Below, piece by piece: positions 1 through 37,309 of a stretch of 37,309 bases of DNA. The notes under the pieces are model-generated. The model was given only the letters and a program-made list of their open reading frames with translations, was not told where the DNA came from and did not search any database. The stretch is from Acidobacteriota bacterium (GTDB lineage Bacteria; Acidobacteriota; Terriglobia; Acidiferrales; UBA7541), in NCBI GenBank assembly GCA_003223295.1, contig QHYM01000122.1, positions 1-37,309 on the forward strand. Reading direction: 5' to 3'. The stretch's first letter is position 1. Each line of letters begins with the position of its first letter. The translations under genes and the position numbers were made by a program.

Positions 1-1238
1 CGGGAGCCACCGCGGGAGCCCCCCATACTGGAGGAACCCCGCGAACTGCTCGCGCGCGCGCTGCTGCCGCCCTTCCCACTCGAAGCTCCGCCAAGGGCGC
101 CGCCTCCTCCCTTGGAGCCGCCGCCGGTGCTTGGTGATACACTCCGATTGCCCACGCGATCGCCGCCTCCGCCACGGTCCATCGCTCCTGCCTGTTGTCT
201 ACCGCCACGATCCATCGTGCCTGCTTGCTGCCCCCCGCCCCTCTGACCTTGATTCTGACGTGCATTCGCCTGGCGGTTGCCCATCGAGTCCCCACGAGCG
301 GTGCCACCAAATTTGTTCGCCGTTGCCTTGTTCGCGTAGGGAGTGCCACCCCGGTGCTGGGCATTGTGCTGCCAGCTATTACCGCTCCCGGTGCGATTTC
401 CGGTCCGATTCCCGCTGTTGCTGATGTTCTGTCTGTTTGAGTTATTCACAAAGTTATTGTTATTATTAATGTTAATATTGTTATTTCCGCCCCATCCGCT
501 ATTGCAGCACCAGCCTCCACCCATGGCGGCCCCAACCATCATCCCGACACCAAAAGAGACAGCCATGCCCGCGGCGTAATATCCCGGTGGCGGGTAGGCA
601 ATTGGCGGGTAGGGGTACGGAGGTGCGCCGTAGACCACCACGGGGTCATAGCTGGGGACGTAGACGACTTCAGGCTTGGACTGCTCAATGACAATGACGT
701 TCTTGTTTTCGACCGTCTTTGTTTCTACCTTCATCTGCTCAGTCGACTTCAGATTTCCCTTTTCCTGGGCCTTGGCTCGCATGCGCTGCACAGCATCCAT
801 CACGTCAGACTGCTGGGCCAGAACGGCATTTCCAAGATCTGTCGTCCACCCAATGTCGTCTGCCAGTCGCTTAACGACATCGGGGAGCGCAGCCATCGAT
901 TGAATGCTCGAGTCCCAGGGTTGCTTCAGGACCGCGTCCGCCAAAGCTTTGTCCTTCAGGTCTTTGTTCTTTGTAAGCCACTGTTGAAGCTGCACGATTT
1001 CCAGTGGATAGGTGGATGCAGCAAGGACTTGAGCCAAGAGTGGATCTGGATAAAGGGCGATTGGCGCTACTAGGGAATCCAATTGATCATTCGGAATCTT
1101 TGGAGTCGGCTCATCAGCCACGGCCGACTGTTGTTGTTCTTGCGTCTGGGCCACCGTTACCGGCCCTCCAGGAACCAGCAGCATCGAGCAGAATGCCGCC
1201 GTCAGTTGGGTCCGCAAGCTTCGGACGAGTGTTGCCAT
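1..1238 (-). CDS. DUF3300 domain exported protein (C-terminus cut by window edge)
   Basis: The reading frame is open from ATG at 1238 to the left edge, so the C-terminus is missing. A signal peptide of about 30 residues ends in VTVAQ. It is followed by the typical DUF3300 block: DQLDSLVAPIALYPDPLLAQ, then AASTYPLEIVQLQQWL, WTTDLGNAVLAQ and YVPSYDPVVVYG. After this comes a Pro/Tyr-rich stretch, a small Gly/Ala hydrophobic segment, and a long low-complexity tail rich in Asn, Gly, Ser, Gln and Arg. DUF3300 has no assigned biochemical role; the tail suggests a disordered, surface- or envelope-associated protein. It is divergent from the sortase operon and has its own CTG box at 1299-1314 with hexamer TATAGA, giving a predicted leader of about 25 bases. 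The family call is firm; the function is unknown. Confidence 0.9.
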   Translation of the reverse strand, partial: MATLVRSLRTQLTAAFCSMLLVPGGPVTVAQTQEQQQSAVADEPTPKIPNDQLDSLVAPIALYPDPLLAQVLAASTYPLEIVQLQQWLTKNKDLKDKALADAVLKQPWDSSIQSMAALPDVVKRLADDIGWTTDLGNAVLAQQSDVMDAVQRMRAKAQEKGNLKSTEQMKVETKTVENKNVIVIEQSKPEVVYVPSYDPVVVYGAPPYPYPPIAYPPPGYYAAGMAVSFGVGMMVGAAMGGGWCCNSGWGGNNNININNNNNFVNNSNRQNISNSGNRTGNRTGSGNSWQHNAQHRGGTPYANKATANKFGGTARGDSMGNRQANARQNQGQRGGGQQAGTMDRGGRQQAGAMDRGGGGDRVGNRSVSPSTGGGSKGGGGALGGASSGKGGSSARASSSRGSSSMGGSRGGS

Positions 1239-1269
1239 TTCGCCACCTCTTTGTTCACTTTTCGTTTCT

Positions 1270-1314
1270 TCTATAGCTGGCCTCCGCGATTCAGAACACT
1301 GGCAAAACTACCAG
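1270..1314 (-). promoter_or_regulatory. CTG-box promoter of the DUF3300 gene
   Basis: On the minus strand the dyad CTGGTAGTTTTGCCAG (1314 to 1299) is followed 24 bases later by TATAGA (1275 to 1270), and the ATG is at 1238. It is a degenerate dyad, with CTGG/CCAG outer arms, but the spacing is exactly that of the perfect copies in the window. Confidence 0.6.
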
Positions 1315-1344
1315 ATGAAGCCTTGGAGATTTGTGCTCCCGACC

Positions 1345-1389
1345 CTGTAACTTTTGACAGTTTGCGACACACAAAAGATTCCATATCGT
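1345..1389 (+). promoter_or_regulatory. CTG-box promoter facing the sortase operon
   Basis: The dyad CTGTAACTTTTGACAG (1345-1360) is followed by TATCGT (1384-1389), offset 24. The predicted transcript would start near 1396, about 245 bases before the sortase GTG. The stretch 1396-1640 has no convincing gene; a 60-codon frame at 1462-1644 overlaps the sortase start and matches nothing I recognise. This box lies 30 bp from the oppositely oriented DUF3300 box. Confidence 0.65.
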
Positions 1390-1640
1390 GCAGGCGCAAA
1401 CGGAGCTCGGCGTAGGTGGTCCCCAGCGCCCCGCTACTCGGCTCACACCTGAGAAGACGAGATGAAGCAAAGTAGCGTCATGGCCAATGCCACCAACCTG
1501 CTAGGAACATTTTTGCAGTCGATGCTTGACTGCGCAGTGGCCCCAACTAATGCGAGTTGCTTCCTGGTTGCAGCAAAGGAGTGGGCATGGAGCGTCGTGT
1601 TTGGCGCAAGCTCTAAAGTGGAGCGTTACGAGAAGACATC

Positions 1641-2357
1641 GTGAGGACTCAAAAAATCGAACGCGTGCTACTGGCCGCGGGTTTGACGCTCATGACCGTG
1701 TGGGTCGCAGCCCGACTTCAGAGGACCATCGCCTCCAGAGCAGCTATCGCGGAATTTACAGCAGAAAGTGCAGCTGCCTCCTCCAAGAAAGCGTCCGCTT
1801 CGCCGGATCCCGTCTTGAGTGTGCCGGTCGATTTTCGTCTATGGTCGGTCAAACGTATCTCGGCCTACGAGGATAGCCTCACTAAGAAGAACGATGCGCC
1901 CTTGGCCATTCTCCGCATTCCGAAGATCAATCTTGAAGTTCCGATCTTCAATGACACGGATGACTTAACGCTAAATCGTGGCGTTGGAAGAATTTTAGGG
2001 ACCGCGCGAGTTGGGACGTCAGGCAACCTCGGGATCGCAGGGCACCGGGATGGCTTTTTCCGGGGCTTGCAGAGCATAGCCCCAGGGGATGTGCTTGAGC
2101 TCGTCCGGCCAGGGCACTCGGATCGGTACGTTGTAAGCCAGATTCGGATTGTTACGCCTGAGGATACTTCAGTCTTGAATCCAACAGCAGTGCCGACTTT
2201 GACTCTGGTAACGTGCTTCCCTTTTTATTTCGTCGGCCATGCTCCCAAGCGATACATCGTGACGGCATTACTCGACGGTGGGAACGAGTCCTACTTAGCT
2301 GCCCGTGAAGACATCAACTCCACGGGCAACGACAACAAAAACAAGGAGAAGAAATGA
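1641..2357 (+). CDS. Sortase (class D-like transpeptidase)
   Basis: This is a membrane-anchored cysteine transpeptidase that would cleave an LPxTx sorting signal and transfer the protein to an acceptor. A single N-terminal membrane segment (about residues 7-26) is followed by a linker and the sortase barrel from about residue 85 (LAILRIPKINLEVPIF). The catalytic triad is visible: His135 in AGHRD, Cys192 in LVTCFP and Arg204 in APKRYIV. The 238-residue length is normal. GTG at 1641 keeps the full anchor; the next in-frame ATG (1692) would remove most of it, so I prefer GTG although its ribosome site is weak. The stop overlaps the ATG of the next gene (ATGA), so the two are translationally coupled. 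That gene encodes an LPKTA-tailed protein, the likely dedicated substrate. Assignment to class D rests on LPxTA preference and overall look, not on alignment. Confidence 0.88.
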   Translation: MRTQKIERVLLAAGLTLMTVWVAARLQRTIASRAAIAEFTAESAAASSKKASASPDPVLSVPVDFRLWSVKRISAYEDSLTKKNDAPLAILRIPKINLEVPIFNDTDDLTLNRGVGRILGTARVGTSGNLGIAGHRDGFFRGLQSIAPGDVLELVRPGHSDRYVVSQIRIVTPEDTSVLNPTAVPTLTLVTCFPFYFVGHAPKRYIVTALLDGGNESYLAAREDINSTGNDNKNKEKK

Positions 2358-3187
2358 TGATCTCAACTAGGCTCTCAAGAACGATCTTGCGCGGCCTGCT
2401 GGGCGGAGGCGCTCTTTGTATCGCGTTCTCACTGCCCTCAGCGGCGCAAGTGCAGACTCAAACCTCGGAAAAAAAGGGCGAGACAACCAAGACCGTGACA
2501 GTGGAGCGCGGGGAAATCGTCCATATTGCGGGGAACGACGTCGTCCTTAGAATGGAAGACGGTACTCTAAGGGATTTCGACAACGTCTCCGAAAACGTTA
2601 CCTTCATGGTTGACGGAAAGCCAGTAAACATCCATAACGCCAAGGTCGGGATGAAGCTGGAGAAGCAAACGATTGTTAGCTCAACTCCTAGGGTGATTAC
2701 ATCCGTCGAAAGTGTGACGGGTACCGTTTGGCATGTATCGCCACCCACCTCTGTGATTCTCAGACTGGAAAATGGCGAAACCCAGAGCTTCAAGATCCCC
2801 AGTGGCCAGAAGTTTACTATCGATGGAGAAGAAAAGGACGCTTGGGGACTGAAGAAGGGAATGAAGGTTCAGGCCACGAGGGTGACCGAGGTCCCGGAAA
2901 CCTTGGTTGCGCACGAAGTAAAGGCAACGGGAAAGATGCCCCCTCCTCCACCTGTGCCAAAAGCCGAGGTCCCTATTCTAGTCGCTGTCCTGCCGACCCC
3001 GGCGGCTCCTCCGCCTGCCCCCGTGGAAACAGCGGCCGCACGTCCCGAGCCGACGCCTAAGAAGCTGCCGAAGACCGCTAGCGATTTGCCGCTCATTGGA
3101 CTACTGGGCGTCCTGTTCTGCGGTCTATCTTTGACGGTAATGACAATACGGACGATCGCTTGGCGATTGGGTGGGTCACAAGGCTGA
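2354..3187 (+). CDS. LPKTA-tailed, sortase-anchored exported protein with internal duplication
   Basis: This is the likely substrate of the preceding sortase. A signal peptide (residues 1-31, ending SAAQ) is followed by two copies of a roughly 55-residue module. Module 1 is about residues 53-108 (GEIVHIAG...VDGK...KVGMKL). Module 2 is about 123-178 (GTVWHVSP...IDGE...KKGMKV). A Pro/Ala-rich stalk (about 195-236) leads to the sorting signal LPKTA at 238-242, a hydrophobic segment (about 246-264) and a short tail with Arg266 and Arg271. That is the classical LPxTx, membrane span, positive tail arrangement. The ATG at 2354 overlaps the sortase stop and is preceded by AAGGAGAAG. The module resembles small beta-barrel or SH3-like repeats, but I cannot name the family. 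Final location (peptidoglycan or other acceptor) is not shown by the sequence. Confidence 0.85.
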   Translation: MMISTRLSRTILRGLLGGGALCIAFSLPSAAQVQTQTSEKKGETTKTVTVERGEIVHIAGNDVVLRMEDGTLRDFDNVSENVTFMVDGKPVNIHNAKVGMKLEKQTIVSSTPRVITSVESVTGTVWHVSPPTSVILRLENGETQSFKIPSGQKFTIDGEEKDAWGLKKGMKVQATRVTEVPETLVAHEVKATGKMPPPPPVPKAEVPILVAVLPTPAAPPPAPVETAAARPEPTPKKLPKTASDLPLIGLLGVLFCGLSLTVMTIRTIAWRLGGSQG

Positions 3188-3344
3188 GAAAGCCAAGATC
3201 TCAATTTCCCGACGTCGAGGGCCGGGGGGATGGGGTGGGCTGAGCCTGCCCCGTCTTCGATGTTTGGCAAACGAACTGTAAAACGACGGTTAACCGGAAA
3301 CGCAAGAACTAGGTACCCGACTCGCGCAGGAAGGACTAGGCTCG

Positions 3345-4211
3345 ATGCCCAAATCTCTCTTGGTGGCTAACGGAATTGGACAATTCGAGATGGAGCGCGA
3401 GCTCAGACGCCAGATCTGCAAAACCGGGCAGAAGATGTACGCACACGGATTCGTCGTTGCGTGCGAAGGCAATCTATCAGTACGACTCGATCGGGACCGA
3501 ATTCTTGTGACTCCCGCAGGTGCGTGCAAAGGGCACCTGGGACCTGAGGATCTCTTGGTTACCGACTTAAACGGAGTGGTTCTCTGCGGTACCCGGCGAC
3601 CCTCCACCGAAATGCTAATGCATCTCCTCTATTATCGGCTCCGGCCTGAGGTGCGGGCCGTCTGCCACGCACATCCGCCAATAGCGACAGGATTTGCCGC
3701 CGCGGGCCGTGCTCTCGAAGAAGCTGTTCTTCCAGAGGTGATCGTGGGCCTCGGCAAAATTCCCTTGGCACCATACGGAACACCGGGCACTTGGGAGCTT
3801 TGCGCGGGTCTTGAGTCGCTCGCGATGGAATTTGATGCGATTCTGCTCGAGAATCACGGCGTGGTGACCTGCGGCCAAGACCTGACCACCGCCTATCAAC
3901 GACTGGAGACCGTGGAACGATTCGCGACGATCCTGCTCACAGCCGAATCTCTTGGCGGGCCGCGCTTGCTGCCTCACGCGGAAGTACAGAAACTGATCGC
4001 CACGAGGCCGCGCTATGGGGTTTCATCCCTGGAAGGCACTGCAGAGTTACCGCTTACATGCGAGACTCTCGTAGACCGGGCCGACAGGAACCCGAGCTGT
4101 TTCTTGGCGGCGCGGCCGCGCGGCCGCCCGGCGAGGAGGAAATTGCACGGCACATCTTCGCAAGAGACAATTCGTTTGGGTCTGGATCACCCACGACAAT
4201 TCGGCTCCTAA
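3345..4211 (+). CDS. Class II aldolase/adducin family protein
   Basis: A zinc-dependent aldolase or epimerase of the L-fuculose-1-phosphate aldolase / ribulose-5-phosphate 4-epimerase fold, acting on a phosphorylated sugar in the cytoplasm. The hallmarks are in order: EGNLSVR near residue 41, TPAG at 56-59, PSTE with the catalytic-type Glu89, zinc ligands His108 and His110 in CHAHPP, and His171 in ENHGVV. ATG at 3345 has AGGAAGGA nine bases upstream. The fold is normally complete near residue 225. Here the frame runs on for about 50 low-complexity, Arg-rich residues that overlap the end of the convergent response regulator. That tail is probably not structural. The substrate cannot be told from sequence. 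No CTG box or clear -10/-35 was found in 3188-3344, which holds only a GC-rich imperfect hairpin near 3230-3255. Confidence 0.88.
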   Translation: MPKSLLVANGIGQFEMERELRRQICKTGQKMYAHGFVVACEGNLSVRLDRDRILVTPAGACKGHLGPEDLLVTDLNGVVLCGTRRPSTEMLMHLLYYRLRPEVRAVCHAHPPIATGFAAAGRALEEAVLPEVIVGLGKIPLAPYGTPGTWELCAGLESLAMEFDAILLENHGVVTCGQDLTTAYQRLETVERFATILLTAESLGGPRLLPHAEVQKLIATRPRYGVSSLEGTAELPLTCETLVDRADRNPSCFLAARPRGRPARRKLHGTSSQETIRLGLDHPRQFGS

Positions 4212-4824
4212 TGGCAAAGTGGATGAGATCGGCATTCGTCCTAAGCCCTAGGTCCTGCATAATGCGATATTTGTGAAAGGCCACGGTCCGAGGCGCCACT
4301 CGCAAGATATCCGCCGCTTCCTTCATAGACTTCCCCTCTGCCAAGAGCTGGACGACTTCTTTCTGGCGTGGTGTCAGTGATTCATGGTGGCTCCTACCCT
4401 GGGGATGCCGAATAAAGGCTTCCAGCATTCCGCGAGCAATCTGCTGTGTGACGTAGGATTTACCTCGAAGCGCCGACTGAATAGCTTGCAGCAACTCCGA
4501 GGCCGCAGATTTCTTCAAAACGTACCCTGATGCACCTGACTTCATGGCCTCCACAGCAAGTTCAGGGTCCTCGTTCATGGTCAGAAAAATGATTTTGACA
4601 CCAGGTACCCTCTGCTTGAGTTGCCGGCTAGCCTCCAGTCCATTGAGCAATGGCATAGCAATATCAACCACAACCACATCGGGCTTAAGGCGTGTAGCGG
4701 AATCCAGGAGTGCGCGGCCATCGGTAACGGTCGCTACAACCTCAAAGTGGGGAGCAAAGAGCTGACGTAAAGCCTCAGCGACAAGGGTGTGGTCATCGGC
4801 TAAGATCAGTCGTGGCAATTTCAT
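4054..4824 (-). CDS. NarL/FixJ-type response regulator with extended C-terminus
   Basis: A two-component DNA-binding regulator. The receiver domain covers residues 3-120, with acidic pair Asp10-Asp11, phosphoacceptor Asp54 (VVVDIAMP), Thr82 and Lys104. The LuxR-type helix-turn-helix is about residues 149-200 (LTPRQKEVVQLLAEGKSMKE, recognition helix RVAPRTVAFHKYRIM). It is very close to the regulator at 18367-19005, and the recognition helices differ at only a few positions. The paralogue stops right after IKSRILVP, but this protein continues for about 45 residues rich in Pro, Ser, Gly and Arg. That extension overlaps the convergent aldolase by 158 bp and looks like stop-codon loss. No partner kinase lies nearby and no CTG box was found upstream. 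It is a candidate CTG-box activator. Confidence 0.92.
   Translation of the reverse strand: MKLPRLILADDHTLVAEALRQLFAPHFEVVATVTDGRALLDSATRLKPDVVVVDIAMPLLNGLEASRQLKQRVPGVKIIFLTMNEDPELAVEAMKSGASGYVLKKSAASELLQAIQSALRGKSYVTQQIARGMLEAFIRHPQGRSHHESLTPRQKEVVQLLAEGKSMKEAADILRVAPRTVAFHKYRIMQDLGLRTNADLIHFAIRSRIVVGDPDPNELSLAKMCRAISSSPGGRAAAPPRNSSGSCRPGLRESRM
4112..4127. repeat. Perfect 16-bp palindrome inside convergent gene tails
   Basis: GCGGCCGC occurs twice in immediate tandem (4112-4119 and 4120-4127), making a self-complementary 16-mer. It sits in the overlapping 3' tails of the aldolase and the response regulator. It could act as a transcription-stopping hairpin for both strands, though no T-run follows. 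Confidence 0.6.
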
Positions 4825-4887
4825 AAGTTCCTCAGATGCTCTAGCCCAGCAGCCGGAAGAGCGCGGCGTATGGATCCAAGATCGGAC

Positions 4888-4917
4888 GATATATCACAAA
4901 GTAACGATATTTCGCAA
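4888..4917 (-). promoter_or_regulatory. Possible housekeeping promoter of the 4824 response regulator
   Basis: On the minus strand TTGCGA (4917 to 4912) is followed after 18 bases by TATATC (4893 to 4888). Two direct repeats ACGATATWTC overlap it on the plus strand (about 4886-4895 and 4904-4913). The rest of 4825-5149 shows nothing else I can support. Confidence 0.3.
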
Positions 4918-5149
4918 GGACTTAGATGCGCAGGGACGCAGCGAACGCGCACGACTCATATACCGGTCATTCTAGGATGAAGGATAAAAACCCACGGCCC
5001 GATGCGCGAAGCGCCCTTTACGATAGCACCTGGTGTCGAATCATATCTGTATAGAAGCCGCAGTCCAAGTAAACATAACTCGGCGTCTCTAAAGAGGTGA
5101 TCGTATTGCGACCTGCCACTTCACGCGGCGAGACCACTTCTCAGGGAAA

Positions 5150-5662
5150 TCAGCCGGGGCGAATGACTGGCGCTTGCTGACCCCGTCTCCGGGCGATCCG
5201 ATTCGCCAAGGCCCTCGATATCGAGTACGGTACGGTAATTAGCAAGGGACCAAGTACCAATGCGGCGCCTGGATGAACCTCCTGGAAAATGAGGAATTGA
5301 GAGATGACGTCCAGAATTATCGCGATCGCCACCAGGTCGCGGACCGAGGCAAATGCACTTCGTATGAGCTCCGTCCTGAGTGCCCGGTGGGACACCAGCC
5401 CTGCCAAAAAGGGCGGGCATCCTCCCCGTGAGTCTTTTATGCCGTCACGTGTGCCGACGAGGAGCGCGGCCACGGGTTGCAGAATAAAGCGTAAACGGCC
5501 GACTCCCGAGAGACGCGCAAACATGTCCTCAAAGAATCGCTGAGTTAATAAGTAGGGATCCCCAGTCCGCACGAGCCTTGCAATCGCACTCGGCAGCGCC
5601 GCTAACAGAATCGCGATGGCGAGCGCAGTTAGGATCGAGCTGCGCGAGAATGAGAGCTTCAT
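5150..5662 (-). CDS. Uncharacterised integral membrane protein
   Basis: A 170-residue protein whose family I cannot name. It has an N-terminal hydrophobic helix (about 8-30), a central soluble segment containing TGDPYLLTQRFFEDMFARLSG and GTRDGIKDSRGG, and two further hydrophobic helices (about 107-126 and 131-150). It ends in a basic tail. The central motifs look conserved rather than random and codon use matches the neighbours. It is transcribed divergently from the SpoIIE phosphatase gene, and the two share a bidirectional CTG box at 5738-5753. The predicted leader on this side is about 40 bases. Confidence 0.75.
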   Translation of the reverse strand: MKLSFSRSSILTALAIAILLAALPSAIARLVRTGDPYLLTQRFFEDMFARLSGVGRLRFILQPVAALLVGTRDGIKDSRGGCPPFLAGLVSHRALRTELIRSAFASVRDLVAIAIILDVISQFLIFQEVHPGAALVLGPLLITVPYSISRALANRIARRRGQQAPVIRPG

Positions 5663-5707
5663 TTTGGCGCCGATCGGAAGTCCACAATCGGTATGTCCGC
5701 AGTCACT

Positions 5708-5783
5708 ACGCTAGGCCGCGTAATGCGAATGAAGCATCTGGCAAAACTTACAGTGACATCATGAAACGTCGAGCGAATACGGT
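5708..5783. promoter_or_regulatory. Bidirectional CTG-box promoter
   Basis: The dyad CTGGCAAAACTTACAG lies at 5738-5753. On the plus strand TACGGT (5778-5783) starts 25 bases after it and faces the SpoIIE gene. On the minus strand TAGCGT (5713 to 5708) starts 25 bases after it and faces the 5662 gene. Correct spacing on both sides of one dyad is strong support for the architecture. The rest of 5663-5964 holds no gene. Confidence 0.62.
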
Positions 5784-5964
5784 CCAAGATGTGACCATCA
5801 TGAGATCGGTACCGTCTTCGAGAGCCGACCGTTCCCCCTTACTATTGAGCTTGTCGTTGACGCCCATCCACGGGCTCTCTGGTTGCCCGGGGTTCGTCAA
5901 TGAGGTCATTTGCGCCGAAGAATGAAACAAAGGTCTGCTGGTCACCCGCGCCGGCAATAGAACG

Positions 5965-7356
5965 ATGACTAACTCGCGTGACGAATCGATTGCCTTTCGG
6001 GAGGCTCTCCTGAAGAGCGAGCACCTCCGAATTCGCATCGTTCTGGGGGCTATCATTGCGGCGTTCTTGCTGCGAACGATTCGAGGAATCACTCTAGGCG
6101 GCGGCCGCGAAAACCTCGTCTCGTGGCTAATGATGCTCGGGTTGCTGAGCCTTTTTGTCACCTATGAATTTGTGATGCTGCGCGCAGTGAATCGCGCAAT
6201 TCAGAGAGTTCGAGAACTTGGGAATTGGATATGGCTGAGCAACATCATATTGGAAACTCTCTTGCCGGCTCTTGCCGTCGCTTTTCTATCTAGTGCATCC
6301 ATCGATCCAATTTACCGACCACTGGCAAACCCCGCGGGCCTGGCTTTTTTTGTGTTTATCATCCTTTCCACGCTCCGCCTAAATCCTGCGCTTTGCAGAC
6401 TTTCTGGAGTGACAGCAGCTGTTAGCTATCTTGCTGCAGCGGCATATCTCGGTTGGCGACCTTCGATCAGCGGGGGCACATCCTTGCTTTCCCCGCAAAA
6501 GGCTGTTTTCGGTTATGCCACCGCCCTCATCATTGCAGGGTTTGTTGCTGGGGTAGTAGCAGGGGAAATCCGAAAGCAGGTCGACGCCGCGCTCCGCGAG
6601 GCAGAAATGCGACGTCAAGTGGATCGCTTGGAACATGACCTCGAGGTGGCCCGATCGATACAACAGTCTCTGCTTCCAAGAACGATGCCACAGATTGAAG
6701 GCTTCGAGATCGCTGGATGGAACCAACCTGCCGATCAGACTGGCGGAGATTACTATGACTGGCAGCTTCTAGCGGATGGGAAAGTGGTCGTGGCCTTGGC
6801 CGATGTGACAGGTCACGGGATTGGTCCCGCGCTCCTCGCAGCAGTCTGTCGTGCCTATGCGAGGGCCAACTTCCGGGCGGGGAACGGGCTATTTGACGCC
6901 ATGGAACAAATCAACGCGGCGCTCGCAGATGACATCGGGGAGGGGCGTTTTGTAACGTTTGTAGCGGCGGTTTGTGCTCCGGGGTGTCCACGTGTAGAGC
7001 TGCTTTCAGCAGGCCATGGACCGCTGTTCCTCTATGTATTGAAGCAAGATTCCTTTAAAGAGATGGGGGCGCAAGGTCTGCCGCTCGGCATCGTTGCTAA
7101 GCTTGTTTCTGAGCCTCCACAAATTCTCGAGCTAAATAAGGGCGACCTGCTGGTGTTGGCGACGGATGGCTTCTTTGAGTGGGCTAATTCGCAAGGAGAA
7201 TTGTTCGGCCCCAAGAGATTGGAAGAGGTCATCCGGATCTCCAAAGAAAAGCAACCGAGGGAAATCATCTCCGCTTTGTATCAAGCCACGATTGCGTTTT
7301 CCGGCGGCACCAAGCAGCAAGACGATCTGACAGTCGTGATTATCAAGCGGGCATAG
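5965..7356 (+). CDS. Membrane-anchored SpoIIE/RsbU-type PP2C phosphatase
   Basis: A PPM-family serine/threonine phosphatase, probably acting on a phosphorylated STAS-domain antagonist in a partner-switching circuit. The N-terminal half has about six hydrophobic segments (roughly 23-42, 52-72, 89-110, 122-138, 148-163, 181-200). A short helical linker (205-232) follows, and then the catalytic domain. Metal-binding residues are visible: Asp262 in GGDYYDW, Asp280 in ADVTGHG, an ATDGFFEW motif and Asp453-Asp454 in QQDDLTVV. No extra sensory domain such as PAS or HAMP is recognisable, so the membrane part may be the sensor. The gene follows a CTG box by about 175 predicted leader bases. A STAS-like protein is at 11451-11882, but a matching anti-sigma kinase is not in the window. 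Confidence 0.9.
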   Translation: MTNSRDESIAFREALLKSEHLRIRIVLGAIIAAFLLRTIRGITLGGGRENLVSWLMMLGLLSLFVTYEFVMLRAVNRAIQRVRELGNWIWLSNIILETLLPALAVAFLSSASIDPIYRPLANPAGLAFFVFIILSTLRLNPALCRLSGVTAAVSYLAAAAYLGWRPSISGGTSLLSPQKAVFGYATALIIAGFVAGVVAGEIRKQVDAALREAEMRRQVDRLEHDLEVARSIQQSLLPRTMPQIEGFEIAGWNQPADQTGGDYYDWQLLADGKVVVALADVTGHGIGPALLAAVCRAYARANFRAGNGLFDAMEQINAALADDIGEGRFVTFVAAVCAPGCPRVELLSAGHGPLFLYVLKQDSFKEMGAQGLPLGIVAKLVSEPPQILELNKGDLLVLATDGFFEWANSQGELFGPKRLEEVIRISKEKQPREIISALYQATIAFSGGTKQQDDLTVVIIKRA

Positions 7357-7394
7357 ATTCGAGCCAGCCGGGCTAACGTCTCTGCGCCACAGAT

Positions 7395-7841
7395 TCAAGT
7401 CACATCGCCGAAATCCGACAGGCTTCTGCTGACAAATCGCCTGCCGAGAAGAACGGATTCGATGCCCGCAAGCAGATCCCGGGCGGCATCCGACTTAAGA
7501 ACGTAGCCAAGTCCGCCCGCGCTAAAGGCGCCTAGCACAACATCGGGATCAGACTCCACACTCAAGAAGAGTATTCTCGATTTAGGGGCGACTTCACGAA
7601 TTTGTCGGGCGGCCTCGAGACCGTTCAACTTGGGAAGGCTGACGCCCAGCAAGATCAAATCCGGCAGCTGTTCTTCTGCTTTCCGAACAGCCTCCAATCC
7701 ATCGGCTGCGACCCCGATGACGTGCAGGTTCGGTTCCTTGTCAAGATGCATGTGAACAAAAGTTTGCCAAAGTTCGACATCATCCACCACGAGTACGCGC
7801 ACTGTTGACTGTAGCAATTCCACTGTCTCCTCGATGTTCAT
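7395..7841 (-). CDS. Stand-alone receiver domain lacking the phosphoacceptor Asp
   Basis: A single CheY-like receiver of 148 residues with no output domain. The acidic pair Asp20-Asp21, Ser94 and Lys116 are kept. The phosphoacceptor position reads LLGVSLP with Gly66 where Asp is expected, a change explained by one base (GAC to GGC). The protein therefore cannot be phosphorylated in the usual way and may act as a constitutive or decoy receiver, unless it is decaying. I start at ATG 7841 (MNIEETVELL). The frame can be extended to 7922, but that part is Arg-rich and unlike receivers. It lies downstream of the Crp/Fnr gene on the same strand with a gap of about 160 bp, perhaps in the same transcript. 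Confidence 0.85.
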   Translation of the reverse strand: MNIEETVELLQSTVRVLVVDDVELWQTFVHMHLDKEPNLHVIGVAADGLEAVRKAEEQLPDLILLGVSLPKLNGLEAARQIREVAPKSRILFLSVESDPDVVLGAFSAGGLGYVLKSDAARDLLAGIESVLLGRRFVSRSLSDFGDVT

Positions 7842-8001
7842 GTTCCGAAAGTTACCCCACCGTTTTCTGGAGAGATGGCCACTGCGCAGTGTTACATTCG
7901 CAAGGCGGCGGAGTCGTTGCATATGAGCAACTTCGAACTTGCGCTACAGCAATCGGAAATGACGGCAGTCGCGTAAAGAAAGAACGGAAGGAGACCCGCG
8001 G

Positions 8002-8694
8002 TCAGGCTGTATGTACGAGAAGTCTCTCGGGAGAGCGGAGGAGAATTTTGCCACGACGCTTCACGACGGCACGATTACTTTGCCATTCGCTCAAGAGCCG
8101 ACTTGCGGTGAACGCGGTAACATTTGCTGCGCTTGCCAGCTCCTCGTTCGTGGCATCGAATTCGAAACCCTCTGAAGTTTTGTCGCCAATGGTTTCGGCC
8201 AGACAGACCAGGACGCGGGCGAGTCTTTGAGGAGCTCTCTGGCTGATCAGGGCTACGTGGTCAGCAAGATACCAAGCCAAATAATCCGATGCGATGAGCA
8301 ATGCGTTTTCCCGCAACCTTGGGTAATGGGCCGCGAGATTTCGGAGCGTGGCACGATCCCATACTAGCATTGAGCTGTCCTTAAGCGTTTCTGTACTGAG
8401 GAGATAAGGGGAAGGCATCGACAAGAGTGCTGAGCCACCGAATATTTCTCCTGGCGTAAGCCAAAGAAGAACGACTTTCTTTCCTTCGCGGGTGTTGAAG
8501 AAAAATCGAGCGCGGCCTCTTGTCAGCAGAAAAAGATAATCAGCGGGATGGCCTTGATTTGCGACTACAGAATTGGCGAAGAACTGCCTCTGCCTAGCAG
8601 CGGCCAGAACGACCTTAAGGTCACGCGGAGCGAGTCCGCCGAGAAATCGAGACTTCAAGTGCTCAGGTGTGGCTGCAGGTTGCGAAGCTGGCAT
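8002..8694 (-). CDS. Crp/Fnr-family transcription regulator
   Basis: A cyclic-nucleotide-binding-fold effector domain (about 15-135, with FANSVVANQGHPADYLFLLTRGRARFFF and PGEIFGG) is followed by a long dimer helix and a winged helix (about 170-225, NEELASAANVTAFTASRLLSEWQ). The recognition helix keeps the Ser-Arg pair of Fnr, but Phe replaces the Fnr Glu. There are no N-terminal cysteines for an iron-sulfur cluster and the cAMP-contacting residues are not evident, so the ligand is unknown. ATG 8694 fits the family length (230 residues). A longer start at 8772 is possible but adds a basic, unconserved stretch. It lies between two stand-alone receivers on the same strand, and the CTG box at 9414-9429 probably drives all three. 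Confidence 0.88.
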   Translation of the reverse strand: MPASQPAATPEHLKSRFLGGLAPRDLKVVLAAARQRQFFANSVVANQGHPADYLFLLTRGRARFFFNTREGKKVVLLWLTPGEIFGGSALLSMPSPYLLSTETLKDSSMLVWDRATLRNLAAHYPRLRENALLIASDYLAWYLADHVALISQRAPQRLARVLVCLAETIGDKTSEGFEFDATNEELASAANVTAFTASRLLSEWQSNRAVVKRRGKILLRSPERLLVHTA

Positions 8695-8864
8695 AATCAA
8701 ATGGCCTCTCGGGCCCACCATCGTCGGTGGCCCTGTAAGCCGAAGACGCACCGGCTTCCACCGCGAGGGCATGGTCAGCCGTAAGATTCTGAGCTATCTG
8801 TGCCATCCTTTAGACCTATAAGCGACACCGACCATGGCGGCTGAATCAACCAAGAAGCACGGCT

Positions 8865-9272
8865 CTACGGTTCGTCATGGTGTGGCAAATATCGCGAAAC
8901 GAAGATGTTACCCGCCAGAGCTTCACGAATGGCGGGTACGAGCTCACTGGCGATTCGGGACTTCGAAACGTATCCAAAAGCACCGGCAGAGAGACATCTG
9001 CGCACAAACTCGGTGTCCGAGTGAACGGTCAGAAAGACGATCCGCGAATTGCAGCCCGATTCCTTCAAACGGTCGGCGGCTTCGATGCCATTAAGAATGG
9101 GCATCGAAATATCTGTCACAATGACCTCAGGCCTCAACCGCATGGCCTCCTCAAACAAGGCTTGGCCATTGCAGACCTTTCCAACGACCTCGAACTCCGG
9201 TTCTAAGAGCCGCTCTTCCATCTCCGGAAAGTGCGGGTGATCGTCTGCGAGAAGTATTCTCACTTTGCTCAA
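8865..9272 (-). CDS. Stand-alone receiver-domain response regulator
   Basis: A 135-residue receiver with Asp10-Asp11, phosphoacceptor Asp54 in VTDISMP, Thr82 and a Lys in GYVSKSR. It ends shortly after the fold (FVSRYLPHHDEP) with no DNA-binding domain. It resembles the receivers of the two NarL-type regulators in the window, so it may come from one by loss of the helix-turn-helix. It may compete for phosphate or act by protein contact. It is first in a probable operon with the Crp/Fnr gene and the Gly66 receiver. A CTG box sits 142 bp upstream. Confidence 0.87.
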   Translation of the reverse strand: MSKVRILLADDHPHFPEMEERLLEPEFEVVGKVCNGQALFEEAMRLRPEVIVTDISMPILNGIEAADRLKESGCNSRIVFLTVHSDTEFVRRCLSAGAFGYVSKSRIASELVPAIREALAGNIFVSRYLPHHDEP

Positions 9273-9384
9273 TCAGCCCGTCCGATGCCTGCACGCCCAG
9301 AGAGCATCTATGCCGATCATAGGGCACGTTGTTCGTTCCAGCGATGCTAATCGTCAAGCGCGGCAATCCTGATCGCTGAAGCCC

Positions 9385-9429
9385 AGCATATTCGGAAGAA
9401 AATGTCGTCTCCACTGTAAAGAATGCCAG
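9385..9429 (-). promoter_or_regulatory. CTG-box promoter of the receiver/Crp/receiver cluster
   Basis: On the minus strand CTGGCATTCTTTACAG (9429 to 9414) is followed by TATGCT (9390 to 9385), offset 24. The start codon is at 9272. The plus direction has no hexamer at the right distance. Otherwise 9273-9585 holds only a run of eight T near 9519. Confidence 0.6.
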
Positions 9430-9591
9430 TCATCTAGAGACCCGACCCAGCCGGGCCCGGCACGTGTCCACGTCACCGAGCCCGACATGGTCAAATGGTA
9501 GGGGTAATGTGATAGACTTTTTTTTCAAGCGACGAGACAGCGTTGCGCGAGTACTCTGTTCGCTTCGGGCAGCTGTCGGTTCGGGGTGAAA

Positions 9592-9801
9592 ATGCCATGT
9601 AAGGTTTGCAAATCTGAGAATTTACAAAAGTATGAAGGAGAGCTGACAGCCAGCCTCCCCGACCCAAAGGGAGTGCGTGTTCCTCCCGTCTACGTTTGCC
9701 AGAGTGTTTTGGTCTGTTTGGACTGTGGGTTCGCAGAACTCAGGGTTCCCACGAGCGAATTGCACTCACTCAGGAAAGGAAAGGCCGCGCCCGATTCCTA
9801 A
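9592..9801 (+). CDS. Small zinc-ribbon protein
   Basis: A 69-residue protein with two metal-binding knuckles: CKVC at residues 3-6 and CLDC about 40 residues later (VCQSVLVCLDCGFAELRV). This is the layout of a treble-clef or zinc-ribbon domain of unknown role; such small proteins are common near regulators. I prefer ATG 9592, which has GGGGTGA just upstream; GTG at 9586 is also possible and adds two residues. No partner or pathway can be assigned. The gap 9802-10012, between this gene and the convergent one, shows nothing I can support. Confidence 0.7.
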   Translation: MPCKVCKSENLQKYEGELTASLPDPKGVRVPPVYVCQSVLVCLDCGFAELRVPTSELHSLRKGKAAPDS

Positions 9802-10012
9802 AGCATTCGTTGAAAATTCGCCACTGCAGACAGCAACGCTGGACATGCCGTCCTGGAGGCCTAAATGGCCATCGCTTGCAAAGCCCTCTGGCAGTGTTGA
9901 AATCGGCTAAGTCCCGATAAGTCGCGTTAATCCGGAACTCCAGTCCGTTCTAACCAGTGTAACCGCGCTTATGAAGTGGTCGCCTCACATGCCTTGGAAA
10001 TGTCGGGCCAGA

Positions 10013-10699
10013 CTAGCCCGCCACAGGGAGTTTCACGGGTTGCTCAATCCGGAACTCGAGCAAAGATTCGCTCGGGATCTGCAGCTGCTCACCCTTCTTG
10101 GACGCAGCAATTGCAGTTCCACCAACGGCCCCGACGAGCGCGCCAATTCCCGCACCTTTTCCTCCCCCTGCAATACCCCCGATGAGCGCGCCCAACCCTG
10201 CACCGCCTACCACTTTCCCCGCTGTCTTCTTGCCCTCGCCCTTGCCTTTGATCTCGTACGAGCTGGTGAGCAGCGGATAAGCCGTGCCATTAATGACGAT
10301 GTCTGTCAACTCAAGCGTGAGCTGGGAACTCCCAGACATCTTGCCCGCAGACGATGCTTGTGCAAGACGGCCGTGGACCATACTCCCCCTAGGTGCCACA
10401 ACTACGTCTGCCGTCTGGAGGTTGGTTTCTAGGCTTGCCGTGAAACGATCGCCCGTCTTTTGCTTGTTGGTGTCTATGGAGTCGATCATGCGGACGAGGA
10501 TTCGCGTTCCTGCGGGAACTGTAATCTTTTGTTTACTTTGCGCGGCCGGGTTTGTGGTCGTCGCTGGGAGTGCTGCGGACCCTGTTGGCATCGTCACCAT
10601 CTTGCGCTGGGCCCAAGCCGGCATCACCACCGCTATTCCTGCACAGGCCGCAAGCGTAGCGACGAGCGTGCCCCGTCGATGCTTCCCTGAATTTCGCAT
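10013..10699 (-). CDS. Exported glycine-zipper protein
   Basis: A signal peptide (about 1-31, ending MPAWAQ) is followed by a beta-rich domain (about 57-150) that begins KITVPAGTRILVRM and contains GDRFTASLETNL and APRGSMVHGRL. This wording recalls VirB10/TrbI-like beta domains. Next is a glycine-zipper segment (about 160-200, GGAGLGALIGGIAGGGKGAG) of the kind that inserts into or associates with membranes. It ends with a short Pro-containing tail. The start has a good ribosome site (AAGGAG about 7 bases upstream). It lies 17 bp downstream of the Spy/CpxP-like gene on the same strand, so the two form an operon under the CTG box at 11401-11416. Its function is unknown; an envelope role is likely. 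Confidence 0.8.
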   Translation of the reverse strand: MRNSGKHRRGTLVATLAACAGIAVVMPAWAQRKMVTMPTGSAALPATTTNPAAQSKQKITVPAGTRILVRMIDSIDTNKQKTGDRFTASLETNLQTADVVVAPRGSMVHGRLAQASSAGKMSGSSQLTLELTDIVINGTAYPLLTSSYEIKGKGEGKKTAGKVVGGAGLGALIGGIAGGGKGAGIGALVGAVGGTAIAASKKGEQLQIPSESLLEFRIEQPVKLPVAG

Positions 10700-10716
10700 C
10701 TCTTGCTCCTTCCTTC

Positions 10717-11232
10717 TCAGTTCGAAGCCGTTTTCACCACCGGCAAGCCGGCCGAGATTTGAAGATCAACTATGTGTTGCATTTGATTTTCGATCAGAAA
10801 GAACTTGGCTGCCTGGGTTGCCGAAAGGGCAGTCTTCATTTTGTCGAAATATTTTTTCTTCAGCTGGGCCCGCCGGGCTTCCAGCTCAAAAGCCTTGCTC
10901 ATAAGCGCATCGGCCTGATCATTGGTGAGGCTCTCGTAGTCCCGCGCATAGTCCACGATGAGCTGCGTGCGGCCATCGCCGATCGTAGTGAGCTCGGCGT
11001 CGTACTGTTGGAAAATCGGCCAGAACTTCGCGGCATCGGTGTCGTTGAATTCCATGAGCTGTGTAACGATATCTTTTCGCTGCGCTTTGATATCAGCCCT
11101 CAGCAACGTTACGTACGCCCGAAAATTCAGCTCCCGCGCATCGAAGCTTTCTTCCTGCGTGAACCCCACTGATGCCGCGAGCAGCGCCACAGCGAAGAGA
11201 GCTACGACCTTGAGTATTTTTGCTAGTTTCAT
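10717..11232 (-). CDS. Spy/CpxP-like periplasmic protein
   Basis: A 171-residue exported, mainly alpha-helical protein. The signal peptide (1-25) ends GFTQ. The mature part is highly charged and contains two LTxxQ-type motifs, LTNDQ and LSATQ, on long helices. That pattern is seen in Spy/CpxP periplasmic chaperones and stress sensors. The similarity is by motif and helix pattern only, so the call is tentative. It has a good ribosome site (GGAAGGG). It is first in an operon with the glycine-zipper gene and follows a perfect CTG box by about 170 bp. In enterobacteria, Spy and CpxP are envelope-stress outputs, which fits the regulon proposed here. Confidence 0.72.
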   Translation of the reverse strand: MKLAKILKVVALFAVALLAASVGFTQEESFDARELNFRAYVTLLRADIKAQRKDIVTQLMEFNDTDAAKFWPIFQQYDAELTTIGDGRTQLIVDYARDYESLTNDQADALMSKAFELEARRAQLKKKYFDKMKTALSATQAAKFFLIENQMQHIVDLQISAGLPVVKTASN

Positions 11233-11370
11233 GTCACTACACCCTTCCTGTCACCGTGGTGTAATCCTGTCGAGTCCGGTTTTTTCATACCCGCTTGCGC
11301 CAGCCGCCTCTCGGCCTGCCGGCATCAATACCGTCTCTTGGGCTTCCGGGATTACTTTCCGAGTGCGTCC

Positions 11371-11416
11371 ACAGTCCCGCAAGCGAATGCGCTTCGTTAA
11401 CTGTCAAAAGTGACAG
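11371..11416 (-). promoter_or_regulatory. CTG box upstream of the Spy/CpxP-like operon
   Basis: A perfect dyad, CTGTCACTTTTGACAG on the minus strand (11416 to 11401). The hexamer at the expected place is weak: GACTGT at offset 25 (11376 to 11371). No gene faces the plus side. Confidence 0.65.
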
Positions 11417-11450
11417 GGCGATGCAGAGTTCAGATTCCGGGGTGCATCGT

Positions 11451-11882
11451 TCAGGATGGGGACAATGCCAGAAGAATCAGGAGCACCTGGGGCGAAATGC
11501 TACCTGGTTTCTCGGGAGCCGGCCACTTGCTAAGCCACGCCAAGCCCTCTGAGACGTCGCGAAACAACTCAACTGCGATATCACGATTTTGGGCAACTCG
11601 CACAGCGAATCCATTCACTGTTGGCGAGACACCAACGAACGCGATCTTTGGATTCGTCCCAAGCTGGGTCACATGCGCCGCTACCTTCGACCCCAGTTCA
11701 TACCTCTCGAGAGTGGAAAGACTCCCTGTCGCAGCAAGTCCATTGAAGAGAACTTTGTAGGCATGGGTCTCCGCCGCGATATCAAAGGCTTGGTTCAAAA
11801 GCCGCACCGACGAGCTCAGGTCCACTTTGCCAGTCAGCGTAACCAGCAAGAGGTCCCCTTGCAATTCCGTTTGTATGTCCAT
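11451..11882 (-). CDS. STAS/SpoIIAA-like protein
   Basis: A 143-residue protein whose first 115 residues look like a STAS fold: MDIQTELQGDLLLVTLTGKV DLSSS at the start, a central strand YKVLFNGLAATG, helix, then IAFVGVSPTVNGFAVRVAQN. Classical anti-sigma antagonists carry a phosphorylated Ser in a DSSG-type loop. Here the loop reads FNGLAATGSLS, so phosphorylation is uncertain. The C-terminal 15 residues are hydrophobic. ATG 11882 begins at the first strand; GTG 11903 would add seven residues. The SpoIIE-type phosphatase at 5965-7356 is a possible partner. Upstream lies a variant dyad (GATAG/CTATC) with promoter-like spacing. Confidence 0.6.
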   Translation of the reverse strand: MDIQTELQGDLLLVTLTGKVDLSSSVRLLNQAFDIAAETHAYKVLFNGLAATGSLSTLERYELGSKVAAHVTQLGTNPKIAFVGVSPTVNGFAVRVAQNRDIAVELFRDVSEGLAWLSKWPAPEKPGSISPQVLLILLALSPS

Positions 11883-11941
11883 CGGAGGTCCGGCGCCTCT
11901 CACACCGCCCGGCTTCCGCCTTTATTCCGTATTTGTTGAAT

Positions 11942-11986
11942 ACGATAGCAATTCTCGTTGTAGTTTGAAAGATAGCCTCTACTATC
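11942..11986 (-). promoter_or_regulatory. Variant 16-bp dyad with CTG-box-like spacing, upstream of the STAS gene
   Basis: On the minus strand GATAGTAGAGGCTATC (11986 to 11971) is a dyad of the same length as the CTG box but a different sequence. TATCGT (11947 to 11942) starts exactly 24 bases after it. It may be the site of a related regulator, or a coincidence. Confidence 0.35.
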
Positions 11987-12150
11987 TCGTGGGGCACGCC
12001 GGCAAGCCCCGATTGAGGCTGCGCCGTATTCGGCGGCGCAGGATTCTCCGGTTCTTTGTGCCTGCGGAGCTTACTCACGGCGCCTCCAGCAGAGAATGTT
12101 TTTCGCGAAGCTACTCACCTGCCGGTTGCTGAGTACAGGACGACAGCTAT

Positions 12151-12195
12151 CTGTTAGTTCTGACAGTGTGAGACAAATACCCCACGGAACAACAT
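12151..12195 (+). promoter_or_regulatory. CTG-box promoter of the large MscS-type channel
   Basis: The dyad CTGTTAGTTCTGACAG (12151-12166) has the weaker hexamer CAACAT (12190-12195) at offset 24. It places transcription start near 12202, so translation should begin downstream of that. Confidence 0.6.
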
Positions 12196-12248
12196 GTCTG
12201 GCGTGTACTCCAGCCGACTTAGACCTAGGAAGAAGAGGGTATACACCT

Positions 12249-14837
12249 TTGACCCAACATGGGTCATCTCATCGCATCCCCCGAGGAGCAGTCCTTGGGG
12301 AAATTCTTGACCGATTTGCCCCCTGCATTGTCGCCGTCGCGCTGTTGTTCGTTTCCTTCCCACCGCTCATTCGCGGGATTCAGGCCCAGACGCTGCCCGT
12401 ACGGTTGACACCTTCGAACAACTCTAAGCAGTCGCAAGAGAGCGAAGCTCCGACAGTTCCTCCAACTCGATCTGTGGACCAAACTATTCCTCTGGCGCAG
12501 ATCGCTGACCGCGCGGAGGAGTTAGACCACCTCTTGCAAGAAATCAGCAGCCAACTGATACCCAAGTCTGAACTCCAGGAGTCACAAACGAAAGCGGAGG
12601 AACAGGCTGCAGAGACTCGTCGGCGAGCTCTGCAAACCAGGGATCTCTTGGCCGGTGACCCCACATCGCTGGATTTGGAGGACGAGCAGCGATACTGGCG
12701 CTCTCGGAGCCTTGAATACGCCGCAGAACGCAAGCTCTTGACGCTGCGTGCGGGGAAACTGGAGGAGCAGGTCCAAACACTTGAAGCCCAACAACCGGAG
12801 TGGGTGGCCACTTGGATCCAGATTCACAAATCTCCAGGAATCGGAGCCATTGTCGAGCGCATAAAGCAACAATTGGACAAGATTCAGGCTGCAAAATGGC
12901 AAGCACAAGAGCAGCTAAATGTAGTGCTTACTTTGCAAAATCGGATCTCTCAGCAAGACCAGCAAATCTCGGACATATTGGCGCGCGTGCGTCAAGCGCG
13001 CGAGCGCGAACGCGGTCGTCTCCTACAACTGGACGGCCGTCCGCTCTGGGAAGCGCGCGATTCGCAGGCACTGGAGCGAAACATCGGACCCTCTTTCCAC
13101 AGGCCCTTTGACCGGTCCTTTACAAGCGCTAAGGAGTTTTTGGGCGCACACAAAATCGTCCCGTTTATCCTCGCGACGGTTTACCTTTTGGCGCTCCTTG
13201 GTGTGTTCAAACTTAGGCGTTACGTTGCGTCGCTGCCCGAAGTTTCAGCCGAAGCGCACCAGGTATTGGGCCGCCCGTTTTCAGTAGCGCTTTTGGTGGT
13301 TCTGATCGGAACAGGGCAATATGTCGCTTCGACACCCATCGCCATCGCATTCGTCTTTTACCTGTTTTACTTAGTTCCCCTGTTGCGACTACTGGCTCCA
13401 TTGACCGAGTCCAAGCTTCGGATTCTTCTGTATGTCCTAGCCATATTATACGCACTTAGTGTTGCGTACCTGCTCATTCAGCTTCCGCCACCTTTCAGGC
13501 GCGAGCTTTACGCCCTGCTTGTTCTTGGCGCTTTGGTCAGTTTTTCCTGGCTTGTACGTCCATCGAGGATAGGCCCGCTACTGAGTCTGAACCGAAAGAC
13601 GCGAGTTCTCATGGTCGGAATCCGAGCGGGTCTCGTGCTACTGGCCGCATCTCTCGTGGCAAACGTCGTCGGATTTGTTTCCCTGGCTCAGGTTCTAGGA
13701 TTGAGTGCCTCGGTTGGATCCTTCGTAGCCGCTTCTCTTTACTGCGGCGTCCGCGTATTGACCCTAATTCTCAGCACCTTCCTGCACACGAACTGGGCGC
13801 ACGCCCTGCCCAAAATGCGGACGGATTCCATAGAGCGCTGGGGCGGTCGCCTCTTAAGTCTTGCGGCTTCGTTGTTGTGGCTAAACTCCACGTTACGACT
13901 GCTAAACATCTACGAAGGCTTGATGGGCGCTCTAGCCGATATGTTCCAACGCCCTATCGGCTTTGATCTGGTGCATTTCACCCTAGGGGGCGCCCTCAGC
14001 GTTGTACTGATCCTGTTGTTCGGCTACTCTCTCGCGAACGCGTTCACGTTCTTCTTGAGAAAGGTTGTGCTTCCAAGATTGCCGCTAAACCGCGGCGTAC
14101 CGTACGCCATTTCAACGATCGCCTATTACGTCCTCCTCCTGCTGGCTGCGCTGGCTGCCCTGTCCGCTGCAGGTGTCGAGCTGAACAAATTTACCGTACT
14201 TACAGGAGCTCTTGGGGTTGGTCTTGGCTTCGGCCTGCAGAATATCGTGAACAATTTTGTTTCTGGATTGATCCTGCTTTTCGAGCGTCCCATCCACGTC
14301 GGCGATACAGTAGATGTGGGTGGCCTTGTTGGCATGGTTCGGCGGATCGGGGCACGCTCTAGCACGATCCTAACGTTCCAGGGTGCGGAAGTGATCGTGC
14401 CTAATAGCAACCTGATTTCGAACCAAGTTATCAATTGGACGCTGTCATCCCAGTGGCGGCGCGTTGACGTGCCCGTCGGGGTTGCTTACGGCACCGATCC
14501 TGAACGGGTGATCAAGTTGCTCGTAGGAGTCGCGGAATCACATCCGGGAGTCTTGCTCGCGCGTCCGCCCATGGCCTTCTTTCTGGGATTTGGCGAGAGC
14601 GCACTGAAGTTTGAGCTGCGCTTCTGGTCAGATCGGCAAGACACCTGGTTTCAGCTCCAGAGCGATGTAACTGTCGCCGTGGCCAAGGCCTTAAGAGAAG
14701 CCGGCATCGAAATTCCATTCCCGCAACGAGATCTTCACGTTCGCAGCATCGACGCCTCAGCGGCAGAAAACGTCGCAAGCAATGGAATACGTCTTACATC
14801 TTCGGCTGACGCGACTGGACGGGGCATTCGTGCGTGA
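12249..14837 (+). CDS. Large MscS-family mechanosensitive channel (MscK/KefA-like)
   Basis: A tension-gated inner-membrane channel with a long periplasmic N-terminus. A signal sequence (core FAPCIVAVALLFVSFPPLI, cut near GIQAQ) precedes a coiled-coil region of about 230 residues rich in Glu, Gln and Arg. About ten membrane spans follow, then the MscS core: the pore helix and GLQNIVNNFVSGLILLFERP, then the beta domain with VGDTVDVGG and IVPNSNLISNQVINWT. I choose TTG 12249, which has GGAAGAAGAGGG ahead and lies after the predicted promoter. The frame extends to an ATG at 12096, but that part overlaps the CTG box and has no family character. With this start the protein has 862 residues. A second, unrelated-looking MscS gene follows at 15526. 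Confidence 0.9.
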   Translation: MTQHGSSHRIPRGAVLGEILDRFAPCIVAVALLFVSFPPLIRGIQAQTLPVRLTPSNNSKQSQESEAPTVPPTRSVDQTIPLAQIADRAEELDHLLQEISSQLIPKSELQESQTKAEEQAAETRRRALQTRDLLAGDPTSLDLEDEQRYWRSRSLEYAAERKLLTLRAGKLEEQVQTLEAQQPEWVATWIQIHKSPGIGAIVERIKQQLDKIQAAKWQAQEQLNVVLTLQNRISQQDQQISDILARVRQARERERGRLLQLDGRPLWEARDSQALERNIGPSFHRPFDRSFTSAKEFLGAHKIVPFILATVYLLALLGVFKLRRYVASLPEVSAEAHQVLGRPFSVALLVVLIGTGQYVASTPIAIAFVFYLFYLVPLLRLLAPLTESKLRILLYVLAILYALSVAYLLIQLPPPFRRELYALLVLGALVSFSWLVRPSRIGPLLSLNRKTRVLMVGIRAGLVLLAASLVANVVGFVSLAQVLGLSASVGSFVAASLYCGVRVLTLILSTFLHTNWAHALPKMRTDSIERWGGRLLSLAASLLWLNSTLRLLNIYEGLMGALADMFQRPIGFDLVHFTLGGALSVVLILLFGYSLANAFTFFLRKVVLPRLPLNRGVPYAISTIAYYVLLLLAALAALSAAGVELNKFTVLTGALGVGLGFGLQNIVNNFVSGLILLFERPIHVGDTVDVGGLVGMVRRIGARSSTILTFQGAEVIVPNSNLISNQVINWTLSSQWRRVDVPVGVAYGTDPERVIKLLVGVAESHPGVLLARPPMAFFLGFGESALKFELRFWSDRQDTWFQLQSDVTVAVAKALREAGIEIPFPQRDLHVRSIDASAAENVASNGIRLTSSADATGRGIRA

Positions 14838-14924
14838 CACCATCTAAGCTTCGCCTGAAGATCGGAAGGGCGGGATGAATTCCCTTGGAGACTTAGAGTG
14901 CGCTTTGTCAAATCTTGCGGAGTT

Positions 14925-15194
14925 TCATCGCTTGAATGGGCCGGGCGTTTGATGAGCGAAATGGTCATGATACAAGCCCGCAATCAGCGCAACTTTAGCT
15001 TTTAGCCAGACAAATCCGAAACGCGCCACTTCCCAAAACAAAATGAAGGCGGTGGCAAAGAGAAATCCAATGATTAGCATCGCCGCTGTGACAGCGAGCA
15101 CAATGAAGGCTTCCTCCGCCAAGTACAGGCTGAGTCCCTGCGTCGCTGTTATGCTTACTAAGACAGGCGGGATTGCCTCAATCTTCCATGTCAT
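14925..15194 (-). CDS. Small membrane protein, unknown
   Basis: An 89-residue protein with two hydrophobic segments (about 30-53 and a weaker one 62-76) and a His-containing tail (LYHDHFAHQ). No family is recognised. It is convergent with the large MscS gene and lies between the two channel genes. The CTG box at 15332-15347 is 138 bp upstream and could also face this gene, with CACCCT at offset 24 on that side. It may be a channel accessory protein, but only position suggests this. Confidence 0.5.
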   Translation of the reverse strand: MTWKIEAIPPVLVSITATQGLSLYLAEEAFIVLAVTAAMLIIGFLFATAFILFWEVARFGFVWLKAKVALIAGLYHDHFAHQTPGPFKR

Positions 15195-15331
15195 GTTTTG
15201 GAACTCGCATCTTCGTCTCCCTAATCCCTCGCCACCGTTAACTCATGCTTTGCAAGACCAAGCCTAGGCACTGCGCAAGGCGACTCGCGTTTCGCCGATT
15301 CCAGGGTGGAATACGACCCTATCCAAATAAA

Positions 15332-15376
15332 CTGTCACTTTTGTCAGGTGGCAAATGCTAAAAACCCAAACAAGCT
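15332..15376 (+). promoter_or_regulatory. CTG box between small membrane protein and second MscS channel
   Basis: Dyad CTGTCACTTTTGTCAG (15332-15347). On the plus strand CAAGCT (15371-15376) lies at offset 24; on the minus strand CACCCT is at offset 24. Both hexamers have C instead of T at the first base, as in the other MscS promoter. The region 15195-15525 contains no gene. Confidence 0.55.
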
Positions 15377-15525
15377 GATGACGGCCATCCTCTGGATGGA
15401 CAACTCCGTGCCGCTAATACAGTCGTCCAACAGCAAATGCAGCTCACTCCCAGAGTCTCGACTTCTTCACAGCGCCATTTCTGCCTTGGCGCACCTGGTT
15501 ATTTTACAAAATAGGCGAAACCCGC

Positions 15526-17298
15526 ATGCGTGAAGCGCAAATGCCGCAGCGAACGAAACGTTGCACCGTCTCACCCGCGCGAATAATCCTGAGACCCATA
15601 TTGACTTGTGCAATGGTGGGCGCTTTGAGTGTCAGCTCCTCCGCTCGGCATGCAAACCAAGAGCTTGGCAGCGACGAGGGACAAACAGCGACGGCAGCCA
15701 GCAGCGCCCCGGTAGAGATCGATGGCAGGTCAATCTTCCTGGTACATTCTTCAATCGGCGGACTTTCCGCGGAAGAACGTGCAGAAAATATTGAGCAAAG
15801 GATTGTCAACATAGCGAGGAAAAATGAGATCCGGGTTGAAGAGATTCACGCCGAAGACCGCGGTGCCTGGACAGAAATTCTAGCGGGCAACGGCGTGGTC
15901 TTGGGGGTTACGGAGAACGACGCGAGAGCCGCAGGACGTTCCCGTGCTCAACTCGGCGCTGAATACGCAGAGATCATTCGCAGAACAGTTGCAACCTTCC
16001 GCCAGGAACATACATGGCGCGCTTTGCTGCGGGGTGTAATCGCTTGTGTGATTGCCACCGCAGGTCTGCTGCTCTCCGTCCTGTTGCTGCTACGTGTGCG
16101 ACGTATGGTACGCAGCAGGTTAGAAATGTGGATTCGCAGAACCGCGGATGCCAATTCTCCGAACTCAGTTCGCCCACGGATTGCGCGCTACCTTCTGTTG
16201 CCGCTGCTCGGAACTGGTGCGATTCTAATCATGTTCGCAGTTGTAGCTCTGCTGGAAGTCTACGCCGCTTTCATTTTGCACTCTTTCCCATCCACCAGAT
16301 ACACTTCAATCCGAATGAACAGGTGGGCTATCTCGGAATTGGCAGGCTTAGGAAATGCGATCTGGAGCTATATCCCCAATCTGGTTATCGTTATCGTAAT
16401 TCTTATGGCTGCGTGTTACCTGGTTCGGTTGGATAATTTCATCTTCGCGGAGATTCAAGAGGGAAGACTAACCCTGCATGGTTTCTATCCGGACTGGGGA
16501 GCGCCGACAGGTAAACTCGTGCGCCTTTTGATACTTTCGGCAACTGCTGTCGTCATCTTTCCCTACCTCCCGGGTTCCAACAGCCCTGCATTTCGTGGCA
16601 TTAGCGTATTCCTGGGTGTCCTGCTCTCGCTTGGATCAACTTCGGCCGTTTCTCATGGAGTCGCAGGCACCATCCTGACCTATATGCGTTCGTTCAACGT
16701 AGGCGATTTCGTGAGAATCGGGGACACCGTCGGTGAGGTTGTGGAAAGAAATCTCTTGGTGACGCGCATCTGCACGCAAAAAAACGAGATTGTTACAATT
16801 CCTAACGGAAGTGTTCTGGGCGGTGTCGTTCTGAACTATAGTGCCGAGGCCCGCAAGAACGGCGTGATCTTCCACACCACGGTTTCGATCGGGTACAACT
16901 CTCCGTGGAGAAAAGTTCACGAACTACTCATTAATGCAGCTCTGTCAACGCAGGATGTTTTGAAGTCTCCCCGTCCTTTTGTCTTGCAATCCAATCTACA
17001 GGACTTCTACGTCTCCTATGAGCTAAATGCGTTTACGGGACAACCACAGAATATGCAGACAATCTATTCCGTCCTCCATCAAAACATTCAAGACCAATTC
17101 AACGAGGCCGGGATAGAAATCAATTCACCGCACTACACTTCCCTGCGTGACGGCAACCGTATGGCGATCCCCGACGAGTACATAGCGAAAGGCTATAAGG
17201 AGCCGGGTTCTGGACTTCGCGAAGTTAGCGAGCCTGAAACATTCCTGGGTGAACCGCGCGAGCGAGTTCACTCAAACGTCCCGCCGTCACGTTCCTAA
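15526..17298 (+). CDS. MscS-family mechanosensitive channel
   Basis: A 590-residue channel. A signal-like segment (about 20-41) precedes a periplasmic domain (about 60-165; EERAENIEQRIVNIARKNEI, then GVVLGVTENDARAAGRSRAQL), as in MscS homologues that bear an exported extension. Four to five membrane spans follow (around 168-190, 220-250, 282-305, 335-355, 363-390). The MscS beta domain contains VGDFVRIGDTVGEVVERN and TIPNGSVLGGVVLNYS. The C-terminal domain ends in a hydrophilic tail. ATG 15526 or 15541 could be the start; neither has a strong ribosome site. It ends 4 bp inside the convergent HEAT-repeat gene. It differs clearly from the 12249 channel, so it is not a recent tandem duplicate. 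Confidence 0.88.
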   Translation: MREAQMPQRTKRCTVSPARIILRPILTCAMVGALSVSSSARHANQELGSDEGQTATAASSAPVEIDGRSIFLVHSSIGGLSAEERAENIEQRIVNIARKNEIRVEEIHAEDRGAWTEILAGNGVVLGVTENDARAAGRSRAQLGAEYAEIIRRTVATFRQEHTWRALLRGVIACVIATAGLLLSVLLLLRVRRMVRSRLEMWIRRTADANSPNSVRPRIARYLLLPLLGTGAILIMFAVVALLEVYAAFILHSFPSTRYTSIRMNRWAISELAGLGNAIWSYIPNLVIVIVILMAACYLVRLDNFIFAEIQEGRLTLHGFYPDWGAPTGKLVRLLILSATAVVIFPYLPGSNSPAFRGISVFLGVLLSLGSTSAVSHGVAGTILTYMRSFNVGDFVRIGDTVGEVVERNLLVTRICTQKNEIVTIPNGSVLGGVVLNYSAEARKNGVIFHTTVSIGYNSPWRKVHELLINAALSTQDVLKSPRPFVLQSNLQDFYVSYELNAFTGQPQNMQTIYSVLHQNIQDQFNEAGIEINSPHYTSLRDGNRMAIPDEYIAKGYKEPGSGLREVSEPETFLGEPRERVHSNVPPSRS

Positions 17299-18125
17299 GG
17301 AACCGTACTTGACCGCTGGACTTCTGATTCTTGCACACCCGACAGTCGAATAACGCCTGCGGCCGCCGCACATCTCACAGCTTGCTTCTTATCGGGCAGA
17401 TGGGCCGCGAGGGTGTCCATCAGGCGCGGATCGGCCTGCTGTGCTAGCGCATCCAGCGCTGCGACGCGCACCTTCCAGCTGCGATTGGAAGTTGCTTTCA
17501 CCAACGCTAGCGCTGTCTCTGGATCGCGGTCGGTCGCGAGTTTCAGGGCAGCCTCCACGCGAACCGGGCCCGTGTAGTCCTTAGACAAAACTTCAAACCC
17601 CGCCCATGCATAACCAGCATAAGGAGCAAATCCCGCGGCCACTCCCAGCATCATCAACGTCAGCGCTTGGGGATCAGTGACTAGCCGTTTTTCCTCTTCA
17701 AGAGCCCCTTCCCCACTCTTGCGCTTCCCCACTAGCACTTCGCGATAAATGGTGTATCCCGACCGATCCCCAAGGGAGAGCAACGCGCTCGAAGCAGCAA
17801 AAACCACTCTAACGTTCTTATCTTTCAGCTCCTCTTTTAGCAACGGTATGGAATGAAAAGAGCCAAGCCGTCCCAAGGTCAGTGCCGCTGCCGCGCGTAC
17901 GTCAGGTTTCTTGTCGGAGATCGCTTGTTCTGCGAGAGTAAGAGCGTGGGAATTGCCCGGCAATACACCGAGTGCACGAACAGCGTTAAGCCGTTCCTTC
18001 GTGCTGTGACTGTCGTGTCCTTTCTCGAGAATATCCCAGGCCCGTTGCGCGGGGGCCTGGCCGAAGGCCAGATTGCAGCCGGTGAGCAGCACAATTACCA
18101 GAAATGCCGCACTGCCGAAACGCAT
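17295..18125 (-). CDS. HEAT-repeat lipoprotein
   Basis: A 276-residue exported protein. The N-terminus has a lipobox (VLLTGCN, Cys17), so it is probably lipid-anchored. HEAT/PBS-lyase-type repeats are visible: KERLNAVRALGVL, KPDVRAAAALTLGRLG, NVRVVFAASSALLSLGD, then GPVRVEAALKLA, SWKVRVAALDALAQ and KQAVRCAAAAGVIRLSG. These build a helical scaffold for protein contacts. A short hydrophobic segment (about 155-175) interrupts the array. A CTG box at 18220-18235 with TAAGGC at offset 24 faces this gene, giving a leader of about 60 bases. The binding partner is unknown. Confidence 0.85.
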   Translation of the reverse strand: MRFGSAAFLVIVLLTGCNLAFGQAPAQRAWDILEKGHDSHSTKERLNAVRALGVLPGNSHALTLAEQAISDKKPDVRAAAALTLGRLGSFHSIPLLKEELKDKNVRVVFAASSALLSLGDRSGYTIYREVLVGKRKSGEGALEEEKRLVTDPQALTLMMLGVAAGFAPYAGYAWAGFEVLSKDYTGPVRVEAALKLATDRDPETALALVKATSNRSWKVRVAALDALAQQADPRLMDTLAAHLPDKKQAVRCAAAAGVIRLSGVQESEVQRSSTVP

Positions 18126-18190
18126 AAATACTCGCTCGATTCACTCGTCCCCATATCGAGACGAACACCTAGGAACGGACAGCCAGAGAA

Positions 18191-18264
18191 GCCTTACACG
18201 CGAGACGTTGAGGGCAAGACTGTCAATACTGACAGGCCGAGCCATCGCTTGCTCCGGCTATTGA
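18191..18264. promoter_or_regulatory. Bidirectional perfect CTG box between HEAT lipoprotein and response regulator
   Basis: The dyad CTGTCAATACTGACAG (18220-18235) has TAAGGC (18196 to 18191) at offset 24 on the minus strand and TATTGA (18259-18264) at offset 24 on the plus strand. It can therefore serve both flanking genes. Confidence 0.72.
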
Positions 18265-18298
18265 ATGCGGGAGGTTTATTCTGGGCATTAAGTCCTGC

Positions 18299-18344
18299 CT
18301 GTCAAAAATGACAGTTTCCGCAAGGAGTTCGTTTTCCATAGCCT
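18299..18344 (+). promoter_or_regulatory. Perfect CTG box directly ahead of the 18367 response regulator
   Basis: CTGTCAAAAATGACAG (18299-18314) is followed by TAGCCT (18339-18344), offset 25. The predicted start of transcription is about 16 bases before the ATG. With the box at 18220 this gene has two copies, consistent with autoregulation. Confidence 0.72.
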
Positions 18345-18366
18345 TTCGATTGAGGGTGAAGCATTC

Positions 18367-19005
18367 ATGGCACTTGCACGCGTCATGCTAGCCGATGACC
18401 ACACGATGCTTGTCGAGGCATTCCGCAAACTCTTGGAATCTCAGTGCGAGGTCGTGGGCACAGCATCCGATGGCCGGTCGCTATTGGAAACCGCGCCGCG
18501 GCTCAAGCCTGACGTAATCATTGTGGACATCGCTATGCCCCTGATGAACGGCCTAGAAGCTGGGTTGCGATTGAAAGAACTGATGCCGGCAACGAAGCTT
18601 ATTTTCTTAACCATGAATGAGGATTCGGACCTTGCCATGGAAGCGATGCGCTGCGGAGCATCTGGTTATCTGTTGAAGAGTTCCGCAGCCTCGGAGTTAA
18701 TGCAAGCAATCCAGATGGCCCTGAAAGGGAAATCGTACATTACGCCACAGATAGCGCGGGGAATGCAGAAGGCGTTTATCAATGACCCTCGACCCAAACC
18801 GCGTACCAAAACCCTGACACCTCGGCAGCGGGAAGTCGTGCAGTTATTGGCCGAGGGGAAATCCATGAAGGAAGTCGCCAGTGTGCTAAAGGTGACGCCG
18901 CGGACTGTCGCGTTTCACAAATATCGCGTCATGGAGGAACTTAGCCTCAAGACGACCGCTGAATTGATTCAGTTCGCCATCAAATCACGAATCCTCGTAC
19001 CGTGA
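18367..19005 (+). CDS. NarL/FixJ-type response regulator, candidate CTG-box activator
   Basis: A 212-residue regulator of standard length. The receiver has Asp10-Asp11, phosphoacceptor Asp54 (IIVDIAMP), Thr82 and Lys104. The LuxR-type helix-turn-helix is about 150-200 (LTPRQREVVQLLAEGKSMKE; recognition helix KVTPRTVAFHKYRVM). It is closely related to 4054-4824 throughout, pointing to a duplication with separation to two loci. Two CTG boxes lie upstream, one only 53 bp from the ATG. LuxR-type domains often bind CTG-N10-CAG dyads near -42, so this is the best candidate for the factor that reads the CTG box. No kinase gene is adjacent, so its signal is unknown. Confidence 0.93.
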   Translation: MALARVMLADDHTMLVEAFRKLLESQCEVVGTASDGRSLLETAPRLKPDVIIVDIAMPLMNGLEAGLRLKELMPATKLIFLTMNEDSDLAMEAMRCGASGYLLKSSAASELMQAIQMALKGKSYITPQIARGMQKAFINDPRPKPRTKTLTPRQREVVQLLAEGKSMKEVASVLKVTPRTVAFHKYRVMEELSLKTTAELIQFAIKSRILVP

Positions 19006-19138
19006 GCTCTGCTTACAGGCATTGTCCGCCGTTGTTGAAATGTTTCCGCGCTTCTCTCGGACGCGCACAGTGCCCAAAGTCCCGAGAGACTGTCTGGCTC
19101 CACATTTCACAAATGGATGATGTCCGCTCGAATGAGGC

Positions 19139-19183
19139 CTGTCACTTTTGCCAGTTTCTGGGAAGGAACGCGCAAGCTAGTTT
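19139..19183 (+). promoter_or_regulatory. CTG-box promoter of the 19253 beta-barrel gene
   Basis: CTGTCACTTTTGCCAG (19139-19154) is followed by TAGTTT (19178-19183), offset 24. The ATG is at 19253 behind GAGGAGAAAAG. Confidence 0.68.
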
Positions 19184-19252
19184 GACACCCGTCGAGGAAT
19201 ATCAACCTGGGATTACCTGAAGAACGCAATCTCGGGACGAGGAGAAAAGAAA

Positions 19253-19891
19253 ATGAGAATGAGAAGTGCATTTATGCTAGGGATTGTTCTGCTGTTTGGA
19301 ACGGCCGCGCTCGCCCAGGATTATGCCAAAGTGGAAGTTCCCTTGGGCTACTCCTTCATGCGATTCAACCCCGAGAACAGCAACATCGTCAGCGGCCTTT
19401 CGCTGAACGGCGGAGGCGGGGGTGTCACCGTGTACGTTAACCACATGTTTGGGATCACCGCAGAATTCAATGGCTACGGCAGCCTCTCAAGGACCTTTGC
19501 TTTTCCTGCAACAGCTAACAGCCCATGCCCAGCGGGGTGCACCGTGACGGCTGACGGCAACCTCTTCACCTATAACGTAGGCCCCGTTTTGAAATACCGC
19601 TCTGAACATTTCGAGCCTTTCGTAGAGACGCTGTTTGGCGGCGCCCATTCTAATACCTACCAAAACCTGCTTAAGGCTTGTCAGGCGAACTGCACCACTA
19701 CGCAGAACCCCAGCAACAACGCGTTCGATTTCGTCATAGGTGGAGGGATCGACATTCCAGTGACCAAATCCTTCTCCATCCGGCCGGCACAGTTTGATTT
19801 TGTGCTGACGCGGTTCGGCAACAGCTTTACCAAGGGCAACAACAACCAGAGCAACTTTCGGTACAACGCCGGCATCGTTTTCCGGTTCTAA
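19253..19891 (+). CDS. Outer-membrane beta-barrel protein
   Basis: A 212-residue protein with a signal peptide (about 1-21, ending ALAQ), alternating hydrophobic/polar strands, and a terminal FRF, the usual outer-membrane barrel ending. It resembles OmpA-type eight-strand barrels seen repeatedly in Acidobacteriota. A pair of Cys residues (SPCPAGC) and another (ACQANC) sit in predicted loops and may form disulfides. There is a strong ribosome site. A clear hairpin terminator follows at 19932-19982, so it is a single-gene transcript under the CTG box at 19139. Its function may be structural or a porin. Confidence 0.82.
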   Translation: MRMRSAFMLGIVLLFGTAALAQDYAKVEVPLGYSFMRFNPENSNIVSGLSLNGGGGGVTVYVNHMFGITAEFNGYGSLSRTFAFPATANSPCPAGCTVTADGNLFTYNVGPVLKYRSEHFEPFVETLFGGAHSNTYQNLLKACQANCTTTQNPSNNAFDFVIGGGIDIPVTKSFSIRPAQFDFVLTRFGNSFTKGNNNQSNFRYNAGIVFRF

Positions 19892-19931
19892 CGGAGAACC
19901 GGACCCCCCGAGTTCATCCAACCAGCTGCAC

Positions 19932-19982
19932 GAGACTGCGGAAGGAACACCACGAAGCGTCGGTCCGCAGTCTCTCTTTTTT
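19932..19982 (+). terminator. Rho-independent terminator after the barrel gene
   Basis: A perfect 10-bp stem, GAGACTGCGG (19932-19941) with CCGCAGTCTC (19965-19974), is followed by TCTTTTTT. The loop is 23 bases. Confidence 0.85.
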
Positions 19983-20067
19983 CCCCGTGAAACGCATTAA
20001 GTCGAAACAGAATGAGAATTCTTCCGGCCCTTGAAAAGCTCCCCGGGGAAGAGAGCAGTTCCTTTTG

Positions 20068-20113
20068 CTGGTATTTTTGACAGTTCCAGCGGAGATCGCA
20101 GAAAACCTATGGT
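20068..20113 (+). promoter_or_regulatory. CTG box with no obvious gene directly downstream
   Basis: CTGGTATTTTTGACAG (20068-20083) is followed by TATGGT (20108-20113), offset 25. The next clear gene starts at 20455 and has its own box at 20365. A transcript from here would begin near 20120 and cross about 245 bases without a convincing gene, so it may be a leader or small RNA. Confidence 0.58.
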
Positions 20114-20364
20114 GTGTTTGCCTCCCAACCCCAAAAAGGGTTCGGTCCGAGATACCTCCTCCCCGTGAGGCGAGGCAGAGATGCTTCGAGGGCTCTTTCC
20201 ATCTTGACCGGACCGTTTTTCAATTGAATAAGCCGTTCATCCAGCCCCCTGGAAACGTTGAGATCCCCAAGATGCGCAAAATCGCCCCGGAATCGGAGCC
20301 CCCACTAGAACTTCCCGCCACACCGGCGTCGGCCGATACAGTGGGCCCGCGGAGGCCTTTGGCG

Positions 20365-20409
20365 CTGTCACTATTGACAGTATCGCGGGCCGGGCTACGG
20401 AACTAACGT
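20365..20409 (+). promoter_or_regulatory. Perfect CTG-box promoter of the PEGA-OmpA gene
   Basis: CTGTCACTATTGACAG (20365-20380) is followed by TAACGT (20404-20409), offset 24. Transcription would start near 20416, so the ATG at 20410 is unlikely to be used and ATG 20455 (with GGGAGGCGG ahead) is the start. Confidence 0.72.
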
Positions 20410-20454
20410 TTGGATGCAGCTGGCAACGAGTTGCCTGCATTGGGAGGCGGACTT

Positions 20455-22182
20455 ATGAAACATCAAAAAGGCAGAATATTCTTCGGAGTCTTGGGCGCGA
20501 TGGTTTTGCTCAGTTCGGCCGCTGTTGCGCAAGAACCAAAAGCGGGAAAACTGAAGATCTCGGTTTCTCCCAAACAAGCGTACACATTCGTCGACGGCAA
20601 GGCGATTGGCCCTGGCAATCGAACGATTGAGCTCGAAGTAGGAACGCACCATTTGGTTGTAGCGAACTATGGTTTCAAATTTGTTGAGCAAGACGTCTCA
20701 ATCGATTCGAACGAAACTCACCCTGTGAATATAAATCTGGATCCTGTCGGCGGGGACCTACCAGGCCCGCACGGACGCATCCAGATTGAAGTGGGCATGA
20801 GGCGCGCCGGTGATGCCGCTGTTTTGCTAAACGGCAAGAACCCCCAGTACTTTGTCGGGCATGTCGATGAGTTTAATAATGAAATCGGCTCGCACCAAGA
20901 GCTGATCGTTCCGCCCGGCACCCATGAAGTAACGATCACCAGATATGGCAAAGAACTTTGGTCCGGTTCGGTCACGGTCGCGGCCAACCAGCGCGTAATC
21001 TTGGATATCTCGAATGCAAAGCAAGTAACCAAGGCTTGGCCGCGCGGGTCCCGCGAGCTGGGCGCAAACGTTGCGCGGTTTCACGCGGGCATTGTAAGTG
21101 CCACAGTTGTTGTGGCCCCTGTGAGCGGAACTGTTTCAGCGAACCCAAGCAAAATCGATTGCAACCAAAATACTCAGTTGGCCTGGACCTCCGGCGAGAC
21201 CATTGACGCCGACATGAGTGGCCTGAGCCCGGTTCCCACCACGGGCGAAAGGACGATCTCACCTCGGCAAACGACTACGTACGAACTCACGGCTACCGGC
21301 ACAGGGGGCGTTACCAAGCCGAGCACTACCGTCGAAGTAAATCCTATTGTTCAGTCCACGCTGAACGCTTCACCCGCGGAGATTCGGTACCGGCGTATCG
21401 GCGACAAGCTCATCGAGCAGGGGAACACCACGCTGACCTGGTCATCGTCCAATGCGGACGCAGCCTCTCTCGGTACCCTTGGCTCCGTAGACGCCAGCGG
21501 CAGCAAGTCCCTAACCCTTAGTCCAACTCAGACTGCGGATGGTCTTGTCAACGAAGAATTCAAGTACACATTGACTGCGACAAATGTGTGTGGCGGCTCT
21601 GACACGAAGACCGTCACTGTGCACTTGAAGGGCTCCATCGAGCCGATTCCAACAGTGCTGCTTCGCAGCGTCTTCTTCCCAACCGATTATCCCGCGAGGC
21701 AATATCCGCAGCTTGGACTCGTTCGAAGTCAGCAAGAAGCATTGACTAGCCTTGCTTCTGGATTCAAACAGTATCTCGAGTATGACGTAAATGCCAAACT
21801 GTCGCTGGATGCGTACACAGACGAACGCGGTGAGGAACAATACAATAAAGCGCTGTCCGAATTGCGGGCTCAGCGCGTCAAGGAGTTCCTGGTCTCACAA
21901 GGCATCGCCGCAGATAAGATCGCCTCCTCAGCCAACGGTGAAGAGAATCCGCTCGACAAGGCGACGGTCATTGACTTGCAATCACGGAACCCAAATCAGC
22001 CACAAGAGACACGCATTCGCAACTTCCGCGCAACTTGGCTCGCTTACAATCGCCGCGTGGATATCGTTTTGCTTCCCACAAATGCTGAATCCGTTCGTTT
22101 CTACCCGAACCAAGCTGCAGATTCAGAAATTCTTTGGCAAAGGCCAAAGCCAGCACGCAGTAAAGTTGAAAGTAACAATTAG
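20455..22182 (+). CDS. PEGA/Ig-like/OmpA multidomain envelope protein
   Basis: A 575-residue exported protein. A signal peptide (about 1-25, ending AAVAQ) is followed by two PEGA-like beta modules (about 30-105 and 110-190; FVDGKAIGPGNRTIELEVG and LIVPPGTHEVTITRYGKELW). Ig-like segments follow (about 215-295 and 300-395; SANPSKIDCNQNTQLAW, TTYELTATGTGG). A C-terminal OmpA-type peptidoglycan-binding domain (about 425-555) has DAYTDERG, YNKALSELRAQRVKEFL and NRRVDIVL. It probably tethers the envelope by binding peptidoglycan, with exported binding modules in front. The Ig part has the Cys pair CNQN...VCGG. A CTG box lies directly upstream. A D15-like barrel follows after a hairpin. Confidence 0.86.
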   Translation: MKHQKGRIFFGVLGAMVLLSSAAVAQEPKAGKLKISVSPKQAYTFVDGKAIGPGNRTIELEVGTHHLVVANYGFKFVEQDVSIDSNETHPVNINLDPVGGDLPGPHGRIQIEVGMRRAGDAAVLLNGKNPQYFVGHVDEFNNEIGSHQELIVPPGTHEVTITRYGKELWSGSVTVAANQRVILDISNAKQVTKAWPRGSRELGANVARFHAGIVSATVVVAPVSGTVSANPSKIDCNQNTQLAWTSGETIDADMSGLSPVPTTGERTISPRQTTTYELTATGTGGVTKPSTTVEVNPIVQSTLNASPAEIRYRRIGDKLIEQGNTTLTWSSSNADAASLGTLGSVDASGSKSLTLSPTQTADGLVNEEFKYTLTATNVCGGSDTKTVTVHLKGSIEPIPTVLLRSVFFPTDYPARQYPQLGLVRSQQEALTSLASGFKQYLEYDVNAKLSLDAYTDERGEEQYNKALSELRAQRVKEFLVSQGIAADKIASSANGEENPLDKATVIDLQSRNPNQPQETRIRNFRATWLAYNRRVDIVLLPTNAESVRFYPNQAADSEILWQRPKPARSKVESNN

Positions 22183-22228
22183 GAGTTTTCAAGAGGGTGC
22201 CCATTCCTGAGTCCCTCAGTGCCCCCCA

Positions 22229-22270
22229 ACGCGGCCCGCTCTGCAAAACACAGCGCGGGCCGTGTTCTTG
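22229..22270 (+). terminator. Possible terminator hairpin after PEGA-OmpA
   Basis: ACGCGGCCCGC (22229-22239) pairs with GCGGGCCGTGT (22255-22265) over 11 bp with one G-T pair. Only a weak TTCTTG tail follows, so readthrough into 22293 is plausible. Confidence 0.5.
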
Positions 22271-22292
22271 AAGCACTGGTTCGAGGTTCCCT

Positions 22293-23507
22293 GTGATTGG
22301 TTCGTTTTTGAATTCGCATCAGCTTTGGAAGGCGCTGTTACTCCTCCTGGCTAGCGGATCATGTGGAACGCTGGGAGGAGCGGAGTTGGCGGCGCAAGAA
22401 ACAGTGGCTGACGAGAGCTCAGCCTTTCGAGCGCAGACAACCGAAGATCACAGCCAGGACCCAAACGGACCCGCCCAGCAGAACGCGCCCCCCGAAAAAA
22501 AGCCGGACGGCGGGTCGTTCGTCATTGCTCCTCTTCCAATTTCGAGCCCGGCGTTGGGGTCGGGAATCGTGCCCGTTCTTGCCTACATTTTCCCGCTCGA
22601 CAGAAGTGACCAGACCTCTCCCCCCTCGCTAATTGGGGCGGCTGGGCTGGTTACGGACAACGGCACCCGGGGTTTTGTTGCTGCTGGCGAACTGTACTTC
22701 AAGGAAAACACTTATCGGACGACTGCGGCTTTCGCCCGAGGGAATCTAAACTACGATTTATACGGCCTGGGCGCTGGCGCGTCACAGCCCAAGTTGCCTC
22801 TCAACCAGACCGGTCAGGTATTGTTCGCGGAGTTCCTCCGTCGTATTGGATGGAAGTTCTTCCTGGGTCCACGGTTTCTCTGGGGCAACTCGCTCATCAC
22901 CCTCCGACCTGCAAATCTCGGAACCGTTCCATTGCCACCCGACGTTGGCCTCCATACAGCTTTGACAGCCGTAGGTTTCAGGCTGCAGCGCGATACTCGC
23001 CCTAACCGTTTTTACCCGACTGGCGGAACTCTTCTGGACCTCACTTCGGACTTCTTTTCTCAAGGTCTGGGTAGCAAATACTCATTTCAGAGTTACAAAT
23101 TCACGTTTAACAAATACTGGAGCATGGCGAAGCAGCAAGTTCTTGCGTACAACGGGTTCGCTTGCGTTACGGGAGGGCAGCCTCCGTTCTACGGAAACTG
23201 TATCTACGGAACGGACAGTGAATTGCGGGGGTATGTTGCGGGACGCTATCTTGACCGTTACATGGTTGCCACACAGTTGGAATATCGCCTGGCCTTGCCC
23301 AAAAGGTTTGGGGTAGTGGGGTTTGGAGGGTTGGGAGAAGTAGTGCCCGGCGGCAATCAACCGTTTAGGACTAAACACTTCCTGCCAAGCGGCGGTGGTG
23401 GTGTCCGGTTTGAGTTGAGCAAGAAGTATCATGTGAATCTTCGTGTTGATTTCGCCCAAGGTAAGGATAGTCATACTTGGAGTATGGGCGTCGGCGAGGC
23501 GTTCTAG
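22293..23507 (+). CDS. D15/BamA-like outer-membrane beta-barrel
   Basis: A 404-residue protein with a signal peptide (about 1-35, ending AELAAQ), a Pro/Gln-rich linker and a barrel that begins near residue 85 (PALGSGIVPVLAYIFPL). It has the Omp85-superfamily barrel signatures RLQRDTRPNRFYPTGGTLLDL and LRGYVAGRYLDRYMVATQLEYRLAL and ends in Phe. There are no POTRA domains, so it is the barrel part only, as in surface-antigen D15-type proteins. GTG 22293 is the start, with GAGG upstream. No CTG box lies between it and the PEGA-OmpA gene, so it may depend on readthrough past the 22229 hairpin. Its substrate or partner is unknown. Confidence 0.82.
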   Translation: MIGSFLNSHQLWKALLLLLASGSCGTLGGAELAAQETVADESSAFRAQTTEDHSQDPNGPAQQNAPPEKKPDGGSFVIAPLPISSPALGSGIVPVLAYIFPLDRSDQTSPPSLIGAAGLVTDNGTRGFVAAGELYFKENTYRTTAAFARGNLNYDLYGLGAGASQPKLPLNQTGQVLFAEFLRRIGWKFFLGPRFLWGNSLITLRPANLGTVPLPPDVGLHTALTAVGFRLQRDTRPNRFYPTGGTLLDLTSDFFSQGLGSKYSFQSYKFTFNKYWSMAKQQVLAYNGFACVTGGQPPFYGNCIYGTDSELRGYVAGRYLDRYMVATQLEYRLALPKRFGVVGFGGLGEVVPGGNQPFRTKHFLPSGGGGVRFELSKKYHVNLRVDFAQGKDSHTWSMGVGEAF

Positions 23508-23541
23508 CACTCCATGTACGCATTCCTCATGAGATTCACAC

Positions 23542-23587
23542 CTGTCAATCTTGACAGTGGCCAACTATTCCTACGAAGCGTTACAAG
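23542..23587 (+). promoter_or_regulatory. Perfect CTG-box promoter of the 23633 operon
   Basis: CTGTCAATCTTGACAG (23542-23557) is followed by TACAAG (23582-23587), offset 25. The ATG at 23633 is about 40 bases after the predicted transcription start. Confidence 0.68.
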
Positions 23588-23632
23588 GTTTGGCTCGGCG
23601 ACACCAAACCCAGAATCAAAGAGGACCATGCA

Positions 23633-24415
23633 ATGTTGCCCGCACAGAATGCTTCCCGGTCACGAATTCCTAAGATGATGATGCTGCTGTTTATGTTTTA
23701 TATCTCGCTCTTGTTTCTGCTGATGCCCTTGGCTCGGCCACAGCAGCACGACATGCACAACATGCCAGGGATGAAAATGAATGTGCCTGCTGCTCCAGAA
23801 GACCCGGCGCAAGCGGCCAAGCGGCTAGCGGACAAGCAAGAGAGCGAATTCAATCATCACTTGGCTGGATTGTTCGTCATCTTAGCGGGAGCTTTCATCC
23901 TCGCGGAGAGCCACCTCGTCACCCGTTTGCCGGTGGTGCGTTATGCTTGGTCTACGTGCTTTCTGGCGGCTGGCCTCTTTGTTCTATTCTATAGCGATAC
24001 CGAGATCTGGCCCTTTGGTCCTCAGAGTCCTTGGTATGCAATCACCCACAATGTCGAGGACTTACAGCACAAGATCTTCTCTATCATTCTTTTGGCGCTG
24101 GGATACGTTGAATTTCAAAGAGCGCGAGGGCGATTGAAATCCCCATGGGCTGCCTGGTTTTTTCCTGTAGTAGGTGGCGCGGGCGCTATTTTGCTGCTGT
24201 TTCACGTTCACAGCGGCGATATGCAGTCACCCCACGCTATGGAAAGCATGGAGCGCATCCAGAGACAGCACCATTGGTTCGCAAGCACGGGGTTAGGAGT
24301 GGCACTGGCGAACGGATTAGCTGAAACATCACAGAAGTGGCAGCAATTCTTCAGAAAAGTATGGCCCGCGTTATTGATCATTCTTGGCGTCCTGCTGGTT
24401 TTATATAAGGAATAG
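23633..24415 (+). CDS. Polytopic membrane protein with His/Met-rich segment
   Basis: A 260-residue inner-membrane protein. A first hydrophobic helix (about 15-35) is followed by a His/Met-rich stretch (QQHDMHNMPGMKM) that could bind copper or a similar metal on the outside. Five or six more spans follow (about 77-93, 101-121, 144-160, 172-192, 218-236, 242-258) with conserved-looking His residues in loops (EFNHHLAG, ITHNVEDLQHK, FHVHSGDM, QRQHHWFAS). I recognise no named family; it loosely recalls copper-handling membrane proteins. It is under a perfect CTG box and precedes the 24516 gene by 100 bp. Confidence 0.72.
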   Translation: MLPAQNASRSRIPKMMMLLFMFYISLLFLLMPLARPQQHDMHNMPGMKMNVPAAPEDPAQAAKRLADKQESEFNHHLAGLFVILAGAFILAESHLVTRLPVVRYAWSTCFLAAGLFVLFYSDTEIWPFGPQSPWYAITHNVEDLQHKIFSIILLALGYVEFQRARGRLKSPWAAWFFPVVGGAGAILLLFHVHSGDMQSPHAMESMERIQRQHHWFASTGLGVALANGLAETSQKWQQFFRKVWPALLIILGVLLVLYKE

Positions 24416-24515
24416 TGGTTTCTTGAGCCGCGCATCCATTGGAGGAGAAGGCGCGTGGGCCACACAGTTTACGCCGCCTGCAGTCCTATCCACCAGGTAG
24501 CATTCAACGAAGGTG

Positions 24516-25217
24516 ATGACCGTGCCATTCAACTTCACAGAAGCCGAACCTCCGGTTTCCATTCCCAAGCGGGTTTACGAGATCAGAGCGTTCCTTCTTT
24601 TTCTCGTATCTGTCCTCATGCTAGCTGCACTCCCCATCCGGGCCGGTACAAAAATTGTTCACCGTTGGGTTCTCACCGATCAACCCATGCCGCAGCTCCA
24701 GAAGATTCTTGTCATCGGAGTCTTGGAAAACTACCTCATACGCCAGGAACTTGAAGATGAAATGGAGAGGCTGCTCGCCAAATCTGGCGTCCAAGGCATC
24801 AGGAGCCACATGGTCCTGCCGCCCCGCAACGAACTGATGGAGGGTGAACTCAAAGAGCGCATCAAAGAAAACGATTTTGATGGCGTCCTTGTCATCAGGC
24901 CAAAGGCCATGCGCAAGGAAACCAAAGAAGTAGTCACAAGCCTCGGCGCCCGCTTTTATATGCCTCCTGCGGCCTACTACAATTTCTGGCCATATTGGAA
25001 CATGGCTTGGGGCCAGGCCTACCCAACCAGTTCCTCTGTTAAGGAATACACTTACGTCAGCACGGAGTTCAATCTCTACAACACGAAGGACGAAAAACTC
25101 CTTTGGAGCGGAGAAACAGAAAGCGCCTATTCCAAGAACTTCGGGAAGTTGGCAAGGGAATATGCCAGAGCGCTGGTCACGCAGCTAAAAAAAGACAAAG
25201 TGATAGGAACGAAATGA
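24516..25217 (+). CDS. Conserved exported protein of unknown function
   Basis: A 233-residue protein with one N-terminal hydrophobic segment (about 25-44) acting as signal or anchor. The mature part has alternating strands and helices: KILVIGVLENYLIRQELEDEM, DFDGVLVIRP, then EFNLYNTKDEKLLWSGETES near the C-terminus. The last motif is typical of DUF4136-like and related lipoprotein families (a strand, NLYD/N, then LLW-G), but the match is by eye only. ATG 24516 directly follows GTG 24513, either of which could be used. It has no CTG box of its own, so it is probably co-transcribed with 23633-24415. The 25218-25490 gap holds a small hairpin (25235-25255) and one degenerate dyad. Confidence 0.68.
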   Translation: MTVPFNFTEAEPPVSIPKRVYEIRAFLLFLVSVLMLAALPIRAGTKIVHRWVLTDQPMPQLQKILVIGVLENYLIRQELEDEMERLLAKSGVQGIRSHMVLPPRNELMEGELKERIKENDFDGVLVIRPKAMRKETKEVVTSLGARFYMPPAAYYNFWPYWNMAWGQAYPTSSSVKEYTYVSTEFNLYNTKDEKLLWSGETESAYSKNFGKLAREYARALVTQLKKDKVIGTK

Positions 25218-25485
25218 GGTCGGAGACACCGTAAAAGAGGGTTTGCGAGCCTCTTGGGATGGCGGAGCCGACCTGTTAGGCAGGATGCTTTTTCCTCGGC
25301 AATCCAGCCGGTTGGTACGCGCGGGCATTTCTGCCCGGGTTCGGGGTTGGGCCGACTCCGCGCGGTCGAGAATGGTCTTGCCTCGGAATTCCCCGAAACT
25401 GTCAAACCATACAGGGACGGCGTGCGATGCGCCAATGGACTCCATGACCCAGGAGTGCGTCGGCACTCGATTCGTACGGCTCCTC

Positions 25486-25536
25486 GCCTACTGTCGATTG
25501 TGACAGTAGGCGTTGGCCCCCCATTCCGCCGATATT
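25486..25536 (+). promoter_or_regulatory. Extended CTG-box promoter of the OmpA gene
   Basis: CTGTCGATTGTGACAG (25491-25506) lies inside longer perfect arms, GCCTACTGTC (25486-25495) and GACAGTAGGC (25502-25511). The hexamer GATATT (25531-25536) is at offset 25. The ATG at 25578 follows. Confidence 0.65.
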
Positions 25537-25577
25537 TTCCTGTGCCCAGCTATTTGCGGGTCGCAAGCGAGACTCCT

Positions 25578-27086
25578 ATGGACCATAAGAAAATTCTTTT
25601 CTGCTCTTTAGTTCTATCTCTGACGGCCGGCACAGCCGCGGCGCAGTCGCAGGATAAGGTGCCGGACTCCAACTCGGTCAGCAGATCCGTCAAAGCAATC
25701 GGCTATAAGGTCGGCGGTGGCAATACCAAAGTCGATCTAAACGGCACAGACTTGATGGCTCAAGCCATGGGAGAGGCAAGAGTCGAGGCGAAGCCAGGCG
25801 CAACGAATATCGAGATCTCACTGAAAAACATGACGGAGCCGTCGAAGCTGGGCGCCGAGTTCCTGACCTACGTGCTCTGGGTAGTTACTCCCGACGGACG
25901 CACCGGCAACACCGGCGAGCTCCTCATCAACAAAAACGGGGAAGCGAAGCTCAACGCGACCACGCCCGCGCAGACGTTCGCTATGCTCATTACCGCCGAG
26001 CCATATTTTGCCGTGCGTGTTCCCAGCGAGATGGTTGTCCTGGAAAACGAGATCCGCAAAAGCACAAAGGGACAAATCTTCCCAGTCAATGATTTCAAGC
26101 TAATGAAGCGGGGCCAGTATGAAAAGTTGGGAAACCCGCTGGCAATGACTCCTGATCTCGAGCATGTTCCGCTGCAAGTCTACGAAGCACGCAACGCCGT
26201 GGACATTGCCAAGTCTCGCGGGGCCGAGAAGGATGCCCCCGAAATCTTTACAAAAGCCACCGCCAGTTGGCAAATGACGGAAAACGCCCTGACTGGTAAG
26301 GCGGACAAGAAAGAGATCATGTCCATGGCCCGGCAGGCGATACAATTTGCCGAGGACGCGCGTGCGCTCGCCGCGCAACGCCAGGAAGAAGCGCGTATTG
26401 CTGCGGAGAGAGAAGCGGCCGCCGCCAAGGCCAAGGCGGAGGCGGAAGCCAAGGCTGCTGAGGAGGCTGCGGAAGCTAAACGTAAGACCGACGAAGAGGC
26501 CAAACGTCAGGCTGAGCTGGCCGCCGCAAAGCAGGCACAAATGAAGGCGGAGGCAGACGCGGCAGCCATCAAAGCCAAAGCGGAAGAGGATGCCCTGAAG
26601 GCAAAAGAAGAAGCAGCTCGCGCCGACGCCGAACGCGCCCGCCAAGCGGCGACCACATTACGCACTCAACTGCTCGAACAATTCAACCGCATTCTGGAAA
26701 CCCGTGACACGCCGCGTGGGCTCGTTGTCAACATGGGGGACGTGCTGTTCGATTTTGGCAAATATGATCTTCGCCCGGAGGCGAGAGAGAAATTGGCTAA
26801 ACTATCGGGCATTATCCTGGCGCATCCCGGCTTGAACCTTGGCATCGAAGGGCACACCGACAATGTCGGCAGCGACGAGGTTAATCAAAAGCTTTCTGAG
26901 CAGCGCGCGGAATCGGTGCGCAGCTATCTTAATGAGCAGGGGCTGGCACAAACGAACGTGACGGCGCGCGGCTTCGGCAAATCCATGCCTGTTGTCGATA
27001 ATTCGACTCCCGCAAACAGGCAAAAGAATCGTCGAGTGGAAATTGTGGTCTCCGGCGAAGTGATCGGGGTAATGATCGGGATATAG
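25578..27086 (+). CDS. OmpA-family peptidoglycan-associated protein with long helical spacer
   Basis: A 502-residue exported protein. The signal peptide (about 1-22) ends GTAAAQ. A beta-rich domain (about 30-165) is followed by a helical region (about 200-360) rich in Ala, Lys and Glu, including a near-perfect AEAEAKAAEEAAEAKRK run. The C-terminal OmpA domain (about 375-495) has VLFDFGKYDLRPEAREKLAKL, IEGHTDNVGSD, LSEQRAESVRSYL and NRQKNRRVEIVV. It should bind peptidoglycan, with the long helix spanning the periplasm. I start at ATG 25578: an upstream in-frame extension to 25254 runs through the promoter dyad and has no signal peptide. It is monocistronic as far as can be seen. The coding end is followed by a short hairpin without a T-run. 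Confidence 0.87.
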   Translation: MDHKKILFCSLVLSLTAGTAAAQSQDKVPDSNSVSRSVKAIGYKVGGGNTKVDLNGTDLMAQAMGEARVEAKPGATNIEISLKNMTEPSKLGAEFLTYVLWVVTPDGRTGNTGELLINKNGEAKLNATTPAQTFAMLITAEPYFAVRVPSEMVVLENEIRKSTKGQIFPVNDFKLMKRGQYEKLGNPLAMTPDLEHVPLQVYEARNAVDIAKSRGAEKDAPEIFTKATASWQMTENALTGKADKKEIMSMARQAIQFAEDARALAAQRQEEARIAAEREAAAAKAKAEAEAKAAEEAAEAKRKTDEEAKRQAELAAAKQAQMKAEADAAAIKAKAEEDALKAKEEAARADAERARQAATTLRTQLLEQFNRILETRDTPRGLVVNMGDVLFDFGKYDLRPEAREKLAKLSGIILAHPGLNLGIEGHTDNVGSDEVNQKLSEQRAESVRSYLNEQGLAQTNVTARGFGKSMPVVDNSTPANRQKNRRVEIVVSGEVIGVMIGI

Positions 27087-27261
27087 CTTCGATATTTCGT
27101 CGAAACACTCTGTGATCTAGCACCCGGTGTAACCACACCCGTTCTCCTGTCAGGCGATTGAGTTTGCGGCTTGCAGGAAGGCCGGAAAATACCTTCCGGC
27201 GATCGCCGCGATCTTCAGCGTGAGAGCAAAGCAATCCTCGACGGGAAGTGAACGCTAGCAC

Positions 27262-27306
27262 CTGCTAGTTTTGACAGTTCCAGCAGATCAGGCAGGCCAC
27301 TACTAT
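27262..27306 (+). promoter_or_regulatory. CTG-box promoter of the RND efflux operon
   Basis: CTGCTAGTTTTGACAG (27262-27277) is followed by TACTAT (27301-27306), offset 24. Transcription would begin near 27313, ahead of the membrane-fusion gene. The flank TTTTGACAGTTCCAGC is shared with the box at 20068. Confidence 0.68.
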
Positions 27307-27425
27307 CCTCGGGCGGTGAGCGCCTATAGTCGTTTGCCCACGCGCTTGCGGCTCCAGATCTCGTGTCTCCGAGTCCAGGGGGCACTGAAAAATTGGGGAG
27401 CCGGAGACCTTGCGGAGCGTGCGCT

Positions 27426-28637
27426 ATGAAAACTAAGCCATTACCATTCGCTCTAGCCCTTTTGGCCCAGACAATATGGTTGTCTGGATGCGAGACAAAT
27501 CAGCAGGCTGCGCCGGCTCCCCCGCCCGTAGAATTCGTCGAAGTCACCCAAAAAGATGTGCCCGTCAGCAAAGAATGGGTGGCAACGCTGGATGGATTTG
27601 TTAATGCTCAGATTCGCGCCCAGGTAAAGGGTCTTCTCGTTAAGCAAAGCTATACAAATGGCGCATTTATTAGTAAAGACTCTGCCCTCTTCGAGATAGA
27701 TCCGAGGCCCTTTCAGGCAGCGCTTGACCAAGCCAGCGCGAACCTGGATCAAGCAAAGGCGAACCTTCAGCGAGCTGAAGCGCAGTTCGGCAAGACAGAG
27801 TTGGACGTTACACGCTATACGCCTCTGGCTAAGGAAAGCGCCATCAGTCAGCAGGAACTGGACGATGCCATCCAGGCTAACCTCGGAGCAAAGGCCCAGG
27901 TGGAGCAGGCAAAGGCAGCCATCGCGTCTGCCCGCGCTGCAGAGGAGTCAGCCAAACTAGATCTCAGCTTCACAAAGATAATTTCTCCCATTAATGGCGT
28001 TGCCGCCATCGCTACGGCGCAGATCGGCGACTTCGTGAGCCCCTCCGGAGAGCCTCTAACCGCGGTATCGACGATCAATCCGATTCTCGTGAACTTCACG
28101 GCAAGCGAGCAAGAGTATCTGAACGCGATGAAGCAGGCAGCTGCTTTGGGCGGTGGCGAGCACGCGATCTTGAACCGGCTGGAATGGCAACTGCGCTTAT
28201 CAGATGGATCTACCTACCCACACAAAGGCCACTTTTATGCTCTTGATCGCCAAGTGGACGTGAGAACCGGAGCAATTCTCGTAAAAGTCGAATTCCCTAA
28301 TCCTGGAAATGTGCTTCGCCCGGGCGGCTTCGGAAATATCAGCACGGTGGTCAGAGTTCAAAAAAACGCTTTGCTTATTCCGCAACGAGCCGTCAATGAG
28401 CTACAAGGCGGGTATCTCGTGGCGGTGATCGGCAAGGACAACAAAGTGAACATTCGTCCGATCAAAGTGGGGCCTAGAGTCGACACCATGTGGATTGTGG
28501 ATGAAGGTCTGAAGCCGGGAGACCGAATCGTCGCGGAAGGCGTGCAAAAGGTGCGCGAAGGGATGGAAGTTCAACCGAAGCCGTTCCAGCAAGGATCAGC
28601 AACAGAGCGTACAAAAATGGCGAGCAGCACCCCATAA
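27426..28637 (+). CDS. RND efflux membrane-fusion lipoprotein (HlyD/AcrA family)
   Basis: The periplasmic adaptor of a tripartite efflux pump. A lipobox (IWLSGC, Cys22) anchors it in the inner membrane. The mature protein has the usual order: a beta strand ([17 protein letters not shown]), lipoyl half ([34 protein letters not shown]), helical hairpin (about 100-180), second lipoyl half ([16 protein letters not shown]) and beta-barrel/MP domain with RPGGFGNIS and [15 protein letters not shown] 27426 gives a proper lipoprotein signal; a GTG at 27363 would bury it. It is 10 bp before the permease, so the operon is tight. HAE1-type substrates (drugs or hydrophobic compounds) are likely but not proven. 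Confidence 0.93.
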
Positions 28638-28647
28638 GAGCTACTTC

Positions 28648-31600
28648 GTGTACAAATTTTTTATAAACCGGCCCATCGTCTCCATGGTGATTTCAATCAT
28701 CATGGTTATCGTTGGTATCGTCGCCATGTTGAGCCTGCCCACTGCACAGTTCCCTAACATTACGCCTCCGGAAGTTCAGGTGAAGGCCACCTATGTGGGT
28801 GCCGACGCCCAAACTGTAGAGCAGTCCGTAGCTACACCCATCGAGCAGCAAATGAGCGGTGTGGACAACATGAACTACATGTATTCCAACAACGCCAACA
28901 ATGGGCAGCTAACGCTCACTGTGAACTTCGACGTGAAAACTGATCCGAACACAGATCAGATTCTCGCTCAAATGCGCCAGAACCAGGCAGCCTCGCAACT
29001 TCCAGTGGAAGTCAACAGCTACGGCGTAACCGTTCAGAAATCCACCGCCGCCCCTCTCATGTTGTTCGACCTGTACTCTCCGAACGGCACTTATGACTCC
29101 GAATTCCTGGCGAATTATGCCTACATCAATCTTAACGACCAACTGACTCGGGTGGCAGGGATCGCCAGCGTATCCGTCTTTGGCGCGGGTCAATATGCCA
29201 TGCGTTTTTGGGTCAAGCCCGATCAACTGGCTAAGCTGCAAATCACTGTTCCTGAAATCATCAATGCGATTCAGACGCAAAACAATGTCAATCCGGCGGG
29301 GCAAATCGGCAGCGAACCTGTTCCCCTGGGCCAGGAATATACCTACACCGTTCGTTCGCAGGGCCGCCTTACCACGGAGGAAGAGTTCGGCAACATCGTG
29401 ATTCGCGCCAAGACCGACGGTTCCATCGTACGTTTGAAAGATGTTGCGCGCGTACAGCTCGGCGCCCAAGTCTATAACCTGCAAGGAAGGTTAGATGGCA
29501 AGCCAGCAGCCGTCGTTGCCATTTACCAGCTTCCTGGATCTAACGCCATCGCCGCCGCTAAAGGCGCGAAAGCTCTTATGGCAGAGGCGAGAAAACGCTT
29601 TCCACCAGGCCTCGACTATGTCGTTGCACTGGACACTACTCTCCCGGTTACCGAAGGAATTGTGGAGATCGAGCACACTTTGGTGGAAGCTCTGGTCCTT
29701 GTAATTCTTGTGGTCTACCTATTTCTGCAAGGCTGGCGGGCCACGTTAATTCCCTTGCTGGCTGTGCCGGTGTCACTGATTGGGACCTTTGCTCTTTTTC
29801 CGCTTTTGGGCTTTTCCATCAATACACTTTCGCTCTTCGGCTTGGTGCTTGCCATTGGCTTGGTTGTGGACGATGCCATCGTTGTAGTCGAGGCCGTTGA
29901 GCACCACATCGAACATGGGCTATCGGCGAAAGAGGCTTCCTTCAAAGCGATGGAAGAAGTCTCCAGTCCGGTGATCGGCATCGCCGTCATCCTATCCGCA
30001 GTATTCATTCCCACAGCTTTCATCCCGGGGATCACCGGACGGCTCTACCAGCAGTTCGCTGTAACGATTGCAGTCTCCGTGTTGCTTTCCGCGTTCAATG
30101 CCTTAACCCTTAGTCCGGCTCTTTCTGCCCTTTTACTTCGACCGAAAAAACCGGCACGAGGGCCTCTCGGCAAGTTCTTCGCATGGTTCAACCGGGTATT
30201 TGGTCGCGCCACGGATGGCTACGTCCGTTGGTGCGGAGTATTGATCCACAAGATGGGATTCAGCCTGATCATACTCCTGGGTTTCACTGTCCTGGCAGGG
30301 TGGTTTGGCATGAAGCTACCCACTAGTTTTCTCCCCGACGAGGACCAGGGCTATGTCTTTGTGGCATTGCAGTTGCCCGATGCCTCTTCCCTTCAACGCA
30401 CGAGCTTGACTGCTAAAAAAGTCGAGGACATTTTGCTTAAGACGGATGGCGTCAATCATGTGACAAGCGTCGTCGGCTATAACATGATCAGCGGAGCACA
30501 GAATACGTTCAGTTGCTTCTTTTGGGTCACACTCAAGGAATGGGGTGAGCGCAAAACCGCCGAGGAGCAGTATGCGGCTATCAGAGCTCACCTAAATGCA
30601 GATCTGCGGCAACTTCCGGCGGGCGTGTCTATCGCATTCTCGCCTCCGGCAATCCCCGGCGTTGGGACTTCGGGTGGGGTGACCTTCATGCTCGAAGATC
30701 GTGCGGGACATGACGTCAGCTTCCTCGCCAAGAATGTGGATACGTTCATGCAGGCCGCGCGCAAACGTCCTGAGTTGGCCTCTGTATTTACTACCATGTT
30801 GCCTTCGGTTCCGCAGGTCTTTGTCAACGTTGAGCGGGACAAGGTTCTGGCTCAAGGTGTCAATCTGAGTGACGTGTACAAAACTTTTCAAGCCTTCATG
30901 GGAGGCGCGTTCATCAATTACTTCAACCGCTTCGGCCGCCAGTGGCAAGTTTACATTCAAGCCGAGGGTGACTATCGGACCCGGGCCGAGAATTTGGGCC
31001 AGTTTTACGTTCGCAATAGCGCCGGCGGCATGGTGCCCCTGTCCGCAGTGATTTCGATTGATCACCGGGTGGGCCCTGAATTCACGTTGCGATACAACCT
31101 GTTTCGGTGCGCACAAATCAATGCCAGCGCTAATACCGGTTACAGCTCTGCTCAGGCTATGGCAGCAATGGAGGAAGTCTTTGCACAGACCATGCCGCCA
31201 GATATGGGCTTTGATTACCTCGGCATGTCTTACCAGGAGAAGAAGGCTCAGCAAGGCGTGCCGCCTGCCGTTATCTTCGGTTTCTCGTTTCTTTTTTGTT
31301 TTTTGATTCTCGCGGCGCTTTACGAGAGTTGGACTCTTCCGTTTAGCGTGCTCCTGAGTGTACCAATCGCTGTCTTTGGAGCATTTGCCAGTCTCTATCT
31401 TCGTCGGCTCACCAGCTTCTCTTTCGAGAACAACGTCTATGCACAAATCGGGCTGATTATGTTGATCGGCCTTGCCGCTAAGAACGCCATCCTCATCGTG
31501 GAGTTTGCTAAAGCTGGGCACGAAAAAGGTCAGTCGCTCCTCGATGCCGCACTCGAAGGCGCCAAGCTTCGGCTGCGCCCCATTCTAATGACCTCTTTCG

Positions 31601-31830
31601 CATTCATTCTGGGGTGCGTCCCGCTGTGGAGAGCAAGCGGTTCAGGTGCCGTATCTCGTCAGGTCATGGGCACAGCAGTTGTCGGAGGAATGACCGCTGC
31701 GAGTGCGATCGCCATCTTCATTATCCCTGCACTGTTCTACTTGGTTGAAAAACTCGGCGGGGCAAAGCATGAAGCGAAATTGCCTATTGGTGCCACTCCG
31801 CAGCCGGGGCATGCTGCAGGCGATGACTAG
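28648..31830 (+). CDS. RND efflux permease, HAE1 (AcrB-like) family
   Basis: The proton-driven inner-membrane pump of the tripartite system; 1060 residues, normal for the family. It starts with GTG ([20 protein letters not shown], first membrane helix). The proton-relay Asp pair is seen in TM4 ([14 protein letters not shown], about residues 405-415) and the Lys in TM10 in [15 protein letters not shown]. The porter-domain loops ([29 protein letters not shown]) and the second half repeat are intact. Homology to multidrug pumps is clear, but the exact substrate is not visible. No internal stop or frameshift is seen. Confidence 0.95.
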
Positions 31831-31867
31831 TTTTTACAAGATTTGAGATTGTAAGTCTTTAGACGCT

Positions 31868-33337
31868 ATGAAAATGACCGCGACCATCAGCAATCAAAAC
31901 CTGCAGGTCTCCTCTCTTGGCTCCCTGCTAGCTGCTGCTGCGCTGTTTCTGTTGCTACCTGGCTGCGCGGTTGGCCCAAATTACCAGCGTCCGAAGGTAA
32001 GCGTGCCAACGGGATACCGCAGCGCTGAAGCATCAGCTCAACAAGCATCGATTGCCGACCTTCCATGGTGGGAAGTCTTTAAGGACTCACGGCTCAGAGA
32101 ACTCGTGCAAACTGCATTGGCTAATAACTATGACCTGCGGATCGCCGTGACGCGCATCGAGCAATCGCGCCAAATCGCTGCGCAGGCGCGCGCCCAGTAT
32201 TTTCCATTTCTCAATTATGGGGCGACTGCCAGCGACGGTAAGAACGAGTTTGCCGGCGGGGTGGTTCCCAACGAAGGTCAAACGCGCGGTGCCTTTGCTG
32301 CCGCCGCAAGCGTCGCCTGGGAGGCGGACCTCTGGGGTCGCATCCGCCGCGAAAATGAAGCAGTACGTGCTCAGTATCTCGCAACCGAACAAGCCCGGCG
32401 CGCGGTTATGCTGTCTCTTGTCAGCGACGTAGCTCAGGCCTACTTCGAGCTTCTTGACCTGGATCTTCAACTCGATATCGCCAAGCAGACTACAGAATCA
32501 TTCTCGCAAACGGTGAGTCTCTTTACGCACCGCCTCGAAGGCGGAGTGGCTTCCAAGCTGGATACGTCCCGCGCCGAAGCGGCTCATGCCACAGCAGCCG
32601 CAAGCATCCCCGAATTGGAACGCCAGATTGCCCTCAAGGAAAACCAAATCAGCGTGCTGCTTGGAAATAACCCCAGTCCCGTTCCGCATAGTGCCAAACT
32701 TCTCGATCAGGTTGTGCCGCCGGACATTCCCAGCGGCTTGCCCTCCGCTTTGCTCGAGCGTCGTCCAGATATTCTGGCAGCCGAGGAGCAATTACGATCT
32801 GCCAACGCCCAGATTGGCGTTGCCACAGCCAACTTCTTCCCGCGCATCGGTCTGACTGCTCTATTTGGCCGTGCAAGTTCCCCACTCGACTCTTTGTCTT
32901 CGGGCCAGGCTACTGTCTGGAGCGTCGCCGGAAATATTGCCGGTCCGATTTACCAGGGCGGCGCCCTCAGAGCACAAAAGCGCCAAGCCGTTGCTTTTTG
33001 GGAACAATCCAAGTTGCAATACGCGCAGACAGCCCAGCTTGCTTTTCAGGATGTCTCAAACGCCCTGGTCTCGCGGATGAAATACGAGGCCATTCGCGCG
33101 GAGCAGGCCCGCGCCGTGCAAGCCTACCAGGAGTCCGTCAAGGTTTCCCTTCAGCGTTACATCGCTGGCAAGGCCAGTTACTTTGAAGTTCTCGACGCTC
33201 AGTTGCAGCTGTACCCGGCAGAGAATGCTCTCGCGTTTACCGAACTCAACCGGCGCGCAGTCGTCGTGCAGCTTTATAAGGCCCTTGGTGGTGGCTGGAA
33301 TCTGAAGGATCCGGACTGGGTAGGACCCCAGTCCTAG
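31868..33337 (+). CDS. Outer-membrane efflux channel lipoprotein (TolC/NodT family)
   Basis: The outer-membrane exit duct of the pump, 489 residues. The lipobox is LLPGC (Cys33), followed by the NodT/OprM signature AVGPNYQRPKVSVP. Two repeats of the TolC fold are visible: ASIADLPWWEVFKDSRL at the start of the first, and ERRPDILAAEEQLRSANAQIG at the second, with periplasmic coiled-coil helices. It is 37 bp downstream of the permease, completing adaptor, pump, channel in order. The 33338-33413 gap, between this gene and the convergent VWFA gene, has no clear terminator. Confidence 0.94.
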   Translation: MKMTATISNQNLQVSSLGSLLAAAALFLLLPGCAVGPNYQRPKVSVPTGYRSAEASAQQASIADLPWWEVFKDSRLRELVQTALANNYDLRIAVTRIEQSRQIAAQARAQYFPFLNYGATASDGKNEFAGGVVPNEGQTRGAFAAAASVAWEADLWGRIRRENEAVRAQYLATEQARRAVMLSLVSDVAQAYFELLDLDLQLDIAKQTTESFSQTVSLFTHRLEGGVASKLDTSRAEAAHATAAASIPELERQIALKENQISVLLGNNPSPVPHSAKLLDQVVPPDIPSGLPSALLERRPDILAAEEQLRSANAQIGVATANFFPRIGLTALFGRASSPLDSLSSGQATVWSVAGNIAGPIYQGGALRAQKRQAVAFWEQSKLQYAQTAQLAFQDVSNALVSRMKYEAIRAEQARAVQAYQESVKVSLQRYIAGKASYFEVLDAQLQLYPAENALAFTELNRRAVVVQLYKALGGGWNLKDPDWVGPQS

Positions 33338-33413
33338 TGGGCAGATCAAGACGTCTCAGCAAAGTCCCACTGTCACTCTCAAGAAATGAGGATGCCAGCC
33401 AGAATTTATCCGT

Positions 33414-34490
33414 TTACTCGATGTTATGGTAGCCGCGTTTGTAGTAAGGAGTGCTATATCCCGCAAATTTATCTTTAGGGTAAAGTTCGAGGTGAATCTT
33501 GTGCGACCCGTGATCCCCTGGGACGTCCCGTCGATTGCCCCGGGATATCGATTCACGCATTGGTTTGTAAGTGAGAACGTATCGATAACGCACCGCCAGC
33601 CCGATCGTCCGAACGATGCGTGGCAGGTCTTCTTCTTCCCTGGCGGTAAAGACGCCGCCCCCCGTTGCTTCTGTCAGAGCCTTCATATTATGAGGACCCC
33701 GCCGTTCAGCAGGACCAATATAGTCGTCGTCTTGAAGGGCTAGAAAGCTGGGAAGCTGTGGCTTCGATCCCTTTTGTTTCTTCTCCTGTGGAAGAAAGAT
33801 GGCGGGAAACTCGAACGATGGCCCTGCCATGACAGCAAAAGCCGGAACGTCAGCCTCCTCCAAGAGCCTTCTTGTTTCTGCTAGGTTGTAACGGCTGTGA
33901 TTATCGCCGCCGTCTGTGATGATAATCATGGCGCGATGTTGATTCACCGCCTCCTTTCGCGCCGTGCTCACTCCCAGCCAGATTCCATCAAACAAAGCGG
34001 TACTCTCGTTGGTGGCCGTCAGTAGTAGCGGTAGCCTGCGCTCCAGGTCCTGCTGGTCGTGAGTGAAGGACAACAGCTGTCTGGAGCGTTTGCCGATGCT
34101 CAATACCGAGTATTCATCGCTGTCCTGTTGTGGTTCTTCCAGAGGGTCAAGGAGCGAAACGGCCGCCTCCTGAACGAACGGGATCTTTCTTGTCATGCTC
34201 GAACTCAAGTCCGCAAGAATCACAAATGAAACGGGAACCCGCTCCCTTTCGAAGTAAAGGATTTTCTGTTCAATCCCATCATCAAACAGCCGAAAGTCGC
34301 TCTTTTTGAGGCCAGCCGCAACTGTGCCTTTATCGTCGAAGATGATTACGGGTACTTGTACGAGTTCAACGTTTGCAACGATGCGTGCTTGCGCGCGCGG
34401 TTGCGCCTGCGCCTGCGCAACAGGAGTGCACTTTGCCCACACTAACACACTAAGGAGGAGAGAAAGAACTACCCTTCGGTCTGCTGTCAT
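33414..34490 (-). CDS. Secreted VWFA-related acidobacterial protein (intact MIDAS)
   Basis: A 358-residue exported protein of the VWFA-related type typical of Acidobacteriota. The signal peptide ends PVAQAQ. A beta domain (about 40-82, VPVIIFDDKGTVAAGLKKSDF, FRLFDDG) precedes the von Willebrand A domain, which has a complete MIDAS motif at Asp94-Ser96-Ser98 (LADLSSSM), then ITDGGDN. The C-terminus has the characteristic YVLTYKP and YYKRGY. It probably mediates protein contact on the cell surface or outside; no substrate is known. It is driven by a sigma70-type promoter at 34520-34548, not by the adjacent CTG box. Confidence 0.88.
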   Translation of the reverse strand: MTADRRVVLSLLLSVLVWAKCTPVAQAQAQPRAQARIVANVELVQVPVIIFDDKGTVAAGLKKSDFRLFDDGIEQKILYFERERVPVSFVILADLSSSMTRKIPFVQEAAVSLLDPLEEPQQDSDEYSVLSIGKRSRQLLSFTHDQQDLERRLPLLLTATNESTALFDGIWLGVSTARKEAVNQHRAMIIITDGGDNHSRYNLAETRRLLEEADVPAFAVMAGPSFEFPAIFLPQEKKQKGSKPQLPSFLALQDDDYIGPAERRGPHNMKALTEATGGGVFTAREEEDLPRIVRTIGLAVRYRYVLTYKPMRESISRGNRRDVPGDHGSHKIHLELYPKDKFAGYSTPYYKRGYHNIE

Positions 34491-34519
34491 CGCCCACGGA
34501 ACCTCGCACCTTGGCGTAG

Positions 34520-34548
34520 CTTATACGCCCCGGCTCCGATTCTGTCAA
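34520..34548 (-). promoter_or_regulatory. Sigma70-type promoter of the VWFA gene
   Basis: On the minus strand TTGACA (34548 to 34543) is separated by 17 bases from TATAAG (34525 to 34520). The ATG is 30 bases further. A shortened dyad, CTGCGTGGTTGACAG (15 bp), overlaps the -35 box and could be a repressor site. Confidence 0.75.
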
Positions 34549-34591
34549 CCACGCAGGATGTACCTCACCGAACCCGTAATTTACTAGCCAT

Positions 34592-34636
34592 CTGTCAATT
34601 TTGGCAGTATTCCTCACATTCCTTAGCAGATAGCGT
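34592..34636 (+). promoter_or_regulatory. CTG-box promoter of the ECF sigma gene
   Basis: CTGTCAATTTTGGCAG (34592-34607) is followed by TAGCGT (34631-34636), offset 24. The predicted leader before the ATG at 34654 is very short. The minus direction has no hexamer at the right distance. Confidence 0.68.
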
Positions 34637-34653
34637 ATAGGCCGTCTAGGAAC

Positions 34654-35274
34654 ATGAGTGAATCGATGCTAAAGAACCCTGAAGGTTCAGCCCTAAGCGA
34701 GACGATTCGGTTAGCTCATCGAGGCGACAGCGAGGCCTTTTCACTCATATACCGAAGCTATTCTGAACTCGTACATCGCATCTGTCTGCGCATGTTACGA
34801 GATCCAGCAGAGGCCGAGGACGCTGCTCAAGACGTATTCATCCGAGTGTTTCTCAAGATCAATACGTTTCGCGGTGAGTCCGCATTCTCTTCTTGGCTGT
34901 ATCGGTTGGCAACGAACGTCGCTCTGATGCGTTTGCGCAAGAACAAACGTTCTTGGACTCCCCCAGGGGAGCGCAAACTGGACACCGATTCCGTCAGCGA
35001 GATCGCCGCGCCGGACCCGCAAATAACCGACTTGTTCGGCCGGATCGACCTTCAAGCAGCTATCGACGTACTACCGGACGGTTACAAAGCAGCTTTCATT
35101 CTTCATGATGTCCACGGATACGAGCATAAGGAAATCGCCGAAATCTTTGGATATTCAGTTGGAAACTCAAGGTCCCAATTGCACAAAGCGCGCAGGCGGT
35201 TGCGAAAGCTGCTGCACGGTATGCCCAGAGGAGGCCATCTGGACGCAAAGCTGAAAATGGTTTGTGTGAACTGA
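34654..35274 (+). CDS. ECF-family RNA polymerase sigma factor
   Basis: A 206-residue sigma-70 family factor with the two ECF regions. Region 2 is about 24-95 (DSEAFSLIYRSYSELVHRICL, AEDAAQDVFIRVFLKI, FSSWLYRLATNVAL). Region 4 is about 135-190 (AIDVLPDGYKAAFILHDVHG YEHKEIAEIFGYSVGNSRSQLHKARRRLRKLL). No anti-sigma gene lies next to it: the downstream gene is convergent and encodes a barrel fragment. It is preceded at 47 bp by a CTG box, so the factor itself seems to be an output of the regulon. Its target promoters are unknown. A UUCG hairpin lies just after the stop. Confidence 0.92.
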   Translation: MSESMLKNPEGSALSETIRLAHRGDSEAFSLIYRSYSELVHRICLRMLRDPAEAEDAAQDVFIRVFLKINTFRGESAFSSWLYRLATNVALMRLRKNKRSWTPPGERKLDTDSVSEIAAPDPQITDLFGRIDLQAAIDVLPDGYKAAFILHDVHGYEHKEIAEIFGYSVGNSRSQLHKARRRLRKLLHGMPRGGHLDAKLKMVCVN

Positions 35275-35287
35275 ATCGTTAGCGGAC

Positions 35288-35318
35288 GGGCGCACGCTAC
35301 TTCGGTAGCGTCCCGCCC
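35288..35318 (+). terminator. UUCG-loop hairpin after the sigma gene
   Basis: ACGCTAC (35294-35300), loop TTCG, GTAGCGT (35305-35311), extended by GGGCG with CGCCC across a small internal loop. It is very stable but lacks a T-run, so it is a likely transcript-end or processing structure. The rest of 35319-35541 shows no gene. Confidence 0.6.
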
Positions 35319-35541
35319 ACAAAGCCAACGGAGGTAAATCCACGGTTTCTTTTTGATGGCTGGAGAACTGAACGCTGGGAAAAAGTGTATAGATGAAGTC
35401 GCGACCACTTTGAGGAATCCGTTCAACAGCACATCGCGGGACTCTGCCTTGAGAAGCGTACCCCGGTTCTAGGAAAGTCTCTCTTCATTCAGTATTCAGT
35501 GTATACGCTACATGCCAAACGTTATGGATAAACTGCTTCTT

Positions 35542-35916
35542 TTAGAGCGACTCAGTAAGGTTGCCATGCCCGTTCACCTTATTCGTATTGAGAGCAACTT
35601 GGATCGGTCGTATGCCTTGCTCGGCTGGATAGAGCCAGTTCCACATGAAATTCCCTACGAGGGCGTTGCGCCTATCGAAGTTATAACCTGCACCGGCACT
35701 TAATCCCAGACCGAAACTCATGTGGTTAGCGGTTGGACTCAAAGGTGCGGTTATAGGCATGCCAAGGCTCGTGGTGCCGCGCGGGTTATCGTTCCCAGTC
35801 TCTTTTCGAACCCCTTCCTGAAGGTACCAAGGAATTTCTGTTTCTTCTTGGGCCCACACGCCGCAGGGAATGGCTAACAACTGGACCCAGAACAAGATTG
35901 TCATAGCGCGCTTCAT
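35542..35916 (-). pseudogene. Truncated outer-membrane barrel gene
   Basis: A 124-residue open frame with a signal peptide (about 1-22, ending GVWAQ) and the N-terminal part of an acidobacterial outer-membrane barrel (MSFGLGLSAGAGYNFDRRNA, then LVGNFMWNWLYP, NTNKVNGHGNL). Full proteins of this look are much longer. Here the frame ends six residues after GHGNL, in the middle of the strand pattern, and I find no continuation in the following sequence on that strand. It is therefore probably a 3'-deleted gene, although a short protein is possible. It still has a CTG box (36051-36066) with correct spacing. Confidence 0.55.
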
Positions 35917-36021
35917 GATGTCCTCCGGAAGGACGATTACTCATGCTATGAACTTGCTTGTCTTGGCGTAGTCGCTAAAGAGGACGGAAATCCCTTGGGA
36001 CCTGTCGCTCACTCACAACGC

Positions 36022-36066
36022 AGCGTAATTTGGGGGCAGCTTGCCCACAACTGTAAAAAACTACAG
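36022..36066 (-). promoter_or_regulatory. CTG-box promoter of the truncated barrel gene
   Basis: On the minus strand CTGTAGTTTTTTACAG (36066 to 36051) is followed by TACGCT (36027 to 36022), offset 24. The dyad is degenerate but keeps CTGTA/TACAG arms. The start codon is at 35916. Confidence 0.55.
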
Positions 36067-36159
36067 GATGATTCGAGGAAGGAGCCACGAAGGCGGAATG
36101 TAGGCAGCCTTCAACTTGTATCACTTCGGAACTGCCTTCGGATTGGAACCGTCGAGCTT

Positions 36160-37302
36160 TCAGTTCTCCGTTGGCGCTATGTAATAGCCTGGCCGTCCGC
36201 GCACCTTCAGATCCTTGTTTTTCACGTACACTTTGATTTTGTGGTATCCGGTCTTGTTTGTGCCTTTGGGCTCGTAGGTCAACGAATACTGTGTGTGTAG
36301 CTCCCCGCCAATCTCGTCCACAGCTTTTTGCATCGAGATGCCTCCAAATGTGGCGATATGTCGGCCGCCGGTCTGCGCGGCAGCCATCTGAAGAGCGTGA
36401 CCGGTAATTTCGTCTTTGAGATTCCTCACCGCCCACACGTTCAAGTTCATCAGGTTTCCGTAGCCATAGCGAATGTCTTCAGTAGGCGGAATTTGCACAG
36501 TTCCGGGCATCCCCGGCTGTGGGAAAATACCCTCCGGTGTAATCATGTGTCTGACGTCCTTTGGAGGTGCCTTCAATTGCGCCAGGGTCGTCGGAATCCC
36601 CACGGAATAGACCGCTATGTTGTAAAGCTGCGCTCGCCGCATCACCGCTTCTAGTCGCTCATCACTGCCAACATCGGTCGCTTCTGACATAGCCACTATG
36701 ACGAGACGGCGTTCTGGCAAATCAGCCGCCAACTGCCGCTGTAAACGAGTGCTCAGAATGGTCACTCCAGTAGCCATCGCATCGAACAGCTTTGAACGCT
36801 CCGTACCGCACTTCAAATTACTTATCGTGTTAAGGATGACGTCGTGATCGGCCGTGAAGTCTGCCAGATTATCCACTGAATCATTGAAGCCCACCACCAC
36901 GGCCTCGTCATTCGGGCCCATCAGCGCATCAGCGAAAATGATTCCGGTCTTGCGCATTTCCGTCAGGAGGGGCTCAATGCGCGAACTGGTTTCCACCAAG
37001 AAAACCATAGAAAGCGGGGTGGGTCCCAAATCAAGATACATTATTTTCTGTGGTACACCATTGTCGGTGACTTGAAAATCTTTCGCTTCCAGATTGGAGA
37101 CCAATTCGCCTTTTGCATTCGTGACTGTAAGGGGCACGTTCACCAACAGAACGCGCTTCCGGATTCTCCCCTCTGGCGCTTGTGGCACTGGCGTCCCTGG
37201 CTCGTGAATGATTGGAGCGGAAGGAGCTTGGCCTAGCATGGGCATGGCCGCGGTCAACACCGCAATGCAGGCCAAAATCCAGGAAACCCTATGCTCTTTC
37301 AT
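36160..37302 (-). CDS. Secreted VWFA-related acidobacterial protein (degenerate MIDAS)
   Basis: A 380-residue exported protein of the same VWFA-related family as 33414-34490. The signal peptide ends PMLGQ. The N-terminal beta domain reads LLVNVPLTVTNAKGELVSNL with FQVTDNGVPQKI. The A domain follows, and the C-terminus has YSLTYEPKGTNKTGYHKIKV and GRPGYYIAP. At the MIDAS site the sequence is VETSSRIE (Glu104, Ser106, Arg108), so the canonical Asp-x-Ser-x-Ser is broken at the first and third positions and metal-dependent ligand binding is doubtful. It starts at ATG 37302, 7 bases from the window edge, so its promoter is outside. Confidence 0.88.
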   Translation of the reverse strand: MKEHRVSWILACIAVLTAAMPMLGQAPSAPIIHEPGTPVPQAPEGRIRKRVLLVNVPLTVTNAKGELVSNLEAKDFQVTDNGVPQKIMYLDLGPTPLSMVFLVETSSRIEPLLTEMRKTGIIFADALMGPNDEAVVVGFNDSVDNLADFTADHDVILNTISNLKCGTERSKLFDAMATGVTILSTRLQRQLAADLPERRLVIVAMSEATDVGSDERLEAVMRRAQLYNIAVYSVGIPTTLAQLKAPPKDVRHMITPEGIFPQPGMPGTVQIPPTEDIRYGYGNLMNLNVWAVRNLKDEITGHALQMAAAQTGGRHIATFGGISMQKAVDEIGGELHTQYSLTYEPKGTNKTGYHKIKVYVKNKDLKVRGRPGYYIAPTEN

Positions 37303-37309
37303 AGTCCAC

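Follow-up and report, generated by a model that had tools for sequence, protein, structure and literature searches.

Two response regulators of the NarL/FixJ type, encoded on a single acidobacterial contig, very probably switch on about a dozen neighbouring and mostly envelope-related gene units through a 16-bp palindrome, 5′-CTGTCA-N4-TGACAG-3′. We consider it highly likely that both proteins are phosphorylation-dependent activators which bind this box as dimers and drive a regulon lying around the regulator gene from class II promoters.

The window, that is, the whole stretch of DNA analyzed here, is a complete contig of 37,309 bases (C378) in a genome of 6.03 Mb and 481 contigs. The earlier note had described the motif as CTG-N10-CAG. 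This pattern is over-represented in the window (31 sites against 11.5 expected, a count reached in 0 of 100 shuffles), but the actual box is more specific, its consensus being the tighter CTGTCA-N4-TGACAG. Sites with 0, 1, 2 and 3 mismatches to the consensus number 5, 6, 6 and 20, respectively, compared with 0, 0.07, 1.37 and 12.0 expected from 30 first-order Markov sequences; those with three mismatches are largely chance. The genome contains seven exact copies, five of which lie in this contig, and none of the reversed control pattern, which was also absent from all loci pooled when one mismatch was allowed. Of the 131 boxes with at most one mismatch found in the window plus 80 fetched loci, 114 lie between genes, although a simple gene caller marks about 80% of that DNA as coding. 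The Markov and shuffle controls, the reversed pattern and the intergenic placement rule out a chance origin of the boxes. A de novo search of the intergenic DNA around the regulator returned TGTCA-N4-TGACA as the top dyad in the window, G146, G262, G051 plus G166, G076, G280, G286 and G254; it did not come first in G037, G223, G245, G278, the pooled f11 loci and G045 plus G006.

The ORF at 18367–19005 (+) starts with ATG and encodes a protein of 212 aa with a receiver domain (Response_reg, PF00072; 94.3 bits) and a GerE helix-turn-helix (PF00196; 53.4 bits) at residues 149–204. The ORF at 4054–4824 (−) has the same two domains (95.5 and 54.7 bits in Pfam), and the two proteins are 65% identical, while the next match to the 18367 protein in the genome reaches 38%. 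Their recognition helices read TPRTVAFHKYR and APRTVAFHKYR; the domain assignment and the helix reading thus bear out a pair of REC+GerE regulators with near-identical recognition helices. The paralogue is considered here as the second candidate reader at 4192–4824 (−). Its annotated ORF continues to 4054 with a C-terminal extension of ~45 residues, which overlaps the convergent aldolase-II gene at 3345–4211 by 158 bp; the G146 homologue is 212 aa long, and most homologues compared finish at 210–219 aa. In a 17-row alignment (A1), the receiver residues D10, D11, D54, T82 and K104 of the 18367 protein are invariant, so that it has the phosphorylatable Asp and the D/D/T/K set expected of NarL/FixJ regulators. 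The same alignment is the basis for the invariant columns of the recognition helix, R179-T-V-A182-F183-H184-K185-Y186-R187. The closest named relatives of both proteins are from Acidobacteria MAGs. Among the best 25 NCBIfam matches listed, the 18367 protein reached no equivalog cut-off, scoring 155.6 against 300 for MctR, 128.2 against 280 for UvrY/GacA and 125.3 against 250 for NarL.

The earlier note reported no neighbouring kinase, and in agreement with this a Pfam scan of 30 window ORFs (of 91 mechanical ORFs) found no kinase domain, nor was one found in 8865–9272, which was scanned with NCBIfam only. Eight HisKA_3 kinases are encoded elsewhere in the genome, and the 2.1–3.2 kb around each of them contain no box even when two mismatches are allowed; on this evidence none of the eight appears to be a cognate kinase under the control of the box. 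Between the two regulators lie genes for a phosphatase of the SpoIIE type and for two REC proteins in which no output domain was recognised (5965–7356, 7395–7922 and 8865–9272), and a partner-switch or phosphorelay input from these genes is possible.

At the left end of the window, a 1-mismatch box at 1345–1360 (+) with the −10 hexamer TATCGT at +23 precedes a sortase-like gene at 1641. Two 2-mismatch boxes face the other way. The one at 5738–5753 (−) precedes 5150–5662 (−), and transcription from it possibly reads through this gene to the regulator at 4192–4824 in a putative transcription unit; the one at 9414–9429 (−), with a −10 of TATGCT at +23, precedes the REC gene 8865–9272 (−) and a CRP-like gene at 8002–8772 (−). 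An exact box at 11401–11416 (−) with a weak −10 (GACTGT at +24) precedes 10717–11232 (−). Two 1-mismatch boxes are associated with MscS-type channels: that at 12151–12166 (+) lies at the start of ORF 12096–14837, whose real start is probably further downstream, and that at 15332–15347 (+) precedes 15526–17298. Beyond the 18367 regulator, a 1-mismatch box at 19139–19154 (+; TAGTTT at +23) precedes a beta-barrel protein gene (19253–19891), and an exact box at 20365–20380 (+; TAACGT at +23) precedes a PEGA/OmpA protein gene (20410–22182), which has a second box with two mismatches at 20068 and probably also begins further downstream than annotated. A further exact box at 23542–23557 (+) precedes a LiaF-TM-like gene (23633–24415). 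Near the start of an OmpA-family ORF (25254–27086) are a 1-mismatch box at 25491–25506 (+) and a 2-mismatch box at 25399. Finally, a 2-mismatch box at 27262–27277 (+), with a −10 of TACTAT at +23, precedes the HlyD/AcrB/OEP efflux genes (27363–33337), and a 1-mismatch box at 34592–34607 (+; TAGCGT at +23) precedes an ECF sigma factor gene (34654–35274). This sigma factor was rejected as the reader, as the box appears to be a dyad upstream of a σ70-type −10 and not an ECF −35/−10 pair. The window has no match in Rfam.

The position of the box relative to the promoter is rigid. Among 58 boxes oriented by an unambiguous downstream gene, from 34 loci, the A2 and T6 of a −10 hexamer were found at offset 23 in 35, at offset 24 in 12 and at either in 45, while the mean over all offsets was 3, other adjacent pairs of offsets gave at most 13 and the mirror image at most 6. 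The same was seen without orientation, with a −10 at offset 23 for 165 of 262 boxes in all loci (mean 25) and for 26 of 36 in loci not labelled Acidobacteria (mean 3.5). In the window, where 17 boxes differ from the consensus at two positions or fewer, 16 of them show a −10 at 23 or 24 on one side, against ~3 expected from the other offsets. The oriented boxes share the spacer N-T-T-[TC] and are followed by a T (47/58) and a second T (31/58), which indicates that the −35 region abuts the box. When the hexamer is set as −12 to −7, and start sites are thereby set by the hexamer, the box spans −51 to −36. The earlier note had placed the site near −42; by the −10 spacing its center is at about −43.5. 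A site beside the −35 region at a fixed distance from a σ70-type −10 is the class II activator position, and these 45 of 58 oriented boxes have it, as do boxes in other phyla. We infer from this layout that transcription at these promoters is activated.

Two alternatives bear on this layout. Were the boxes a dispersed repeat of the REP or MITE kind with no regulatory role, the clustering of five of the seven exact genome copies in one contig would be accounted for, but in the window the spacers and flanks vary from copy to copy, and the intergenic bias, the fixed −10 spacing, the directional spacer and the recurrence in other phyla leave this explanation extremely improbable. The regulators might also bind the box and repress. 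A repressor more often covers the −10 or +1, and an activator sits just upstream of the −35. The box lies just upstream of a weak −35 region, an activator's place, which argues for the activating role.

As to which protein reads the box, co-occurrence was scored in 299 genomes of the class, with a match to the 18367 protein defined as E≤1e-55 and the top 10 candidates scored per genome. Such a match was found in 49 genomes and an exact box in 42. The recognition helix was read for the matches in all 49, and a helix class, RT[VIA]AxHKY, was defined after the box counts were known. Of the 23 genomes with this class, 20 contain the exact box, 16 of them in two or more copies. The 26 genomes whose relatives carry other helices, mostly TVE or TAE but also PGTVAF, KTVAFHKA and KTVM forms, include two with the box (one of them with two copies). 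The matches G077:C517 and G280:C3 both have TVE helices and leave these counts as they are. An exact box occurs in 20 of the remaining 250 genomes, and two or more in 3. Fisher's test of helix class against box gave p = 1.2e-8 (23 versus 26 genomes) and 1.0e-16 (23 versus 276), the genomes being related. Within the genus, the exact box is present in 7 of 7 genomes with a regulator match (E≤1e-55) and in 1 of 23 without. The co-occurrence proposed as a check in the earlier note is strong in the class (20 of 23 helix-class genomes) and is seen again in other phyla, with exceptions and as an association that is not phylogenetically independent: just two changes of helix class fall on the regulator tree, which leaves two independent contrasts, and a sign test cannot be significant.

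Genomes with many boxes and no such regulator had been named as a refutation of the pair, and there is one clear case. In G190, which has nine exact boxes, each of the four homologues at E≤1e-25 carries another helix. With an assembly that is 90% complete and split into 350 contigs, and with the regulator present in two genus-mates, the gene possibly lies on a missing contig. G149 and G251 are two weak cases, with two boxes each and no class member seen, the helix having been read in 2 of 12 and 1 of 2 homologues. Besides, G239 has two boxes with a KTVMFHKY helix, G295 has the helix class without an exact box, and in G299, which has two class regulators (RTVAAHKYR), no HTGTCA-N4-TGACAD box was found and no other dyad stood out in its two loci. 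The G190 boxes, together with a protein–box link that consists of co-occurrence, would also fit another conserved factor that travels with the regulator, for example an unrecognised DNA-binding protein, as the reader; the box and the regulator adjoin each other in several phyla, and we regard this possibility, taken jointly with repression by the regulators, as quite unlikely.

The CRP/FNR-type regulator at 8002–8772 (−; cNMP_binding and HTH_Crp_2 in Pfam) is the other candidate within the window. TGTCA-N4-TGACA matches an FNR-type site in length and symmetry, and the protein shares the island with the boxes. When at most eight candidates were scored per genome, a CRP-like protein at E≤1e-40 was found in 15 of the 299 genomes, 13 of which have a helix-class regulator. 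However, among the 20 genomes that contain at least two exact boxes it is present in only 9, as against 16 for helix-class regulators, and G051 and G166, with 11 and 10 boxes, have the response regulator without the CRP-like protein. The 2-mismatch box with TATGCT at +23 in front of the adjacent REC gene, and at least 2 CRP-like proteins among 186 box targets, suggest that the CRP-like protein is more likely a member of the regulon; that it reads the box we consider a slim prospect, slimmer still than the preceding one. The NarL-type pair, put forward as the readers in the earlier note, is in our view a strong proposal, favoured by the co-occurrence, the −10 spacing and the adjacency of box and regulator. 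The boxes, their intergenic placement, their fixed −10 spacing and their co-occurrence with the helix class are read directly from the sequences; binding, activation in place of repression, phosphorylation, the division of labor between the paralogues and the function of the regulon would be deductions from them.

In one lineage, a variant helix is accompanied by a variant box. K188, V189 and K192 of NarL, which contact bases, align with A182, F183 and Y186 of the 18367 protein. G280 and G286 are sister genomes (one clade, 99/87) whose helix-class regulators have A183 and either H or T at 187. The outer bases of the boxes in these two genomes are C..G in 0 and 0, C..A in 4 and 9 and T..A in 1 and 2 cases, respectively, compared with sums of 89, 9 and 3 in the 20 helix-class genomes without A183, among which G262 has an S183 copy besides its F183 copies. 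Fisher's p for this shift is 1.5e-12, for genomes that are not phylogenetically independent. G076 (A183, A187) has three C..G and two C..A boxes. With the −10 as the guide to orientation, the G280 and G286 boxes have the changed base in the promoter-proximal half at 14 of 16 sites and in the distal half at 5 of 16, a proximal bias not simply predicted by a symmetric dimer. The outer bases of these boxes are mostly asymmetric, with C distal and A proximal at 11 of 16 sites. Because the shift is asymmetric and is confined to a single lineage, the covariation of helix and box is only suggestive.

The earlier note had suggested autoregulation from two boxes directly upstream of 18367–19005. Both are exact: CTGTCAATACTGACAG at 18220–18235 begins 147 nt upstream of the start codon and has TATTGA at +23, and CTGTCAAAAATGACAG at 18299–18314 begins 68 nt upstream and has TAGCCT at +24. 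The G146 orthologue (85% identical) has boxes at −143 (exact) and −65 (CTGTTAGTAGTAACAG, a symmetric change), and a G223 homologue at −187 (exact) and −109 (two mismatches), so that the paired boxes are 78–79 bp apart in all three. More widely, 7 of the 80 best genome_contigs loci have a box with at most one mismatch in the 300 bp before the regulator (~3 expected) and 20 of 80 have one in the 350 bp after it (~4 expected); both expectations follow from the average box density of these loci, 0.13 per kb. These results suggest that feedback is likely here but not general, and that a target directly after the regulator is the commoner arrangement.

Gammaproteobacterial loci have a box promoter immediately behind the regulator, and from it starts a stretch of ~200–300 nt with hairpins and without a convincing ORF, the latter as examined in L285, L231, L240, L236, L252, L243 and L278. 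The stretches concerned are L285 10653–10910, L231 10188–10420, L238 10666–10900, L237 10678–10910, L240 6327–6540, L236 6452–6700, L252 10715–10930, L243 10664–10900 and L278 10664–11000. Some of the hairpins have GGA in the loop, as in those resembling GAG-TTCATA-GGATTT-GACTC, which occur twice in L238. Folding z-scores of four stretches were −3.4 (L231), −0.5 (L238), −0.7 (L285) and −2.3 (L237). Rfam found no small-RNA match in seven Gammaproteobacterial loci, only two tRNAs. The stretch after the regulator may possibly encode a small RNA.

The regulator and its box extend beyond the class. When genome_contigs was scanned with 17 members of the class (A1), 138 loci were obtained, the best 80 of which were analyzed; RTVA[FA]HKY was among the scan patterns, so the presence of the helix class in these loci is largely by construction, and many of the Acidobacterial loci are from the same genomes as the class search. 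By record title, the 80 include Planctomycetota, Gammaproteobacteria, Alphaproteobacteria, Verrucomicrobiota, Nitrospira and one Deltaproteobacterial chromosome, in which 7, 13, 3, 1, 8 and 1 boxes with at most one mismatch were found, respectively. Pyrinomonadaceae have 8 such boxes, an unclassed bacterium 1, an unclassed Proteobacterium 2, a gp4 Acidobacterium 0 and the other Acidobacteria 122, all against an expectation of at most 0.33 per group (three Markov versions per locus). In whole carrier genomes, the exact box is present in 17 of 28 (up to 13 copies, reversed control at most 1), while the other 11 have the regulator without it. These 28 include two Pyrinomonadaceae and one gp4 Acidobacterium; in the 25 not labelled Acidobacteria, 15 have the box. 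Most of these genomes are MAGs and may include single mis-binned contigs; among the carriers, Gemmata sp. IIL30 and CP070734.1 are represented by long contigs.

A regulator tree of 80 rows (78 of the 80 loci and the two window proteins) mostly follows phyla, with 12 label changes where the least possible is 10; the Planctomycetota rows are scattered, with 5 changes for 5 rows. No plasmid matched the regulator at E≤1e-45. The regulator–box pair thus looks mainly old, and recent mobility across phyla was rejected. On a tentative view, to which we give slightly less than an even chance, the pair would be ancient and undescribed: Acidobacteriota, Planctomycetota, Verrucomicrobiota, Nitrospirota, Myxococcota and Pseudomonadota would all have retained the RT-x-A-x-HKY helix class, the 16-bp box and the rigid promoter layout, with targets exchanged almost freely, and in Gammaproteobacteria the pair would drive a small RNA bearing GGA-loop hairpins beside the regulator.

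The targets themselves were compared by Pfam content. The 264 distinct boxes with no more than one mismatch gave 186 target proteins, a target being accepted when a −10 (A2, T6) lay at 22–24 and a gene was called no further than 450 bp away; in 55 box orientations the −10 was present but a called gene at that distance was lacking. Within the 25 commonest families of each half, OmpA accounted for 10 of the 186 targets, Sulfatase for 7 and MscS for at least 5, compared with 3, 2 and 2 of 144 control genes from the same loci (145 drawn). In Pfam families the targets differ little from genes picked at random in the same loci, too little to put a name to the signal.

Two further loci deserve description. 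In G000:C46 (L177), three identical box-like sites, CTGTCAAAATTACCAG, at 738, 913 and 1088 are spaced exactly 175 bp apart and so probably belong to a tandem repeat carrying the box. At G000:C425:20325 (L174), an exact box adjoins a REC-only gene which, like 8865–9272 of the window, is among the closest matches to the receiver of the regulator, possibly a second small regulon cluster.

In the mechanism that we propose, the 18367–19005 and 4192–4824 proteins would be activated by phosphorylation, and each would bind as a dimer to CTGTCA-N4-TGACAG, centered ~43.5 bp upstream of the start and against the −35. The bound regulator would recruit σ70 RNA polymerase where a −10 hexamer is paired with a weak −35, as in class II activation. 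The predicted targets around the regulator are the mechanosensitive channels, OmpA-type and beta-barrel envelope proteins, the RND efflux operon and the ECF sigma factor, and additionally the REC protein with the CRP-like regulator and the regulator itself.

Acidobacteria are among the commonest soil bacteria, and to our knowledge little is known about their transcriptional regulons. An operator that is readable from sequence in several phyla would make the regulon listable in many unculturable genomes. The helix and box variants (F183/A183, outer C/T) form a natural series for how GerE domains read DNA, and the pair could serve as a ready activator–promoter part. No description of the box or of the regulator–box pair was found in the open-access texts searched, most subscription journals being outside that scope, and the regulator family and box appear undescribed in that literature.

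Among known systems, the NarL/FixJ regulators are the nearest. The closest solved structures, VraR (5hev) and NarL (1a04), share the full-length REC+GerE architecture (phmmer E-values of 1.7e-30 and 7.3e-28) and likewise a dyad operator; NarL differs from the 18367 protein at all three of the aligned base-contacting positions, and the NarL heptamers differ from the present box. LuxR-type quorum regulators have the GerE domain in common, but the 18367 protein has REC in place of their autoinducer-binding (acyl-homoserine-lactone) domain. The CTG-N10-CAG palindrome is the arrangement of the lux box. As given in PMC4471428, the lux box is 20 bp long and centered at −42.5, compared with 16 bp and about −43.5 here. 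GacA/UvrY is likewise of the NarL family, and the Gammaproteobacterial box promoter with its hairpin stretch after the regulator recalls the GacA-driven small RNAs; the 18367 protein scores below the cut-off of that family, and the seven loci lack an Rfam small-RNA match. The GacA box is TGTAAG-N6-CTTACA, an operator of different spacing. In kind, then, the system is a known one, a NarL-type activator with a lux-box-like site.
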